A DNA stretch of 64,000 nt from contig NZ_CP082249.1 in NCBI RefSeq assembly GCF_019879105.1, positions 620,001 to 684,000 on the forward strand, in the 5' to 3' direction. The notes beneath the pieces were generated by a model. That model saw only the letters and a program-made list of their open reading frames with translations, was not told the origin of the DNA and searched no databases. Below are positions 1 to 64,000 of the stretch, one piece after another; position 1 is the first letter of the stretch; each line of letters opens with the position of its first letter. The position numbers were made by a program, and so were the translations under genes. Source of the DNA: Natrinema sp. SYSU A 869 (GTDB lineage Archaea; Halobacteriota; Halobacteria; Halobacteriales; Natrialbaceae).

Positions 1-1
1 C

Positions 2-808
2 GAGCCGAGAGTGACGATCACTCAGCGGGGAGAGCAGGTCACGTCCCGACAGCTCTGGCCCATGCTCTCTCAGGAGATGGGCGTCCACTTCGGTGACAAC
101 GTCTCCCTGCCAGCGGATGACACCTACACCGCCAGCGTCAACCTCCCGCCGCTCCCGACGCGTCGAACCGGCTCCCTCGCGGGACGGTTCACCGACGGCG
201 GATCCGCGACGTTCGAGTTCACGTACGACCGGGCGTTCCGCGAGGAGGTCGTCGAGGGGATAGATCTGCTCGAGCGAGAGCGCTGGGGAGAACGGGGGGC
301 GCTCGAGCCGATGGCACACGGCGACGATGGGAGTATGGACGCCGAGCTACCGTACTCCGCGCTACCGCCGGCCGCCGACGTCCCCGGCACGCGGCTAGTC
401 GAGTCGAACGCGGAGGCCGACACGAATGTCGACGACGGCCGTCCCAGCAGCGGCGACGCGGCGGTCATCGTCACGCTGCTCGAGTCCGACTCTCGCCTGG
501 CCGACGGTGAGGATCGATACCTGCTCGTCTCGCCGCGAACGCCGTACAACCGCGTGCCGCTGGTGAACATGTCACTACGCGCTACCGTCCGACGGGACGG
601 TTCGATCGTTGGCAACGGGGAACTCGAATTGACGCAAACGCTCGATGCCGAGGTCGGCCTACACTACGGACGATCGGTAACGGACATCCGGCCGGGCGAT
701 TCGGTCACGCTCGAGGTCGAATCACCGCCACAAGCGGCCCGCCATCAGGGGTACGAGACGGCCTTTTTCGACATGCCACCGCTCGAGTTGGTGGTCCCCG
801 CAGCGTGA
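2..808 (+). CDS. Iron-transporter-like (P19/Tp34, DUF7350-type) protein, 5' partial
   Basis: The reading frame is open to the window edge, so the N-terminus is missing; a GTG at 11 is unlikely to be the true start. The visible part begins inside a beta-sandwich-like domain (LWPMLSQEMGVHFGDNV, then PLPTRRTGSLAGRF) that I associate with haloarchaeal iron-transport-type proteins, which usually start with a Tat lipoprotein signal upstream. A second domain of about 130 residues follows an acidic linker and ends in a strand-rich segment. The likely role is binding metal outside the membrane. The menaquinone genes follow on the same strand after 66 bp with no obvious functional link. Family assignment is from memory of motifs and is moderate at best. 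Confidence 0.5.
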   Translation, partial: EPRVTITQRGEQVTSRQLWPMLSQEMGVHFGDNVSLPADDTYTASVNLPPLPTRRTGSLAGRFTDGGSATFEFTYDRAFREEVVEGIDLLERERWGERGALEPMAHGDDGSMDAELPYSALPPAADVPGTRLVESNAEADTNVDDGRPSSGDAAVIVTLLESDSRLADGEDRYLLVSPRTPYNRVPLVNMSLRATVRRDGSIVGNGELELTQTLDAEVGLHYGRSVTDIRPGDSVTLEVESPPQAARHQGYETAFFDMPPLELVVPAA

Positions 809-874
809 GCACTCGGTCGGGGCGGCGACTCGCAATGCCAACGTTGACACTCTCTCGAGTGGGACACTCGAGCA

Positions 875-1819
875 ATGAGTTCGGCTGAGGTCGAAATTTC
901 ACGGACGAAGGCGTGGCTGATGGCGGCCCGCCCCCAGACCTTGCCCGCGGCTGCGGCTCCGATCATCGTGGGGACGGGGTTGGCAGTTCACGAGGGTGTG
1001 TTCGCGCCGCTGCCGGCGGTAATGGCGTTCGTCGGTGCGGCGCTGATTCAGGTCGGGACGAATTTCGCGAATGACTACTACGACGCGGTCAAGGGTGCCG
1101 ACACCGAGGACCGCGAGGGCTTTACCCGCGTCACCCAATCGGGGCTCATCTCCCCCGGACAGGTCAAGCTCGCGACCGTCGTGACGTTCGGGCTGGCGAT
1201 CCTCACCGGCACCTATCTCGTCTACGTCGGGGGGCTCCCGATCCTCGTCGTGGGGGTCGTGAGCGTCTTCTGCGGCTGGGCCTACACCGGCGGCCCCTAC
1301 CCGCTGGGCTATCACGGGCTGGGTGACCTCTTCGTGTTCGTCTTCTTCGGCCTCGTCGCCGTGACGGGGACCTACTACGTTCAGGCCGTGGCGGTTCTCG
1401 CAGAGCCGCTCGCGACGACGGTTCCCGACGGAACGGTCACGCGCGAAGCCCTCGCAGCGAGCCTGCCGGTTGCCGGGCTCTCGACGGCCATCATCATCGT
1501 GAACAACATCCGCGACAGGGAGACCGACGCCGAGACCGGTAAGCGGACTCTGGCGGTCCGACTCGGCTACCGGTGGAGCCGCCTCGAGTACGTCGCCATG
1601 CTCGCGCTCGCCTACCTCGTGCCCGTCTGGTTCTGGCTCCGTGCGGACTTCGGCCCCGGCGCGTTGCTCCCGCTGGTGACCCTTCCCTATGCCGCGATGG
1701 TCGCCCGAACGGTCTGTACGCGAACTGACGGCGAGGCGCTCAACCCGGCGCTCGAGCAGACGGGCAAACTGCTCGCGATGTACGCGATCTGTTTCGCCGG
1801 AGGACTGGTGGTGCTATGA
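875..1819 (+). CDS. menA: 1,4-dihydroxy-2-naphthoate polyprenyltransferase
   Basis: UbiA-family membrane prenyltransferase of 314 residues with about eight hydrophobic segments. It attaches the polyprenyl tail to dihydroxynaphthoate in the membrane, the lipid-tail step of menaquinone synthesis. The first Asp-rich site is NDYYDAVKGAD at about residues 66-76 and the second is NNIRDRETDAETGKR at about 209-223; both bind the prenyl diphosphate through magnesium. ATG at 875 is the first start after the upstream gene. The stop overlaps the start of menC by 4 bp (ATGA), so menA-menC-menE form a translationally coupled operon. menA rather than another UbiA member is supported by these neighbours. Confidence 0.9.
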   Translation: MSSAEVEISRTKAWLMAARPQTLPAAAAPIIVGTGLAVHEGVFAPLPAVMAFVGAALIQVGTNFANDYYDAVKGADTEDREGFTRVTQSGLISPGQVKLATVVTFGLAILTGTYLVYVGGLPILVVGVVSVFCGWAYTGGPYPLGYHGLGDLFVFVFFGLVAVTGTYYVQAVAVLAEPLATTVPDGTVTREALAASLPVAGLSTAIIIVNNIRDRETDAETGKRTLAVRLGYRWSRLEYVAMLALAYLVPVWFWLRADFGPGALLPLVTLPYAAMVARTVCTRTDGEALNPALEQTGKLLAMYAICFAGGLVVL

Positions 1820-2910
1820 GCCCGAACGACGACCTCGCCCTGGAGTACCGGTCGTTCTCGCTGGAGTTGGCCGACCCCCTCGAGACGGCAGACGGGACGA
1901 TCAACTCCCGTGACGGCTTTCTCGTTCGGTTGATCGACGGTGCGACGGGTGGGGATGGACCCGGCGACGATCCGGCCGTCGGCTACGGCGAAGCGACACC
2001 GCTGTCGGGCTGGACGGAGTCGCACGAGGACTGCAAAGCGGCTCTTGAGCGCGCACGTGAGGCGATTCGAATGGACGGCCCGAGCGAGGCACTCGAGGTG
2101 GTCGACCGGCAAGTCGCGGCCCGACACGCGCTCGCGATGGCGCTGGCGGACCTGCAGGCGACCCGCGAGTCGACGCCGCTGTATCGCTACCTCGGGCAAG
2201 GGCCGATGGTCGGCCGGGTGCCGGTCAACGCGACGATCGGTGACGGATCGCCGGCCGAGACCACCGAAGAGGCGCGCGCTGCTGTTGATCGCGGTTTCGG
2301 CTGCTGTAAGCTGAAAGTCGGCCTCCGGAGCGTCGAGGAAGACGTCGAGCGCGTTCGCCGGGTGCGCGAGGCCGTCGGCGACGGCGTCGAACTGCGGGCC
2401 GACGCCAACGAGGCCTGGACCTACGAGGAAGCCCAGTCGGCACTCGAGACCTTCGGCGACCTCGGCGTCTCGATCCTCGAGCAGCCGCTGCCCGCGGGAG
2501 CGCTCGAGGGCCACGCCGACCTCCGCGAGTTGCAGACTGGCGTCTCGATCGCACTCGACGAGGGGCTGCTCGAGCACGGCGTCGACGCGATTTGTGAGGC
2601 CGGTGCGGCGGACGTCGTCGTCCTGAAACCCATGGCGCTGGGCGGGATCGACGTGGCCCGCAAGGTCGCAGCCTGGCTGACCGAACTCGACGTCACGCCG
2701 CTGGTGACGACGACGATCGATGGGGTCGTCGCCCGGACGGGCGCGGTCCACCTCGCGGCGGCGATTCCCGACGTGCCGGCCTGCGGGCTCGCAACCGGCG
2801 AACTGCTCGCGACCGATCTAGGACGGGATCCCGTGTTGCTCGAGAAGGGGTCGGCCGTCGTCCCGCAGGCGAAGGGACTCGGCGTCTCGGATGTGTGGGG
2901 AGAGCGATGA
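1816..2910 (+). CDS. menC: o-Succinylbenzoate synthase
   Basis: Enolase-superfamily enzyme of 364 residues that dehydrates SHCHC to o-succinylbenzoate in the menaquinone pathway. The N-terminal capping domain carries the typical GYGEATPLSGW segment. The barrel shows the KxK general base (CKLKVGL), metal ligands in ELRADANEAW, ILEQPLP and IALDEGL, and the second Lys in VVLKPMALGG. Length is normal. It overlaps menA by 4 bp at its start and menE by 4 bp at its end (ATGA). Dipeptide epimerases have the same fold, but the men neighbours decide the call. Confidence 0.88.
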   Translation: MSPNDDLALEYRSFSLELADPLETADGTINSRDGFLVRLIDGATGGDGPGDDPAVGYGEATPLSGWTESHEDCKAALERAREAIRMDGPSEALEVVDRQVAARHALAMALADLQATRESTPLYRYLGQGPMVGRVPVNATIGDGSPAETTEEARAAVDRGFGCCKLKVGLRSVEEDVERVRRVREAVGDGVELRADANEAWTYEEAQSALETFGDLGVSILEQPLPAGALEGHADLRELQTGVSIALDEGLLEHGVDAICEAGAADVVVLKPMALGGIDVARKVAAWLTELDVTPLVTTTIDGVVARTGAVHLAAAIPDVPACGLATGELLATDLGRDPVLLEKGSAVVPQAKGLGVSDVWGER

Positions 2911-4529
2911 TCGGCGAGCCGATCGACTGGCCGACGCGCGATCTGGTCAGCCACCGCGTCGCGGCGACGCCAGAGCGGACGGCGCTACTCGATATCGAGA
3001 CCGACACTGAGTGGAGCGTCCGCGAGTTCGACCGCCGCGTCGACCACCTCGCGTTGCGTCTCGAGGAGCGCGCCCTCGAGGGGAGCGGTACCGAGCGAGG
3101 TGACCGCGAGCGGATCGGTCTCCTCATGGACACCCGTCCCGCCTTCGCGACGCTCTTTTTCGCCGCGATGCGGACCGGCACGACCGTGGTCCCGCTGAAC
3201 GTCCGCGAGACGACCGGCGAACTCGCGGCGAAGGTCGAACGGACGGACGTCGCCGCGATCGTCTGCGAACGCGGGACCGAAGCCGCTGCGCTCGAGATTG
3301 CTGCCGAAACCGGTTCAGTCGACGTTTACTCGGTGGACGACCCGGAAAGGGAACGGACGGGGCCGCTGGTCCTGTCTGATTCGAGCGATGCGACGGATCC
3401 CGGCCTCGAGTCGCGATCGGTCGAGCCGGTCGCGCTCGAGCGCGACGATACCCAACTGATCATGTTCACGTCCGGCACGTCCGGGGAGCCAAAGGGTGTC
3501 CGGCTGACGGTCGGCAACCTCGTCGCGAGCGCGACCGCCTCCGCGTTCCGGCTGGGCGTGAATCCGGCCGATCGGTGGCTCTGCTGTCTCCCGATGTACC
3601 ACATGGGCGGGCTGGCGCCCGTGATCCGGTCGGTGCTGTACGGGACGACCGTGGTGATTCAGCGCGAATTCGACGCGGAATCGACCGCTCGCGCGCTTGA
3701 CGACTCCGACGTGACCGGCGTCTCGCTCGTCCCGACGATGTGCAAGCGGCTGCTCGACGCCGGCTGGGAGCCGGCCGACGCGCTGCGGTTCGTCCTGCTC
3801 GGCGGCGCGCCCGCGTCCGACGAGTTTCTCGAGCGCTGTCGAGAGGCAAGCGTCCCGGTCCATCCGACCTACGGGATGACTGAGACGGCGTCCCAGATCG
3901 CGACGGCGACGCCCGCGGAGACCGGGACACACGAGGGGACCGTGGGACAGCCACTGGTCTTTACCGACGTCTCAGTCGTCGACGAGACGGGTTCGACGGT
4001 CGAACCCGGCGAACCGGGCGAACTCGTCGTCTCGGGACCGACGGTGACGCCGGGCTACCTCGAGGACGAGCAGACGGCGGCGGCGTTCGGCGAACGCGGC
4101 TTCCACACCGGCGACGTCGGCTATCGGGACGCCGACGGTCGGCTGTGGGTCCTCAACCGCCGCAGCGATCGCATCGTCACCGGCGGCGAGAACGTCGATC
4201 CCGGAGAGGTCGTCGCCGTGCTCCGGGAGCATCCCCGCGTCGAGGATGCCGCGGTCGTTGGGCTCGCGGACGAGGAGTGGGGAGAGCGAGTCGCCGCGCT
4301 CGTCGTTCCCGATTCGGAGACGAATCCGGAGACGGGACCGGACGCCGATCGGCTCCTCGAGCCCCGGTCGCTGCTCGCCCACTGCGACGAGCGCCTCGCC
4401 GGGTTCAAGCGACCGAAGACGATCGGATTCGCCGACGCGCTCCCCCGGACGGCCTCGGGAACCGTCGACCGCGAGGCGGTTCGAGAGCGCCTGCTCGAGG
4501 CGGGGACGGACGTCACTGACGCCGTGTGA
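2907..4529 (+). CDS. menE: o-Succinylbenzoate-CoA ligase
   Basis: ANL-superfamily acyl-CoA synthetase of 540 residues that adenylates o-succinylbenzoate and transfers it to CoA. Visible motifs are the P-loop MFTSGTSGEPKGV, the Asp/Glu-rich YGMTETASQ, the hinge region FHTGDVGY ending in RRSDRIVTGGENV, and the C-terminal lysine in LPRTASGTVDRE. I place the start at ATG 2907, which overlaps the menC stop; a GTG at 2895 is in frame but would overlap menC by 16 bp. It is the last men gene here; menB, menD and menF are not in the window. Confidence 0.88.
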   Translation: MIGEPIDWPTRDLVSHRVAATPERTALLDIETDTEWSVREFDRRVDHLALRLEERALEGSGTERGDRERIGLLMDTRPAFATLFFAAMRTGTTVVPLNVRETTGELAAKVERTDVAAIVCERGTEAAALEIAAETGSVDVYSVDDPERERTGPLVLSDSSDATDPGLESRSVEPVALERDDTQLIMFTSGTSGEPKGVRLTVGNLVASATASAFRLGVNPADRWLCCLPMYHMGGLAPVIRSVLYGTTVVIQREFDAESTARALDDSDVTGVSLVPTMCKRLLDAGWEPADALRFVLLGGAPASDEFLERCREASVPVHPTYGMTETASQIATATPAETGTHEGTVGQPLVFTDVSVVDETGSTVEPGEPGELVVSGPTVTPGYLEDEQTAAAFGERGFHTGDVGYRDADGRLWVLNRRSDRIVTGGENVDPGEVVAVLREHPRVEDAAVVGLADEEWGERVAALVVPDSETNPETGPDADRLLEPRSLLAHCDERLAGFKRPKTIGFADALPRTASGTVDREAVRERLLEAGTDVTDAV

Positions 4530-4610
4530 CCGCGGATCACTCGCGTCCACTGCCCGCCGAGACTGCCGCTGGAACGGAAGTTAAGGCGCTGGCGTCCCTA
4601 CCCTCGTCTC

Positions 4611-5426
4611 GTGTGTACGCTCACGCTCGCCTGGCAGGTCTTCGACGACGCGCCGGTCGCGGTCGCCGCGAACCGCGACGAAGCACTAGGCCGGGAGTCG
4701 GTTCCGCCCGCCATCTACGACGAGGAGCCGCTGATCGTCGCGCCGCGGGACGCCGAGGCCGGCGGCACGTGGATTGGCTACAACGAGTTCGGCGTCTTCG
4801 TGGGACTGACGAATAAATGGACCACCACCGACCTCGCCGGCGAACGGTCGCGCGGGTTGCTCGTCGCGGACGTACTCGAGGCGCGATCCGCCGCGACAGC
4901 GAAATCGATCGTCGAAGACGCGACCGATGCCGACGAGTACAGCGGCTTCTACCTCGTCGTCGCTGACGACGCGGACGCGTTCTGTTATCAGTGGGACGGC
5001 GCGCTCTCCCTGACCGAGTTCGAGCCAGGAGTTCATGTCGTCGTCAACGTCGCGGTTGACGACGACGTCGACGTGCCGTCGATTCGGCCCGAGGCGGGTC
5101 GGGAGCAGGCGGCGAACGCTCGAGCAGTGCGAGAGACGCTCGCGGCCGAGCCGGGAGAGACGGCCGCGGGGTGGCTCGAGCGGGCTGGCGACGTCCTCGG
5201 CGATCACGAGTACGGCGTCTGTATCCACCGAAATGGGTTCGGGACTCGGTCGTCATCGCTGATCGCGCTCGGCTCCGAGACGACGCAGTACGCCTACGCG
5301 CCGGGACCGCCCTGTCGGACGGGCTACGAGGACGTGACCGTCGCCGCGGCGGCCGGCACGGCTGCTGGTGTCGAACCGGAGTGTCAGGGCGACGACCCAG
5401 CGGTCGACGGCGAAGGGCACATTTAA
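4611..5426 (+). CDS. NRDE/TANGO2 family protein
   Basis: A 271-residue protein starting with GTG, giving MCTLTLAWQVF. Removal of the Met would expose Cys2, as in N-terminal-nucleophile hydrolases. The family signature is AANRDEALGRES at about residues 20-31, with ATRD-like APRDAEAGGTWIGYNEFGVFVGLTN following. Members are found in all domains of life and are linked to haem or lipid handling in eukaryotes; the archaeal role is not known. It sits 81 bp after menE on the same strand. Length and conserved N-terminus match the family. Confidence 0.85.
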   Translation: MCTLTLAWQVFDDAPVAVAANRDEALGRESVPPAIYDEEPLIVAPRDAEAGGTWIGYNEFGVFVGLTNKWTTTDLAGERSRGLLVADVLEARSAATAKSIVEDATDADEYSGFYLVVADDADAFCYQWDGALSLTEFEPGVHVVVNVAVDDDVDVPSIRPEAGREQAANARAVRETLAAEPGETAAGWLERAGDVLGDHEYGVCIHRNGFGTRSSSLIALGSETTQYAYAPGPPCRTGYEDVTVAAAAGTAAGVEPECQGDDPAVDGEGHI

Positions 5427-5427
5427 G
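5419..5427 (+). promoter_or_regulatory. TATA-like box for the HTH gene
   Basis: The sequence catttaagc lies about 22-25 bp before the ATG at 5446, the spacing expected for a leaderless haloarchaeal transcript. It supports a translation start at 5446 rather than at the downstream GTG codons. Confidence 0.45.
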
Positions 5428-5489
5428 CGGCTCGCTCTATCTCATATGGATATGGACGCACTCCTGCCAGTAGCGACGCACACGGCGAG

Positions 5490-5849
5490 GTGGTCACCGT
5501 GAGCGTTTCCGCGGCCGAAGCCGAACTCACCGACGACGAGCGAGCCGGTCTCGAACTCGTTCGTGAGTCCGGTGGCATCCACCAGAGCGACTTCTGGAAG
5601 GAACTGGACGTCTCCTCGCGGAAGGGCAGCCGGATCGTCGAGTCCCTCGTCGAGAAGGAACTCGTCGATCGAGAGGAGACAGTCTACGCCGGACACAACA
5701 CCTACTACATCTCGCCGACCGCTCGAGACCTCGATTTCACCCTCCTGATGGCCGGCGACATGCTCTCGCCCTTCATCGGCGAGGAAGAGGTCGATCCCAA
5801 CAGCGACGCCTTCTCGCAGTGGATCATGAACCTCGCGTACGAGGAGTAA
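5490..5849 (+). CDS. Small winged-helix transcriptional regulator
   Basis: About 119 residues in the open frame, which as written must start at a GTG (5490 or 5499). The core is a winged helix: DDERAGLELVRESGGIHQSD, FWKELDVSSRKGSRIVESLV and a wing with the HNTYYISPTARDL segment, followed by a short C-terminal region ending in WIMNLAYEE. An ATG at 5446 in another frame, preceded by a TATA box, encodes MDMDALLPVATHT; adding one G in the GG at 5484-5485 joins it smoothly to GEVVTVSVSAAEAEL. I infer the real gene is 5446-5849 with a one-base loss. Targets unknown. Confidence 0.7.
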   Translation: MVTVSVSAAEAELTDDERAGLELVRESGGIHQSDFWKELDVSSRKGSRIVESLVEKELVDREETVYAGHNTYYISPTARDLDFTLLMAGDMLSPFIGEEEVDPNSDAFSQWIMNLAYEE

Positions 5850-6105
5850 TCGGCCCGTCTGACGGCCGATCGAACAGGCTAAAACACGGATTTTGCGGAT
5901 TTGTCGCCCTGGAAGCGCCTCGAGCGCTCGGTGTCGGATCGTCCGCGTTCCGGCGACCCGGTTCGGCACGATTCGCCGGATTCAGCCGTTCGGGTTTGCT
6001 GTACACCGCACCTGAGCGACGTGAGTGAATTGATGGTGAGTCCTCTCGATCTGATAGCAGAACGCGGGTCCAGAAGGGGATTCGACCGGACCGAATCAGA
6101 GACTA

Positions 6106-6519
6106 CTACTCGTAGAGATCGAACCGCTCAATGAGGACGAACGGGTCGCGGTCGTGGTTGTAGTAGGACACGTCGCCGTCGAGGGCCTCGATGAGTTGCC
6201 GATGGACTTCGCGTGCGGCCCGGCTCTCGTCGGGCTCTAGGTGGTGTGTGCCACGCATATCGGTCCAGAATCCGCCGTCAAGCCAAAGCAGGGTTTCGTT
6301 GGTGGACTGGTAGACGATCTCACCCTGTTCGGTCAGTCCGTCGATCGCGAACTGGCGACCGGAGAGCTGTGCACGAGCGAGAACGGCGATGAGCTGGCGG
6401 CGTGAGATTGGGGCGTGAAGCGCAACATCGTCAATCATCTCGCCGAAGTACGCCTCAACGAGATCACACGCCCGCGAGAACTCGTCGAACTCAACTTCCT
6501 GATTCTGTGCGATCTTCAT
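6106..6519 (-). CDS. Haloarchaeal hypothetical protein
   Basis: A 137-residue protein starting MKIAQNQEVEFDEFSRACDL; a TTG three codons upstream is less likely. The C-terminal half contains GTHHLEPDESRAAREVHRQL and ends YYNHDRDPFVLIERFDLYE. I do not recognise a family. There are no membrane segments or cysteine motifs. A perfect 19-bp palindrome lies just upstream of the start, which suggests the gene is tightly regulated, possibly by its own product. It is followed by about 250 bp of non-coding DNA on its downstream side. Confidence 0.65.
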   Translation of the reverse strand: MKIAQNQEVEFDEFSRACDLVEAYFGEMIDDVALHAPISRRQLIAVLARAQLSGRQFAIDGLTEQGEIVYQSTNETLLWLDGGFWTDMRGTHHLEPDESRAAREVHRQLIEALDGDVSYYNHDRDPFVLIERFDLYE

Positions 6520-6528
6520 GACATTCAA

Positions 6529-6547
6529 ACCGAACGACTCGTTCGGT
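6529..6547. promoter_or_regulatory. Perfect 19-bp palindrome, candidate operator
   Basis: ACCGAACGACTCGTTCGGT reads the same on both strands around one central base. It lies 9 bp upstream of the ATG at 6519 and about 20 bp downstream of a TATA-like run (GATTTTTAACCC on the minus strand, about 6567-6578), so a bound protein would cover the start site of transcription. Confidence 0.55.
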
Positions 6548-6649
6548 TAGACTACTGTTAGGAAAATTGGGTTAAAAATCTATGCCTCGGTTGCCGCGCC
6601 ATCGCCACCGTCATCGAATCGAGCCCAGTCTGCAGACGCTCGAGCGGTG

Positions 6650-7927
6650 TCAGGCGAGTGCACTCGCAGCGCGGATCAACTGCTCCTCGCCGAAGGCGGG
6701 GCCGACGAGTTGGAGGCCGACGGGGAGGCCGTCGGTTTCGCCCGCCGGAACCGAGATGGCGGGCAGGTCGGCGAGGTTGACCGGCACCGTGTTCGCGTCG
6801 GCGAGGTACAACTGGAGCGGATCATCCAGGCTCTCGCCGAGTTCGAACGGCGGGACCGGCATCGTTGGGCTTGCGAGCACGTCGGCCTCCGAGAGCGCCT
6901 CATCGAAGTCCTGCTTGACCCACGCGCGAGCGTCCTGGGCCTTCTTGTAGTACTTGTCGTGGTAGCCCGCCGAGAGCGCGTAGGTACCGAGCAGGATCCG
7001 TCGCTTGACCTCGTCGCCGAAGCCTTCCTCGCGGGCCCGGGCGAAGGTCTCGTTCCAGTTGCCGTCGTAACCGCCCGAGTGCCCGTAGCGGACGCCGTCG
7101 AACCGCGCGAGGTTCGAGGACGCCTCCGACATCGCGATCACGTAGTAGGCCTCGACGGCGTGTTCGACCGACGGTAGCGAGACTTCGTGGTACTCCGCGC
7201 CGCGATCCTCGAGTTCGCCCAGTGCATCCCAGAACGTCTCGACGACGCCCTCGTCGGCGCCCTCGAGCAACTCCGTCGGAACGCCGATCGAAAGCCCGTC
7301 GACATCGCCGGTCGCGGCGTCTGCGTAGCTCGAGTCGTCGCCCTCGCTGCGACCCTCGCGTGTCGTCGCGTCACGTTCGTCGCTCCCGGCAATCACGTCG
7401 AGCAACTGCGCGGCGTCCTCGACGGTCTCGCCGAAGGGGCCGATCTGCTCGAGACTGTTGCCGTAGGCCACGAGGCCGTACCGCGAGACCAGTCCGTACG
7501 TGGGTTTGATACCGACGACGCCACAGAAGGCGGCCGGACAGCGGACGGAGCCACCGGTATCGGAGCCGAGCGCGAGGTCGGCCTCACCAGCGGCGACGGC
7601 GGCCGCGGAGCCGCCCGAAGAGCCGCCGGGGACGTGGCCCGGTGCGGCGGGGTTGTCCGTCTCGCCGAAGTAGGAGGTCTCGGTAGTCGTCCCCATCCCG
7701 AACTCGTCCATGTTGGCTTTGCCGACGATCGTTGCGCCGGCGTCCTTGAGTCGAGAGACGACCGTGGCGTCGTAGGGCGGGACGTAGTCCTCGAGCATCC
7801 GCGAGCCACAGGTCGTGCGGACGCCTTCGGTGGAGATGTTGTCCTTGACTGCGACCGTTTTGCCGGCGAGGGGGCCGTCCTCGGCACCCTCGATCCGCTC
7901 CTCGGTGATGAAAATGTTTTCAGACAT
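6650..7927 (-). CDS. gatA: Aspartyl/glutamyl-tRNA amidotransferase subunit A
   Basis: Amidase-signature enzyme of 425 residues that releases ammonia from glutamine for amidation of Glu-tRNA(Gln) or Asp-tRNA(Asn). The catalytic Ser-cisSer-Lys triad is visible: Lys in GKTVAVKDNIS, the glycine/serine loop VPGGSSGGSAAAVA and SDTGGSVRCPAAFCG. Length is typical of haloarchaeal GatA. It starts 2 bp after the gatC stop, forming a gatC-gatA operon; gatB is not in the window. Only the C-terminal glutamine-site region is short compared with some bacterial proteins. Confidence 0.93.
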   Translation of the reverse strand: MSENIFITEERIEGAEDGPLAGKTVAVKDNISTEGVRTTCGSRMLEDYVPPYDATVVSRLKDAGATIVGKANMDEFGMGTTTETSYFGETDNPAAPGHVPGGSSGGSAAAVAAGEADLALGSDTGGSVRCPAAFCGVVGIKPTYGLVSRYGLVAYGNSLEQIGPFGETVEDAAQLLDVIAGSDERDATTREGRSEGDDSSYADAATGDVDGLSIGVPTELLEGADEGVVETFWDALGELEDRGAEYHEVSLPSVEHAVEAYYVIAMSEASSNLARFDGVRYGHSGGYDGNWNETFARAREEGFGDEVKRRILLGTYALSAGYHDKYYKKAQDARAWVKQDFDEALSEADVLASPTMPVPPFELGESLDDPLQLYLADANTVPVNLADLPAISVPAGETDGLPVGLQLVGPAFGEEQLIRAASALA

Positions 7928-7929
7928 GG

Positions 7930-8208
7930 TTACGAGACGTTCGGCCCCTTGAAGTAGCCATCCTCAGTTTCCGGCGCGTTCCGGAGCGCTTCCTCGCTGT
8001 CGAGCGAGGTGCGTTCCTCGTCCGGTCGCATCACGTTCGCGAGGTCGGCGTCCCGGTCGACTTCCGGCACCTCGTCTAACGTCTCGAAGTACTCGAGGAT
8101 GTCCGCAAACTGCCCGGTGAATTGGTCGACCTCGTCATCGTCGAGGTCGACGCGAGCCAAATCCGCGACGTGGCGGACCTCCTCGGGACTCACAGCGTCG
8201 TCGCTCAT
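7930..8208 (-). CDS. gatC: Aspartyl/glutamyl-tRNA amidotransferase subunit C
   Basis: A 92-residue protein starting MSDDAVSPEEVRHVADLARV, the classical GatC N-terminus, with DILEYFETLDEVPEVD and the C-terminal RPDEERTSL and DGYFKGPNV segments. GatC wraps around the A/B interface and stabilises the amidotransferase. The frame stays open upstream, but the ATG at 8208 matches the family start. It is the first gene of the gatCA operon. Confidence 0.92.
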   Translation of the reverse strand: MSDDAVSPEEVRHVADLARVDLDDDEVDQFTGQFADILEYFETLDEVPEVDRDADLANVMRPDEERTSLDSEEALRNAPETEDGYFKGPNVS

Positions 8209-8405
8209 ACGTGTTCGCACCGGCCTCCGGAGAGTAAGGGTTTCGATACGGCCGGCACGACCGGAGACCGTGTTCCCACGCGTCAATCGTCGGCTCCGCA
8301 ACTCGGTTCCGCCTCGCGACGCTGATCACAGCGTTTAAGTGACAGCAATCCGTTAAGACTGAACGAGCGAACGTTTTCCAGCGACAGGTTCCCGATTCGC
8401 AGACA

Positions 8406-9395
8406 ATGACAGATACTCCCATTCGAACGCGGACTGACGAGCGAGACCAGACCGAGCCCGAAACCGAGAGCGAAGCGTCGGCCGAAACCGACCGCGAGCG
8501 AGAGCAGTGTCCGGAGTGTGACGGCCGACTGGTCGCCGACGACGAACACGCCGAGACCGTCTGCGAGGACTGTGGACTGGTCGTCGACGAGGGCGAGATC
8601 GACCGCGGCCCCGAGTGGCGTGCGTTCGACGCCGCCGAGAAAGACGAGAAATCCCGCGTCGGTGCCCCGATGACGAACATGATGCACGATCAGGGGCTCT
8701 CGACAAACATCGGCTGGCAGGACAAGGACGCCTACGGAAAGTCCCTGAGCTCTCGCCAGCGCGAGAAGATGCAGCGTCTGCGCACCTGGAACGAGCGGTT
8801 CCGGACTCGCAACTCCAAAGAACGCAATCTGAAGCAAGCGCTGGGAGAGATCGATCGGATGGCCTCCGCGCTCGGCCTCCCCGAAAACGTCCAGGAAACT
8901 GCCAGCGTCATCTATCGGCGTGCACTCGAGGAGGACCTGCTACCGGGCCGTTCCATCGAAGGCGTCGCAACATCCTCGCTGTACGCCGCGGCCCGACAGG
9001 CCGGCACGCCGCGCAGTCTCGACGAGATTTCCGCGGTCTCCCGCGTCGAGAAAACCGAAGTCGCCCGCACCTATCGATACGTCGTCCGCGAACTCGGGCT
9101 GGAGGTCCAGCCGGCCGATCCCGAAAGCTACGTGCCCCGTTTCGCCAGCGACCTCGACCTTTCCGACGAGAGCGAACTGCGCGCTCGCGGTCTGCTTGCG
9201 ACGGCGAAGGAGAAGGGAATTCACAGCGGCAAATCTCCGGTCGGCCTCGCCGCGGCAGCAGTGTACGCGGCTGCGCTCCTGACGAACGAACAGATCACCC
9301 AAAACGACGTCAGCGAAGTTGCCAGTATCTCCGAAGTCACCATCCGAAACCGGTACCACGAACTGCTCGAGGCTGAGGACGGAGCAACCGTCTGA
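8406..9395 (+). CDS. tfb: Transcription initiation factor IIB (TFB)
   Basis: Archaeal TFB of 329 residues that recruits RNA polymerase to TBP-bound TATA/BRE promoters. After an acidic N-terminal tail of about 30 residues comes the zinc ribbon CPECDGRL...CEDCG, then the B-reader region (GPEWRAFD) and two cyclin-like repeats, the second ending ASISEVTIRNRYHELLEA. Haloarchaea usually have several TFB paralogues; nothing here shows which one this is. A TATA-like gtttaagtg lies about 70 bp upstream. It is monocistronic by appearance. Confidence 0.93.
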   Translation: MTDTPIRTRTDERDQTEPETESEASAETDREREQCPECDGRLVADDEHAETVCEDCGLVVDEGEIDRGPEWRAFDAAEKDEKSRVGAPMTNMMHDQGLSTNIGWQDKDAYGKSLSSRQREKMQRLRTWNERFRTRNSKERNLKQALGEIDRMASALGLPENVQETASVIYRRALEEDLLPGRSIEGVATSSLYAAARQAGTPRSLDEISAVSRVEKTEVARTYRYVVRELGLEVQPADPESYVPRFASDLDLSDESELRARGLLATAKEKGIHSGKSPVGLAAAAVYAAALLTNEQITQNDVSEVASISEVTIRNRYHELLEAEDGATV

Positions 9396-9533
9396 CTCGT
9401 CCACTGAACCGCTGGCGAGCCGACCATTCAATAACATATTACTAGCCCTTAATATTATAATACCGCACCGAGCGCTCACGATCGATCGGTTACGAACTGT
9501 ATACTCAAGGTTGATTTCATCGATGCTGACAGT

Positions 9534-9659
9534 ATGCACTGCGATAACTGTGACACCGATGAGGTTGCATACACGTTAACGACCCACGTCGAACCGGCGG
9601 GACAGGACCACGTCCAACTCCATTTCTGTTCAACCGACTGCCTTCGCGTCTGGACGTGA
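9534..9659 (+). CDS. 41-residue zinc-finger microprotein
   Basis: ATG at 9534 to TGA at 9657-9659. The product starts MHCDNCDTDEVAYTL and ends CSTDCLRVWT. Cysteines are arranged Cys-x2-Cys near the N-terminus and Cys-x3-Cys near the C-terminus, an arrangement expected for a small treble-clef-like zinc finger. The codons have a clear G/C third-position bias. Haloarchaea encode many such microproteins and few have known functions. The adjacent region (9420-9480) is AT-rich and may contain its promoter. Confidence 0.65.
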   Translation: MHCDNCDTDEVAYTLTTHVEPAGQDHVQLHFCSTDCLRVWT

Positions 9660-10044
9660 AGGAGTGGGTCTTGACGGCGGGCCGTCCGATTCACGAGCGG
9701 TGGTGGAATGACTCGACAGTCGGGATTGTCAGCGAGCGCCGGATCCTAATCGCCTCGAGCGAAGACGAATCAAGAGCGGCAGGCTATACGGATAGCGGGT
9801 TATTTCGGGCGAAAAAAGCGATTCAAGAGGGGAGAGATGACTCCCAGTCACGACTCTCGCCGGAGACGTCTCTGATCGGCTCGTCTGCGATGGCGGCGAT
9901 ATTGAGCACACCGCGACGGCCCGCGCGGGTCAGTGCGTGACCGAGACTCAACGACGGTGACCGGTCCCGGCACCGGCTAACTCCATTTCGGCGGCTCGAG
10001 GCCGGGTATTCTCGGGGACACCCACCGAATCGATATGATGGTCC
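9660..10044. other. Intergenic stretch without convincing gene
   Basis: Open frames exist on both strands (plus 9656-9940, minus 9729-9911), but their third-position composition is not biased to G/C as in the neighbours, and neither product resembles a protein I know. I see no tRNA-like fold or repeat. A TATA-like element for the next gene may lie near 10033. Confidence 0.4.
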
Positions 10045-10047
10045 GTG

Positions 10048-11004
10048 ATGGAGGGTGCAGTGATGGGCGCAAATTCGCGATCGCTGGTCACGAACGGGGA
10101 AATCGGGCCCGTCATTCCGCCGACGGTCAATGCGGAATCAACCTATCGGACGGTCAACGGGATCGAGCTACACGCCGTCACGGCAGGCGACGAGACGGAT
10201 CCACTGGTCGTCTTGCTCCACGGCTTTCCCGAGTTCTGGTATAGCTGGCGAACCCAGATCGCACCGCTCGTCGAGGCCAGTTACCGTGTTCTGGTCCCCG
10301 ATCTTCGCGGGTACAACCTGAGCGAGAAACCGAACGGCGTACGAGCGTACCGAATTCGCGACTCCTCGCGGGACGTCGCCGACTTGATCGCGACGGAGAA
10401 CCGAGATGCCGCACACGTCGTCGGCCATGATTGGGGCGGCATGGTCGCTTGGGATCTCGGACTCCACTATCCGGAGACGGTCGATCGACTCGCCGTCGTC
10501 AACGCACCGCATCCGACCGCCTACCGACATCAAGTCATCGCGAACCCCAATCAACTGCGTCGAAGTTGGTACGCCATGGCGTTTCAGCTGCCGTGGCTTC
10601 CCGAGGTCGCCTGCCGATACGACGACTATCGCCTGCTCGAGCGAACCCTTCGCGAAACCGCCGCACCGGGGACGTTCAGCGACGACGGTCTCGCCCGCTA
10701 TCGCCGCGCTTGGGACCGCGACGGGGCGCTCACCGGGATGCTCAATTGGTATCGGGCGGTCGCACGACATCCGCCGAGTCCGTCGACTGACCGGGTCGAC
10801 GTGCCGACACTCGTCGTCTGGGGCGAAGCGGACGCGGCACTTGTGTCCGCCCTCGCGGTCGACAGCGTGGGGTTTTGTCCGGAGAGCCGCCTCGAGTTAC
10901 TACCGGAGGCGAGTCACTGGGTTCACCATGAAAAATCTGAACGAGTGACGGCACTGCTGTGCGAACACCTCGAGTCGACGGCGGACATCAGTCGTTCCAG
11001 ATGA
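10048..11004 (+). CDS. Alpha/beta hydrolase, epoxide-hydrolase-like
   Basis: About 318 residues. The oxyanion motif HGFPEFWYSWR and the nucleophile elbow GHDWGGMVAW (Asp nucleophile) are the classical epoxide-hydrolase/haloalkane-dehalogenase pattern. The acid lies in VVWGEADAALV and the base histidine in EASHWVHHE. Start is ambiguous among GTG 10045, ATG 10048 and ATG 10063. The 3' end overlaps by 17 bp, tail to tail, with a frameshifted DUF2249 gene on the other strand. The Asp nucleophile argues against an ester hydrolase; the natural substrate is unknown. Confidence 0.82.
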   Translation: MEGAVMGANSRSLVTNGEIGPVIPPTVNAESTYRTVNGIELHAVTAGDETDPLVVLLHGFPEFWYSWRTQIAPLVEASYRVLVPDLRGYNLSEKPNGVRAYRIRDSSRDVADLIATENRDAAHVVGHDWGGMVAWDLGLHYPETVDRLAVVNAPHPTAYRHQVIANPNQLRRSWYAMAFQLPWLPEVACRYDDYRLLERTLRETAAPGTFSDDGLARYRRAWDRDGALTGMLNWYRAVARHPPSPSTDRVDVPTLVVWGEADAALVSALAVDSVGFCPESRLELLPEASHWVHHEKSERVTALLCEHLESTADISRSR

Positions 11005-11250
11005 CCGTCACGACTTCGCCCTCGAGTTTGGTGGTCTCGTAGCGATAGCCGCGATCCTCGAGTTTCGGGTAGAGGAATTGCGGGGCGCGGTCATTGCGCT
11101 GGGTGAGCACCGTCTCCTCGGGTAGTTCAACGAGCAACTCGAGGGTCTGCTGGAGCGGATTGGGGGACCGAGCGGCCGCACGTCGAGGGTCTCTCGCGGT
11201 CGCTTGTTCGGTGCGTCGGTACGGTCGACGACAGTGGTGGGTGTTGACAT
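10988..11250 (-). pseudogene. DUF2249 protein, frameshifted
   Basis: The first 25 or so codons from ATG 11250 give MSTPTTVVDRTDAP...ETLDVRPLGPP, then the frame breaks at the C5 run (plus-strand ggggg, 11162-11166). Adding one C continues as PLQQTLELLVELPEETVLT, then YPKLEDRGYRYETTKL and a terminal VVTVIWND, stop at 10988-10990. This is a full DUF2249 domain. These small proteins bind or sense redox cofactors by inference from gene neighbourhoods; their biochemistry is not settled. It is probably a sequencing error; if real, the protein is truncated and nonsense after residue 25. Confidence 0.7.
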
Positions 11251-11367
11251 ATGTTCCCGTTCGGTCCTGCGATAGCTATTGTTCGCCCCGTACGTGTTCG
11301 GTCGCAGTATGGATCAGCGAGTGTGGGTCAGTTGGCGGATCGCCCAGTGCTCACGGACCGACCCGAA

Positions 11368-11601
11368 TCACGTCTCTACTTTCGGGAACGTCGCGACGAA
11401 CTCGTCAGAAGCGATCTGTTCGACCTCGTAGCCATCGGCGTCGAAGGTGTCGACCTCGGCCTCGAACTCGTAGAACAACGGCTTCGGTTCGTGATCGTTG
11501 ACGATCGTCAGCGATTCGCCCGACTCGAGGGCGTCGAACTCGTCGTGGATCGTGGGATGGCGGTTCACCGGTGGAATGTCCCTGACATCGAGTCGTGTCA
11601 T
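11368..11601 (-). CDS. DUF2249 domain protein
   Basis: A 77-residue protein starting MTRLDVRDIPPVNRHPTIHD, with the typical DUF2249 features: LDVR start, EFDALESGESLTIVNDHEPKP (the NDHEP loop) and a closing strand EFVATFPKVET. It is the middle of three DUF2249 genes in a row on this strand, each separated by about 60-120 bp. An imperfect palindrome, CGAACATGATCG, sits upstream near 11643. The cluster faces a Bat-type regulator. Confidence 0.82.
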   Translation of the reverse strand: MTRLDVRDIPPVNRHPTIHDEFDALESGESLTIVNDHEPKPLFYEFEAEVDTFDADGYEVEQIASDEFVATFPKVET

Positions 11602-11663
11602 GCAATTCGTCCTCGGAACGAGTCCAGCATTGCCTTTCGTGCGAACATGATCGGTCCGGATCG

Positions 11664-11891
11664 CTACGCCTGCTCGATGAAGACGTGCCAGACGCCGCCC
11701 TCGCGTTCCTCGCTCTCGTGGGTGAACCCACGGTCGTCGAGCACCTCATAAAGTGGCTCCGGCTCGAATGGGGCGATCAGTCGTAGTCGGTGCTCCGTCT
11801 CGAGGTCCTTGAGTGCGGCCATGATGTCATCGAACGGTGGGCCGTCGATTTCCCTCACATCCAGCGTTCGTTCGGTGGATTTCGTTGCCAT
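11664..11891 (-). CDS. DUF2249 domain protein
   Basis: A 75-residue protein from ATG 11891: MATKSTERTLDVREIDGPPF, then AALKDLETEHRLRLIAPFEP and an end GGVWHVFIEQA. The frame is open far upstream, but upstream codons look non-coding and the ATG gives a normal DUF2249 length. Its 5' side is a 135-bp divergent intergenic region shared with the regulator at 12027 and packed with CGAAC-type palindromes, so the two are probably co-regulated. Confidence 0.8.
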   Translation of the reverse strand: MATKSTERTLDVREIDGPPFDDIMAALKDLETEHRLRLIAPFEPEPLYEVLDDRGFTHESEEREGGVWHVFIEQA

Positions 11892-11930
11892 CGGTTTCGG
11901 GTTCGACCCGGGATCGGTTGATCGTTCGTT

Positions 11931-12025
11931 CGAACGTGTTCGCAACTTTCGGTCTTCCCGCGGAGCGGGAATCCGGCGAACATATTCGTAGCCACCGGGA
12001 TATAGTTTCGAGCGGAACACGTTCG
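11931..12025. promoter_or_regulatory. Divergent control region with three CGAAC-type palindromes
   Basis: Three inverted repeats of one type occur: CGAACGTGTTCG (11931-11942), CGAACATATTCG (11977-11988) and GGAACACGTTCG (12014-12025). A TATA-like gggatatagt (about 11997-12006) predicts a leaderless start at ATG 12027, so the third repeat lies between TATA and start. Haloarchaeal anaerobic-respiration regulators of the NarO/DmsR type are reported to use CGAAC/GTTCG inverted repeats; the spacer here is 2 bp. Confidence 0.6.
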
Positions 12026-12026
12026 T

Positions 12027-12701
12027 ATGGCCCAAGCAACTCTTACCCTCACGATGCCCGAGGACGTCTGGATCCAGCAGATATCGACGAACTATCCCGA
12101 GTCGACCTTCCGGGTCCTCGCGGCCGTGCCCGGATCCGAGTCCGGCTTCGCCCTCGTCCGAATCGCCGGTCCGGCAGTCCCCGAGGTGATCGAGGCCATG
12201 AACGATCACCCACAGCTCACCGAAATCACGCTCGCCCAGTGGAGCGACAACGAGGCGACGGTCCACTTCGAGACGACGTCACCGCTCCTGTTGTTCTCCT
12301 CCCGGGAGTCGGGAATGCCCATCGAGCTCCCGGTCGAAATACAGGACGGTGAGGCGAAAATAGATGTTACGGGCTCCCGTGAACGCCTCGCCGAACTCGC
12401 CGAACAGCTCGAGTACTTCGGCCTCCAGTATCGGATCGAGCACGTTCGCGAGCGACTCCACGAGAGTCAACTGCTCTCAGAGCGGCAACTCGAGGTGATC
12501 GTCGCGGCGGTCGAAGAGGGGTACTACGACACCCCGCGGCGGTCCTCGCTGACCGAACTAGCCGACCACCTCGATATCGCCAAGTCGACCTGCAGCGAGA
12601 CGCTCCATCGAGCCGAGGAAGCGGTAATCAAACGATTCGTCGAGGATCTCCCGAGCGTTGATAGCGACGAAACGCTCGAAGAGGAACTCGCGAGTACCTA
12701 A
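12027..12701 (+). CDS. Bat-type HTH_10 transcriptional regulator
   Basis: A 224-residue regulator. The N-terminal about 150 residues form the bacterio-opsin-activator-like beta domain (MPEDVWIQQISTNYPESTFR...), and the C-terminal HTH_10 reads LSERQLEVIVAAVEEGYYDT then SLTELADHLDIAKSTCSETLHRAEE. It lacks the N-terminal cysteine cluster of NarO/DmsR, so it is not an obvious Fe-S sensor. It lies between the DUF2249 genes and the iron-sulphur/NrfD operon and is the natural candidate for controlling both. Self-control is suggested by a palindrome between its TATA box and start. Confidence 0.85.
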   Translation: MAQATLTLTMPEDVWIQQISTNYPESTFRVLAAVPGSESGFALVRIAGPAVPEVIEAMNDHPQLTEITLAQWSDNEATVHFETTSPLLLFSSRESGMPIELPVEIQDGEAKIDVTGSRERLAELAEQLEYFGLQYRIEHVRERLHESQLLSERQLEVIVAAVEEGYYDTPRRSSLTELADHLDIAKSTCSETLHRAEEAVIKRFVEDLPSVDSDETLEEELAST

Positions 12702-12773
12702 AAGGGCCGTTCGGTGCGATACGGTATCCGGTCGAGCACCGGCCACGTTCGGGACTAGCTGTACTTGTATCCC

Positions 12774-12785
12774 CGAATATGTTCG
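12774..12785. promoter_or_regulatory. CGAATATGTTCG palindrome
   Basis: A fourth, slightly degenerate copy of the CGAAC-type inverted repeat found upstream of the regulator gene. It lies 155 bp before the iron-sulphur protein start, linking that operon to the same putative control. Confidence 0.4.
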
Positions 12786-12881
12786 CATCGATTCTCACGC
12801 GCTGGAAATCGGCTCGGTATTTCATCCGAGTACGGTTGTGAGAGGGGGAATGAGGATAGATAAATGAACGATTTCAAGTGT

Positions 12882-12918
12882 ATGCCGTCGAGTACCTCCG
12901 GCATGACACCAGTGTCAT
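12882..12918. promoter_or_regulatory. Two abutting inverted repeats before the Fe-S operon
   Basis: ATGCCG and CGGCAT pair across 11 bp (12882-12904), and ATGACACCAGTGTCAT (12903-12918) is a perfect palindrome with a 2-bp centre. They share two bases and end 21 bp before ATG 12940. A TATA-like gatagataaatg near 12855-12866 would put the transcript start near 12888, so the repeats would be in the leader RNA or cover the start site. Confidence 0.45.
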
Positions 12919-12939
12919 ATTCAGAGGTGTTCTGATCTA

Positions 12940-14601
12940 ATGAGCACGGACGATGAATCATTCCACCCACTCGGCGAAGAGTGGGAGGACGAACTCGAGA
13001 CGATGCTCGACGATACCGAGTACGACAGCGATCTCGGTATGGAGATGGCCCAGGATGCGATGCGGGTCACCAAGGGCGAGCTCTCTGAAGCCGACTTCCA
13101 CGAACGCTATCACGAGGACGTGATGGAGGAGTTCGGCGAGGACGAGCGACCGACCAAAGAAGCCTACGAGGCAGCACAGGAGGAGGCGAAGGGAACCGCC
13201 TCCAGCATGCTCAATGCCTTCGACGGCGACGATGGAGAAACCCGTCGGGAGACGATGAAGAAGATGGGTGTCGGTGCAGCAGCCGTCGGAATGGGAGCGT
13301 TCGGCGCTACCCAAGACGGTCCCGCGGAGAGCCTCTCCGCCGAAGGAGGGCACTCGGAAACCAACGAGCACAGCGATACCCAGTGGGGGATGACGATTGA
13401 CCTCGAGCGCTGTGACGGCTGTCTGACCTGTATGACGGCCTGTACCCAGGAGAACGATCTCGACGCCGGCGTCAACTGGATGTACGTTATGGCCTGGGAG
13501 GACGACCTCCACGGCAGCCCCGAGGAAGGCGGCAACACCGACGTCTACACCGACTTCAACATGGGGAGCGACTTCAACATGCTCGTGCGGCCATGCCAGC
13601 ACTGCACGGACGCTCCCTGTGAGAAGGTCTGTCCGACGACGGCCCGTCACACCCGCGACAAGGACGGACTCGTCCTGACCGACTACGACGTCTGTATCGG
13701 CTGCCGATACTGTCAGGTTGCCTGTCCCTACGGCGTCAACTACTTCCAGTGGGACGAACCCGACGTGGCCTACGAGGACATCCCGGAGGGGGATGAACGC
13801 GATGTCGACAGCCCCGATCAGATCACGCACGCCGAGTACGAACACGGCGAGCGCTGGGTTGACAGTCGCGCGCCCCGGGGTACGATGAGTAAGTGTACGA
13901 TGTGTCCGTCCATGCAGGACGGCGAGCAGGGCGAAGACAAGGTCGGGACGAGCGCCTGCGAAACGGCCTGTCCGCCGAACGCGATCCAGTTCGGGAACGT
14001 CAAAGACGAGAAGAGCGACCCGTCTCAGCACCGTGACCACCCGAGCAAGAGTCGTGCGATCATTCACCTGACGAACAGCACCGAAAGCAACAAGTCCGCT
14101 CCGTCGGCGGACCAGATCAACAGTGCCCTCAGCGAAGGCGACGACCTCGAGACCGCGATTGGGAAGATCGACGGCCTCACCGAGGACGTCCTCGCGATCA
14201 TGAAGGCGATCGACATCGTCAGCGAGGGTACCGAGCCCAGCGGCGAAGAGAGCAACACCATCCTCGAGAACGAACAGAAGATCCTCTCCGCTGTCGAGGC
14301 CTTCCAGCAGTACGTCGACCTCGAGAGCGAGGAGGCCCGTGACGACCTGCAACTCGGCGACGGGAGCGAACAGGAGGCGAAGTTCCGTCTCCACCAGTAC
14401 ACGGGCAAACCGAGCTCGTTCCAGTTGCTCGAGGACGTCGGGACGAACCCGAACGTCACCTATCTCGGCCAGGAGCCCGGACCGGAGGCCGAACAGGTCG
14501 AAGGGCCAACCAAGTACGAGGACGTAGGAGACCTTGTCGATAAACGGCAGGACCTCCTCGACGAAGAGACCATCGGCGGTGTTGACGGGGTGTCGCTATG
14601 A
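12940..14601 (+). CDS. PsrB/DmsB-like four-cluster iron-sulphur protein
   Basis: A 553-residue electron-transfer subunit. Residues 1-95 form an acidic N-terminal domain. A Tat-like stretch TRRETMKKMGVGAAAVGMGA follows at about 101-120, far from the N-terminus. Then come four ferredoxin-type cysteine groups: CDGCLTCMTACTQ, CQHCTDAPCEKVCP, CIGCRYCQVACPYG and CTMCPS paired with CETACPPN. The last 180 residues are acidic and unassigned. It overlaps by 4 bp with the NrfD-like gene. The pair resembles the Fe-S/membrane half of polysulphide-reductase complexes, but no molybdopterin catalytic subunit is nearby. An internal ATG at 13207 would give a normal Tat leader. Confidence 0.85.
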   Translation: MSTDDESFHPLGEEWEDELETMLDDTEYDSDLGMEMAQDAMRVTKGELSEADFHERYHEDVMEEFGEDERPTKEAYEAAQEEAKGTASSMLNAFDGDDGETRRETMKKMGVGAAAVGMGAFGATQDGPAESLSAEGGHSETNEHSDTQWGMTIDLERCDGCLTCMTACTQENDLDAGVNWMYVMAWEDDLHGSPEEGGNTDVYTDFNMGSDFNMLVRPCQHCTDAPCEKVCPTTARHTRDKDGLVLTDYDVCIGCRYCQVACPYGVNYFQWDEPDVAYEDIPEGDERDVDSPDQITHAEYEHGERWVDSRAPRGTMSKCTMCPSMQDGEQGEDKVGTSACETACPPNAIQFGNVKDEKSDPSQHRDHPSKSRAIIHLTNSTESNKSAPSADQINSALSEGDDLETAIGKIDGLTEDVLAIMKAIDIVSEGTEPSGEESNTILENEQKILSAVEAFQQYVDLESEEARDDLQLGDGSEQEAKFRLHQYTGKPSSFQLLEDVGTNPNVTYLGQEPGPEAEQVEGPTKYEDVGDLVDKRQDLLDEETIGGVDGVSL

Positions 14602-15950
14602 GCACGAAGGAGCCAACTGAAGCGGACATCCTTCGCCCGATCAATACGCTCACGAAGAAGTACTTTATTATATACGGCGCTGCGGCCGTCGGCCTCATTG
14701 CCTTCCTCATCGCCTGGGGATTCCAGCTCCAGAAGGGTCTGGTCGTCACCGGTCTTGGCGACTGGGGGAGCGGTGGCGGTTCGACCTGGGGCCTGTACAT
14801 CGGCGCGTTCATTTGGTGGGTCGGTGTCGCTCACGGCGGCATCATCCTCTCAGCCGCCGTCCGTCTACTCGGCATGGACCGATACCTGCCGATCGCTCGG
14901 CTTGCAGAGATGACAACGATCGGCGGCCTCTCGGCCGCCGGCTTCTACATTCTGGTCCACATGGGCCGTCCGGACCGGATGGTCACGAGTATCATTGGTC
15001 ACTACCACATCACGGTCAACAACTCACCGCTCGTATGGGACGTGACCGTCATCACGGCGTACTTTGTGCTGTCGGCCACCTATCTTGGCCTGACACTACG
15101 GTACGACGTCAACCGCCTGCGTGACGATCTTCCCGACATGTTCGAGCCGGTCTACAAGCTGCTGACGATCGGGTATACCAAGAAGGAAGACGAGGTCATC
15201 GATCGGATGGTCTGGTGGCTCGCAGCGGCAGTCATCATCATGGCCCCGCTCTTGCTTCACGGTGGCGTCATCCCGTGGCTGTTCGCGTTGCTTCCCGCGA
15301 TGCCCGCCTGGTCTGGCGGAATTCAGGGACCGATGTTCCTCAGCATTGCGCTGATGTCGGCGATCAGCGGCGTGATCATCATCTCGTACGCGTTCCGCCG
15401 CGCGTACGACTGGGACCACATCATCACCGACGACATCTTCCGCGGGCTACTCCTGTGGCTCGGGTTCTTCACCCTGTTGTTCCTCTGGTTCCAGCTGCAG
15501 GCAGTCTTCAACGGTATCTTCCTCGGCCCGCTTGACAAAGCACACGCGGCTGAGGCGAAGATCGCTCATCCGCTCTACCGTATCGCGATTGGGCTGATCT
15601 TCTCGTCACTCGTGTATATCTTCGCTCAGGGGATCCGTCCGGCACTATTCAGCAAGAAACGGGCGCTCGTCGTCAGCTGTGCAGTGCTTATGGGGACGCT
15701 GACCGAGAAGATCCTGTTCGTCGTTGAAGGGTTCATGGACCCACACTTCAATATCTACGCCAACACGCCCGGGACCTACTTCCCGAGCCTGGTTGAGTGG
15801 CTGTCACTCGTCGGGACGACTGCGCTGGTTGTACTTTTATTCCTCAACCTCTCGAAGCTAGTCCCAGTGGTCGAACTTCACGCGGTCGAACACCTGCGCG
15901 ACGACCACGCACACGAGGACGAAGCGACTGAACCCGAGGTGGAAGCATGA
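14598..15950 (+). CDS. NrfD/PsrC-like membrane quinone-interacting subunit
   Basis: A 450-residue protein with about nine or ten hydrophobic helices. The family fold exchanges electrons between membrane quinol and the Fe-S subunit. The segments WGLYIGAFIWWVGVAHGGI, HMGRPDRMVTSIIGHYHI and NNSPLVWDV are typical of NrfD proteins. The C-terminal tail is acidic and histidine-rich (HLRDDHAHEDEATEPE). Start ATG overlaps the Fe-S gene stop (ATGA) and the stop overlaps the next start by 4 bp, so the three genes are one coupled operon. Menaquinone from the nearby men genes is a plausible partner. Confidence 0.87.
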   Translation: MSTKEPTEADILRPINTLTKKYFIIYGAAAVGLIAFLIAWGFQLQKGLVVTGLGDWGSGGGSTWGLYIGAFIWWVGVAHGGIILSAAVRLLGMDRYLPIARLAEMTTIGGLSAAGFYILVHMGRPDRMVTSIIGHYHITVNNSPLVWDVTVITAYFVLSATYLGLTLRYDVNRLRDDLPDMFEPVYKLLTIGYTKKEDEVIDRMVWWLAAAVIIMAPLLLHGGVIPWLFALLPAMPAWSGGIQGPMFLSIALMSAISGVIIISYAFRRAYDWDHIITDDIFRGLLLWLGFFTLLFLWFQLQAVFNGIFLGPLDKAHAAEAKIAHPLYRIAIGLIFSSLVYIFAQGIRPALFSKKRALVVSCAVLMGTLTEKILFVVEGFMDPHFNIYANTPGTYFPSLVEWLSLVGTTALVVLLFLNLSKLVPVVELHAVEHLRDDHAHEDEATEPEVEA

Positions 15951-16258
15951 ACTCAGCATTAACAACAATTCCGTCGGAACTCCTGTACCACGGCTATGAC
16001 GGCACCGCCGGCTTCACCGGCTTCGCCAACGAGGGGACTTGGATCATCTTCGCAGTCATTCTGGTCCCAGTCTACATCATGCTCGCAGCGTGGTTCCTCG
16101 GTGAACCCCGCGACACGAAGGCCGGACTGACCGGCGTGAGCTACCTCGTCGGACTGACGACGTCGATGTGGGTCGGGATGTTCGTCCTGACCGTGCTGAT
16201 CGGCGTCGTCTTCTATGGCGGCCCGCCGGAGCCGATCAGCAGCGTCGGCCCGCCGTAA
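15947..16258 (+). CDS. Small two-helix membrane protein of the NrfD operon
   Basis: A 103-residue protein with two clear hydrophobic helices (WIIFAVILVPVYIMLAAWFL and TTSMWVGMFVLTVLIGVVFY) joined by a short loop GEPRDTKAGL, and a proline-rich end. It overlaps the NrfD-like gene by 4 bp. I do not recognise a family; its coupling suggests a small anchor or assembly subunit of the same membrane complex. Confidence 0.75.
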   Translation: MNSALTTIPSELLYHGYDGTAGFTGFANEGTWIIFAVILVPVYIMLAAWFLGEPRDTKAGLTGVSYLVGLTTSMWVGMFVLTVLIGVVFYGGPPEPISSVGPP

Positions 16259-16406
16259 CCGTCTCCGAATCACAGCTGAACACCGATTTCATCTTTCGCG
16301 CTTGCTACTATCACCCACTATGCCACCCGTGAGTTCCGGCTCTCGAGTATCGAACCATCACACGTATCCCGTTGCACACCCTCCATTCGGCTAGCATACA
16401 GTCACT

Positions 16407-17498
16407 ATGAGCATCACAGAACACGAACTCGAAATCAAACTCGAGGGGGTTGAAGATCCGGACATCGGCGAGGACATCGTCTCGCTGGGCTTGGTCAACG
16501 ACGTCACCATCGATGACGAGACCGCTCGGATCTCGCTGGCCTTCAACGCGCCCTACGCGCCCTCCGAGATGGAGATCGGCAATCAGGTCCGCGAGGTTAT
16601 CCAGAACGCCGGTCTCGAGGCCGACCTTCGGGCACACGTTAGCGAGGATCACGGCTTCGACGACGAGGTCCTCCCGCGGGTTCGCAACGTCATCGCCGTT
16701 TCCTCCGGGAAGGGTGGTGTCGGGAAGACGACGGTCGCGGCCAACCTCGCAGCCGGACTCGAGAAACGCGGTGCGATGGTCGGCCTGCTCGACGCCGACA
16801 TTCACGGGCCCAACGTCCCGCAGATCCTCCCGGCCGAGAGCGATCCCGGTGTCACACCCAATGAAGAGATCGTGCCGCCCCGTTCGGACGGCGTCCGCAT
16901 CATCAGCATGGGCATGATGATGGAGGACGATGACGACCCCGCGATCCTGCGAGGACCGATGGTCAACAAGTTCATGGTGAAGTTCCTCGAAGGCGTCGAG
17001 TGGGGCCGACTGGACTACCTCATCGTCGACCTGCCGCCGGGGACCGGCGACGCGACGCTGAACCTGCTCCAGTCGATGCCGGTGACCGGCTCGGTCGTCG
17101 TCACGACGCCCCAGGAGATGGCGTTAGACGACACCCGAAAGGGGATTCAGATGTTCAACAAACACGATACACCGGTGCTGGGCGTCGTCGAGAACATGAG
17201 CTCGTTCATCTGCCCGTCCTGTGGCGACCAGCACGGCCTGTTCGGGACCGGTGGCGCGGACACCATCGTCGACAAATACGACGTCCCACTTCTGGGTCGG
17301 ATCCCGATCCACCCAGACTTCGGGGCCGACGGCAGTAAAGGCGCGCTCGTCAAGGACGACGATAGCGAGGTCCAGAACCACCTCGAGGACCTTGTCGGCG
17401 AGATCGCCGACCAGATCGGCGAGGCCAACCGCCGGACGGTTTCGGAGAACATCACGCAGGAACCCGCGAACAAGCTGCCGACCGAGACGGAAGACTAA
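16407..17498 (+). CDS. Mrp/NBP35-family iron-sulphur carrier ATPase
   Basis: A 363-residue protein. The N-terminal about 85 residues are a MIP18/DUF59-type domain (LEGVEDPDIGEDIVSLGLVN). The ATPase follows with the deviant Walker A SSGKGGVGKTTVAANLA, the DADIHGPN motif, LIVDLPPGTGD and the cluster-binding CPSC within FICPSCGDQH. Such proteins carry and insert [4Fe-4S] clusters. It lies 148 bp downstream of the Fe-S/NrfD operon on the same strand and could mature the multi-cluster subunit, though haloarchaea also have housekeeping copies. Length and domain order are normal. Confidence 0.9.
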   Translation: MSITEHELEIKLEGVEDPDIGEDIVSLGLVNDVTIDDETARISLAFNAPYAPSEMEIGNQVREVIQNAGLEADLRAHVSEDHGFDDEVLPRVRNVIAVSSGKGGVGKTTVAANLAAGLEKRGAMVGLLDADIHGPNVPQILPAESDPGVTPNEEIVPPRSDGVRIISMGMMMEDDDDPAILRGPMVNKFMVKFLEGVEWGRLDYLIVDLPPGTGDATLNLLQSMPVTGSVVVTTPQEMALDDTRKGIQMFNKHDTPVLGVVENMSSFICPSCGDQHGLFGTGGADTIVDKYDVPLLGRIPIHPDFGADGSKGALVKDDDSEVQNHLEDLVGEIADQIGEANRRTVSENITQEPANKLPTETED

Positions 17499-17650
17499 CT
17501 CTTCGCCGCTTCGAGAACGGGCGTTCGGATCGCAGATTGCGTTTTCACGCCAGTCAGCGTCGAAACAGAGCGATGCGAATCCGCTCGGATTCCCGGACCT
17601 CGGTCTCCGTTTCCCCCGCCGTTATACCGTATCCCGTCGAATCGACCCGT

Positions 17651-17977
17651 ATGCTCGATACGTACGCCGATTCGATCGCCGACCTCGATCCGGATAACGG
17701 CGAGGTCGAGACCGCGGAACTGGTCGTCACCGACGATGTCCTCGTGAAGGCGTTCGCCCTCGGACCGGGTGCGGAACTCGAGGCCCACGAACACGCCGAC
17801 AGCACGAACGTCTTTCACGTGCTCGAGGGGACGGTAACCGTGATTCAGGGCGAGGAGAGCGAGCGGATTGACGCGCCCGGAGTGGTCCACCACGAGCGCG
17901 GCGTCGCCCACGGGGCGAGAAACGAGACCGACGAGACGGTGGTCTTCACGGCGAGTCTCTGTCCGCTGCCGTCCTGA
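17651..17977 (+). CDS. Cupin domain protein
   Basis: A 108-residue single cupin from ATG 17651 (MLDTYADSIADLDPDNGE). Cupin motif 1 is seen in GAELEAHEHADSTNVFHVLEG and motif 2 in DAPGVVHHERGVAHGARNE; three or four histidines and a Glu could bind a metal. An upstream ATG in the same frame at 17537 would add an arginine- and serine-rich stretch that does not look coding. The function cannot be told from a bare cupin. It ends 13 bp before the tail of the next gene on the opposite strand. Confidence 0.82.
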   Translation: MLDTYADSIADLDPDNGEVETAELVVTDDVLVKAFALGPGAELEAHEHADSTNVFHVLEGTVTVIQGEESERIDAPGVVHHERGVAHGARNETDETVVFTASLCPLPS

Positions 17978-17990
17978 CGGAGCCGGCGGG

Positions 17991-19124
17991 TCAGTTGCGC
18001 TGGATCTCGCCGTCCCCGAGCAACGACGAGACGTACTTGCCGACGTGGTCGTCCATCCGGCGCTTGTAGCCGGCCTGACGGGCGAGCCGATCGAGTTCGC
18101 GGGCAACCAGGCTGCCGTACTGGACCGCTTTCTTGTCCCGGTGGGCGACTTCGTCCGGCAGGTACCGAGCCGCCACCTTCCGGAACCCGCGTTTTCGTTC
18201 GTCCTCGTCGGCCAGGAGCTCGTCCGGGAGGTGCAGAGCCGCCTCGACCACGGCGTCGTGGAGGAAGGGCGCGACCGGCTCGAGGCCCGTCGCCTCGATC
18301 GTCAGCACGTCTCGGGGCAGCTGGTCGGGCAGGCTGCGGACCTGTTCACGGACGGCTCCCCGAACCGTCTCGGCCTCGACTCGGTGATCGAGCCGGACGA
18401 CCTTCTCGTAACCACCGAATAGTTCGTCTGCGCCCTGGCCGACGGCGAGCGCGTCGAACCCGTCGGCGGCGACCCGCTCACCGACCAGATACAGCGGCAG
18501 CGCGATCTGGACATCCATTGCGTTCGTCCGACCGGTCGCCCGCGCCACCTCAGGCACGGCGCGCTCGAGGTCGGCAGGCTCGAGGTCGACGACCGTCAGC
18601 TCACGATCCATCGCGTCGGCGGCCGTCCGCGCAGCCTCGACGTCGTGGCTGTCCGGAAAGCCGACGACGTACAGCGGCGCGTCCAGCAGTTCGGCGACTA
18701 GTGCCGAGTCGACGCCACCGGAGAAGGCGACGGCGATATCGCGGTTGTCCCGCCGAACCGCGTCGGTCGCCGTTTCGATCGCGCGCTCGAGGTCCTCGAG
18801 GGCAGCGTCAGGCTCGGCGGGCTCGGGATCGGGCAGTGACCAGTGGGACTCTGACTCGGGAAGCGGGCCGTCGATGGCCGCGGCCGCGCCGGCCGGAAAG
18901 AGCGTCGGTTCCTCGAGCGCGGTCGGCTCGAATGCCCACGCCGGGTCCGCGCGCGACGTACTCGCTTCCGCTTCGACGAACAGGGGCACCCGCCCGAGCA
19001 CGTCGCGAACGAGTTGGTCGTCGACCGCTCCCGCGAAGCCGGTCGTTCCCGGGAGCGGGTCGTGGTTCTCGAGGGCGGTACGAACGGTCGGTGGTTCGGT
19101 ACCGCGAAGCGATGGGTCTGTCAT
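17991..19124 (-). CDS. Asparagine-synthetase-like ATP pyrophosphatase
   Basis: A 377-residue protein with the PP-loop VAFSGGVDSALVAELLDAPL and GQGADELFGGYEKVVRLD, DVLTIEATGLEPVAPFLHDA and a C-terminal GFRKVAARYLPDEVAHRDKKA, as in the synthetase half of AsnB. The N-terminal part is short and has no Cys2 glutaminase start, so ammonia would come from elsewhere or the reaction differs. Standalone enzymes of this type are common in archaea and their substrates are mostly unknown. It overlaps the start region of the PHP gene by 4 bp and is downstream of it. Confidence 0.82.
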   Translation of the reverse strand: MTDPSLRGTEPPTVRTALENHDPLPGTTGFAGAVDDQLVRDVLGRVPLFVEAEASTSRADPAWAFEPTALEEPTLFPAGAAAAIDGPLPESESHWSLPDPEPAEPDAALEDLERAIETATDAVRRDNRDIAVAFSGGVDSALVAELLDAPLYVVGFPDSHDVEAARTAADAMDRELTVVDLEPADLERAVPEVARATGRTNAMDVQIALPLYLVGERVAADGFDALAVGQGADELFGGYEKVVRLDHRVEAETVRGAVREQVRSLPDQLPRDVLTIEATGLEPVAPFLHDAVVEAALHLPDELLADEDERKRGFRKVAARYLPDEVAHRDKKAVQYGSLVARELDRLARQAGYKRRMDDHVGKYVSSLLGDGEIQRN

Positions 19125-19804
19125 TGGATGAGTTTCAGGACGCGGCTCAGTCGTCGTGTGACGCCGCCGGCGAACTGCTGGACGCTGATCCGCCAGGGGG
19201 TTCGCTTCCCTTCGACGGTTGTTCGTCCCGCCGCGATCGCGTCGAGAATCGCGTCGACGGAGCGTTCGTCGGCGTCGACGCGGGTGACCGCCTGGCCGAC
19301 CATCTCGCTGATGTGGGCGTCGCTGCCGGCGGTCATCGGCAGGTCCCGCGATCGGGCGTAGCGTTCGGCCTGTCGGTTGGCGCGCCCGGTAAACAGCCGG
19401 GAGTTGTAGACCTCGATCGCGTCGCCGAAGGCGAGCTGTTCGCGGGATATCCGGGCCATCACGCCGTGGCGCGACTCTTGGAACGGATGGGGGATCACGG
19501 CCAGCCCGCCCTGGTCGTGGATCGCCTCAAGCGTTGATTCGAACGAGAGCCCCGGCGGGACGGCCTCCTCGAGCCCCAGGCCGAGTACGTGGCCCGCCTT
19601 GCTCGAGATTTCCATCCCCGGAATGCCGACCAGTCCGTAGTCGGGGGCGCGCTCGACGGCTTCGAGGCTCGCATCGATCTCGTCGTGGTCCGTCACTGCG
19701 ATCGCGTCGAGACCGACGGCCTCGGCCTGCTCCAAGATGAGCTCGACCGGGTCGCGGCCGTCGTAGGACAGCGACGAGTGCGTGTGGAGTTCGACCGACA
19801 GCAC
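19121..19804 (-). CDS. PHP-domain phosphoesterase
   Basis: A 227-residue PHP protein. Metal-binding motifs are ELHTHSSLSYDGRDPVE at the N-terminus, VTDHDEIDASLEAV, VIPHPFQE and the late GSDAHISEMV. The fold hydrolyses phosphate esters, for example nucleoside 3',5'-bisphosphates or RNA ends in related enzymes. The gene is first in a two-gene operon; its stop overlaps the start of the asparagine-synthetase-like gene by 4 bp. The exact substrate cannot be read from sequence. Confidence 0.85.
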   Translation of the reverse strand: MLSVELHTHSSLSYDGRDPVELILEQAEAVGLDAIAVTDHDEIDASLEAVERAPDYGLVGIPGMEISSKAGHVLGLGLEEAVPPGLSFESTLEAIHDQGGLAVIPHPFQESRHGVMARISREQLAFGDAIEVYNSRLFTGRANRQAERYARSRDLPMTAGSDAHISEMVGQAVTRVDADERSVDAILDAIAAGRTTVEGKRTPWRISVQQFAGGVTRRLSRVLKLIQ

Positions 19805-20151
19805 GACCGCACGTTTATGCGGCCTGATGAAAAGCGACTCGATCCCTCGATCGACGGGTCAGAGTCGTCGTCGCGGCTCGAGCCAGTGGGTCGTCCCGAC
19901 GATGGGGCTACTCGGTATACGGTTCGCAGAGTGAACGTCGATATCGTCCACCGACGTCGCCCGTTCTGTTCGCATCTCGACAGGACGCCAGTCCCGCCTT
20001 ATCGACGGTCACGCGCTCGAGCCAAGCCGACATCGCAGTGATCATCGGGCCGATCAAACCGTCTGTCGCCCGACCGCCCTGCCCACGACATTCTATCCAT
20101 GAACGTGCATATAGAAACCCATTTACCGGCCGACTTTCACCACCTAGGTGA
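19805..20151. other. Intergenic region upstream of purL
   Basis: About 350 bp between divergent genes with no convincing coding frame. Near purL are a TATA-like catatagaaac (about 20108-20117) and CACCTAGGTG (20141-20150), a perfect palindrome that also contains the ribosome-binding GGTGA directly before the ATG. An operator overlapping the ribosome-binding site is possible. Confidence 0.45.
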
Positions 20152-22296
20152 ATGAGTCTTGCCGATTCGGACCGCGAACTCGTCGTCTCCGAGTTAGATC
20201 GAGAGCCGACTCGAGCGGAGGCGGCGCTGTTCGAGAACCTCTGGAGCGAGCACTGTGCGTACCGCTCCTCGCGACCGCTGCTGTCGGCCTTCGACAGCGA
20301 GGGCGAGCAGGTCGTCGTCGGGCCGGGTGACGACGCGGCGGTCGTCGCGCTCCCCGGGGACGGTGACACGGAGACCTACATCACGCTGGGGGTCGAGAGC
20401 CACAATCACCCCTCCTACGTGGACCCGGTCGATGGCGCGGCGACGGGCGTCGGCGGCATCGTCCGGGACACGCTCTCGATGGGTGCCTACCCCATCGCGC
20501 TCGCGGACTCGCTATACTTCGGCGAGTTCGACGACGACCACTCGCAGTACCTCTTCGAGGGCGTCGTCGAGGGCATCAGTCACTACGGCAACTGCATCGG
20601 CGTACCGACAGTCGCGGGTAGCGTTGATTTCCACCCCGACTACGAGGGCAATCCGCTGGTCAACGTCGCCTGCGTCGGGCTGACGAACGAGGAGCGGCTT
20701 GTAACCGCCGAGGCCCAGGAGCCCGGCAACAAACTGGTACTCGTCGGAAACGGTACCGGCCGGGACGGACTCGGCGGCGCGAGCTTCGCCAGCGAGGACT
20801 TAGCGGAGGACGCTGAGACCGAGGACCGACCCGCCGTACAGGTGGGCGACCCATATGCGGAAAAGTTGCTGATCGAGGCCAACGAGGAACTCGTCGACGA
20901 GGACCTGGTCGAGTCCGCCCGCGACCTCGGTGCTGCCGGCCTTGGCGGTGCCTCGAGCGAGATGGTCGCCAAAGCTGATCTCGGCGCACACATCGAGCTC
21001 GAGCGGGTCCACCAGCGCGAGCCGAACATGAACGCACTGGAGATCCTGCTCGCTGAATCGCAGGAGCGGATGTGTTATGAGGTCGAGCCGGACAACGTCG
21101 ACCGCGTGCGCGAAATCGTCGAGCGGTTCGACCTCGGTTGCTCGGTCATCGGCGAGGTCACCGACGGCAACTACACGTGTACCTTCGAAGGGGAGACCGT
21201 CGTCGACGTCGACGCCTACTTCCTCGGCGAGGGCGCACCGATGAACGACCTCGCATCCGAGGAGCCCGCCGAACCCGAGACGGACCTTCCAGACGCGGAT
21301 CTCGAGGCGGCGTTCGACGCGGTCGTCTCGAGTCCGAACACCGCCTCGAAGCGGTGGGTCTACCGGCAGTACGACCACGAGGTCGGCGTGCGCACGAGCG
21401 TCGGGCCGGGCGACGACGCTGCGATTATCGCGGTTCGCGAAGCCGAGCAAGGGCTCGCGCTTTCCTCCGGTGCCGCGCCGAACTGGACCGATACCGCGCC
21501 CTACGAGGGGGCCCGCGCGGTCGCGCTCGAGAACGCGACGAACATCGCGGCCAAGGGTGCAACGCCGCTGGCCGCGGTTGACTGTCTCAACGGTGGCAAC
21601 CCTGAGAAGCCCGACGTCTACGGTGGCTTCAACGGAATCGTCGACGGGCTCGCCGGGATGTGCGAGACGCTATCGACGCCGGTCGTCGGCGGGAACGTCT
21701 CGCTGTACAACGACTCCGTCGCAGGGCCGATCCCGCCGACCCCGACGCTGGCGATGGTCGGATCGAAAGACGGCTACGACGCACCGCCGCTGTCGGTCGA
21801 GGCCGACGGCAACCTGCTTCTCGTCGGCGACCTCGGCCTCGAGGCCGACGACGCCCAACTCGGTGGCTCGGAGTATCTCGCTCAATTCGACGGGAGTGAC
21901 GCCTTCCCTGCACTCCCGACCGATCCGGCCGCCGTCGTCGAGACGCTCGCCGCGGTCGCGGACGACGACGCGACGCTCGCGGTCCACGACGTCAGCCACG
22001 GCGGCCTCGCCGTCGCGCTCGCCGAAATGGTCACCGAAGACACCGGTCTCGAGGTGGCGATTCCGAGCGACAATCCCGCGGGCGCGTTGTTCCACGAACA
22101 GCCGGGTCGCGCGCTGATTCAGACCGACTCGCCCGAGACGGTCCGCGAGGCGTTCGACGGTGTCGCACCCGTCGTCGAACTCGGAACGGCGACCGGCGAC
22201 GGGACGCTCACCGTCCGCGTCGGCGATGAGACGATCAAGACCGATGCGGACGCGATCAGCGAACGACGCGCGACGATCGACCGCGAACTTGAGTAA
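20152..22296 (+). CDS. purL: Phosphoribosylformylglycinamidine synthase subunit II
   Basis: A 714-residue small-type PurL that converts FGAR to FGAM with ATP and ammonia supplied by PurQ. Two AIRS-like halves are seen, with the signature [10 protein letters not shown], the Mg/ATP site [25 protein letters not shown] and [14 protein letters not shown], and the second-half [11 protein letters not shown] and [16 protein letters not shown]. Length is as expected for archaeal PurL. The start ATG has a strong GGTGA just upstream. purQ and purS are not in the window. Confidence 0.95.
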
Positions 22297-22466
22297 CAGG
22301 CTCGTTTGGCGGCGGTCGATGAATCGGTCGGACGTGATACTCGCGTCCGCTCCACGAGATGGCGATACTGACCTCCCGCTCGGTGTTTTCTCGAGCTATT
22401 GTCCGGTATATTGATATACGGCCGGGACGATTCATCCAACGAACCGATAGTCCCGGAGGAACTTCG

Positions 22467-23054
22467 ATGACAACCGACACCCCGTCCGTCCTGATCGTCG
22501 AAGATGAACCCGACCTCGCGGATCTCTACGCCGCCTGGCTCGAGGGTGACTGCGACGTCGAGACGGCTTACGACGGCAACGAAGCGCTGGACGCCATCGA
22601 CAGTACGATCGACGTCGTGCTGCTCGACCGGCGGATGCCGGGGCTCTCCGGTGACACCGTCCTCGATACGATCCGGGAGCGGGACCTCGACTGCCGCGTC
22701 GCGATGGTGACGGCAGTCGAGCCGGACTTCGACATCATCGAAATGGGGTTCGACGACTACCTCGTCAAACCCGTCTCGAAGGACGAACTGATCGACATTA
22801 TCGATCAACTGCTACTCCGGGCGACCTACGACGAGCAGCTACAGGAGTTCTTCGCGCTCGCCTCGAAGAAGGCGTTGTTAGATGACCAGAAGACCGACGC
22901 CCAGCGGAAGTCGAGCCAGGAGTACGCCGAACTCAGAGATCGGCTGGCGGTCCTCCGCGTGGAGGTCAACGACACGATGCAGGAACTCCTCGAACAGGAC
23001 GGCTACCGCCAGCTCTGTCGCGATATCGCAAACGAGTCCGTTATTCAGGAGTGA
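22467..23054 (+). CDS. HalX-type response regulator
   Basis: A 195-residue protein starting MTTDTPSVLIVEDEPDLADL. The receiver domain has the acidic pair EDE, the phospho-acceptor Asp in VVLLDRRMPGLSG, the T/S in AMVTAV and the Lys in DDYLVKPVSK. The last 70 residues are the HalX domain (LLDDQKTDAQRKSSQEYAEL...), specific to haloarchaea and of unknown contact. ATG 22467 gives the canonical start. It lies tail to tail, 4 bp apart, with a kinase-like gene that appears unable to autophosphorylate. Confidence 0.88.
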   Translation: MTTDTPSVLIVEDEPDLADLYAAWLEGDCDVETAYDGNEALDAIDSTIDVVLLDRRMPGLSGDTVLDTIRERDLDCRVAMVTAVEPDFDIIEMGFDDYLVKPVSKDELIDIIDQLLLRATYDEQLQEFFALASKKALLDDQKTDAQRKSSQEYAELRDRLAVLRVEVNDTMQELLEQDGYRQLCRDIANESVIQE

Positions 23055-23058
23055 GATC

Positions 23059-24921
23059 TCACTCGAGGCGGCGATCGAGGGTCGTCATGTCTCGGATCTC
23101 GATCCGCGTGCCGCCGTTGTCTCCATTGGTGACGGTACACTCCCAGTCGTGAGCGTCGGCGATGGCCCGGACGAGCGCGAGGCCGAGCCCATTGATCGTG
23201 GTCTCGTCGGCGGCGGTCGGGTCAAGCACGCGACCGTGTGCGTTCGGCGGGGTTTCCGCAGCATCGTCGAACACGAAAAAGCCGCGGCTGCCGCCGTCGT
23301 CGAACCCAACCAGCCCGATCTGGACCGTCACGTCGCTGTCGGCCCGCGCCACGGCGCTGTCGAAGGCCGTCTCGAGGAGGTGGACGAACCGGTCGGGGTC
23401 TGCCCGGAGTGTTGCTGAGCCATCGACGATGACGTCGTCCTCGTCGAGACGCGAATCGCTGATGGCGTCCGTAATCGCCGACTCGAGTCGGATCTGGCTC
23501 CGGGTCCTGACTCGCGAAGCATTGCGGGCGAACTCCCGGATATCGTCGACGAGCCCTTCGGCGCGATCGAGCGTCGTTTCGACGGTATCCTCGGCGAGCG
23601 GGAACTCCCACTCGTCGGCTCGATCGTCCTCGAGCGCGTCGGCGACTGCCGCGAGCTGGCGTTGCAGGTCGCTCGAGAGGACTTCGGCGACTGCCTCGAG
23701 TCGCTCGGTCTGGCGCTCGAGTTCAGCCGTCCGGTCCCGAAGGACCTGTTCTCGCTCGGCCCGATCGAGGGCGGCCCGCGTGTTCTCGACGAGCGTCGAG
23801 ATCAGATCGACATCGGTCTCGTCGAATCGGTGTGAATCGAGTGAGCCGGTCATGAGAACGCCGTGCGTGCCAATCGGCGCGATGATCTCCGATCGGAGTG
23901 GCGTGTCCGGATTGTAGAGGTCGTCGATCGCCCCGAGGTCGTCGAACCGTTCGATCTCGCCGGCCTCGAAGATATCCCAGACGAGCCCTTCACCTGGATT
24001 GAATCGCGGTAAGCCGCCGAACTCGTCGTGAGCCCCAGCAGTCCCGGCGACGGGTTCAAGGTAGCCCTGCTCCTCCTCGAGGAGCCAGACGCCGCTGATC
24101 GGGAGATCAAGCAAGTCGCTGCCGGCGTGGACGGAGATCGCACAGATCTCTTCGGGATCGTCGGACTCGAGGAGCCAGCGCGTGATTTCGTGGAGCGATG
24201 TGACGACGCGATCGTACTCGTGTCGATCAGTGACGTCTCGGATGACGGCGGCAACGGTCGCCGTATTGTCTTCGATCGGGACGAACCGGAACTCGGCCAT
24301 CCGGTCATCGCCGTTCGGGCCGGTATAAGGCAGCTCGAGCTGGCGGCGGTCGGCGTTCCCGACGTCGATATCGGTGATCGCTCGACCGATGTCGACAGCG
24401 TGTTGGCCGTCGACCCCGGCCATTTCGGTCAACGTCTCGATGTGTTCGCCGACGAGCACTGATCGATCTGCGCCCAGAATCGACTCGGTCGCGGCATTGA
24501 TTGTGACGATTTCGCGGTCGCGATCGAGCGTGACGACGGCGTCGTGGACCGCCTCGACGACGGCTGCGTGTTGGGCCAACGTTGTCTCCTGTGCTTTCCG
24601 CTCGGTGACGTCGCGCATATACACCGAGAGTCCGGTTTTTGAGGGATACGCCCGAGCCTCGAACCAGGTCTCGAGGTGCGTGTGATAGATTTCGAAGGAA
24701 ACCGGTACCTGCTCGTCCATCGCGCGATGGAACCCGTCGGGAAACTGGGTCTCGACGGTCTGAGGGAACTCGTCCCACATGACTCGCCCGATCAGTTCCC
24801 CGCGGGAGCGCTTGAGCAACGTTTCGGCCCGCTCGTTGAGATAGGTGAACCGAAAGCCCGTATCGAGGGCGAAGAAGGCGTCGGTCACCCGGTCAGCGAT
24901 CGGAACGGATCGCATTGTCAC
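23059..24921 (-). CDS. PAS-GAF histidine-kinase-like protein without H-box histidine
   Basis: A 620-residue cytoplasmic sensor. Two PAS domains (about 1-110 and 115-250) precede a GAF domain (about 255-385), a coiled linker and a kinase-like region. Where the H-box SHDLRNPL is expected the sequence reads SSDLQRQL, so the histidine is Ser. The N-box Asn is missing (ETAFDSAVARADSD) and the G1 box reads FDDAAETPP rather than DxGxG; only the G2-like GLGLALVRAIADAH is preserved. I infer a pseudokinase that senses signals and may control a partner, possibly the HalX regulator beside it. It has no membrane segments. Confidence 0.8.
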   Translation of the reverse strand: MTMRSVPIADRVTDAFFALDTGFRFTYLNERAETLLKRSRGELIGRVMWDEFPQTVETQFPDGFHRAMDEQVPVSFEIYHTHLETWFEARAYPSKTGLSVYMRDVTERKAQETTLAQHAAVVEAVHDAVVTLDRDREIVTINAATESILGADRSVLVGEHIETLTEMAGVDGQHAVDIGRAITDIDVGNADRRQLELPYTGPNGDDRMAEFRFVPIEDNTATVAAVIRDVTDRHEYDRVVTSLHEITRWLLESDDPEEICAISVHAGSDLLDLPISGVWLLEEEQGYLEPVAGTAGAHDEFGGLPRFNPGEGLVWDIFEAGEIERFDDLGAIDDLYNPDTPLRSEIIAPIGTHGVLMTGSLDSHRFDETDVDLISTLVENTRAALDRAEREQVLRDRTAELERQTERLEAVAEVLSSDLQRQLAAVADALEDDRADEWEFPLAEDTVETTLDRAEGLVDDIREFARNASRVRTRSQIRLESAITDAISDSRLDEDDVIVDGSATLRADPDRFVHLLETAFDSAVARADSDVTVQIGLVGFDDGGSRGFFVFDDAAETPPNAHGRVLDPTAADETTINGLGLALVRAIADAHDWECTVTNGDNGGTRIEIRDMTTLDRRLE

Positions 24922-25045
24922 GGCTCTCTACCCCTCCTACCGACGGATTCGGTCCCCCTTGTGTTCAAGGCAATCGCCTCTCACAGGCGTTAGTATCATC
25001 GACAGACAGTCAGCATATAGTTAGTGAACGGCCTATTTCAGTGTC

Positions 25046-26097
25046 GTGGCCGAGCAGCGGCGTGTGGCGGTATCGCATACGTTCGCGATACGACCCTTCG
25101 ACCGGCAGTCCCGCGTCCTCCACCCCAGCGTTGCGGTCCAGTTTACGTGCGGGACCCAGGCTATCCTGTCATCAATCGGCTCCGTCACGGGGCTGGGGAT
25201 CGGCGTCCACGAAGCACGAGCACTCACCAACGCCAGAACGCTCGAGGAACAGAACGACACGCTGAAACGAACCGAGGAGCGCCTCAAGGAGGCAGTCACC
25301 GAGTTGGAAGCGTCCAACGAGCGATTGGAACAGTTCGCCTACACTGCCTCCCACGATTTACAGGAGCCCCTGCGGATGGTGACGAGCTACCTGCAACTCA
25401 TCGAGAACCGGTACGGCGACGAACTCGACGAGGACGGCGAGGAGTTCATCGAATTCGCCGTCGACGGTGCCGGCCGGATGTGCGCGATGATCGACGGGTT
25501 GCTCGAGTACTCGCGGGTCGAGACGGAGGGCGACCCGTTCGAGCCAGTCGATCTGGACGCTGTCCTCGACGACGTACTGACGGACCTGCAGTTCAAGATC
25601 GAGGAAACCGATACCGAAATCACACGAGAGTCACTCCCTGTCATCGACGGGGACGACCGACAGCTCCAGCAACTTTTCAGAATCTAGTGAGCAATGCGAT
25701 CGAGTATAGCGGCAACGAGCCGCCCCGGATACACGTATCGGCAGTCCGGGAGGGACGGACATGGATGCTTTCGGTCCGCGACGAGGGCGACGGGATCGAT
25801 GCCGCCGATGCCGATTGTCTCTTCGAGATCTTTCAGCGCTGTCACTCGACGGCTGAACAGAGTGGCTCGGGAATCGGATTGGCCCTGTGTAAACGGATCG
25901 TCGAGCGCCACGACGGCGAGATCTGGGTCGATTCGGAGCCCGGCGTCGGATCGACGTTCTCGTTCACGCTCCTCGCCTGTGCGGAACCGGAGAACGAGTC
26001 CGAAGCCGCCAGCAACTGGCGGACGCCCTCTCGTCGACGCATCGATAGTAAGACGGTAGCGTGGTCGACCGGTTTCGGTCCGGTGGCGACGATTTAG
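25046..26097 (+). pseudogene. Sensor histidine kinase, frameshifted and N-terminally short
   Basis: The first frame encodes a degraded N-terminus, a helical linker (IGVHEARALTNARTLEEQND) and an intact H-box ASHDLQEPLRMVTSYLQL, then stops at 25687. One extra T in the T4 run at 25674-25677 joins it to the second frame, which has the N-box FQNLVSNAIEYSG, G1 VRDEGDGID, F-box CLFEIFQR and G2 SGSGIGLALCKRIVERH. The piece before the linker looks like the end of a membrane sensor whose front is absent. The last 4 bp overlap the aminotransferase gene on the other strand. The indel may be a sequencing error; the short N-terminus is harder to explain that way. Confidence 0.75.
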
Positions 26098-27251
26098 GCG
26101 TGTTCTTCGACGAACGCCTCGATCCGGTTGAGCGCCTGCCGAAGGTCCTCGAGCCCGGTCGCGTAGGAGACTCGGAGGTGCCCCTCGAACCCGTCGCCGA
26201 AGATATCGCCAGGGACGACGGCGACGCCCTGTTCGCGCAGGACCGCCTCGGCGAATTCCTCCGCGGTGAATCCCTCGGGGACCTCGGGGAAGCAGTAGAA
26301 CGCGCCCTTGGCCTCGAAGACATCCATCCCAATCTCGCGGAACCGCGAGAGGACGAACTGCCGGCGGCGGTCGTACTGCTCGACCATGTCCTGAACGTCG
26401 CTCGCACAGGAGTCCAGAGCCTCGATTGCGGCGTGCTGGGCCGTCGTCGGCGCAGAGAGCATCGTGTACTGGTGGATCTTGTTCATCGCACCGATGGCAT
26501 CGGCGGGGCCGAGGGCATAGCCCAGCCGAAGCCCGGTCATCGCGTGGGCCTTCGAGAAGCCGTTGAAAACGATGGTCCGCTCGCGCATCCCCTCGAAGCT
26601 CGCGATCGAGGTATGTTCGCCGTCGTAGGTCAGCTCGGCGTAGATCTCGTCGGAGAGGACCGTCAGGTCGTTCTCGCGGGCGAATTCCGCGACCGGCTCG
26701 AGGTCCTCGGCAGGCATGATCGCGCCTGTCGGATTGTTGGGATAACAGAGGACGAGCATGTCCGCGTCGGCGGCACCGGCCTCCTCGAGGGCCTCGACGG
26801 TCAGCCGAAAGTCGTCTTCCTCTTTCGTCGGCACGGGGAGGACCTCCCCGCCGGCGAAGATGACGCCGGGTTCGTAGGAGATGTAGGCCGGCTGGGCGAT
26901 CGCGACCGTATCGCCCGGGTTGACGAAGGCCCGGAAGGCAAGATCGACCGCCTCGCTCGCGCCCGCTGTGACGATGATCTCCTCGTCGGGGCCATACCCC
27001 AGATCGAATCGGTCGGCGACGTAGTCGGCGATCGACTCACGAAGCTCGCGCTTCCCGCGGTTGGCCGTGTAGGAGGTCTTTCCCTGCTCTAAAGACGTGA
27101 TCGCGGCGTCGCGGGCTACCCACGGCGTCGCGAAATCGGGTTCGCCCACGCCGAGCGAGATGACCTCGTCGCGTTCCTCGGCGATCTCGAAGAAGCGCCG
27201 AATCCCCGAGGGTGGCACCGTCTGCACGCGGTCTGACAGTTCGAACGTCAT
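26094..27251 (-). CDS. PLP-dependent aminotransferase (class I/II)
   Basis: A 385-residue fold-type I aminotransferase of the archaeal AspB-like group. Seen are the pocket segments TSYTANRGKRELRES, CYPNNPTGAI (Asn-Pro-x-Gly), LSDEIYAEL (Asp that contacts the pyridine N) and the Schiff-base Lys in FNGFSKAHAMTGLRLGYA, with the carboxylate-binding Arg in LRVSYATGLEDL. It starts 2 bp after an Lrp-family regulator gene, with which it forms an operon; the regulator probably senses an amino acid related to the enzyme's substrate. Aspartate or another amino acid is likely, but specificity cannot be set. Confidence 0.88.
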   Translation of the reverse strand: MTFELSDRVQTVPPSGIRRFFEIAEERDEVISLGVGEPDFATPWVARDAAITSLEQGKTSYTANRGKRELRESIADYVADRFDLGYGPDEEIIVTAGASEAVDLAFRAFVNPGDTVAIAQPAYISYEPGVIFAGGEVLPVPTKEEDDFRLTVEALEEAGAADADMLVLCYPNNPTGAIMPAEDLEPVAEFARENDLTVLSDEIYAELTYDGEHTSIASFEGMRERTIVFNGFSKAHAMTGLRLGYALGPADAIGAMNKIHQYTMLSAPTTAQHAAIEALDSCASDVQDMVEQYDRRRQFVLSRFREIGMDVFEAKGAFYCFPEVPEGFTAEEFAEAVLREQGVAVVPGDIFGDGFEGHLRVSYATGLEDLRQALNRIEAFVEEHA

Positions 27252-27253
27252 GG

Positions 27254-27739
27254 TCAGGGTGAGAACGAGAGGCGGTCGTCGCCCTCGCCGTCGCCGAGTT
27301 CAATCCCGTTCTCCTTGTAGGAGGTCATCACATAGTGAGTGACCGTCTGGGTGATCTCGGGGACGGGCGCGACCTTCTCGCTGATGAACTGCGAGACCTC
27401 GCGGATGGAGTCTCCCTCGACTTCCATGTCGAAGTCGTAGTCGCCGCTGATCAGCCGCAGGGCCTTGACCTGCGGGAACCGCGCGAGGCGCTCCGCGATA
27501 TCGTCGTACCCCGTCTCGCGGTCGAGCGTGACGTTCAACTCGACTTCGGCGCGGACGCGTTCGTCTTCCAGCTTGTCCCAGTCGACGACCGCCTGGTAGC
27601 CCCGGACGAGGCCCGCTGCCTCGAGCTCCTCGATGGTCGCCTCGACCTCGTTCTCCTCAAGGTCGGTCATTCGCGCGATATCCGCCGTGGAGTAGCGCGC
27701 GTTCTCACGAAGCAACTCGAGCACCTCGCGTTCGCTCAT
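27254..27739 (-). CDS. Lrp/AsnC family regulator
   Basis: A 161-residue regulator starting MSEREVLELLRENARYSTAD. The winged helix spans about 1-60 (ARMTDLEENEVEATIEELEA) and the ligand-binding RAM domain about 70-140 with the family segment VKALRLISGDYDFDMEVEGD. The frame is open upstream, but ATG 27739 gives the normal length. It precedes the aminotransferase by 2 bp, the usual layout for local control of amino-acid metabolism. Confidence 0.88.
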   Translation of the reverse strand: MSEREVLELLRENARYSTADIARMTDLEENEVEATIEELEAAGLVRGYQAVVDWDKLEDERVRAEVELNVTLDRETGYDDIAERLARFPQVKALRLISGDYDFDMEVEGDSIREVSQFISEKVAPVPEITQTVTHYVMTSYKENGIELGDGEGDDRLSFSP

Positions 27740-27865
27740 ACCGCGTGAAAGCGCGAGCGCGAGTAAAGTTCTAACGTTGTTCGTCCGCCATCTGGATGGC
27801 GTCCGAGGACGGGCACGTTTCGCTCCCAGTAAAGGGTCCGAGGTGCGCAACCGCTGCGACAGAGA

Positions 27866-28609
27866 TCAGCGGCGGTTCCGTATGAGCTGGCGTATGGATT
27901 TGCGACCCGGCTCTTCAATTGCCGATTCGGAAATAACATAGTCGATACTCTCCTGAGGGAGATAGACGTACTTCCCTAATTTCGTCTTGTCAAGTTCGCT
28001 CCACCGGGCGTGCTCACCTTCGAACGCTCGTACCGAGTCCTCCGTTATGAGATGCGGCGCACCGATCAGTAGATCTCCGTGGGTGTCTCCCGCATACGAC
28101 CGATAGCCAGCAATTTCCGTTCCGTTGTGCAATTTCACCCGCAGTTGGACTCGCGGTTCGGGGTGGTGCTCTCGGTTCTCTTCCTGAATCGAGTTCCGCA
28201 GGAAATACTCCCAAGCGTTGTCGCGCGTTTTAGTACCCCGTCCCGGTGACTCGACCAGTTTGTCGCATCCCTTCCCGAATGCGTATCCCAACGCTACCCC
28301 AAGGAGAAGGGCTATCAAATATCCCGACGCGAGCAGTCCCCAACTCGTAGAAAATACCGGGCCGGTCTCCGTAATACCGAGGGACGCTAACCTGAGGCGA
28401 CCGAACATAGAGACGAAGAATAACACGAACAGAACTGAGAGAACGGTCCCACTCGCGAGTAGCGACCACGCGGTTTTTTCGAATTCGTCGGTAGTTCCAC
28501 TCAGAGACTGGCTGCTGTACAGGGCAGTTTTCAGGCTCAGAAATCCCGGGAGGAGAAAGAAAAATGCATACAAGAGATCGAGCGCGGGAAACTGGAGCGC
28601 GGAAACCAT
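27866..28609 (-). CDS. DUF6338-type membrane protein
   Basis: A 247-residue protein with an N-terminal helix LDLLYAFFFLLPGFLSL, two more helices (LLASGTVLSVLFVLFFVSMF and LLASGYLIALLLGVALGYAF), and a soluble C-terminal half that resembles an SH3-like barrel: VQLRVKLHNGTEIAGYRSYA and KYVYLPQESIDYVI. This arrangement matches my memory of DUF6338. It is coupled with a small acidic gene upstream (11 bp gap). Members often lie in defence or stress islands, but I cannot assign a role. Confidence 0.7.
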   Translation of the reverse strand: MVSALQFPALDLLYAFFFLLPGFLSLKTALYSSQSLSGTTDEFEKTAWSLLASGTVLSVLFVLFFVSMFGRLRLASLGITETGPVFSTSWGLLASGYLIALLLGVALGYAFGKGCDKLVESPGRGTKTRDNAWEYFLRNSIQEENREHHPEPRVQLRVKLHNGTEIAGYRSYAGDTHGDLLIGAPHLITEDSVRAFEGEHARWSELDKTKLGKYVYLPQESIDYVISESAIEEPGRKSIRQLIRNRR

Positions 28610-28620
28610 CGACAGTGTTG

Positions 28621-28869
28621 TTACGGTCCGTTTCGGGTGGGATTCTTATCTTGTAGTACATCGATGACCGTCGCGGCCTCGGGCTCACGTTCCAGAACCC
28701 TTAATGTAGAGAAGACGACCTCGTGTATTTCGTCCGCTTGTACCTCCTCCAGCGTGGCTTCATCCACTTCGTCCTCGACACTGTCGAGGAGATGTTGCAT
28801 GATTTCGTCATCGAACTCGTCTCCGCGAGATCGCTCGGTCATACTTTTTCGTGCACTTCCAGACGCCAT
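28621..28869 (-). CDS. Small acidic hypothetical protein
   Basis: An 82-residue helical acidic protein, MASGSARKSMTERSRG..., containing DEIMQHLLDSVEDEVDEATL and EIHEVVFSTLRVLEREPEAA. An AAGGAGAT sequence directly before ATG 28869 supports that start; ATG 28842 is an alternative. It is upstream of the DUF6338 gene by 11 bp and probably co-expressed with it. I do not recognise the family. Confidence 0.6.
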   Translation of the reverse strand: MASGSARKSMTERSRGDEFDDEIMQHLLDSVEDEVDEATLEEVQADEIHEVVFSTLRVLEREPEAATVIDVLQDKNPTRNGP

Positions 28870-29049
28870 ATCTCCTTGTCACGGCTACTAACCAGTACGT
28901 CTCATCCATATTCGTGTCTCCATAAGTGTGGCCGCGCTGCTCCGTTGTCGGAGACCGGTTCCGGCACTCCCCGCGGACAGTCCGTCCTGAGACTGATCGA
29001 CTAAATGCACGTACTCTCGGGCCCTCGGCGGTTGGTTAGGCGGCCGAAT

Positions 29050-29718
29050 TCACCGATAGTTCTTGAACAGCAGCGCCCGCACGTCGTCTTTCGTCTGAAC
29101 CTGCTCGCTCGAGCCGTCGGGGAGTTCGACGGTGTACCGGAAGTCCGCCGAGCCCGATTCCGACCACTTGTCGTCGTGGGTCTCGAGCAGGCTCATCATC
29201 TCGTCTAACATGTCGTCGTCGTCAGCCGACCCGTCGCCGTCGTCGCTGGCGTCCTCGTCGTCGCCATCGTCGGCGTCCGGTTCATCCCCGCTATCATCCG
29301 ATTCTCCCTCGGTGTCGTCCAATGAATCGGACGGCTCCGTCTCGCTCGAGTCGTCGATATCTGACTCGCCTGGACCGTTCGACTCGGACTCGCGGTCGTC
29401 GTCCGCGTCAGCTTCGTCGCCCTCGTCCGCGTCGGCCTCCGTCGTCTCGTCTTCGATATAGGAGACCTCCTCGAGTTCATGGGGGTCTGTCCCTCCGTCG
29501 ATGGCTGCCCCGACGGACGCGGCGACGTCGTCGGTGGCCGAGGACTCGAACTCGCCGTCGGCCTCGAGTTCGATCTCCTCATCGAGATTGTCGATCAGGA
29601 ACTGGACGGCGTCCTGTTCGCGGACGAAGCCGTACTTGCCGACAACCGATTCGGAGATCTCCTCGCGGAGGTACTGGATGAACGCGTACTGTTCGTCGGT
29701 GACCTCGAGCGTCTTCAT
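29050..29718 (-). CDS. Hypothetical with long acidic linker
   Basis: A 222-residue protein in three parts: a helical N-terminal domain of about 55 residues (KTLEVTDEQYAFIQYLREEI...), a low-complexity Asp/Glu/Ser linker of about 115 residues, and a C-terminal domain of about 45 residues (DKWSESGSADFRYTVELPDG ... VRALLFKNYR). The two end domains are conserved-looking and could bind one another or a partner, the linker behaving as a disordered tether suited to high salt. No recognised family. It is monocistronic, divergent from the thioredoxin-like gene. Confidence 0.7.
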   Translation of the reverse strand: MKTLEVTDEQYAFIQYLREEISESVVGKYGFVREQDAVQFLIDNLDEEIELEADGEFESSATDDVAASVGAAIDGGTDPHELEEVSYIEDETTEADADEGDEADADDDRESESNGPGESDIDDSSETEPSDSLDDTEGESDDSGDEPDADDGDDEDASDDGDGSADDDDMLDEMMSLLETHDDKWSESGSADFRYTVELPDGSSEQVQTKDDVRALLFKNYR

Positions 29719-29800
29719 ACCCTGTCGATGCGGCCGGGGGTACTAATATGTAAGTCGTCACGGTCGTCCCCGCGTTGCCGCCCCGAGCGAGCCGACCGCT

Positions 29801-30406
29801 GTGAACGTGACGATTAAGGACGAACGGGCCAAAGCGCTGGATATGGTTCTCAAAGAATCCGAATCCGAACTCGAGGCCGGCGATACTGCCCCCGAGTTCG
29901 AACTTGAGGGCGTCGACAGGGAGACGTACTCGCTCGAGTCGTTCACCGATGACGAGGCGCTGCTGGTCGTGTTCACGTGCAACCACTGTCCGTACGCGCA
30001 AGCGAAGTTCGACCTGCTGAACGAGTTGGCCGATGAGTACGTTGACGTCTCGGTCGTCGGAATCAATTCGAACGATGCCGAGGAGTACCCCGACGACTCC
30101 TTCGAGCGGATGCAAGAGTTCGTCACGGACGGGCGGATCGACTACGATGCGTACCTCCGAGACGAGAGTCAGGCGGTCGCCCGATCCTACGGCGCGGTCT
30201 GTACGCCGGATCCGTTCCTGTTCGCGCGCGAAGACGGCAAGTTTAGGCTGGCGTATCACGGCCGGCTTGACGACGCGCCCAATCCCGACGACGAACCGAG
30301 CCGCTATCAGATCCGCGAGGCCATCGACGCCGTCTTGGCCGACGAAGCGGTCGACCTCGAGTGGCAGCCGTCTCGCGGCTGTTCCATCAAGTGGAACGAC
30401 GAGTAA
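29801..30406 (+). CDS. Thioredoxin-fold (TlpA/AhpC-like) protein
   Basis: About 201 residues with an AhpC/TlpA core: GDTAPEFELEGVDRETYSLE, then the active-site region VVFTCNHCPYAQAKFDLLNE with CNHC as the redox motif and the cis-Pro region AVCTPDPFLFAREDG. The CNHCPYA pattern is typical of a haloarchaeal thioredoxin-family group. Start is GTG 29801 or ATG 29843; I cannot decide. It is likely a cytoplasmic thiol oxidoreductase or peroxiredoxin-like enzyme; no signal peptide is seen. Confidence 0.8.
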   Translation: MNVTIKDERAKALDMVLKESESELEAGDTAPEFELEGVDRETYSLESFTDDEALLVVFTCNHCPYAQAKFDLLNELADEYVDVSVVGINSNDAEEYPDDSFERMQEFVTDGRIDYDAYLRDESQAVARSYGAVCTPDPFLFAREDGKFRLAYHGRLDDAPNPDDEPSRYQIREAIDAVLADEAVDLEWQPSRGCSIKWNDE

Positions 30407-30500
30407 GACGCCCCTCGAACCGCTGTTTTCGACGGATTCGCTTCAGAGACAGCGCATCGTTCGGCCCCAGACTTTAGTCGCGGGCCGGTGTGGGCAGCGT

Positions 30501-31289
30501 ATGAGTCAGGAACCGCGCGGCAATGCGCTCCGCGAGACGCTCGCGGCCGGCGAGGTCGCACTCGGCGTCCTCGAGAATACCTACAGCCCGACGGTCGTCG
30601 AACTCTACGCGGCGCTGGGCGTCGATTTCGTCTGGATCGACCTCGAGCACGGCGGGCCGAGTCCGCGGGACGCCGGCAAACTGGAGGAACTGCTCCGGGC
30701 GGCTGACGGCACCGACACGGAGCTACTGGTCCGCGTTCCCGACACCGATCCATCGCTGGTCCGGAAGGTCCTCGATGCCGGCGTCCGGAACGTCTTCCTC
30801 CCGCGGGTGGGCAGTAGCGAGGAACTCGAGGCGGCGGTGCGAGCGGGGCGGTTCGAGTACGACGGCGAGCCCGGCCGGCGCGGCATGGCGAACCCGCGTG
30901 CCAGTCGCTGGGGGCTGACCGACGAGTACGTGACCAGCGAGGACGAGTCGGCCGTCATCGGCGTTACGGTCGAAACCCAGTCGGCCCTCGACGACCTCGA
31001 CGACATCCTCGCGGTGCCAGAACTCGGCTTCGTCTTCATCGGCCCACTCGATCTCTCGGTCTCGCTAGGTCATCCGGGCGAATTCGACCATCCAGAAGTC
31101 GAGGAGGCCGTCGAGACGATCCGATCGGCCGCCGTCGAGGCCGACGTTCCAGTGGGTGGGCTCGGCTTCGGCATGGACGACGTCAACGAGAAAGCGGAGA
31201 ACGGCTACCAGCTGCTGAATATCGGCACGACGACCGGTGCGTTGCAGTCGTCCGTCACCGGGTGGCTGGACGACTACGACGGCGAGTAA
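30501..31289 (+). CDS. HpcH/HpaI-type aldolase
   Basis: A 262-residue class II aldolase-like (beta/alpha)8 protein from ATG 30501. It shows FVWIDLEHGGPSP (metal and acid/base region), LLVRVPDTDPSLVRKVLDAG, VRNVFLPRVGSSEE and VETQSALDDLDDIL then FIGPLDLSVSLG. Family members cleave 2-keto-3-deoxy-type acids to pyruvate and an aldehyde. The open frame extends well upstream, but the upstream part overlaps the previous gene and lacks coding bias. Substrate unknown. Confidence 0.87.
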   Translation: MSQEPRGNALRETLAAGEVALGVLENTYSPTVVELYAALGVDFVWIDLEHGGPSPRDAGKLEELLRAADGTDTELLVRVPDTDPSLVRKVLDAGVRNVFLPRVGSSEELEAAVRAGRFEYDGEPGRRGMANPRASRWGLTDEYVTSEDESAVIGVTVETQSALDDLDDILAVPELGFVFIGPLDLSVSLGHPGEFDHPEVEEAVETIRSAAVEADVPVGGLGFGMDDVNEKAENGYQLLNIGTTTGALQSSVTGWLDDYDGE

Positions 31290-31344
31290 CTCGATCCCCT
31301 GGCCTGTACCAAACCGATTCGAAACTTCGGTCGAGCCGACCGCG

Positions 31345-32463
31345 TTACCGCTGAACGGCGCGCCGGTACTGGACCGGCCACGAATTCGCGACCTCGTCCG
31401 GATCGCGCTCGAGATCGCCGGACGCGCGGAGTCCGAAGTACGGATCGCGCAGGAACTCCCGGCCCACGAGCACGAGGTCGGCGCGGCCGTTGCGGACCAG
31501 CGCGTCGGCCTGCTCGGGTTCGGTGACGCCGCCGACCGCGCCGACGGCGACGTCGGCACCCTCACGGACTTGTTCTGCTAGCGGCACCTGAAAGTTCGGT
31601 CCCCCTGGGACCGCCTGTTCGGGGTGGAGCCCGCCCGAACTCACGTCGACCAGATCGACGCCGAGATCGGCGAGATCGTCCGCCAGTCGCACCGACTGCT
31701 CGATGTCCCACGACTCGCGGTCGTCGAGCCAGTCCGTCCCGGAGATGCGGACGAAGACCGGCTTGTCGTCCGGCCAGACCTCGCGGACGGCCGCGACGAC
31801 CTCGCGGACCAACCGCGTTCGATTCTCAAAGCTGCCGCCGTAGTCGTCTTCGCGGGTGTTCGTGACCGGGGAGAGGAACTCGTGGAGCAGGTAGCCGTGG
31901 GCCGCGTGGACCTCTGCGATTTCGAACCCGGCATCGAGCGAGCGTTCGGCCGCCGCACGATAGGCATCGATGACGCCCTCGATATCGTCCTGGTCGGCCT
32001 TCCGTATCGCCGGGCGGTCGCCGTCGAACGGCGGGTAGGCGTCGGGCGACGGAGAGAGCACCTCCCAGCCAGACGCACCGCTGGGTCCGGTCTCGTCGGA
32101 CTGGATCGGGACATGACCCTCCCAGGGCCGTTCCTTGCTGGCCTTGTGGCCCGCGTGGGCGAGCTGAATTGCTGGCACCCCGCCCTGGTCGCGGACGAAC
32201 TCGGTGATCGGCTCGAGCGCGGTCGCGTGCTCGTCGCTCCAGATTCCCAGATCGTGGGGTGTGATCCGACCCGCCGGTGAGACGGCGGTCGCTTCGGTCA
32301 TGACGATCCCGGCACCGCCGACGGCTCGACTCCCGAGGTGGACGCGGTGCCACTCGGTTGCGAGCCCGTCCGGATCACAGGAGTACTGACACATCGGCGA
32401 GACAGCGATTCGGTTCTTCGTCTCGCGGTCACGCAACGATAACGGAGAGAGTAGATCAGCCAT
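31345..32463 (-). CDS. Old Yellow Enzyme family NADH:flavin oxidoreductase
   Basis: A 372-residue FMN-dependent ene-reductase of the YqjM-like group, starting MADLLSPLSLRDRETKNRI. Motifs: VSPMCQYSCDPDG, VMTEATAVSPAGR, IQLAHAGHKAS with the FMN/substrate histidine, EVHAAHGYLLHEFLSP and the YGGSFENR signature, plus the phosphate-binding VGAVGGVTEPE and RADLVLVGREFLRDP. These enzymes reduce activated C=C bonds with NAD(P)H. The start chosen is ATG 32463; the upstream open stretch is not coding-like. Confidence 0.9.
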   Translation of the reverse strand: MADLLSPLSLRDRETKNRIAVSPMCQYSCDPDGLATEWHRVHLGSRAVGGAGIVMTEATAVSPAGRITPHDLGIWSDEHATALEPITEFVRDQGGVPAIQLAHAGHKASKERPWEGHVPIQSDETGPSGASGWEVLSPSPDAYPPFDGDRPAIRKADQDDIEGVIDAYRAAAERSLDAGFEIAEVHAAHGYLLHEFLSPVTNTREDDYGGSFENRTRLVREVVAAVREVWPDDKPVFVRISGTDWLDDRESWDIEQSVRLADDLADLGVDLVDVSSGGLHPEQAVPGGPNFQVPLAEQVREGADVAVGAVGGVTEPEQADALVRNGRADLVLVGREFLRDPYFGLRASGDLERDPDEVANSWPVQYRRAVQR

Positions 32464-32601
32464 CGCCGGGTATAGCCACGTCGGAGAGAAAACAGCCGTG
32501 GAGGGAGAGGGGTTTGCCGGATCGCGTTCGAACGACACGAACGCTGTCCGCCGGTGAGCGCCTCCACACCCACTTATCCCGATCGCTGCCCCACCACCGA
32601 T

Positions 32602-32913
32602 ATGGTATCGGGCACACCCCTCCGGAAGCGATTCGACGCCGACCGCCCCGTCGTCGGCGTGGTACACCTTCCACCGCTCCCCGGTGTACCGGATTTCGAC
32701 GGCGATCGCGACGCCGTCCGAACCCGCGCGCTCGAGGATGCCACCCGCCTTAAGGCGGGCGGTGTCGATGGGATCATTCTCGAGAACTTCGGCAACGCGC
32801 CGTTTCATCCCGAGGACGTGCCGAAACACGTTGTCGCGGAGATGACTGCCGTCGCGACGGCCCTGACCGACGCCGTCGACGTGCCGGTCGGGATCAATGT
32901 GCTCCGAAACTAA
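32602..32913 (+). pseudogene. btpA: btpA, 5' part cut by element insertion
   Basis: The first 103 codons of a BtpA-family TIM-barrel protein (COG0434), from ATG 32602: TPLRKRFDADRPVVGVVHLP, VDGIILENFGNAPFHPEDVP and VDVPVGINVLRN, then a TAA supplied by the element. The remaining 176 codons start at 46286, 13.4 kb away; joining the two parts at the shared CTCCGAAAC restores a 279-residue protein in frame. An acttatcc TATA-like box about 28 bp upstream predicts a leaderless transcript. The BtpA role in archaea is not established. As it stands the product lacks more than half of the barrel and is very likely inactive. Confidence 0.88.
32902..32910 (+). other. Left attachment core of the integrative element
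   Basis: CTCCGAAAC, coding Leu-Arg-Asn in btpA, is repeated exactly at 46277-46285. The sequence to its left is btpA and to its right is element DNA. The flanking base differs on each side, so the core is 9 bp. Confidence 0.8.
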
Positions 32914-32971
32914 ACCCCAAAACTGGGACCATAGACTGCATCCGCGATCGGAGTAGGCTTCTTACTCAGAT

Positions 32972-33496
32972 TTACCGATCGAACTTCCCCAGCGACAAAT
33001 CAACCGTTCGAGTCACAGCGCCATCGAGATACCTCATCCGTGCTGTCTCAACGAACCGAGTAACCTGCCCGGGACGCGGACCCCAGTGTGCAATATTCAT
33101 CCCGAGTTCCTCTTCTAACATGTGTCCGGCCACAAGACTCACCAGTGACGCAAGAACCAACGCAGCAAGCCATCCATTCGGACCTGTGAGGATAACGAGC
33201 GCGACTGGAAGCGAAGAATAGAGCGTGTACGCCGGGAGGTTATACAGAATTGATGTCTTCACGCTGAGGAGGTACGCTGTAAAACCGTACAATCCGAGTA
33301 AGAGTCCAAGGTCTCCATACCACACGAGGAGCCGAGGTGCTTCATCCAGACTTAAGAAATGGACGTTGAGTGCAATCGTATTTGTGAACACGGTCACTCG
33401 GCTTACGTAGTGCTTCTCGACGGCGAATCCAACGACCAGTAATGCGAGAACCGGGAGGTTATGCCCAAATAAACGGACGAGTGCGTCAATCAGCAT
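32972..33496 (-). CDS. Element membrane protein
   Basis: A 174-residue protein with about four or five hydrophobic helices (NLPVLALLVVGFAVEKHYVS, LLVWYGDLGLLLGLYGFTAY, LYSSLPVALVILTGP, WLAALVLASLVSLVAGHML) and a soluble C-terminal 50 residues. It is the gene nearest the left attachment site, downstream of the integrase on the same strand after a 106-bp gap. I recognise no family. A role in entry exclusion, transfer or membrane association is possible but unsupported. Confidence 0.65.
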   Translation of the reverse strand: MLIDALVRLFGHNLPVLALLVVGFAVEKHYVSRVTVFTNTIALNVHFLSLDEAPRLLVWYGDLGLLLGLYGFTAYLLSVKTSILYNLPAYTLYSSLPVALVILTGPNGWLAALVLASLVSLVAGHMLEEELGMNIAHWGPRPGQVTRFVETARMRYLDGAVTRTVDLSLGKFDR

Positions 33497-33602
33497 ACTA
33501 TCAGTAATATAACCTCATCACTTTCAATACAACGTTCTGAATATCGTATAGCCTGATAGAATCATCAGTGGTCAGTACGCAGACGCACTTGCTGTGTCGA
33601 GA

Positions 33603-34727
33603 TCACAGCAGCTTGTAGATGTACTCGAGATACCGATTCTCGATGTCCTCGTAATATGCATGAACGTAATCGTCGATCGCCTCGCGGTTCTTGCCGGTCT
33701 TATCCCCTCGCATGTACTTGACGAGTTCGCGGCTCAGCTCTTGGTCGATCATCCAATAGGTCGTGAACCGGTGCCGTCCGAAATGTGACGTGACAGCGCG
33801 ATACTCGTCAGTCTCGCCATACTCGTCCTCCGGGAACGCATCACTCCATGCTCGGTTGATTGGCTTCTCGTCGGATAACTGCCGGTGGCCCGCTTTCGAT
33901 AGGAACACCCACGGGGATCCGGTATCCGGCCGAATCAACAGGTACCGAATCAGTACCTGCCGCATCTCGTCATCGAGCGGCAAGAGCCGCGGCCGTTTGC
34001 TCTTGTTCCCCTTTCGCTCGTGGCAAGACGGAATATAGATCACGTTGTCCCGATCGCGGAGTTTGTCGTGGGTCCCGAGGTCGGGATAATGATCGTTGAG
34101 ATCAGCGTGCTCCAGTGCGATGTCTTGCAGTTGAATATTCTGTATTTCGCCCGCCCGAAGCCCTAACTTGAGCTGGGAAATGACGATCGCCCGATCTCGA
34201 ATATGGAGAAGATCCTGTAGCTGCTCCCGTAGTTCGGATTCATCAATCCGGGGAAGTTCCTTCTTGATCGAACTGCTCCCGAGCGATTCCTTCTCGAGCG
34301 CGATCGCAAACGGATTGAAATCCGTTGAATGTGGAAACATCGACTCTCGTTGCCAATACTCCCAAACGCGATCGAGGTGCTGGATCTGTTTGCGGATCGT
34401 ACTCGGCTGGTGGTCGTAGTCGTCGCGAAGTACCCGGATGAATCGTCGAGCATGTCCTTCTCCCGGCAATGCTGGATGCCGACCCTCTTCTTCCATGAAT
34501 TCGATCCAGTAACGGAAAGTACGCTCGTACGAACCGCGGGTCCTTGGCGCAAGGTCATCGGGCTCAAGAATCTCTGCGATGAATGCCTGAAACGGCTTGT
34601 ATTCATCCAGATCCTCGAATTTCGGTATGTACTCGACGAGTGGATCGTTGTCTGCTTTCCCGCCGGTTGCCGCTGCGATCTCCTGCCGGAGCGTATCGAT
34701 GGCTTCTGTGTCAGTAGGTTCACTCAT
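33603..34727 (-). CDS. int: Tyrosine integrase, SNJ2-type
   Basis: A 374-residue tyrosine recombinase from ATG 34727. The SAM-like core-binding domain spans about 45-160 (LAPRTRGSYERTFRYWIEFM). Catalytic residues are Arg in KLGLRAGEIQNIQ, Lys in HERKGNKSKRP, the HxxR box SHFGRHRFTTYW and the nucleophile Tyr in the AIDDYVHAYYED region. It is the last gene of a coupled trio; its ATG overlaps the preceding stop by 8 nt. Pleolipovirus SNJ2 encodes the same trio, where the two small proteins assist the integrase. It lies 0.7 kb from attL, as expected for an integrase that made this insertion. Confidence 0.88.
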   Translation of the reverse strand: MSEPTDTEAIDTLRQEIAAATGGKADNDPLVEYIPKFEDLDEYKPFQAFIAEILEPDDLAPRTRGSYERTFRYWIEFMEEEGRHPALPGEGHARRFIRVLRDDYDHQPSTIRKQIQHLDRVWEYWQRESMFPHSTDFNPFAIALEKESLGSSSIKKELPRIDESELREQLQDLLHIRDRAIVISQLKLGLRAGEIQNIQLQDIALEHADLNDHYPDLGTHDKLRDRDNVIYIPSCHERKGNKSKRPRLLPLDDEMRQVLIRYLLIRPDTGSPWVFLSKAGHRQLSDEKPINRAWSDAFPEDEYGETDEYRAVTSHFGRHRFTTYWMIDQELSRELVKYMRGDKTGKNREAIDDYVHAYYEDIENRYLEYIYKLL

Positions 34728-35208
34728 TGATCTCACGTGAGCCGTAACGATCGAGTTTCTCCTCCCATACCCGTCGGGCCGCGCTTTCAGGGACGGTCGC
34801 AGCCATCACGACCGGGTGGTAGCGGTGTGGATGATCAACGCGCCACTGAAGGTGATCATAGAACGATTCGAGACGAACCCAATATGGCTGGTACGCTGTT
34901 CGCGACTCCATTCGATCGAGTAACCCGGAGATGAATGTCTCGACATCAGTCGGCGTCGCAAGCGCGTGATGTCGGCCACGGTCCTCCATGTGTTCCTTCC
35001 AATACCGCTCGCAGCGCTCGCTGTTCTGAATATATCTGTCCGAGTCGTAACCGACTGTCTCACGCTCATACTCGATAAACTCGGACCATACGTCGCGGCC
35101 TTCGTATTCGGCGGCTTGATTCTCGAGTCGATACCGATCTGGGACATCGGCGAGCCGCTTGTAGACGCCAATCCGGTTACGCGGATCAACTGGCTTCTGC
35201 TTGGCCAT
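34720..35208 (-). CDS. Integrase accessory protein (SNJ2 Orf2-like position)
   Basis: A 162-residue protein from ATG 35208 (MAKQKPVDPRNRIGVYKRLA). The body resembles an integrase core-binding (SAM-like) domain without a catalytic domain: YIQNSERCERYWKEHMEDRG, TPTDVETFISGLLDRMESRT and WVRLESFYDHLQWRVDHPHR. This suggests it binds DNA or the integrase. Its start overlaps the preceding stop (TAATG) and its stop overlaps int by 8 nt. Assignment to the SNJ2 Orf2 role rests on position and size. Confidence 0.75.
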   Translation of the reverse strand: MAKQKPVDPRNRIGVYKRLADVPDRYRLENQAAEYEGRDVWSEFIEYERETVGYDSDRYIQNSERCERYWKEHMEDRGRHHALATPTDVETFISGLLDRMESRTAYQPYWVRLESFYDHLQWRVDHPHRYHPVVMAATVPESAARRVWEEKLDRYGSREINE

Positions 35209-35672
35209 TAGTCCATACCCTCCTCGATCGCAAACCACGTCCCATCGTTTGGATTTCGTTGGATTTGATCGCCCTCGAGCGCGTCGAGGTGTGTCGTCAC
35301 ACGGTCCGGGGCTGTCTCTCGGACGTGACTCACAATCGACTCGAACTCAACACCTGTCGGACTCTTGGCGGTCACAAATTCGTGCACCGTCTCGCGCTCG
35401 CGGTCGGCTAACCGTTCGCGGGCCTTCTCGAGTTGCTGCCGGCACTCATCGCGCTCTCGTTTCAATTCTCGACGCTGTTCGCGAAGTTCTTCGACTGTCT
35501 CATCCTGTTGGTTTACGATTTCGAACCCGCGCTCGGTCTTCATGCCGGCCTCGACCATTGCCTGAATAAATTCAGAAATTGACATATCTAGCTCACCTGC
35601 TCGCGATTTCCAGCGATCGTATTGCTCCGACGTCGGGTAGGACTTGGCTGTGGATTGCTCATTCCCCGCCAT
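35208..35672 (-). CDS. Integrase accessory protein with helix-coil-winged-helix layout (Orf3-like)
   Basis: A 154-residue protein, first of the integrase operon. The N-terminal 45 residues look like a small DNA-binding helical fold (SEQYDRWKSRAGELDMSISE), the middle is a coiled coil (ETVEELREQRRELKRERDEC...), and the C-terminus is a winged helix (VEFESIVSHVRETAPDRVTT with wing GTWFAIEEGM). It probably acts as a directionality or regulatory factor for the integrase. It is coupled to the next gene by TAATG. Confidence 0.72.
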   Translation of the reverse strand: MAGNEQSTAKSYPTSEQYDRWKSRAGELDMSISEFIQAMVEAGMKTERGFEIVNQQDETVEELREQRRELKRERDECRQQLEKARERLADRERETVHEFVTAKSPTGVEFESIVSHVRETAPDRVTTHLDALEGDQIQRNPNDGTWFAIEEGMD

Positions 35673-35903
35673 GTGAGCCCATACCAGAGTGTAGAATGTA
35701 AGTTTACTTCACAGCAAAGCAGGATTTCAGGACCGAGAGAAACTCAGTACGTCGGTCCAGTTCTAGTAAAGATTTCGAGAAGAAGAGTGAGGAGATCGCT
35801 GATAGGACCGAGAAGATTCGAAAGGTAACAACAAAGAGGCAACTTATCGGTAGGCATCGTTTCGTAGAAAGTGATATTACGTTGGGCTATCACGTAGTTA
35901 GCA

Positions 35904-36251
35904 ATGTTGAATATCCTCGTGAAATCGTTCGTCAGAGGGGTATACAAGTCCGCTGGACTGGATTCACCTTATTCTCAGAAATCCTACGGAGCCAACTGGA
36001 CGAAACAGCAGAACAAGTGCTTAGAACGCGATTCACACCAATGCCGGATCTGTGGAAAGACCCGAGATGAGATCGGCCGTGAGCCGGCGGTTCATCACAT
36101 CACCCCACGGAGTCAGTTCGACGATAGCGAGTGGCGAGTCTATAACGATCTTTCGAATCTAATCACGCTATGCCATTCGTGCCACGGCAGGTATGAGGGT
36201 GAATTCACCGATGCATCACCAGAAGAATTTGTCGCCAGAGCAAAACAGTAA
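35904..36251 (+). CDS. HNH endonuclease
   Basis: A 115-residue protein with one zinc-binding HNH domain: CRICGKTRDEIGREPAVHHI, then NLSNLITLCHSCHGRYEG (first line spelled here as read: DLSNLITLCHSCHGRYEG). The Cys-x2-Cys pairs and the HHI dyad are intact. The leading 40 residues are basic and may bind DNA. The local DNA is AT-rich compared with the host. Such enzymes occur in plasmids and viruses as nicking or homing nucleases. A start at ATG 35904 is the only ATG near the expected end of the domain. Confidence 0.8.
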   Translation: MLNILVKSFVRGVYKSAGLDSPYSQKSYGANWTKQQNKCLERDSHQCRICGKTRDEIGREPAVHHITPRSQFDDSEWRVYNDLSNLITLCHSCHGRYEGEFTDASPEEFVARAKQ

Positions 36252-36284
36252 AGTACCTGACTGATAAGAATTGGATGATTTCAC

Positions 36285-36578
36285 ATGGCATCAATATACG
36301 ATGTTCCTGTTAAGTGCAGCTCGTGCAGTGGTGTTGTCGAAGTTGAACCGCCGACGAACCGACGAAAGTACGCCGTAGCTGGCGCGCTGATAGTCGGTCT
36401 CATCGGCTTCTTTATTGGTCTCTCGATTGGTGTCGCAACGGCTGGCCTTGGAATGGCTGCGTTCCCGTTCACCGCCCTCATCGGACTATACATTGGCTAC
36501 CGCATCGGCGGTTGGAGTGCAAAGAAGAAGAACGGAATCCCGTGTCCGGAGTGCGATAGCCATATTATGGGTATCTGA
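36285..36578 (+). CDS. Membrane hairpin protein inside a split zinc ribbon
   Basis: A 97-residue protein. Cys-x2-Cys at the start (VKCSSCSGVV) and Cys-x2-Cys at the end (IPCPECDSHI) would form one zinc ribbon, and between them lie two hydrophobic helices with glycine-rich faces (VAGALIVGLIGFFIGLSIGV and a second). The insertion of a membrane hairpin into a zinc ribbon is a notable layout. It starts 33 bp after the HNH gene on the same strand and may be co-transcribed. No function is known to me. Confidence 0.7.
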   Translation: MASIYDVPVKCSSCSGVVEVEPPTNRRKYAVAGALIVGLIGFFIGLSIGVATAGLGMAAFPFTALIGLYIGYRIGGWSAKKKNGIPCPECDSHIMGI

Positions 36579-36705
36579 CCAGTCTACTAATACGTCACCA
36601 ACCCGATTTGGAGTGATAGAAGCGTTGTTCGTGAGCCGAGTAACGATGCAGTCCCAAAATGTGTGGCCGTCGCGTTCATCCGTGTCGTGTTTATAACTCC
36701 AGTTA

Positions 36706-37154
36706 ATGGGAATGAGGGAACGAGACGAATCAGTCGATGTTCTGCTGATAGAATCCGATCCAGAGGACGCTAATCGGATTACAGAGGCGTTTGCGCAGAC
36801 GTATCCAGAGGCCACGACCCACGTTGTCGGAGACAAGGAGGATGCAGTCGAATTTATCCACCGACACGGTGAGCACGCGGACGCACCACCGCCGAATCTC
36901 ATCCTGCTCGATCTCCACCTCCCAGAGGAGGACGCTATAGAGCTTCTGAGGACGCTCAAGGGCGATCCGAAATTACGCCGCCAACCAGTCCTCGTACTGG
37001 TCGCAGAGGACACCGAGGAAGTCGCTGAACGGACCTACGATCTCAGCGCTAACGCCTATATACCAAAGCCCGATGATCCAGACCAGTACGACAGATTGTC
37101 AACGCGATCGCAGATTTCTGGTTTATGACCGCTCGTTTACCACCGGAACCATAG
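36706..37154 (+). pseudogene. Single-domain response regulator, frameshifted near the end
   Basis: A receiver domain from ATG 36706: VDVLLIESDPEDANRITEAF, the phospho-acceptor in NLILLDLHLPEEDA, PVLVLVAEDTEE and the Lys in NAYIPKPDDPDQYD. As written the protein ends in a nonsense tail at 37128. One extra G in attgtc near 37097 restores RLVNAIADFWFMTARLPPEP and a stop at 37152-37154, the usual ending of haloarchaeal orphan regulators. No kinase is present in the element; it might be phosphorylated by a host kinase. Confidence 0.72.
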
Positions 37155-37209
37155 CTATTCGATAGTCAAAGGATGTCTGGACGGGGTTCGAAGGCCGCGG
37201 CCCTGTCTG

Positions 37210-37449
37210 TCAGGAACAGGACCACGCGATCGCGCTCGGATCGCTCGAGCGAACGCCGTCACGGAACAGTGCGAGCGTCGCTTGCTCGGTCGCGCCGAGG
37301 ACCACGTCGTCGCCACGCCAGCGAGCGCGGCAGCGCCGCGAGCAGAACGTCGCCCACTCCGTCGCCGCCGCCCCGAAGCCGGTCGACCGGTGGCCGCGGA
37401 CGCCGTCGCCGACGTGGTCGTGGCGGCCCTGCGCGACGATGAGCCCCAT
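37210..37449 (-). CDS. Possible small protein in a GC-rich block
   Basis: A 79-residue frame from ATG 37449 with an extreme G/C third-position bias, unlike the other five frames, which makes coding plausible. It contains FCSRRCRARW, a Cys-x3-Cys half zinc site, but no second cysteine pair. The frame is open further upstream without a start. The block 37155-37540 is much richer in GC than its surroundings, so it may have been acquired separately. I cannot name it. Confidence 0.35.
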   Translation of the reverse strand: MGLIVAQGRHDHVGDGVRGHRSTGFGAAATEWATFCSRRCRARWRGDDVVLGATEQATLALFRDGVRSSDPSAIAWSCS

Positions 37450-37652
37450 CTCGACCCACAGCGACGGACCACGCGCGCCGACGGGACGGTCCTGCTCGAG
37501 TATCCACCCGCCGCGCCGTGGTGAAACTGAATTGGGCGATTCGGTAACTACAGATGCTTATTCCTCGGAGTAGTGGCGGGCGTGACTGACGAATGAAAAC
37601 CCTCCCGTGAAAGACAAACAAATAAACGCGGCCGGGACGTACTTCTTAGGTA

Positions 37653-38327
37653 ATGACTATCACTGCGGAGGTTCACCTTCGTTCGTCTTTGCTGCCGCTC
37701 GTCAGCGTCGCCGAATTGGAACAGGTTGACGAAATACAGTGCCCACACGTACTCGGATTAGAACAGGGCCTCCAACTGTTCGTCGTTGAGATCGACTCTA
37801 CTGAAACCCTCGCTGAAGAGGACCTCTTAGAACTTGACGAAGTTATCGAAGCGACCGAACTCGGAAGTGCAAGGGGAAAGGAGGTGTTCAAATTGGAGGC
37901 CGTACTTAGAGAGTCGGTCGCAGAAGCGTTCGAGGACACTCCCGATGCAGGGCTTGTTGATGCGATACAAATCACACCCCAGGGCTGGTACGAGCAGAAA
38001 GTCTTCAAAGACTATCCTGCGTTCAATACGTTCCAGACCAGCTGTGAGGAACATGGCATTTCAGTCGAGATCGTCTCGATTACACACGACTCCTCACCAT
38101 CTGAGGAATCGGCACCGTACGGATTGACGGAGCGGCAATACGAGGCGCTGTCACTCGCGCTGTCTCGGGGCTATTACGAGCGGCCACGCCAGACGACGGC
38201 GGAAGAGCTCGCAGACGAGTTGGGTGTTTCTCAACCCTCGTTATCGGACCTCATTGGCCGCGCCGAGCGCCAACTCGTCACCGCGACACTGGGAACCTCT
38301 CCCCGTCTGGAGATGCTTTCGCAGTAG
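37653..38327 (+). CDS. Bat-type HTH_10 regulator of the cargo
   Basis: A 224-residue regulator with an N-terminal sensor-like region (VHLRSSLLPLVSVAELEQVD ...) and a C-terminal HTH_10: LTERQYEALSLALSRGYYER, then TAEELADELGVSQPSLSDLI. A TATA-like aacaaataaacg about 30 bp before the ATG fits a nearly leaderless transcript. It is the only regulator beside the cupin, dehydrogenase and alcohol dehydrogenase genes, whose promoters share a motif, so it is the prime candidate for controlling them. Confidence 0.85.
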   Translation: MTITAEVHLRSSLLPLVSVAELEQVDEIQCPHVLGLEQGLQLFVVEIDSTETLAEEDLLELDEVIEATELGSARGKEVFKLEAVLRESVAEAFEDTPDAGLVDAIQITPQGWYEQKVFKDYPAFNTFQTSCEEHGISVEIVSITHDSSPSEESAPYGLTERQYEALSLALSRGYYERPRQTTAEELADELGVSQPSLSDLIGRAERQLVTATLGTSPRLEMLSQ

Positions 38328-38455
38328 CGAGCTACTAACACCAGCGGTTCAGAGGACGATCCCTTTACAAATCATAAAGAGCCAGAATTCTTTCTTGAAC
38401 ACCTCATGAGTTCCGTCGTTAGCGCCGACTCACAGGAGGGGTCAGACGATAGGGG

Positions 38456-38857
38456 TTACTCGCTATCCGTGTACTCGTCGTCGGTAACGTGTTCCATCCA
38501 GGAGACGGCTTCTCCGTCCAGTTGCTCCTGAATAGCGATGTGCGTCATGGCCTTCTCCGGTCGTGCGCCGTGCCAGTGCTTCTCTCCCGGCGGGAACCAG
38601 ACGACATCACCTGCACGGACTTGCTTGATCGGGCCGTCCTCGCGCTGGACGAGCCCACATCCGCTCGTGATAACGAGCCGCTGTCCCAGCGGGTGCGTGT
38701 GCCACGCGGTACGCGCGCTGGGCTCGAACGTCACGCTCGCCGCGGTCGCGCGGGCCTCATCTTCCGGATCGAATAAGGGGTCGATTCGAACGTCACCGGT
38801 GAAGTACTCTTCAGGCCCTTCAGTTGACGGTTGCGAGCAGCCATTTGTAATCTCCAT
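38456..38857 (-). CDS. Cupin protein of the cargo
   Basis: A 133-residue single-domain cupin with motif 1 [20 protein letters not shown] and motif 2 [20 protein letters not shown]; the histidines and Gln/Glu would bind a metal. The pattern GEKHWHGA resembles the cupin group near (R)-mandelonitrile lyases and carboxymuconolactone-type proteins. It is transcribed away from the dehydrogenases but its promoter has the same motif, so it belongs to the same set. Substrate unknown. Confidence 0.83.
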
Positions 38858-38894
38858 CTGTAATTCTCATCCCGATTTGGCCTTCATACCACTT

Positions 38895-38928
38895 GGATTC
38901 GATGCTATCTGGAAAGCGCATTTAAATG
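38895..38928 (-). promoter_or_regulatory. Shared cargo promoter motif, copy 1 (cupin)
   Basis: On the minus strand it reads CATTTAAATGCGCTTTCC followed by AGATAGCATCGAATCC. TTTAAA is 64 bp before the cupin ATG. It aligns base by base with the motifs at 39038 and 39948. Confidence 0.6.
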
Positions 38929-39037
38929 CTGCTGTGATCCAAGTGTAGCAGTGAGGAGTTGGCGTTCACCGCGACGAAAGAGACTCGTTATAGAGGGATA
39001 AGGGATTGGCATCTCCTCTCGCGTTCGATTTGTGGGG

Positions 39038-39070
39038 TATTTAAACACCCTTTCACGATAGTACCAATCT
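39038..39070 (+). promoter_or_regulatory. Shared cargo promoter motif, copy 2 (first dehydrogenase)
   Basis: TATTTAAACACCCTTTCACG followed by ATAGTACCAATCT. TTTAAA serves as TATA box; the CACCCTTTC part lies between it and the expected transcript start. The ATG follows at 39100. Confidence 0.65.
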
Positions 39071-39099
39071 CATTGCCACTGGGGGCTTCGTAGCAATTG

Positions 39100-39864
39100 A
39101 TGACAGCAGATCCCGATTCTGAACTTGATGGACAGGTGGCTATCGTGACTGGCGCATCCTCCGGGATTGGGGAGGCCACATCCAAGGCCCTCGCCTCACG
39201 GGGGGCGAGCGTCGTTCTCGCTGCCCGCCGCGAGAATGAACTCGAAGCGCTCGCCGATCAAATCGAATCGGCAGGAGGAGATGCACTCTCGGTGCCGACT
39301 GATATCACGGATGAAGACGGCATCGACGCGCTCGTCGAAGCGACTCTGGCGGAATTCGGCTCGGTCGACGTACTCGTGAACAATGCTGGTGTGATGCTGC
39401 TCGAACCCGTCGAACGGGCCAACCGTGAGAATTTCCGGCAGATGGTCGAAGTCAATCTACTGGGGTTAATGAACCTCACCCACGCCGTGCTCCCGGTGAT
39501 GCAGGAACAGGGCGCTGGCCACATCGTCAACGTCTCTTCGACGGCCGGTCGGGACGCGAACGCGAACAGCTCGGGCTACAGCGCGACGAAGTTCGGTGTT
39601 AACGCCTTCACCGAATCCCTCCGTCAGGAAGTCACCACCGAGGGAATCCGAACGACGATCATCGAACCCGGTGCAGTCGAAACCGAACTCCAAGAACACA
39701 TCCCTGACGAAGAAATCAGAGAACAGATCGAAGACGGCTTTCTCGATTCGATCACACCGCTCCAGAGCGAGGACATCGCACGTGCGATTGCGTACGCCGT
39801 AACCCAGCCGCAGCACGTCAGTGTTAATGAGATGCTCATCCGGCCAACCGATCAACAGCTCTGA
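39100..39864 (+). CDS. Short-chain dehydrogenase/reductase
   Basis: A 254-residue classical SDR. Cofactor loop VTGASSGIGEATSKALASRG, NNAGV at about residue 90, catalytic Ser in VNVSSTAGRDA, Tyr and Lys in SGYSATKFGVNAF, and the PG motif IIEPGAVETEL. The Arg pair after the second strand (AARRENELEAL) favours NADP(H). ATG 39100 is preferred over a TTG at 39097. It is followed by the alcohol dehydrogenase with its own copy of the shared promoter motif. Confidence 0.87.
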   Translation: MTADPDSELDGQVAIVTGASSGIGEATSKALASRGASVVLAARRENELEALADQIESAGGDALSVPTDITDEDGIDALVEATLAEFGSVDVLVNNAGVMLLEPVERANRENFRQMVEVNLLGLMNLTHAVLPVMQEQGAGHIVNVSSTAGRDANANSSGYSATKFGVNAFTESLRQEVTTEGIRTTIIEPGAVETELQEHIPDEEIREQIEDGFLDSITPLQSEDIARAIAYAVTQPQHVSVNEMLIRPTDQQL

Positions 39865-39947
39865 CGATACCCGCCACTCGTGCGGTCCACACAGGCGGTG
39901 ATTCCTCAAACGCTTTCGTCGGGAATCCTTGGCCCTGCCCCCGGCTG

Positions 39948-39981
39948 TACTTAAACACCCTTTCGGTATAGCATTGAATCT
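39948..39981 (+). promoter_or_regulatory. Shared cargo promoter motif, copy 3 (alcohol dehydrogenase)
   Basis: TACTTAAACACCCTTTCGG followed by TATAGCATTGAATCT. Fourteen consecutive bases, TTAAACACCCTTTC, are identical to the copy at 39041-39054. The ATG follows at 40019. Confidence 0.65.
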
Positions 39982-40018
39982 ATGAGATACAGGCCCCGAG
40001 TTGAAACTGAATCAAACT

Positions 40019-41062
40019 ATGAAGGCAGCAACCTACCGAGGGCCAGGTGACGTCCGTATTGAAGAGCATCCCACCCCCGAAGTAGAGGAGCCGACAGACG
40101 CAGTCATCCGCATTACGCACACCGCGATCTGCGGGTCGGACCTCTGGTTCTACCGGGGGCAAGAAGACTACGAAGAAGGCTCGCCTGTCGGCCACGAACC
40201 GATGGGCATCGTCGAAGAAATCGGCGACGACGTCAGTCACGTCGAACCGGGCGACCGTGTGTTCGCTGGGTTCGCTATCAGCTGCGGCGAGTGCGAGTTC
40301 TGCCGCAAGGGACTCCACACCGCATGCAAAACCGGCGGGTTCTGGGACGGCCCAGGTGTCGGCGGCGCACAGGCAGAGAAACTTCGTGTTCCGCATGCCA
40401 ACGGCACGCTCGTTCGCGTCCCAGACCGGTACGCAGACGACGAAGACGCGCTCGAAGCGCTCCTCCCACTGACGGACGTGATGGGAACTGGCCATCACGC
40501 CGCCGTCTGCGCGGACGTCGAGGCCGGTGATACCGCCGTCGTCATCGGTGACGGTGCAGTCGGACTCTGTGCTGTCCTCGCCTCGAAACGCCTCGGAGCG
40601 GAGCGCATCATCGCGGTCGGCCACCACGAAGATCGTCTCGAACTCGCCGAGGAGCTTGGCGCGACAGAGACTGTCTCCAGTCGCGGCGAAGAGGCAATTG
40701 AGGAGATTCAGGAGATCACATACGGTGGCGCTAACCACGTCCTCGAATGCGTCGGTGCGGAATCGTCACTGGAGACGGCCACGCAGGTAGTCCGGCCCGG
40801 TGGCAATATCGGGTATGTCGGCGTTCCACACGTTGAGAGTCCCGACTTCGTCGAGCAGTTATTCTTCCAGAACGCCTCGTTCACCGGCGGTCCAGCACCC
40901 ACTCGGGCGTACGCTGAGGAACTTATGCAGGACGTTCTCCAAGGGACCCTCGATCCGTCGCCGATCTTCACGAAAACCGTTGATCTCGACGGTGTTCCCC
41001 AGGGATACGAGGCGATGGACGAACGCGAGGCAGTGAAGGTCATGGTGAAACTCGATGCGTGA
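40019..41062 (+). CDS. Zinc-dependent alcohol dehydrogenase (MDR family)
   Basis: A 347-residue medium-chain dehydrogenase. Catalytic zinc ligands are in TAICGSDLWFYRG and VGHEPMGIV; the structural-zinc lobe has four cysteines in CGECEFCRKGLHTAC; the nucleotide fold shows VVIGDGAVGLCAVLASKRLG. The TGGFWDGPGVGG segment and length match the Tdh-like group often called zinc-dependent alcohol dehydrogenase in haloarchaea. It lies between two SDR genes; a pathway for an alcohol, ketone or sugar derivative is likely but not defined. Confidence 0.88.
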   Translation: MKAATYRGPGDVRIEEHPTPEVEEPTDAVIRITHTAICGSDLWFYRGQEDYEEGSPVGHEPMGIVEEIGDDVSHVEPGDRVFAGFAISCGECEFCRKGLHTACKTGGFWDGPGVGGAQAEKLRVPHANGTLVRVPDRYADDEDALEALLPLTDVMGTGHHAAVCADVEAGDTAVVIGDGAVGLCAVLASKRLGAERIIAVGHHEDRLELAEELGATETVSSRGEEAIEEIQEITYGGANHVLECVGAESSLETATQVVRPGGNIGYVGVPHVESPDFVEQLFFQNASFTGGPAPTRAYAEELMQDVLQGTLDPSPIFTKTVDLDGVPQGYEAMDEREAVKVMVKLDA

Positions 41063-41118
41063 CACACCGATGCGCCGGCAGCGAACAAATCACTTAGCAA
41101 ACCAGATTGGAGCAACCA

Positions 41119-41907
41119 ATGTCGAGTAACAGGGATCTACCGAAGCCACAGAGCGAGTACTGGAACTTTGAGAATACGGTCGCGTTTGTCACCGGAGCGG
41201 CAAGCGGCATCGGCCGTGCGACAGCACTAGCGTTCGCACGAGAAGGTGCTAATGTCGTCGTTGCTGATATTGACGAGAACGGAAACCAGGAAACGGCAGA
41301 ACAGATTGAGGAACTCGGTGGTGACGCGCTTGCCGTCACGTGCGATGTGCGGGAATCAGAAGATGTGCAGGCGGCACTTGAGGAGACTATTGAGGAGTTC
41401 GGATGTCTTGACTTCGCCTGCAACAACGCCGGTGTCGAACAGCAGGGCGGGAACGTAGCGGACCTGGCCGAGGCCGAATGGGACCGCGTTGTCGACACCG
41501 ACCTGCGTGGTGTCTTTCTGTCCATGAAGTACGAGATCCCGCTGATCCTCGAGCAGGGCGGTGCGATCGTGAACATTTCCTCAGGAGCTGGAGTCAAGGG
41601 ATTCCCTGGAGCCGCATACTGCGCTGCGAAACATGGCGTCGTCGGCTTGACGAAGTCGGCAGCGCTTGAATATGCCGACACAGACCTTCGTATTAATGCC
41701 GTATGTCCCGGTGTCATCGACACGGCGATGATGGACCGCGTCACCGGCAACACCGAAGAAGGCCGCCAGCAAATGATCGATTCGGAGCCGATCGGACGGA
41801 TGGGCGAGCCCGAAGAGATCGCAAACGCCGTTCTCTGGCTGTGCTCGGATGCTGCCTCCTTCACCCTCGGCCATGCGATGGTCGTGGATGGCGGTCAGAC
41901 TGTGTAA
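41119..41907 (+). CDS. Short-chain dehydrogenase/reductase
   Basis: A 262-residue SDR from ATG 41119. It shows VTGAASGIGRATALAFAREG, the Asp that selects NAD(H) in VVVADIDENG, CNNAGVEQQGG, catalytic Ser in VNISSGAGVKG, Tyr and Lys in AAYCAAKHGVVGL, and the FabG-like end SFTLGHAMVVDGGQTV. It follows the alcohol dehydrogenase by 56 bp with no separate shared motif, so it is probably read from that promoter. Specificity is unknown. Confidence 0.88.
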   Translation: MSSNRDLPKPQSEYWNFENTVAFVTGAASGIGRATALAFAREGANVVVADIDENGNQETAEQIEELGGDALAVTCDVRESEDVQAALEETIEEFGCLDFACNNAGVEQQGGNVADLAEAEWDRVVDTDLRGVFLSMKYEIPLILEQGGAIVNISSGAGVKGFPGAAYCAAKHGVVGLTKSAALEYADTDLRINAVCPGVIDTAMMDRVTGNTEEGRQQMIDSEPIGRMGEPEEIANAVLWLCSDAASFTLGHAMVVDGGQTV

Positions 41908-42052
41908 TGGATGGCCCTCATCAGCAGTGCTACTGCTGTGAGGTAAACCACCTGTACTGACCGCGAGTTACACGCCTAACTCTGAATAAAGAAACCGTAC
42001 TACCAACTACTGTAAACGAAAGAAAGAGCGAGCACGAGAGCGACTGAGAGCG

Positions 42053-42857
42053 CTATACGAGTCTTGGATCGCTCGGTGTCTCGTCGAGCACTGGCTCGAG
42101 GTCGGCGACCTCGCAGCCGAGCGTCCGGGCGGCCTGTCGCTTGAGCGCGGCAGCGTGGTCCGGTAGCCGGCTCTCGAGGGTTTGGGCCTTGGCGAGCGTC
42201 GTCCGGACCTCGTGGGCCTCCGCTTGCTCGAGCGACGCGAGCGCGTCGGTCACGTCGTCGGTGTCGGGATCGCTGTTGGTGTCAGCGTCGTCGGCCGGAA
42301 CGCCGCCCGTCTCGACGTTCTGGACGAGCGCGTCGGGCTCGCCATCTTCCGGCTGGAGTTGCATCGCGAGTTGGTCGACCGACAGCGACGACGGGTCGGG
42401 GACACCGGTCGCCGCGACCGCGGGCTCGAGCACGTCGCGGACCGCCGAGAGCGTCGATTTGTCGACGGAAACTGGATTCTCGTGCGATTTCGCGTCGATG
42501 AGTAGCTGATACTGCTGTTCTGTGAGTCGGAGAGAGTCGTCTTAACCAGCGCGCCGCGAGGTCCGCCGCGCCGGCCAGCGTTTCCACCTGCCGCAGATAC
42601 TCGGTCCGATCGACGAGGTCGACGCCGTCGTCGTCGTCGGCGACGATCACCACGTCGTCGCGGTCGATCTCGAGCGACTCGACGACCGCCGCCGCATATC
42701 GGATCCAGTCTTCGCGGTCGAACGCCGCGATTCCGTCCGGATTGATCGTCTCGATCAGGGCTCGCTGGAGCGTCGTGTCCAGAGGCGCGTCCTCGATCGC
42801 CGGCCCGTCGATCGTCGGCCGATCCGGCGCGACGCGGTCGCGGTCCTCGTCACCCAT
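42053..42857 (-). pseudogene. Element hypothetical protein, apparent frameshift
   Basis: The 5' part from ATG 42857 reads MGDEDRDRVAPDRPTIDGPA ... YLRQVETLAGAADLAARWL. The 3' part in another frame reads LRLTEQQYQLLIDAKSHENP ... and ends DLEPVLDETPSDPRLV. The switch occurs at ttaagac (plus 42538-42546); removing one A there joins WL to DDSLRLTEQQ. Both parts have good coding bias and the 3' part has no start of its own. The protein is acidic and helical with no known domain. It is the last gene of the minus-strand replication-module chain. Confidence 0.6.
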
Positions 42858-43029
42858 CGGACTCACCTCCGTCATCGGCGTGGCGGTCGGCGAGGTGGTG
42901 CCGTCGGTACGAGCGACACAGGAGCGCCCGGTTCTCGGGATCGGCGTGCCAGAGTCGGTGGGCCACGTCGTCGCTGCCGTCGCCAGCGGCCTCGCCAGCG
43001 TGATCCGAGGCCAGAGTCCGTTTAGTCAT
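42850..43029 (-). CDS. 59-residue element protein
   Basis: From ATG 43029: MTKRTLASDHAGEAAGDGSD ... RHHLADRHADDGGESDG. It overlaps its upstream neighbour by 8 nt (ATGACTAA) and its downstream neighbour by 8 nt (ATGGGTGA), a strong sign of a real, coupled gene. It is histidine- and aspartate-rich in the second half. No known family. Confidence 0.65.
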   Translation of the reverse strand: MTKRTLASDHAGEAAGDGSDDVAHRLWHADPENRALLCRSYRRHHLADRHADDGGESDG

Positions 43030-43237
43030 CGGCTACCACTCCCCGATCGCTCGAGCGGCCACTCAGTGGCCTCTGTGCCGATCCGATATAGTCGGCCCGG
43101 CGCGTTCGGTCCGCGCCAGCGCCGGCCGCGAGATCGGCCGCCCGCCGACACGACAGACACCCCGCGACGCGATCCTCGTCGTCACCGAAGACGCGAGCGA
43201 AGCGGTCCGAGACGTGAGCGCCGCACTCGTTACACAT
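43022..43237 (-). CDS. Zinc-finger element protein
   Basis: A 71-residue protein, MCNECGAHVSDRFARVFGDD, with Cys-x2-Cys (CNEC) and a second Cys-x2-Cys (GCLSCRRAAD), a typical small zinc ribbon. The start at 43237 gives the same 8-nt overlap (ATGTGTAA) seen at other joints of this operon; ATG 43243 and 43264 are alternatives. It probably binds nucleic acid, but this is inferred from the motif only. Confidence 0.68.
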   Translation of the reverse strand: MCNECGAHVSDRFARVFGDDEDRVAGCLSCRRAADLAAGAGADRTRRADYIGSAQRPLSGRSSDRGVVADD

Positions 43238-43442
43238 CGGCATTGTCGCCTCCGTCCGCGTCATCGACGACGCGCAGGATCGTCACGAACTCCGTGTCGT
43301 CGACCGTCTCGAGGTCATACTCGTCGCCGGATCCAAAGGACGCGGCGGTATGGTGCGTGATCGTCACCGACCAGTTCGGGCTGTCGTCCCCCTCGAGATC
43401 GGCGATCCGCTCCGCGAGGTCGCGTTTGCGGCGTCGCGTCAT
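43230..43442 (-). CDS. Small basic-start element protein, paralogue B
   Basis: A 70-residue protein beginning MTRRRKRDLAERIADLEGDD and ending in an acidic tail. It is a tandem paralogue of the next gene upstream: the first 18 residues match at nearly every position. The start overlaps the upstream stop by 4 nt (ATGA). The middle WSVTITHHTAASFGSGDEYD looks like a beta-rich segment. Unknown family. Confidence 0.68.
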   Translation of the reverse strand: MTRRRKRDLAERIADLEGDDSPNWSVTITHHTAASFGSGDEYDLETVDDTEFVTILRVVDDADGGDNADV

Positions 43443-43621
43443 TGATCGTCCTCCGTGACCGTCAGATCGAGGCCGCAGATTCCGCTTGTCGACCACGCCG
43501 GCGGCTCGCTGTCCGCGTCGCCGTCGAGTAGCGGGACATAGATCCGGACCGCGTCATCAGTGCCACGGCGTTCGAGGTCGCGGATTCGCTCGCGGAGGTC
43601 GCGCTTGCGACGACGGCTCAT
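43439..43621 (-). CDS. Small basic-start element protein, paralogue A
   Basis: A 60-residue protein beginning MSRRRKRDLRERIRDLERRG and then VRIYVPLLDGDADSEPPAWS, ending GLDLTVTEDDQ. It overlaps both neighbours by ATGA. Its N-terminal basic helix is shared with paralogue B, the C-terminal strands differ, suggesting a common partner or nucleic acid contact with different second functions. Confidence 0.68.
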   Translation of the reverse strand: MSRRRKRDLRERIRDLERRGTDDAVRIYVPLLDGDADSEPPAWSTSGICGLDLTVTEDDQ

Positions 43622-44070
43622 TGACGGCCCTCCGTCCGCTCGAGGTCGGCGACGCGTTGCTCGAGTTCGCGGAGATCCTGCTGCTCGTCGATCCATTCAT
43701 TCCACGATTCCAGAGCGCGGACGGCGTCGCGGTATTCTTCTTGCTCGAGCAGCCCCGTAATAGATTTCTGATAGACAGCCGACGACGCAAGCGATCGACG
43801 CGAGCCCAATGTCTCGTCGATATGATCGGCGAGCGCGTCCAGATCCCGCGAAATAGTCGACTGGTTTACGTCGTAGCGTTCGGCCATCTCCGTCTGGTTA
43901 ATGAGTGACGGGTGCCCCCGTGCATAAATCTCGTCGAGCAGGTCGGCGCGTCGTTGCGGCCAACTAAACGAGGACGGGTCCGCGACCGGAATCTCCAGAT
44001 CGCTATAGTCGGGCTCGCTATGCTTGGATATGCCCGTCTCGTCCTCCGAGTCCGTGCTTGAGCGCGTCAT
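43618..44070 (-). CDS. HTH protein of the element
   Basis: A 150-residue protein. A helix-turn-helix is visible in NQTEMAERYDVNQSTISRDL, preceded by PQRRADLLDEIYARGHPSLI and followed by a helical region and a C-terminal coiled segment (LRELEQRVADLERTE). It resembles the small HTH proteins found next to replication genes of haloarchaeal plasmids and viruses, likely a repressor or copy-control factor. It overlaps both neighbours by 4 nt. Confidence 0.72.
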   Translation of the reverse strand: MTRSSTDSEDETGISKHSEPDYSDLEIPVADPSSFSWPQRRADLLDEIYARGHPSLINQTEMAERYDVNQSTISRDLDALADHIDETLGSRRSLASSAVYQKSITGLLEQEEYRDAVRALESWNEWIDEQQDLRELEQRVADLERTEGRQ

Positions 44071-44243
44071 CCGCAGCCACCTCGGCCGCCGTCCTCGTTC
44101 TCGTCGGTCGCGGTCGTCGGCCTGGCGTCACGACAGCGCTGCAACGTCCTCGCGTAGTTGCGAACTTCACCTTCGATCGACTCGGGAACCAGCACAACCT
44201 TCGCGTCCTCGGGTTCGGATTCGCGTTCGTTTGTCGGCAACAT
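44067..44243 (-). CDS. 58-residue element protein
   Basis: From ATG 44243: MLPTNERESEPEDAKVVLVP ... ESIEGEVRNYARTLQRCRDA, ending GGRGGCG. It overlaps the HTH gene by ATGA. An upstream in-frame ATG at 44300 would add 19 residues and is less likely. No known family; it may be the first gene of a small operon since a TATA-like CTTATACC (minus, about 44315) lies upstream. Confidence 0.55.
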   Translation of the reverse strand: MLPTNERESEPEDAKVVLVPESIEGEVRNYARTLQRCRDARPTTATDENEDGGRGGCG

Positions 44244-44371
44244 AGTAGAGAGCAGATCAGTCGCAGCGGGTCTTACCCGAATATGCAACCGCTCGAACAT
44301 AAGTCCCTTGGTATAAGAGTTTGTATCACGGAATTTCTTGCCAACCGTCGCGTGTCACCTCGAGCGCGTTG

Positions 44372-46039
44372 TCACGGCTGGATTTCCTGCGATCCGGTCG
44401 TCGCCGCCTTCATGTCGGTCGCCCAATACCATGCGGCTTCGCGAATCTTGCTCGGCGTCACGCTCGTCCCCACCGCCGCCGCCGTCGGCTCGCCGTCCGT
44501 GATCGGTGCTGATCCGCGAGCACGGTAGGCATTCGCGATCGCTTTCACGTCGTCCGCGTCCGTCCACGCCGCCGCCACGATCGACTCCGCGCCCTCCGAC
44601 AGATACGCACATGGCGGACAGCCCGCATCGTCCGGCCCATCGTCGCGCCAATACCAGCGCGGCTCGTCGCTCGCGTCCGCGTCATCCAGCGCGATCGGCG
44701 CGAGGTCGAGTTGCTGGCCCCGCTCTCGCGTTTCCCACCAATATCGGCAGAGTTCGTGTTTCGACGGCAAGTCCGCCGGCTCGTGGCCGAAGATCGCGAT
44801 ATGTCCGTGCGGTAGTCCCTTCCGCGTCGGCTCCGGCGCGGTTACCGACGCCGGCATTCCGCTCTCGAGGTGCCGCCCGAGCTTCTTCCGCAGGTTCTTC
44901 GCGTCATCCAGCAGCCCGTCCGCCGCCGCCGCTATGCTGTCGAATCGCTCCGGGTCCGTCGTTACCGACAGCACCGTTCCGCGATCGTACCCGGCCGCTG
45001 CCGCACCGCTGAATGCGTCCGCGATCCGTGACGGTCCTCCCCGTGCTCGGCCGCCGTCGATGAACCGCGTCCGATCCCCTCCGCCAAGTGCCTCGTAGCC
45101 ACGCTTCTTTGCTCCGAACGATCCGATCAGATCGCCCCACTGTTCGGCCGTCTCGAGCTTTGCACGCCGTGAAATCGTCGCTTCCGCCTTCTCTTTCGCG
45201 TCCGTCGCGCTCTCCGCACCGGCCCGCGGACGGTTATGCCTACTTACGGTATCAAGAACGGTCGGATCGAGAAACGCCCACAGCAAATCCGACGCCGCCG
45301 TGCGGTTTCCGTCTCGGTCCGATTGGCGCTGTTGATCTTGGATCTCGGTCACGTCCACCCAAGACCACCGGTCACACTGCCGTCGAACCCACTTCCAATT
45401 CTTCTCTCCGTGTCCCGCCGCGGAGCGGAATAGCGTTCGAGCGAGCCAGCCGATCGGCGCTCCGTCCCCCGACTTCGGATCGCGCAGGAGCGCCTCGAGC
45501 CGCTCCGTGTCATCGCCCTCTGTCCGCGGTTGCGTGCCAGTACTACCGGTACCGTGACTCCGTCCGGACTGCTGATATGCTGCCTTAAAGAACTCGTGGC
45601 AATCGGCGACCGGCTCGGCCCACATATCAGCGAGCAGCGGCCGGTCGGAAACCTGAGCAGCATAGAGATCCGAGAGCAGCGGCCGGTCGGAAACCTGAGC
45701 AGCATAGAGATCCGAGAGCAGCGGCCAATCACTCAGCCGGTCGTCGAGCGTCGCGTAGTGAGCTACGTCGGCGAATGCGTCGGGTTCATCCCACTGCTTG
45801 GCGAGCAAGTGCGATCGTTTCTCGCGGAGAGCATCCACGCCGTCGTCGTCGTCGGCGGAAACAGTTCCGTGGTCCCGCAGTCCGTCGACCGCCCACTGCG
45901 TCCCGCAGCGACGGCACCGCGTTCGTTTCGTGTCGATCTCGACGATCCAGTAGGCCTCGCACTCCGGACAACCGACCAACCCGAGACGATTCGATGTGTG
46001 AGCAGCAGATTCAAGAGTACAGCGCTCCTTACTACTCAC
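44372..46039 (-). CDS. rep: HUH rolling-circle replication initiator with zinc-ribbon N-terminus
   Basis: A 555-residue protein from GTG 46039, whose first bases overlap the preceding stop (GTGAGTAG). The N-terminus has a zinc ribbon, CPECEAYWIVE and CRRCGTQWAVDG. The relaxase-like part shows motif I LSVTTDPERFDSI, motif II LPHGHIAIFG with the His-x-His metal site, and a tyrosine region KIREAAWYWATDM, matching rolling-circle Rep proteins of haloarchaeal plasmids and pleolipoviruses. A 14-residue repeat (SDRPLLSDLYAAQV) occurs twice in a row at about 115-145. ATG 46135 is in frame but would overlap the small upstream gene completely. Confidence 0.78.
   Translation of the reverse strand: MSSKERCTLESAAHTSNRLGLVGCPECEAYWIVEIDTKRTRCRRCGTQWAVDGLRDHGTVSADDDDGVDALREKRSHLLAKQWDEPDAFADVAHYATLDDRLSDWPLLSDLYAAQVSDRPLLSDLYAAQVSDRPLLADMWAEPVADCHEFFKAAYQQSGRSHGTGSTGTQPRTEGDDTERLEALLRDPKSGDGAPIGWLARTLFRSAAGHGEKNWKWVRRQCDRWSWVDVTEIQDQQRQSDRDGNRTAASDLLWAFLDPTVLDTVSRHNRPRAGAESATDAKEKAEATISRRAKLETAEQWGDLIGSFGAKKRGYEALGGGDRTRFIDGGRARGGPSRIADAFSGAAAAGYDRGTVLSVTTDPERFDSIAAAADGLLDDAKNLRKKLGRHLESGMPASVTAPEPTRKGLPHGHIAIFGHEPADLPSKHELCRYWWETRERGQQLDLAPIALDDADASDEPRWYWRDDGPDDAGCPPCAYLSEGAESIVAAAWTDADDVKAIANAYRARGSAPITDGEPTAAAVGTSVTPSKIREAAWYWATDMKAATTGSQEIQP
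45635..45718 (-). repeat. 42-bp tandem repeat within rep
   Basis: Two perfect 42-bp copies lie side by side (45635-45676, 45677-45718), with the first bases of a third. The unit is a multiple of three and encodes SDRPLLSDLYAAQV. It probably arose by slippage. Confidence 0.85.
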
Positions 46040-46139
46040 GACGACCACTTCCTTTGATCGGGCAGTCCTCGTCGTCACCATCCAATTCATCGCGGTGATC
46101 GCGGGTGTTGGGCCACCCGCGGTCGGCTTTCGCACTCAT
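46032..46139 (-). CDS. 35-residue leader gene upstream of rep
   Basis: ATG 46139 to TAG 46032-46034: MSAKADRGWPNTRDHRDELD ... ending KGSGRRE. Its stop overlaps the rep GTG by 8 nt, the same overlap length seen at four other joints in the element, which argues for real translation and coupling. A TATA-like element lies about 33-42 bp upstream. Function unknown; it could set the level of Rep. Confidence 0.5.
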   Translation of the reverse strand: MSAKADRGWPNTRDHRDELDGDDEDCPIKGSGRRE

Positions 46140-46171
46140 ATCGCTCAGCGACGAGTGCGCACTTGTCGCTT

Positions 46172-46202
46172 AAATTTCTGTCGGGTGTTTGTTTATATAA
46201 AA
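46172..46202. promoter_or_regulatory. Divergent promoter pair at the right end of the element
   Basis: On the minus strand AAATTTAAGC (about 46171-46180) stands before the small gene and rep. On the plus strand gtttatataaaa (46191-46202) stands about 30 bp before ATG 46229, which reads into the 3' part of btpA. Both have the spacing of haloarchaeal core promoters. Confidence 0.6.
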
Positions 46203-46228
46203 CCATCCGTCCGAGAGGGAGAGTCCTT

Positions 46229-46816
46229 ATGATCGGTCGCTCGCGGACCGGTCAGCATGGGACTAGTTTGTCGTCTCTCCGAAACGACGCCCAGGCCGCG
46301 ATGTCGATCGCCGCGGCCGCCGACGCCGAGTTCATCCGCGTCAACGTCCACGTCGGCACTGCGGCGACCGATCAGGGACTCATCGAGGGCCAGGCCCACG
46401 AGACGCTCCGGCTTCGTGATCGGATCGGAGCTGACGTCGCGATTCTCGCGGACGTCCACGTCAAGCACGCGACGCCGATCGGCGAACGGGAGATCGAGCG
46501 TGCGGCCCTCGAGACGGTCAAGCGGGGAAAAGCCGACGGCGTCATCGTTTCCGGACACGGGACGGGCGTCGAAACGTCGCTCGCGGACGTCGAGTGCGTC
46601 ACCGACGCACTCGCCGATCAGGGACATGATGAGACACCGGTGTTCGTCGGCAGCGGCGTAACGAGCGAGACGGTCGGCGACTGTCTTGAGGCGGGAGCAA
46701 CGGGTGTCATCGTCGGTACGGCACTCAAAACGGACGGCGTAACGACGAACCCCATCTCGGAAACGCGGGTCGAAGAAGTTGTGACCGCGGCTCGAGCGGC
46801 GAGCTCGAGCGACTGA
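46229..46816 (+). pseudogene. btpA: btpA, 3' part with start supplied by the element
   Basis: From CTCCGAAAC onward the frame encodes the rest of BtpA: NDAQAAMSIAAAADAEFIRV, HVGTAATDQGLIEGQAHETL, VAILADVHVKHATPIGERE, DGVIVSGHGTG and the phosphate-binding end VFVGSGVTSE then ATGVIVGTALKTDGVTTNP. An ATG at 46229 inside the element is in frame and has a TATA box about 30 bp upstream, so a 195-residue product starting MIGRSRTGQHGTSLSS could be made. The N-terminal strands of the barrel would be missing. Excision would recreate the 279-residue protein. Confidence 0.82.
46277..46285 (+). other. Right attachment core of the integrative element
   Basis: Exact copy of CTCCGAAAC at 32902-32910. To its right the btpA frame continues with Asp-Ala-Gln. 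To its left is element DNA including TAGTTT (46264-46269), which pairs with AAACTA at 32907-32912 when the ends are joined. Confidence 0.8.
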
Positions 46817-46831
46817 GGACGCGAAAGTCGT

Positions 46832-48070
46832 TCAGAGCCCCAACATCAACGGTCCGATCAGAACACCCATCAGGTGCACCCGTCGGCACCGCAACCGAAT
46901 CGGAACCAGTCCGATAGCGGTCGCGACGGCGAAGATCACGATGCCGATCGGACCGGTGAACAGATACGAGAGAGCGAGCAACACCGCGAGGACGGCGACC
47001 GAAATCTTCCAGTAGGTCAGTCGGCCGACCAGCTCAAGGTAGGCGTCGCCGGCGACGATCACGAACGCGAACCCGAGCAGCCCTGCAAGGACGACGCCCG
47101 CGAGAAGGATCGGCAACTCGAGCGGCGCGGAAGTGCCTTCGAACGCGACTAACACGCCGGTTCGAGGCTGACCGATGGCGACCAGCGCGAAGAGCGCGAA
47201 GATCGTGTTCGACGTGTCAACGCCGCTGGTCGCGACGATGTAGCCGCGGTCGCTGGCTCCGCCCGGGACGAGCGCCAGCACCGCAACCGCGGCGATCGCT
47301 GCCGTGATACCGGGCAGGTAGCCGACCACAGCTCCCGCGAGCGCGCCGGCGACGGCGGTGACGCCGACGAACGGTCGCGAGGCCCGTATGCCGTCGCCCT
47401 CCTGTCGCGGAATTCCGCTTCCCCGGATCGCGTCGATCAACACCGGCGCGCCGAAGAGGCCAGCGAAGAGGGGCGCGAGCGTGCCGCCCGCCTCGAGCGG
47501 GGCATCCGCAGTGAGATCCAATGTGAGTGTGCCGAGGCCGGTCGCAAGCGCGAACGAGAGCAGCCCACCGAACCGGCCGCGCCACGTCGGTTCCGACACG
47601 ATCAGCGCGACCGCGACCATCGCGAGGACGAGCGAGAGATGGTCCCGAATCGTCGGATAGGCGGCCGTCACGGCCCAGGTGACGGGGACGGCGAGCGGGA
47701 CCGCCACGATCACGGCAAGGATACTGCCGAGCGCAGAAAGTCGGATCGCCTCGTAGCCCCGGCCCTCGAGGACCATCCGATGGCCCGGCAGTGCAGTGAC
47801 GGCCATCTCGGCGTCGGGAACGCCGAGCGCCATCGCCGGGACGGCGTTACAGAAGGTGTGGACGACGCCGGCCGCGAGCATCGCACAGCCGACGAACAGC
47901 GGCGGCCCGGGGACTGACGGCACGACGCCGGCCAGCAGGAACGCGAAGTTGTTAGCGTGGAGTCCGGGGACGAGCCCGCTACAACACCCCAGTAGCGAGC
48001 CGGCGACCACCCATGCGAGCAACTGGAGTGTCAGCGCCGGCTCGGTGACGATCTCGACAGGAGCGGGCAT
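46832..48070 (-). CDS. TctA-like tripartite tricarboxylate transporter permease
   Basis: A 412-residue protein with about ten helices. The segments GCCSGLVPGLHANNFAFLLA and VGYLPGITAAIAAVAVLAL are the paired Pro-Gly-rich membrane loops of the TctA/DUF112 family, and both lie near the start of each internal half, as expected. Archaeal members occur without the TctB and TctC partners, as here. The cargo is presumably a carboxylate, but this is by family only. It ends 16 bp from the end of btpA, tail to tail. Confidence 0.85.
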   Translation of the reverse strand: MPAPVEIVTEPALTLQLLAWVVAGSLLGCCSGLVPGLHANNFAFLLAGVVPSVPGPPLFVGCAMLAAGVVHTFCNAVPAMALGVPDAEMAVTALPGHRMVLEGRGYEAIRLSALGSILAVIVAVPLAVPVTWAVTAAYPTIRDHLSLVLAMVAVALIVSEPTWRGRFGGLLSFALATGLGTLTLDLTADAPLEAGGTLAPLFAGLFGAPVLIDAIRGSGIPRQEGDGIRASRPFVGVTAVAGALAGAVVGYLPGITAAIAAVAVLALVPGGASDRGYIVATSGVDTSNTIFALFALVAIGQPRTGVLVAFEGTSAPLELPILLAGVVLAGLLGFAFVIVAGDAYLELVGRLTYWKISVAVLAVLLALSYLFTGPIGIVIFAVATAIGLVPIRLRCRRVHLMGVLIGPLMLGL

Positions 48071-48186
48071 CGCCGACTCTGGCCGCGTCCTCGTTTATAT
48101 GGTCTCGGCTCAGCGAGGTACTACTCGAGTCGCGAATCGCTGCTTCCCCGCGCAGGCAGCATCGCCACTCGCCGTCGAGCGTCGAT

Positions 48187-48191
48187 AAAAA
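48187..48191 (-). terminator. T5 run after the rpl operon
   Basis: On the minus strand CCCCGATTTTTATCG follows the rpl12 stop by about 45 bp. Short T runs are typical archaeal terminators; no hairpin is needed. Confidence 0.4.
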
Positions 48192-48235
48192 TCGGGGTTG
48201 AAAACTCGTCGAAACCGGATCGACGGAACTGAAGT

Positions 48236-48589
48236 CTATCCGAAGAGTTCGCCGAGACCCTCGCCGTCGGCCTCGTCGTCCTCGTCGTCGTCCTCGTCCG
48301 TCGTGTCCGGCACGTCGCTGGTCTCCTCGGCTTCTTCCTCGTCGCCGCCTTCGTCGGCGGCAGCGGCCTCGCCACCCGCGGCACCGCCTGCGGCGGCCCC
48401 GCCAGCGGGGACGGCAGCGGCCTCGGAAACTGCCTCGTCGATGTCGACGTCCTCGAGTGCGGCGACGAGCGCCTTCACGCGAGACTCTTCGACGTCGACG
48501 CCGGCAGCGTCGAGCACGTTCGTCAGGTTGTCTTCGTTGATCTCTTCGCCCGATTCGTTCAGGATGAGTGCAGCGTATACGTATTCCAT
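48236..48589 (-). CDS. rpl12: Ribosomal protein P1/L12 (stalk)
   Basis: A 117-residue archaeal P1 protein: dimerising N-terminus [20 protein letters not shown], alanine/glycine hinge, long acidic tail and the factor-binding end EGLGELFG. It forms dimers on P0 and recruits elongation factors to the ribosome. It is the third gene of rpl1-rplP0-rpl12, 18 bp after rplP0. Similar tails (GLGE[ML]FG) end P0 and P1, as is normal. Confidence 0.95.
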
Positions 48590-48607
48590 TGTTGGATCCT
48601 CCGTTAA

Positions 48608-49648
48608 TTAACCGAACATCTCGCCGAGACCTGCCGCGCCGTCGCCGTCATCTTCGTCGTCATCGTCGCCGTCGGTCTCTTCGGTCTCAGCCTCGTCTTC
48701 AGTCTGGTCGTCTGCCGATTCGTCTTCGTCGTCGGCTGCCGCCGGTTCGGCGGGAGCCTCGACGTCCTGAAGTTCGTCAGGAAGCGCCTCCTCGTCATCA
48801 ATCTGGCCCGCGAGCGCACGCAGCTGTGCGTCGGCCTTGCTGACGAGGTCGGGCATCAGGTCTTCGTCCTCGATGGCGGCCTGCAGGCCGAGGCTCTTGG
48901 CCTCGCCCGTGGCCTTGGCGATGAGCGTCGGGGCCGTCGACGCGGTCGGGAAGCTCGCGTTAAGCGAGAGGTTCCGTGCGCGGGCGGCGGCCGTCGACAC
49001 GTCGCTCCGGTAGGCCTCGATGTCGATGTCGAGGTCCTCGGGGTTGAAGAGCACGCCCTCGGCGATGACGGCGCGCAGGTCGAGACCGACCTCCTTGGGC
49101 TCGATACCGAGCTCGTTGAGGACGTTCGACAGGTCGGCGGAGACTTCCTCGCCGGCTTCGAGAACCGTCGAGTCCTCCATGACCTGGATCGACCCTTCTT
49201 CGATGCGCGCGTTCGCACCGATACCCTGAAGTTCACCGACGAACGGCCCCGGATCGACACCGGTGTCCCCTTCGGGGATCACGATGTCGTTCGGGGCGAT
49301 TTCGCCCTCGTTGATCGGTGCGGGCGTCTTCGACGCCTCGAGTTCCTTGTACAGCGAGAACGGGTTCTCGTCGGTCGCGATGATCCCGACCTGTCCCCCG
49401 ATGTGCTCGACGAGGTCGCCGAGTCCGGCGTCCTCGAGCGCGCGCGTCTGCAGGGTGTTGCGGCTGACGCGCAACACGGCAGTGCCGTACAGGTCGCGGC
49501 GCATGTCTTGGAGCTGCTTCGAGGGAATGCCGGCGATACCGACGACGCCGACGCTCTCGTACTCGTCGATGATTTGTGCGAGGTCGTCGACTTCCTCTTT
49601 CTTCCACTGGGGAAGGTTCTCGGTTTTGCGTTCAGCCTGTGCGCTCAT
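48608..49648 (-). CDS. rplP0: Ribosomal protein P0/L10 (stalk base)
   Basis: A 346-residue archaeal L10/P0. The N-terminal rRNA-binding domain ([37 protein letters not shown]) is followed by the insertion domain, helices that bind P1 dimers, and an acidic tail ending AAGLGEMFG. It anchors the stalk on 23S rRNA. ATG 49648 is 1 bp from the rpl1 stop. Length is typical. Confidence 0.95.
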
Positions 49649-49649
49649 T

Positions 49650-50282
49650 CTAGGCCACCTCCACGGACGGGCCCATCGTCGTCTTCACATAGACGATATC
49701 GATGTTCTGGGGCCCCTTCTCGAGGTCAGCGTGCAGGCGACGCAGGATGACGTCGATGTTGTCGCCGATATCCTCGGCGTCCATGTCTTCGGCACCGACG
49801 AGCGTGTGGAAGGTTCGTCGGTCGCCGGAGCGAAGCTGCACGGTGTTTTTGAGCCGGTTGACGGTTTCGACGACGTCGTCGTCGGGCGAGAGCGGATCCG
49901 GCATCTTCCCTCGGGGACCGAGAATGGTACCCAGGTGCCGGGCGATGTCTTGCATCATTGCTTCTTCGGCGATGAAGAAGTCCGTCTCGTCGGCCATGTC
50001 TTTGGCCTCGTCGTCGTCCAGATCGGCCACGTCGTCCACCGAAAGTACCTCGTCCGCCGCCTCTTCGGCGCGGACTGCGGTCTCTCCTTCGGCGATGACG
50101 ACGATCCGAGTTTCCTGGCCGGTTCCGGCCGGTAGGACGATCGACTCGTCAACGCGGTTCGACGGTTCGTTTAGGTCTAAGTCGCGCAGATTGATCGCGA
50201 GGTCTACCGTTTCGGTAAAGTTCCGATCGGGCGAATCCTCGAGTGCGCGCGCTACTGCTGTTTCAATATCCGAATCTGCCAT
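49650..50282 (-). CDS. rpl1: Ribosomal protein L1
   Basis: A 210-residue L1 protein. Signature parts are [20 protein letters not shown] at the N-terminus and [20 protein letters not shown] in the second domain, with [17 protein letters not shown] at the C-terminus (its final residues read [19 protein letters not shown]). L1 forms the mobile E-site stalk and in archaea represses its own operon by binding the mRNA leader. It starts with a near-perfect GGAGGTGA 3-4 nt upstream and a structured leader. Confidence 0.95.
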
Positions 50283-50285
50283 CGT

Positions 50286-50378
50286 TCACCTCCGTAGTAC
50301 GCAGGACTGCTCCTACGGGTCAGTGAAACAGGCGATGCCTGTCTCCCTTGAACCAAGTGCCATCCTGAACTTAAACCC
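50286..50378 (-). promoter_or_regulatory. Promoter and structured leader of the rpl1 operon
   Basis: On the minus strand GGGTTTAAGTTC (about 50367-50378) is a TATA box, giving a leader of about 65-70 nt. The leader holds a hairpin ACAGGC-ATC-GCCTGT (50328-50342) and a second, bulged one, CCGTAG ... CTACGG (50292-50318), whose inner stem is GCAG/CTGC with an asymmetric loop. The outer strand overlaps the ribosome-binding GGAGGTGA (50286-50293). Autoregulation by L1 is known in archaea; this is a good place for it. Confidence 0.5.
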
Positions 50379-50618
50379 GTCGAACTGCCAGTATGCTCGT
50401 CTCGCAGCGTCCTCGCTGTCTCGTCATCCCAGAACCACTGCCAGCAAGTATAGCCATCCCGCGTGGCCGCGTTCGTTCGATCACAGTTCACCACAATAAC
50501 GTATTATTCACGCTTCGAATAACCGAAAACTCTATTATGCGTTATATTGTACCATACGTTCATGTGGCCAGTAGACTTATATAATATCATTGGTCCAACG
50601 GGGATCGGTTCGGTCGCC

Positions 50619-51170
50619 ATGCTAACGCCGTCCGGCGGGGAACTCGAGTTGTATCGATCGCTCGAGCCGATCGTTCGGGTGGGAATCCAGTTCGCTGCGA
50701 CAATACTCGTGATGATAATCGTGCTCGGCTTAGCGCAAAACTATGGCACACAGGCGGTGTCGAAATCGCGACAGAGTCCTATCATCTCGCTTTGCGTTGG
50801 GATTCCGGGTCTCCTCGTCAGCAGTGGACTCACGGGCACGGGGTATCTCATCGTGGATACGAGCCTCGGGACATTCTTCGGAATTCCACTGGTGATATTC
50901 GGCGCGATCATCCTGCCGGTTGCGACGGCGATCGGCTTCGTCGCGATCGGGTGCACCGTCGCCACACGGCTCGGTGACAGTCGACTTGCGATCGGGCTGC
51001 TCGTCGGGGCACTCCTCAGTGGGATTGTTGGGCTGTCGTTTCCGGCCACCGCCGTCCTCCTCGGATTCGCCAGTGCGCTCGGTATCGGTGCAACGATCCG
51101 AGTCCTGTCCGGGGCGACCGGGACGACGCGCCCGGACGACCGGACCGTCCCGCCCGCGAACAAGATCTAG
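50619..51170 (+). CDS. Hypothetical multi-helix membrane protein
   Basis: A 183-residue protein with about five helices (VGIQFAATILVMIIVLGLAQ, ISLCVGIPGLLVSSGLTGTG, FFGIPLVIFGAIILPVATAI, LAIGLLVGALLSGIVGLSFP and ATAVLLGFASALGIGATIRV). A strong TATA-like cttatataatatc at about 50576-50587 places the transcript start near 50605, so I choose ATG 50619 rather than 50562. It resembles haloarchaeal bactofilin-neighbour-type hypotheticals only in composition, so no family is given. It lies between rpl1 and rpl11 on the opposite strand. Confidence 0.65.
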   Translation: MLTPSGGELELYRSLEPIVRVGIQFAATILVMIIVLGLAQNYGTQAVSKSRQSPIISLCVGIPGLLVSSGLTGTGYLIVDTSLGTFFGIPLVIFGAIILPVATAIGFVAIGCTVATRLGDSRLAIGLLVGALLSGIVGLSFPATAVLLGFASALGIGATIRVLSGATGTTRPDDRTVPPANKI

Positions 51171-51407
51171 GTAGCCGCCCGAACGGTCTTCCTCGCTACG
51201 GTTGAACTCGCCTCTACGGGTCCATTCCGTGTCATCCTCCATCTGTTGGCCGTCACAATCGAGAGACAGCGACGCCACCTGTCCAAGGCATGTTGGCTCC
51301 GCTCGAACGGACCGCGGAAAACGGACGGTCGTCTACTCGCGTCTCGAGTGCCCGTCGCTGACACTACTAGGGTCTACGAGAACGAAGAAGCACTCGCTGC
51401 GCCGTAT

Positions 51408-51896
51408 TCAGGCGCTCGCTTCGCCAGCGAGCACGTCGTCGTACTCGCCGTCGTCGACTCGCTGCTTGAACTCTCGAGCGTCGTTGCCCTCGATGGTGAC
51501 GCCCATCGAAGCGCAGGTACCGACGACCTCCTTCGCGGCGTTGATCGTATCGTAGGCGAGCAGGTCAGGGTGTTTCTGTTCGGCGATCGTCTTGACCTGT
51601 TCAACGGAAAGATCCGCGACGAAGTCCTTCTGGGGTTCGCCGCTGCCGGTATCGAAATCAGCCTCGTCTTTGATCAGTGCCGCCGTCGGCGGGACACCGA
51701 CGTCGATCTCGAAGGAGCCGTCCTCCTCGTAGTCGACGGTGACGGGGACTTCGGTCCCGTCGAACGCTTCGGTCTGATCGTTGATTTCCTGTACGACGGC
51801 CTGCACGTCGACGGGCGTCGGTCCGAGCTCGGGACCGAGTGGTGGGCCAGGATTGGCCTGGCCACCCGGAACGAGCACTTCGATGGTTCCAGCCAT
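51408..51896 (-). CDS. rpl11: Ribosomal protein L11
   Basis: A 162-residue L11: MAGTIEVLVPGGQANPGPPL, the Gly/Pro-rich start, then VNDQTEAFDGTEVPVTVDYE-like region (read here as EINDQTEAFDGTEVPVTVDY) and the RNA-binding C-terminal domain KTIAEQKHPDLLAYDTINAA with GTCASMGVTIEG. It binds the GTPase-associated region of 23S rRNA. A TATA-like CCTTAAAAC (minus, about 51924-51933) predicts a short leader. The gene is separated from rpl1 by a membrane-protein gene on the other strand, so it has its own promoter. Confidence 0.94.
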   Translation of the reverse strand: MAGTIEVLVPGGQANPGPPLGPELGPTPVDVQAVVQEINDQTEAFDGTEVPVTVDYEEDGSFEIDVGVPPTAALIKDEADFDTGSGEPQKDFVADLSVEQVKTIAEQKHPDLLAYDTINAAKEVVGTCASMGVTIEGNDAREFKQRVDDGEYDDVLAGEASA

Positions 51897-51994
51897 ATCC
51901 GTGATAACCCGTGCGCGAGTTTTAAGGGTTGCTAATTCGGGTAGTCATCGTCTGTGACCGTCTGACGTACACCGGCCGAATCAACCCCGTTCCG

Positions 51995-52297
51995 TCACTC
52001 GACGCTCTCCGTTCGCCACGCTGCGAACGACTCGAGGACGTCGCTCTCGTCGAAGCGCTCGATACAGGGGACGTCGTAGGGGTGGATGTCACGGACGCGG
52101 TCGACGAGATCGTCGTACACGTCGTCAGTGGTCTTCGCGAGCAACACGGCCTCGTCGTCGTTGTGAATCTCGCCCTCCCAGCGGTAGGTCGAGGTCGTCG
52201 ATAGACGATTGACGCAGGCAGCGAGTCGCTCCTCGACCAACGTCTCGGCGATCCCGTCGGCGGCTTCGGGTGGCGCTGTAATGTAAACAGTCGGCAT
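51995..52297 (-). CDS. cutA: Divalent-cation tolerance protein CutA
   Basis: A 100-residue CutA1: PTVYITAPPEAADGIAETLV, the conserved ERLAACVNRL and STYRWEGEIHNDDEAVLLAK with TYRWEGE as the family core, and DIHPYDVPCIERFDESDV. Members form compact trimers; they are linked to metal tolerance or signalling but the mechanism is uncertain. Length and motifs are typical. Confidence 0.92.
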   Translation of the reverse strand: MPTVYITAPPEAADGIAETLVEERLAACVNRLSTTSTYRWEGEIHNDDEAVLLAKTTDDVYDDLVDRVRDIHPYDVPCIERFDESDVLESFAAWRTESVE

Positions 52298-52363
52298 GGA
52301 AGTCGCTACGCTCGAGTCGGTGAAAAACGTCCGTTTCGTTCGCTCACGGCGGGTCGGGGTCGG

Positions 52364-52555
52364 TCAGCTGTCGGTTGCGTCGACCGGTTTGAACGTCCCG
52401 GTGATGTCCCACTCGTGGATGCAGTGTGGATTGCCGACCTGTTTCTCACCATCGTCGCGGGCGATCTGCCAGGCCTCGAGGTTTTCGTCCCACTGTTCGC
52501 CTCGACCGCACTCTTCACAGATTCTCGCGGTCGGTTTTCGTACCTGTGCGCTCAT
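52364..52555 (-). CDS. HEWD family small zinc protein
   Basis: A 63-residue protein from ATG 52555: MSAQVRKPTARICEECGRGE with Cys-x2-Cys, then GNPHCIHEWDITGTFKPVDA, which contains the HEWD signature and a third cysteine. These are widespread haloarchaeal proteins of unknown function. It lies between cutA and pckA, transcribed in the same direction, 66 bp from the cutA start. Confidence 0.82.
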   Translation of the reverse strand: MSAQVRKPTARICEECGRGEQWDENLEAWQIARDDGEKQVGNPHCIHEWDITGTFKPVDATDS

Positions 52556-52687
52556 TACCGAACCGTGAGAACTCGACACATATAACGGTATTCGTGTCGG
52601 GCAAGTGCTGCCCCACTACTCGGGGCCGGACTGAGTCCGAGAGTTGGGGATCTGGTTACCAATTCACTCGTCAAGCGAGACGTTTGA

Positions 52688-54198
52688 TCAGTAGACTGCG
52701 TCTTTGATCTCCTCGCGGAGTTCGTCGAACTGCTCGAGGTAGTCACGGCGTTCGGCGCGTAGTTCCGCGAGTGCGTCGTCGTAGTCGTCGACGTGGTCAG
52801 GCACGTAGTAGTCGTTGATGTCGAGTCCCGGGACGGATTCGGGAATCGTTAGATCCATCTGCTCGTCGCGGGTCCACTCGATGGTCCCGCGGGCGGCTTC
52901 CGTCAGGATCATCACGGACTCGGTGACGCCGATGTCTTTCGACTGCTCACCGATATAGCCCGTGTTGATGACGTAACAGTCGACCTCGAGGAGGTCGATG
53001 AGTTCGTGGAAGATATTCCCTCCTCGCCCTCCGGACCGATGATGAAGGGGTTCGTTCCGACGACGCGGATCGACTCGCCTGCTCGTGACGGGTCGCCAGC
53101 GCTGGTCTCGATCGACTCGCCGAGCATGAAGGCGACGGCGGCCTGCTCCTCGTCGAGTTTGGCGACCGGTGGCATCAGCGGGTTTCGGGTGATGAAGAAG
53201 ACCTGATCCATCCGGTCTAAGTCGATCTCCTCGTCCGCGCTCTCGAGTTGGTCGCGCTGGACGATGGCCCGGGAGTTCGACGTATAGCGGTCCTCATCGA
53301 AGTGGACAGTGCCGTCGTCGTCGACCGCGACGTTCTCGAGGATCGCCGATTCAGCGGTCGCGGTCTCGTAGAGCTCCGGCTGCTCGTCCTTACTGAGGCC
53401 GATCGTCTTGATGAACAGTCCCTCACCCTCGCTGCCGGCGACGGTGCCGTCAGAGAGGAGACCGCAGACATCGTCTTGCAACATGGTGGCGTCTTCGGGT
53501 TCCTCGAGCCAGCAGCCGTGAGAGGTCAGCGTGGATTTGCCGGTCGCGGAGAGGCCCATGAACACCTGGCCGACGGTCTGTAGCTCGTCGTCATCGTCAC
53601 GGACGCGGACCCGCTTGCTCCCTGCGTGGAGTCCGAGGCCGCCCTGCTGCTTGATCCGATACATGTACAGCCGGAGGAACGACTTCTTGGCTTCGCCAAT
53701 GTAATCCGTGCCGAGTATGGTCGTCACACCGGTATCGGGAAGGACTCGAATCTCGGTTTCGTCGTAATCGGGCAGGTGGACGGTGTAGAGATCGGGGTCC
53801 TGCCCGTCAGCTGGCTCGAACAGACTCGCCCACGCATAGGCGATTCGAGCGTGCTCGACGGGGACGAACAAGCGACAGCAGAAGGCAGCATCTGGATGAC
53901 GGCCCATCAGTCGATCGACGCAGAGCATCTCACGGTCGCTCGTGAGATCGATTGCGTCGTCGACGAGTTCGTGATCGTGGTCGGTGAACTCGTCGTCGAC
54001 GGCGTTTTTCGTCCGATCGGCACTCCGCGAGCGGACCTCACTGACGTACGACGCCGATCCGAACTCAGTCGTCGTCTCGTCGGGCTCGGCGAGTTTGCGC
54101 AGTTCCTCGAGCGACGGATCATACCGGACGTTCGACGCTGTGGTTGGATCCGGAAGCTGTCGGACCAGCGGACGGGACTCCGTCCCGGTTTCAGACAT
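52688..54198 (-). CDS. pckA: Phosphoenolpyruvate carboxykinase (ATP), frameshift in the sequence
   Basis: From ATG 54198, about 502 residues after correction. It converts oxaloacetate and ATP to PEP for gluconeogenesis. Motifs: Walker A FMGLSATGKSTLTSHG, DDVCGLLSDG, FIKTIGLSKDEQPE and FFITRNPLMPPVAKL. The frame breaks after PEGEEG at plus 53018-53020 (ccc); one more G on the coding strand gives NIFHELIDLLEVDCYVINTG and joins the C-terminus MILTEAARGTIEWTRDEQMD in the other frame, ending KDAVY. Loss of an important enzyme by one base is improbable, so I read this as a sequence error. A TATA-like CGTTTATC (minus, about 54222-54229) predicts a very short leader. Confidence 0.88.
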
Positions 54199-54555
54199 AT
54201 ACGTAACACACCACTGTCCTGACTGATAAACGTAGAGGATTATGATCGCTGTGTGGTACGACTTCCCAGCTATGCAAGAATATATGGCATTTCGAACCCT
54301 ATATCGGGTATGAGTGGCAGTTCCACTCTCGCCAGAAAATAGTCTGGTATCGGAGAAGTCTAAACAAGTACTCGGGTAAGAAATAATTTTAATCGGCCGT
54401 AGATATCGAGGGTACGGGCACGATCGTGATCGGAACTCGGCGCACTCGTCGGTGGGCCAGCCATGGAGTGAACCCGAGTCGTCGATACCGGGCTGATTTT
54501 CACATCTGGTACTGTGGGGCAAACCTCCAATAGGATCGTTCGAATTACCGAGGGC
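54199..54555. other. Divergent intergenic region between pckA and the actin-like gene
   Basis: About 357 bp with no convincing gene. It contains the pckA core promoter near 54222-54232, an AT-rich stretch at 54362-54397 (aagaaataattttaatc) that may be a promoter for another transcript, and caataggat near 54529 that could serve the actin-like gene. No tRNA or repeat seen. Confidence 0.4.
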
Positions 54556-57500
54556 ATGGATTACGGTCTCGACATCGGACCGGGGGAAATCCGGGCCATC
54601 ACTGACGCAGGCGACGGTCCGACGATCGAATCGGTGCCGCCGGTCGTTGTACCGGTCGACGACGCCGCGCTCAGCACAGGGGACTCTCGGAGCCGGGGGC
54701 AACGATCGACGTAGACGACGCGACGTACGCAGTCGGCACGAACGCTCGAGCGGCCGCCAACGCCGCGGACGGGGGACCGAAGTCCCTGTTCGCGAACGGC
54801 GTTCTCGCAACGGACGCGACGGCGTACGCATTGCCCGCGTTAGATATGCTTATCGACGACGTCGTGGATGACGCGACGGCCGGCCGGCTCTGTTATACGA
54901 CGCCGGGACCGCTCGTCGACAAGACAGCGCCGACCGACGCACACCGCGAGGCCGTCGAGTCGATTCTAGCTGACCGCGGACTCGACGCAACGCCGATCAG
55001 CACGGGATTCGCCGTCGTCTATGACCAACTGGCGGCCGACAACTACACTGGGCTCGGCATCTGCCTCAGGGCACAGACGACGAGTGTCACGCTCGCGTAC
55101 TACGGCGTTCCGGCGATGGCCGTCTCACTCGCCAAAGGGCGCGAGTGGATCATCGAGCGTGCGGCCGGCGAAACCGGTCGCGAACCGGCACGGGTCGCCG
55201 ACGTCCTCGAGGCGTTCACGCTCGACCCCGACGCGGCGGCAGGTGGGATCGAGAGCGCTATCGCGCAGGCCTACGACGCCCTGATAGCCGAGGTGATCGA
55301 GGCGATCCGAGATGCGGCCGACGAGAGCGACATCCAGCAGGGGGTATCCGTTCCGATCGCGGTCGCCGGTGAGGCCGCGCTCGAGGGCGTCGAATTCCTC
55401 ATCGGCGGCCGATTCGATGCAGCGACGCTTCCGTTCTCGGTTCGCGGCGTTCGACTTGCGGACGACCCCGCTGCGAGCGCCGCTCGAGGCGCGCTCGCGG
55501 CGGCCCGGGACGACGTCGAGGCCTACGAGGCAGTCACCTGGTCCGCCTCCGTCACTCCCGGTGAGGACACTGACGACTCCTCAAGTGCGGACGAGGCGTC
55601 CGCGATGAGCGGGGCGACCGAACTCGCGTTCGACGACGGGGAAGCGCCACCCGGAGACACCCAGCGAACCGACGACGCCATCGATCAGTTGTTCGATCGA
55701 CTCGCGAACCGCGACGCCGAGATCGAGTCCGTCCGCGAGGATCTCGAGGTCCTGTTCGACGATCTCGAGTATATCGAGGAGCGAACGGCTGCGGCCGAAA
55801 CTGTCGACGAACTCGACGATCGCCTCGAGTCGTTTGCCGACGATCTGACTGATCTCGAGGATGAAAGCGGGACGCACGCGAGCGACGACGACGTGACTGA
55901 TCTCGAGGACGACCTCGAGACCGTCGATGATGAACTCGAGGCGTTGTCGGACGCGCTCGCGGCGGTAGCGGACGACGTCGGCGATCTCGACGATGATCTC
56001 GAGGCCCTCGACGACGACCTCGCCGCGGTCGAAACGACTGCGGCCGACGAGCGAGCGGGCCTCGACGAACGGGTTATTGAGCTGGCGGCCGACCTCGAGA
56101 CGGTCGCCGATCGGACAGAGACGGTCGACGAAGATCTCGTCGCCGTCCAGGCCGACCTGGATGAGCTCGAAACGACCGCCGCGAGCGAAGCGGCGCTCGA
56201 GGCGGTCGAGGGACGGGTCTCGGGACTGACCGACAAACTCGAGGCCCTCGAGGCGGACGTCGATCGCGCCGGAACGCGAATCGAGGGCGTTGCGGGACGG
56301 CTCGAGGAACTGAGCACACGGATCGACGGCGTGTCGGGGCGACTCGAAGAGCACTCCGAACGGACCGATGCGCGCTTCGAGACCGTCGAATCGACGCTCG
56401 ACGAGGAGTTCGCGGCCGTCGACGACGAGCTAGATGCCGTCCGCGGAACGGTGGACGACCGCACCGCAGCGCTCGATACCGGTCTCGAGGCCGTTCAGGA
56501 CTCGATCGACGACCTCGAGGCGGCGACGACGGACGACGAACGAGTTGACGCCATCGCGGACGATCTGTCGACCCTCGAGACGGCGGTCGACGACCTCGGA
56601 GAGACGATTTCGGACGTGACGGAAACGCTCGACGACCTCGAAACGCGGGCCGCCAGTCGAGAGACGGTCGAGGGGCTCGCGGCTGATCTCGAGACAACTG
56701 ATGAGGACCTCGAAACGCTCGACTCGGAGCTCCAGTCGCTCGAGGATGCGATCGACCGGCGAATCGACGACACGGTCTCGACCCTCGAAGCCCGGATCGC
56801 GGACGCAACGGACGGGATCGACGAGGATCTCACAGCGCTCGAGAACACCGTCGAGCGGCTCGATGACGAAACGGTGCCAGAGGATGACGTCGCTCAGTTG
56901 CGCGACTCCCTCGCTAACACGACCGCCGAGATCGATGCGGTGACTGCGGACACCGATGCCATCGCGACGGATCTCGCGGCCGTCGAGGACCGGATCGACG
57001 ATCTCGACACCGAACTCGAGGACCGAGTGGACGAGGTTCGGGCGAGTCTCGAAGCGCAGGTGAGCGACGTTCGAACGACGGTCACCGATCGAGTGGACGA
57101 CGTAGAGGCGACGGTCGACGATCGGGTGGACGAGGTTCGGACAGCACTCGAGGACGACGTCGCGGCGCTTCGGACCACCCTCGAGGACGAGACCGAGTCG
57201 CTCGCCGAGACGCTCTCGGAGAGAGACGATCGAATCGCCGACACCGAAGAGCGATTGGACACCCACGAAACCCGTTTCGAGGACCTCTCGTCGACACTCG
57301 AGGGGCTCGACTCCGAGATCGACGGCGTCAGCTCGGACCTCGCGACGCTCGCAGATCGAGTCGATGACACTGCCGACACGGCCGCGACTGACGAGGATGT
57401 CGCGGCGCTCGCGGATGACATCTCGTCGGTCGCCGACCGCCTCGAGTCACTCCGTTCGGATCACGACGACCTCACTCGAGCCGTCGAGTCGGGGCCTGAC

Positions 57501-57926
57501 GAATCGGCGGTAACGGAACTCGACGGTGATCTGCAGGCACTCGATGGTGATGTCCGAGCGCTCGACGACGACGTACAGTTGCTCGACGGCGAACTCGACT
57601 CGTTCGGTGAACAGGTGGCGACGGTTTCTGAACAACTCTCGGGGCTCGAAGAGCGGTCCGAGTCGATTGAGACGCGGATTGAGGATGTCGAGACTCGGAC
57701 GAGCCACTCCGAGGAGATCGAGGCGCTTCGAGCGGACCTCGAGGACGTTCGAGCCGAGACGACCGCATCACCGACGCTTTCGTCCGCAATCGTCGCCGGC
57801 GGTGGGGGCGCAGGAGTCGTCGCCGGTAGCGTCACCGCGCTTGCGGGCGAGACGACGATCGGTGGCGGTGCAGTTGTCGTCGGACTCGTGCTGATTGGGG
57901 TTGCAATGTTGCTCGCTCGGACGTGA
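54556..57926 (+). CDS. Actin-like N-terminal domain fused to a long coiled coil and membrane anchor
   Basis: About 1123 residues after correcting one indel. Residues 1-330 look like an actin/Hsp70-type ATPase: MDYGLDIGPGEIRAITDAG (phosphate-1 loop), LCYTTPGPLVDKTAPTDA, then GLGICLRAQTTSVTLAYYGV (phosphate-2-like). After an acidic linker a heptad-patterned coiled coil of about 650 residues follows, built of units such as DDLETVDDELEALSDALAAV. The end, SAIVAGGGGAGVVAGSVTAL then GGGAVVVGLVLIGVAMLLAR, forms two membrane helices. The frame breaks in the G4 run at 54679-54682; one more G joins DDAALSTG to LSEPGATIDVDDATYAVGTN. The long uninterrupted frame from 54831 is therefore not the true start. 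A cytoskeletal or membrane-scaffold role is inferred; salactin is a known haloarchaeal actin homologue. Confidence 0.72.
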
Positions 57927-58012
57927 GTTCGGATCGATGACTCGAGTCGCTCGCAAAACGGCGGCACCGCTCGGGAGGGTGCATCGAGACCGTGACGGCT
58001 GGGTAGATCCGG

Positions 58013-58144
58013 CTAGTCCCGGATCAACTCGACGTTTCGCATCTCGCCCCCGCACTGCTGACAGGTGCCGAGGAGTGCGTCCCCGACCGTTTCCCGCCGG
58101 CCACACTGGACGCAGACGTACTCGCGTTGCTCCTCGAGTGTCAT
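58013..58144 (-). CDS. Rubrerythrin-like/zinc-ribbon microprotein
   Basis: A 43-residue protein: MTLEEQREYVCVQCGRRETV ... GTCQQCGGEMRNVELIRD. Two Cys-x2-Cys knuckles (CVQC, CQQC) form a rubredoxin- or ribbon-like zinc site of the group annotated as rubrerythrin-like domain proteins in haloarchaea. A perfect palindrome ATGGTATACCAT (58143-58154) overlaps the start codon. Confidence 0.75.
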   Translation of the reverse strand: MTLEEQREYVCVQCGRRETVGDALLGTCQQCGGEMRNVELIRD

Positions 58145-58279
58145 GGTATACCATACACAACAGAATGTGTTAACTCTTTCCGCAGTACCCTCTCCGGCGA
58201 TTCCGGTGGCAGTAGTGAGGACCCCTTTCGAGACCGAACGCGGGCTCGGTGGCAGGTCGGTGACCGGAACGCGAGCCAG

Positions 58280-59506
58280 TCACGCCCGTTCGAAAACCCA
58301 GAGCAGACAACCGAGTAGCGTTGCCCCGACGACCGTCGAGGCGAGCAGCCAGAACGCGGCCCTGAAGCCGGCGGTCTCCGAGAGGGTCCCGACGACCGCG
58401 GGTGCGATCGCGCCGGCCCCCATCAACAGCGTTCGGACGACGCCCAGTCCGCCGCCGGCGACGTCGTCCGGAATGGCCGACATCAGGTACGCACCCCTGA
58501 CGGGCCGGAAGCCGTGCGAGCCGAGGCCGACGGTGACGAGTAACCCACCAAGCAGGATCGGATTACTCGTTCCGGTCAGGGAAACGAAGGCGACCAGCGC
58601 GATCGAGGCGAGGCCGAGCGTCGCGACGATGATGGGCAATCGGCCCACCCGATCGCTGAGGTTTCCGGTCACCAACTGTACCAGACTCGCGAGGAAGAGC
58701 CCGCTGTAGAGCAGGCTCGCGGTCGCCGTCGTGAGCCCCGCTTCCGCGGTGAGGTATCGGGGTGCGAACGCGACCAACCCGTTGTAGGTAAACGAGAACA
58801 GGACCGTCAACAGGGCGAACGTCGAGAACCGCCAGTCCCGAAAGAGCGACGCGTACTGCGCTATTTCGCCGCCACGATCGCTCGAGCTCGCATCGATGCC
58901 GCTCGATTCGCCCGGCAGGCGCTTCGGGACCCGAACCCGGAACGCCGCTGCGAGCGCTAGCCCGACGAGGCCGGCACCCAGAAAGACCAGTCGCCAGCTC
59001 GAGACCGGACCGAGCGCCAGCGACGCGACCCCGACGACGGCGGCGGGCGCGACGACGCCGCTGAGCGCACCGAACGTATCCAACACGCCGAGCGCTCGCC
59101 CCGTCCGGGTCGGATAGGCTCGAGCGAGGAGTCGAACGGCGACGGTCTTGTGCGCGCCGGTGCCGGCCCCGATCACGAGCATCGCGCCGACGAGGACGAG
59201 AAACGGCGAGTCAATGACCAGTGCGAGCGCGGCCGCGGCCGCGACGAGCGCGCCGGCCGTGATAACGGTCACCGAACCGAGCCGGTCCGCGAGCACGCCG
59301 GAGGGAAACTGCATGGCCGCGTAGACGAGCATCAGTCCGGAAAACGCGGTTCCGAGGACGGCATCAGAAACGCCGTAGCTCGACTGAAACGCGTCGAACA
59401 GCGGCGGAAAGGCGTACCGAAGGAATTTCGCGAGAAACCAGATCGCGGCCGTCAGTATGAGCGCGTCATAGCTCGCCAGCCGTCCGGCCGCTCGTCGAAC
59501 CGACAT
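58280..59506 (-). CDS. MFS transporter
   Basis: A 408-residue major-facilitator protein from ATG 59506 (MSVRRAAGRLASYDALILTA), with about twelve hydrophobic helices. The loop between helices 2 and 3 reads GVLADRLGSVTVI and that between 8 and 9 reads GNLSDRVGRLPIIV, the two halves of the MFS signature. A further 35 codons are open upstream but do not look coding. The substrate is unknown; the nearest impression is a drug or sugar-type exporter. It is the only transporter in its area. Confidence 0.85.
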   Translation of the reverse strand: MSVRRAAGRLASYDALILTAAIWFLAKFLRYAFPPLFDAFQSSYGVSDAVLGTAFSGLMLVYAAMQFPSGVLADRLGSVTVITAGALVAAAAALALVIDSPFLVLVGAMLVIGAGTGAHKTVAVRLLARAYPTRTGRALGVLDTFGALSGVVAPAAVVGVASLALGPVSSWRLVFLGAGLVGLALAAAFRVRVPKRLPGESSGIDASSSDRGGEIAQYASLFRDWRFSTFALLTVLFSFTYNGLVAFAPRYLTAEAGLTTATASLLYSGLFLASLVQLVTGNLSDRVGRLPIIVATLGLASIALVAFVSLTGTSNPILLGGLLVTVGLGSHGFRPVRGAYLMSAIPDDVAGGGLGVVRTLLMGAGAIAPAVVGTLSETAGFRAAFWLLASTVVGATLLGCLLWVFERA

Positions 59507-59685
59507 TCGTTCGCTCCGAGAGTCGCAACCGGACGACCGTGTATCCACCGATCCCGGCCCTCGTCGGTCCGTTGACGGGAAACAAACCACCGATTCGAAA
59601 TCATATGACATTATATAACATACTAATTATAATGATTCCTAACGGGTGAGACTTATATGATAGTTTCTGGTCGACTTTGGTACCA

Positions 59686-59868
59686 ATGGCTGCTACCACG
59701 ACAACAAATTGGGTCGACCCGATCACCTGTCCGTTCTGTGGCGACGAACTCGCATCGCCAGGAGCCGGATTCATCGATCACATCGACGACAACACCGACT
59801 GCGAAGACGGATTCGATCAGTGGCGACGGAACATCGCCGGCGACATCGCTGGCGAATGGTCGGGGTAA
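59686..59868 (+). CDS. DUF7501-like small zinc protein
   Basis: A 60-residue protein from ATG 59686: NWVDPITCPFCGDELASPG, then IDHIDDNTDCEDGFDQWRRN and the end GDIAGEWSG. The Cys-x2-Cys, His and later Cys would bind one zinc. I recall this as a conserved haloarchaeal family. A TATA-like acttatatga at about 59651-59660 lies roughly 30 bp before the ATG, predicting a short or absent leader. Confidence 0.75.
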   Translation: MAATTTTNWVDPITCPFCGDELASPGAGFIDHIDDNTDCEDGFDQWRRNIAGDIAGEWSG

Positions 59869-60051
59869 CATCTTTTCATCCGCCTCGAGTCGCGTTTCGG
59901 GCCGCGGTCGGCCCGAGTAGCGCCGAACGGCCGAACCAGTGACGTCGCCGATCCGTTTCTCCCTGCAATAAGTTTGACCGACGCACGCGCGACTCCGCTC
60001 GGGTTCGGCAGGGAACACAACGCGGAAGGTCGGGCGGTCCGGAACGGCCAT

Positions 60052-60645
60052 ATGGGATTTCACACGTATCCGGTCGATCGAGCGGACGCCCTCGAGGACC
60101 CGTCTCGCTACCGATACTGCTCTCGGGAGGAACTGCTCGCGATGCTCGAGCCGACGGCGGACGGCGTCGTCGCAGATCTCGGCTCCGGGACGGGCTTTTA
60201 CGCGGACGACGTCGCACCGTTCGTCGACACTCTGTACGCGGTAGACGTCCAGTCCGCGATGCACGATCGCTACCGAGAGAAGGGCGTTCCCAAGGCCGTC
60301 GAGTTCGTCACGGCCGAAATCTCGTCGCTTCCCTTCGACGATGGAGAACTCGACGGTGCGTACTCGACGATGACACACCATGAGTACGCGTCGCCGACGG
60401 TAATGGAGGGAACGGAGGCGGACGACGATGCCGATGGTGCCCTCATGGAACTCGCGCGGGTCCTCCGTCCCGACGGCCGACTGGTCACAGTCGACTGGTC
60501 GGCCGACGGTGATTCGGACGCCGGCCCGCCGCTCGAGGAGCGGTTCGACCTCGCGGCAGCGACAGGGCAACTCGAGGCCGCCGGCTTCGAGATTGAACTC
60601 GCCTGCGATCGACCGGAGACGCTCGCAATCGTCGCGACTCGGTAA
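60052..60645 (+). CDS. SAM-dependent methyltransferase
   Basis: A 197-residue class I methyltransferase. I choose ATG 60052 (MGFHTYPVDRADALEDPSRY), because the preceding 26 codons only start at TTG. SAM-binding motif I is VVADLGSGTGFYADDVAPFV, the acidic end of strand 2 is YAVDVQSAM, and VMEGTEADDDADGALMELAR precedes the core LRPDGRLVTVDWSADGDS. Such small proteins in haloarchaea act on unknown substrates. Confidence 0.85.
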   Translation: MGFHTYPVDRADALEDPSRYRYCSREELLAMLEPTADGVVADLGSGTGFYADDVAPFVDTLYAVDVQSAMHDRYREKGVPKAVEFVTAEISSLPFDDGELDGAYSTMTHHEYASPTVMEGTEADDDADGALMELARVLRPDGRLVTVDWSADGDSDAGPPLEERFDLAAATGQLEAAGFEIELACDRPETLAIVATR

Positions 60646-60708
60646 CTGGGAGGTCAGCGTCCAGCGAGCGATATCGGCGACGAGCGCTGCGATGGCCGGT
60701 TCCGACCG

Positions 60709-61179
60709 TTAGTCGAAGTCGGGCAGATCCTCCGGCGGCTCGTACTCGGCCTCCCAGTCGACGTACTCCTCTTTGAGCGTGACCGAGACGATCTGGCCGA
60801 ACTCGGTCAGTTCGGCGTTGATCGACGAGACCGTTCCCCAGGTGTCGAGGTCGGGATGGTACTCTCGGGCCTGCCAGTCCTCCGGAATGCCGGGCGCGTG
60901 ATACCCTACGCGATCGGCGAAGTCGTCCCAGAAGAAGTCAAAGCCCGCGAAGAGATCGAGGTCGCGGGCGATCTCGTACTCGGATTCCTCGAGATCCGTG
61001 TCCGCGCGCCACTCGTCGAACGCTTCGGTCCAGGCTCCCTCCTCGAGGAACGCCTGTAGTTCCTCGCGACGGTAGTCGATCTCCTCGGCATCGTCGGCGC
61101 TGATGGTCGCGTCCTCGTACTCGTTCGGATCGACGAACTCTAATTCCGGCGGTTCGGGGGGCTCGACCTCGAGTGTCAT
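60709..61179 (-). CDS. Haloarchaeal hypothetical, paralogue 1
   Basis: A 156-residue acidic protein from ATG 61179 (MTLEVEPPEPPELEFVDPNE). Core elements: EELQAFLEEGAWTEAFDEWR, EYEIARDLDLFAGFDFFWDD, RVGYHAPGIPEDW and VSSINAELTEFGQIVSVTLK. The same pattern recurs in the protein at 62617-63066, on the far side of the M20 deacylase. No known family; WDEWA-like aromatic residues suggest a helical, partner-binding protein. Confidence 0.72.
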   Translation of the reverse strand: MTLEVEPPEPPELEFVDPNEYEDATISADDAEEIDYRREELQAFLEEGAWTEAFDEWRADTDLEESEYEIARDLDLFAGFDFFWDDFADRVGYHAPGIPEDWQAREYHPDLDTWGTVSSINAELTEFGQIVSVTLKEEYVDWEAEYEPPEDLPDFD

Positions 61180-61240
61180 GGACGGTCGTAGGTCGGGTTC
61201 CCGGATAAGAATTCCCACCTCACGGCCGGGAAGTCCGGTT

Positions 61241-62506
61241 TCAGTCACCGCGGATCCGATCGATCTCGAATGGGAGCCGCGCGTACACGAGCGCGTTCCG
61301 GAGAAGTTTGTCGACGGTCGTGTACTCGTCGACCGCGTGTGCCGTTCCCGTGCCGGTCGCGAATTCGACGCTCGGGACCCCGTTATCGCGGAACACTTGT
61401 GCGTCACCGCTTCCCGTTGCAAACCGGCGATACACCGGTGTCGGGACGACATCGTCGACGACGCGGCTCATTGCTCGAACGACTGCCGAATCGGGGGCCG
61501 TGTACGACCCTGCCTTACACGTTACATCGACGAGCGTCGCAGCGTCTCGAGCGTCGAGGCAGTCTCGAATCCGGGCGATGATCGCGTCCGAATCGACTGA
61601 CGGCAACACGCGAACGTCGAGTGTGGCTTCGGCGCTCGCGGGGACGGTATTGACCGCACTGCCGCCGTTGAACGTACCGAGATTGACAGTCGGCGAGCGA
61701 AACAGGGCAGTCGCCGTCTCCCTGTCGAGGTGGGTTGAATAGTACTCGATGCTCTCGGCAAGGATCGCTTCGTCGATCCCGTCGGTCGAGATCTCGAGCC
61801 CTCGAAGTCGCTGTCGACAGGTCCGAACCAGTTCGTACAGGCGATCGATCGCGTTCTCGCCGAACATCGGTCTCGAGCCGTGGGCTGCGTATCCCTCGTA
61901 CCTGATCGACGGCCAGACGTATCCCCGATCACCGACCGCGATCGAGTTGCTATCGCGTCGGCCAGTCGCTTCGCCGACGACACAGGCGTCGGGGTTCAGT
62001 TGAGCGTTTTGTAACTGTGTGTCGAGTCCGACTTCGCCGCCAACCTCCTCATCGCTCACGAGAGCGAACTGCATCGTGATCGGCGGCTCGGTATCCGTTT
62101 TGGCGTACGTTCGGGCGACCTGGAGCATCGCTCCGATGGCACCCTTCATATCGGTCGTCCCCCGACCGTACAGTCGGTCGCCGTCTACCTCGCCGAGCGG
62201 ATCGTACGTCCACTCCGCCTCGCGAAACGGAACCGTATCGAGATGGCCGTTGTACAGGAGCGTGAAGTCGCTGGCACCCGGCATCGTGGCGACAATGTTC
62301 GGTTTCATCGGATCGATGGCGAAGCGCTCGCAGTCGCATCCGAGCGATCTGAACTCCTCGGCGAGCCAGTCAGCCAGCGCTCGCGTATTCCCCGGCGGAT
62401 TCTGGGTATCTGCCGCCACGATTCGACGGGTCGTTTCGAGTAGTTCTCGGGGCTCGTTCTCGAGCCCCGACCACACCGGACCGACGGTGCCCCGATTGTC
62501 GTCCAT
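61241..62506 (-). CDS. M20 family metallo-deacylase (ArgE/DapE-like)
   Basis: A 421-residue di-zinc hydrolase from ATG 62506. Metal and catalytic motifs: YNGHLDTVPF, YGRGTTDMKGAIGAM, LVSDEEVGGE (general base Glu), CVVGEATGRRD and the late GTGTAHAVDEYT histidine. The dimerisation domain contains YEGYAAHGSRPMFGENAID. Members remove acyl groups from amino acids or peptides. The 60-bp gap from the next gene and the two flanking paralogues do not identify the substrate. Confidence 0.87.
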   Translation of the reverse strand: MDDNRGTVGPVWSGLENEPRELLETTRRIVAADTQNPPGNTRALADWLAEEFRSLGCDCERFAIDPMKPNIVATMPGASDFTLLYNGHLDTVPFREAEWTYDPLGEVDGDRLYGRGTTDMKGAIGAMLQVARTYAKTDTEPPITMQFALVSDEEVGGEVGLDTQLQNAQLNPDACVVGEATGRRDSNSIAVGDRGYVWPSIRYEGYAAHGSRPMFGENAIDRLYELVRTCRQRLRGLEISTDGIDEAILAESIEYYSTHLDRETATALFRSPTVNLGTFNGGSAVNTVPASAEATLDVRVLPSVDSDAIIARIRDCLDARDAATLVDVTCKAGSYTAPDSAVVRAMSRVVDDVVPTPVYRRFATGSGDAQVFRDNGVPSVEFATGTGTAHAVDEYTTVDKLLRNALVYARLPFEIDRIRGD

Positions 62507-62616
62507 GTCGTCTTTATACGAGCATTGAACGGCTAAAACCTCGGTGCCGGAAAGATACGGACCCGCGATCCTCGGCTGCACTCGACGGATTGCAGTCAGC
62601 GATTCCGATCGTCACG

Positions 62617-63066
62617 TCACTCCCACGTGTAGCCGAACTCCTCTCCGTCGCGGTGGATGTAATCGGTTTCCAGCACTTCGCTTACCGTCCGACCGAGCGA
62701 GTCCAACTCCTCCTCGATGCCCTGAATGTCGTCATCGTCGAGTCCCTCGTGAGTCGCCGCTAGATCGTCCGGAACCGCCGGCGCGCGGTAGCCAACATCT
62801 TCTGCGGATGGGTTCCAGTAGAAGTCGAGTTTCTCGAGCAAGCCCGAATCGCGGACGGCCCGAAACTCCGTTTCGGACAGGTAGGTGTCCCTGGCCCACT
62901 CGTCGAAGGCGTCTTCCCAAGCACCCGCCTCGAGGAAGTCGGCCAGCGCTTCGCGGCGAACGGTGTCTCCCGTTCGCTCCTCCGGTTCGTCGACGGCGTC
63001 GTAGTCACCGGGGTCCTGTGAGCCGTGGAGTCTCGGCGGATCAGGAATCTCGACATCGAGTGTCAT
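62617..63066 (-). CDS. Haloarchaeal hypothetical, paralogue 2
   Basis: A 149-residue protein from ATG 63066 (MTLDVEIPDPPRLHGSQDPG). It matches the protein at 60709-61179 in order and spacing: REALADFLEAGAWEDAFDEW, EFRAVRDSGLLEKLDFYWNP, DVGYRAPAVPDDL and IEEELDSLGRTVSEVLETDY. A duplication followed by the insertion or retention of the deacylase between the copies is one explanation. An upstream in-frame ATG at 63117 adds 17 residues and is less likely. Confidence 0.72.
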   Translation of the reverse strand: MTLDVEIPDPPRLHGSQDPGDYDAVDEPEERTGDTVRREALADFLEAGAWEDAFDEWARDTYLSETEFRAVRDSGLLEKLDFYWNPSAEDVGYRAPAVPDDLAATHEGLDDDDIQGIEEELDSLGRTVSEVLETDYIHRDGEEFGYTWE

Positions 63067-63227
63067 GCCTTCTCGTTCGGTCGGCAGCGGTATGGTGTTT
63101 TCCCAGCGATTGGCCAACTACCGGTCTCGCATCACCGACTTCGTCGATACATCACGACCGGCTGACGATCCGTCAGCTCGGGAACATGGCCCCTACAGTT
63201 ATTTCAGCCGGGATACAACTAGCACAC

Positions 63228-63631
63228 ATGGCCAGCGGAAGCACCGGCGGACGGGACTACTCGCTCGTCGAGCTGTTCGCCATCAAGTTCGTTCTGGCCG
63301 ACGTGCTGATCATCGCGTTGTTGCTGTTGGCCGGCCCGGTGTACGCAATTCTGGCCACTGCCCTGATCGTGGTCGGGGGCTCCTCCTTTGGTACCTCGCC
63401 GGCCGGACGGGACGCGACGAATCGCGCGATGTCGAGCCGGAACGTGTTGAGAGGAGCGAGACGGCCGACAACGGGACCGACCCCGTGACGACGCTGCAGG
63501 AGCGATACGCCACTGGCGAACTCTCCGAGGCCGAGTTCGAGGCGAAGCTAGATCGACTGATTGAATCCAACGAGCGAGCCGATTCGGCGGATTTCGAGAC
63601 CGCGGAACTCTCCCTCGAGCGCCAGCGCTGA
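63228..63631 (+). pseudogene. SHOCT domain membrane protein, frameshifted
   Basis: From ATG 63228: MASGSTGGRDYSLVELFAIK, then helices IALLLLAGPVYAILATALIV. The frame breaks at the G5 run (63375-63379); one more G gives VGGLLLWYLAGRTGRDESRD and leads to the SHOCT motif LQERYATGELSEAEFEAKLD with the end TAELSLERQR. SHOCT domains are short C-terminal helices common in haloarchaeal membrane proteins. This looks like a sequencing error rather than a dead gene. Function unknown. Confidence 0.75.
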
Positions 63632-63745
63632 CCCGTCGATCCGCCGGCGGACGGAGTTTGGCTACACGTCGCGACTGCCCGTCTGCCGTTGGCACTCGCG
63701 AACCCCATCCAAACACTCAATCGCCGGCCCGTCATACCGTCGAGC

Positions 63746-64000
63746 GATGACTGACTACGAGGCGGTGATCCTCGACGTCGACGGGACGATCGTCCGCGGC
63801 GAGGCGTTGCTCCCCGCCGTCACCGACGGGCTACGTGCGCTCGAGGCGGCGGGCTGTTCGCGGCTGCTCTTCTCGAACAACCCGACGCGAGGGGCTGACC
63901 ACTACGGCGAGAAGCTCGCACCCCACGGGATCGACGTCGATCCGAACGCCGTCCTCACGTCGGCGACCGTCTCCGCGGAGTACCTCGCAGCAACCCACCC
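63746..64000 (+). CDS. HAD-IIA family hydrolase, 3' partial
   Basis: 85 codons from ATG 63746 to the window edge. The catalytic motif I is AVILDVDGTIVRGEALLPAV, with Asp nucleophile and acid two residues apart, and motif II is FSNNPTRGADHYGEKLAPHG, the Thr/Asn-containing loop of the NagD-type IIA group. Members dephosphorylate small phospho-sugars or nucleotides. The cap domain is beyond the window. Confidence 0.85.

Follow-up and report, generated by a model that had tools for sequence, protein, structure and literature searches.

A Natrialbaceae paralogue of volactin with an actin-fold head, a coiled-coil rod and a predicted membrane tail

How filaments of the haloarchaeal cell-shape actin volactin stay at the membrane is an open question: in Haloferax they bind it only by their tips, and the binding factors are unknown (PMC10869688). 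The gene at 54556–57926 (plus strand) of the 64,000-nucleotide stretch analysed here, the window, encodes an actin-like head, a very long coil and a hydrophobic tail in one chain. We asked what this protein is and what it might do, and the analysis makes it a concrete candidate for such a membrane link in Natrialbaceae.

In the deposited sequence the gene is split across two frames. It begins with the ATG at 54556 (MDYGLDIGPGEIRA..., opening MDYGLDIGPGEIRAITDAGDG...), and the other frame remains open to the stop codon at 57924–57926. The 5' part (54556–54679) encodes head residues 1–41, including the MDYGLDIGP phosphate-1 region, and aligns to the relatives; the longest mechanical ORF call at the locus starts at a TTG, 54831, and yields 1031 residues. 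The sequence-only reading had suspected a one-base gap at 54679–54682. A blastn comparison with the nearest relative (locus L039 of genome G052, 87% identical) bears this out, placing one missing base between 54679 and 54680, and the gene-by-gene comparison lists it as a deletion of one base at 54680. The gene had also been expected to be intact once this base is restored. In agreement with this, all 20 relatives first fetched read straight through in a single open frame, giving proteins of 862–1295 residues from the matching start; in total, more than 20 relatives carry an intact gene. A programmed frameshift was rejected, since the relatives have one open frame.

We looked for further frame breaks in a gene-by-gene comparison of the window and its syntenic region in G052. 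Single-base deletions lie inside otherwise well-conserved genes at 25675, 53017, 63190 and 63380, which suggests an unpolished assembly, and one missing base likewise cuts the genome's canonical volactin, which lies 75 kb upstream. Because similar deletions affect these other genes and the relatives are intact, the comparison makes an assembly error the most likely source of the break in long volactin. The sequence-only reading had allowed for a truly frameshifted gene, and a recent pseudogene in SYSU A 869 would account for the deleted base and fit the dispensability of long volactin in some relatives. It is nevertheless quite improbable: deletions of the same kind recur across this assembly, the canonical copy is cut too even though volactin appears essential in Haloferax (PMC10869688), and 1031 codons stay open downstream of the break with low omega. 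Relative to G052, omega is 0.31 for the head and 0.27 for the coil, indicating purifying selection on both.

The head spans residues 1–325, of which residues 43–325 are encoded at 54681–55529, downstream of the break. Against the Pfam family Volactin (PF25216, gathering cut-off 35 bits), the whole protein scores 373–378 bits (E 5.3e-113); the 5' piece alone reaches 38.1 bits and the other piece 378, both above the cut-off. A profile of the long heads matches canonical volactin with an E value of 7.8e-54 over 326 columns. The head structure was modelled for a relative, Natrinema salsiterrestre (locus L053), with moderate confidence (pLDDT 66.5, pTM 0.55). Foldseek matches this model to MreB (E 2.5e-11), and VIA-align matches it to MamK, BeeR, actin and MreB, with a Z score of 18.6 over 275 residues for MamK (5ljv). 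By family score and by the model, the head is thus assigned to the Volactin family with an actin fold. The proposal of an actin homologue in the sequence-only reading holds, as the modelled head matches MreB and MamK, while the named family is refined to volactin. Salactin was not adopted as the family, a choice made on the Volactin match (E 5e-113). The MamK model NCBIfam NF040964 gives 12.8 bits against a cut-off of 400. Sequence searches of the PDB returned nothing meaningful with the long head and a weak FtsA match (E 0.0038) with canonical volactin.

The nucleotide site was compared in an alignment of 58 long heads, 42 canonical volactins and E. coli MreB. Residue equivalence between long heads and MreB runs through canonical volactin, because hhalign gave no significant direct match between the long profile and a single MreB sequence; the match of canonical volactin to MreB is itself weak (probability 4%, E 0.0097), though the motifs line up. 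Glu152 of canonical volactin aligns with MreB E143, which we take to be the catalytic glutamate. This column holds Glu in all 42 canonical volactins and in none of the 58 long heads, where it is occupied by Lys (21), Arg (19), Thr (12), Ser (3) or Gln (3). A single long head keeps the third Gly of the phosphate-2 loop, which 57 have lost; five keep the phosphate-1 Thr, which 53 have lost; and the adenosine-loop Thr column is gapped in all 58. Nearly all long heads (57–58 of 58) retain the Asp and Gly of phosphate-1 and the last Thr of phosphate-2. The phosphate loops noted earlier are therefore in the right places, but degenerate relative to canonical volactin.

On the losses at Glu152 and in the phosphate-1, phosphate-2 and adenosine loops, the long head is predicted to lack normal ATP hydrolysis, and ATPase function, which the sequence-only reading had predicted, was rejected as the default. 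Motif loss by itself would not settle the activity of the long head, since the aspartate usual in phosphate-2 is missing from canonical volactin as well, where position 172 is Ser.

The head is followed by an acidic linker rich in Ser, Asp and Glu (residues 326–372, 55530–55670) and a coiled-coil rod of about 700 residues (373–1072, 55671–57770), both of which had been proposed and are borne out. In the window coil, Fourier analysis gives a hydrophobic periodicity of 3.39 with a power of 4.17, against a maximum of 1.78 in 1000 shuffles; Asp and Glu make up about 34% of the coil, which is almost free of lysine. At about 0.15 nm per residue, 700 residues would extend roughly 100 nm if the coiled coil is parallel. 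Across the long proteins the coil varies from about 200 to 960 residues, yet coil and tail are retained. Tests for SMC and archaea-specific SMC-related proteins stayed below their cut-offs (98.9 versus 300 bits and 97 versus 567–729 bits), with matches confined to the coil.

The tail contains a glycine-rich hydrophobic segment (AIVAGGGGAGVVAGSVTAL, 57786–57842) and a predicted transmembrane helix (IGGGAVVVGLVLIGVAMLL, 57858–57914, hydropathy 2.56). By hydropathy, 20 of 21 long proteins have two hydrophobic C-terminal segments and all 21 have the last one, and the glycine-rich pattern is conserved in the tails of the 21 named loci. The tail model of L053 shows a 67-residue helix, which forms the last part of the coil, then a low-confidence glycine-rich break, a short helix of low confidence corresponding to the first segment, and a 22-residue helix corresponding to the second. 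Membrane insertion of the tail is predicted from hydropathy and model, and one transmembrane helix is well supported. Two terminal membrane helices had been claimed; this stands for the last segment, whereas the first may be either a second transmembrane helix or a re-entrant one. A tail profile searched outside Natrialbaceae matched only coil.

We searched 391 genomes of the class with a profile of ten long heads. All 76 strong matches (E < 1e-85, open frames 649–1564) lie in Natrialbaceae, corresponding to 76 of 101 genomes of the family as counted from the listed rows, and the search found no long form in the other sampled families. Below these, from 3.5e-75 onwards, most matches are stand-alone volactins, about 340–400 residues long, from Natrialbaceae and other families. 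A scan of named genomes found the long form in Natrinema, Haloterrigena, Natronorubrum, Halopiger, Natrialba, Halobiforma, Natronococcus and Natrarchaeobius, all Natrialbaceae. A volactin-family match is present in 124 of 125 Natrialbaceae genomes. Since every long-bearing genome of the 391-genome search has at least two such matches, the long form appears to coexist with canonical volactin in each of them.

Long forms comprise 575–1313 residues, whereas canonical volactin is a stand-alone protein of about 340. The volactin tree groups the long heads in a single clade (support 100/100), separate from the canonical volactins of Natrialbaceae and other families. Their identity to the first row of the alignment is 56–68%, versus 81–97% for canonical volactin. 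The long form thus belongs by sequence to a known Pfam family while lacking the features of canonical volactin, namely the stand-alone length, a place in the canonical clade and the invariant nucleotide-site residues. On this tree, which has no outgroup and a long branch to the long heads, the long form may be either ancient with losses or a fast recent duplicate. In these comparisons it is a conserved Natrialbaceae paralogue of volactin and not an orphan; the 'unusual' membrane-tethered protein of the sequence-only reading is hence not peculiar to this genome. A plasmid or virus origin was rejected, the only matches being partial ones of 25–41% identity, on four plasmid records of haloarchaea and a single phage record, with coverage below 80% in every case.

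The gene order ribosomal L11, cutA-like, PEPCK-like, long volactin, zinc ribbon, MFS and HAD is conserved; the names of these neighbours are presumptive, being our own reading of the sequence. The divergent PEP carboxykinase-like gene lies upstream on the minus strand (52688–54297, the gene broken at 53017) and the small zinc-ribbon-like gene downstream, also on the minus strand (58016–58195), both conserved between loci. In eight same-genus genomes without long volactin the neighbours stay and the gene is gone, one of these regions being cut by a contig end. Since synteny is kept and the neighbours remain where the gene is absent, long volactin looks vertically inherited and subject to loss. 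Several relatives without the long form keep canonical volactin, and this presence and absence among close relatives provides a built-in natural comparison. In one of the eight, G055, the site holds a transposase remnant, a transposase-like ORF between the PEPCK-like gene and the zinc ribbon (L135:5508–6278).

We propose, with about even confidence and partly by inference, that this Natrialbaceae-specific, membrane-anchored paralogue binds canonical volactin through its head, and that rod and tail tether or nucleate volactin filaments at the membrane. The non-hydrolysing head would attach to the canonical volactin with which it shares the cell, either capping filament ends or copolymerising as a subunit. 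The rod would span as much as about 100 nm of cytoplasm, and the tail would hold the assembly in the membrane. Fold, family score, profile match to canonical volactin, nucleotide-site losses, retained coil and tail, purifying selection, coexistence and synteny are consistent with such a tether, which fits the tip-only membrane contact of Haloferax volactin filaments (PMC10869688). Haloferax lies outside the long-form family, so other haloarchaea must use another anchor, and absence from several canonical-bearing relatives and all other sampled families argues against a general volactin anchor. More tentatively, the two proteins may make up an actin system of two components in Natrialbaceae: the long paralogue, catalytically dead and carrying rod and tail in the same chain, would cap or seed filaments of volactin at the membrane. 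If true, this would be a membrane-anchored actin cap or nucleator made from actin itself.

The long protein could instead work alone, its rods self-associating into a membrane scaffold and its head serving as a folded end domain that makes no contact with volactin. The separate clade on a long branch and the lower conservation of the long heads leave room for changed contact surfaces, but the head keeps the whole actin-like fold under purifying selection and the long form always occurs with canonical volactin, which makes the scaffold unlikely. A head that polymerises in a nucleotide-dependent manner with changed chemistry, forming its own membrane-linked filaments, could draw on the retained phosphate-1 Asp and Gly and last phosphate-2 Thr; it is quite unlikely, given that no long head retains the equivalent of the catalytic Glu, which has mostly become Lys or Arg, and that all but one have lost the third phosphate-2 Gly. 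We consider it very unlikely that the protein anchors other cargo at the membrane, such as chromosomal DNA, signalling arrays or envelope machinery. Broad matches of the coil to coil models, SMC-like ones included, speak for such cargo, as does the role of the haloarchaeal actin salactin in DNA partitioning (PMC10746226), but the SMC hits fall far below curated cut-offs and the neighbouring genes are of housekeeping type, with no DNA or chemotaxis theme.

Among known systems, volactin (VolA, HVO_2015) is closest in sharing family and actin fold over the whole head; it lacks coil and tail and keeps the catalytic Glu that the long form has lost. The bacterial actins MamK and MreB, the best structural matches to the long head, are stand-alone actin domains, and MreB keeps the Glu and GGG loops. 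FtsA, and RodZ with MreB, work in a comparable way, filaments being linked to the membrane by an actin-fold protein or by the partner of one, whereas long volactin would combine a predicted inactive head, a rod and a membrane tail in one chain. Salactin of Halobacterium salinarum, a haloarchaeal actin homologue reported to be MamK-related, forms a dynamic filament growing out of the poles (PMC10746226); its description mentions no coil. The searched literature on volactin, salactin and actin–coil–membrane fusions contained no description of the long form, most subscription papers, preprints and supplements being outside the scope of the search. Automatic annotation may label the long form as plain volactin, an ATPase, a pseudogene or an SMC-like coil.

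Two features were observed near canonical volactin. A different acidic coiled-coil protein (about 520–750 residues, with an N-terminal globular part) is encoded 6–8 kb away in several Natrialbaceae (for example L147:6317–8335 of genome G051; in the SYSU A 869 genome itself, G000:C3:591384–591773). Immediately upstream of canonical volactin lies a gene for a multi-helix membrane protein, kept in both of the genomes inspected (L147:2455–3378, minus strand; L002:204–1124, plus strand). In the window itself, a region of about 13 kb (32830–46270) is probably an integrated element, because its GC content is lower (mostly 0.53–0.60), the syntenic G052 region lacks it, it interrupts the homologue of one G052 gene and it contains a tyrosine-recombinase-like ORF (33603–34736, minus strand).
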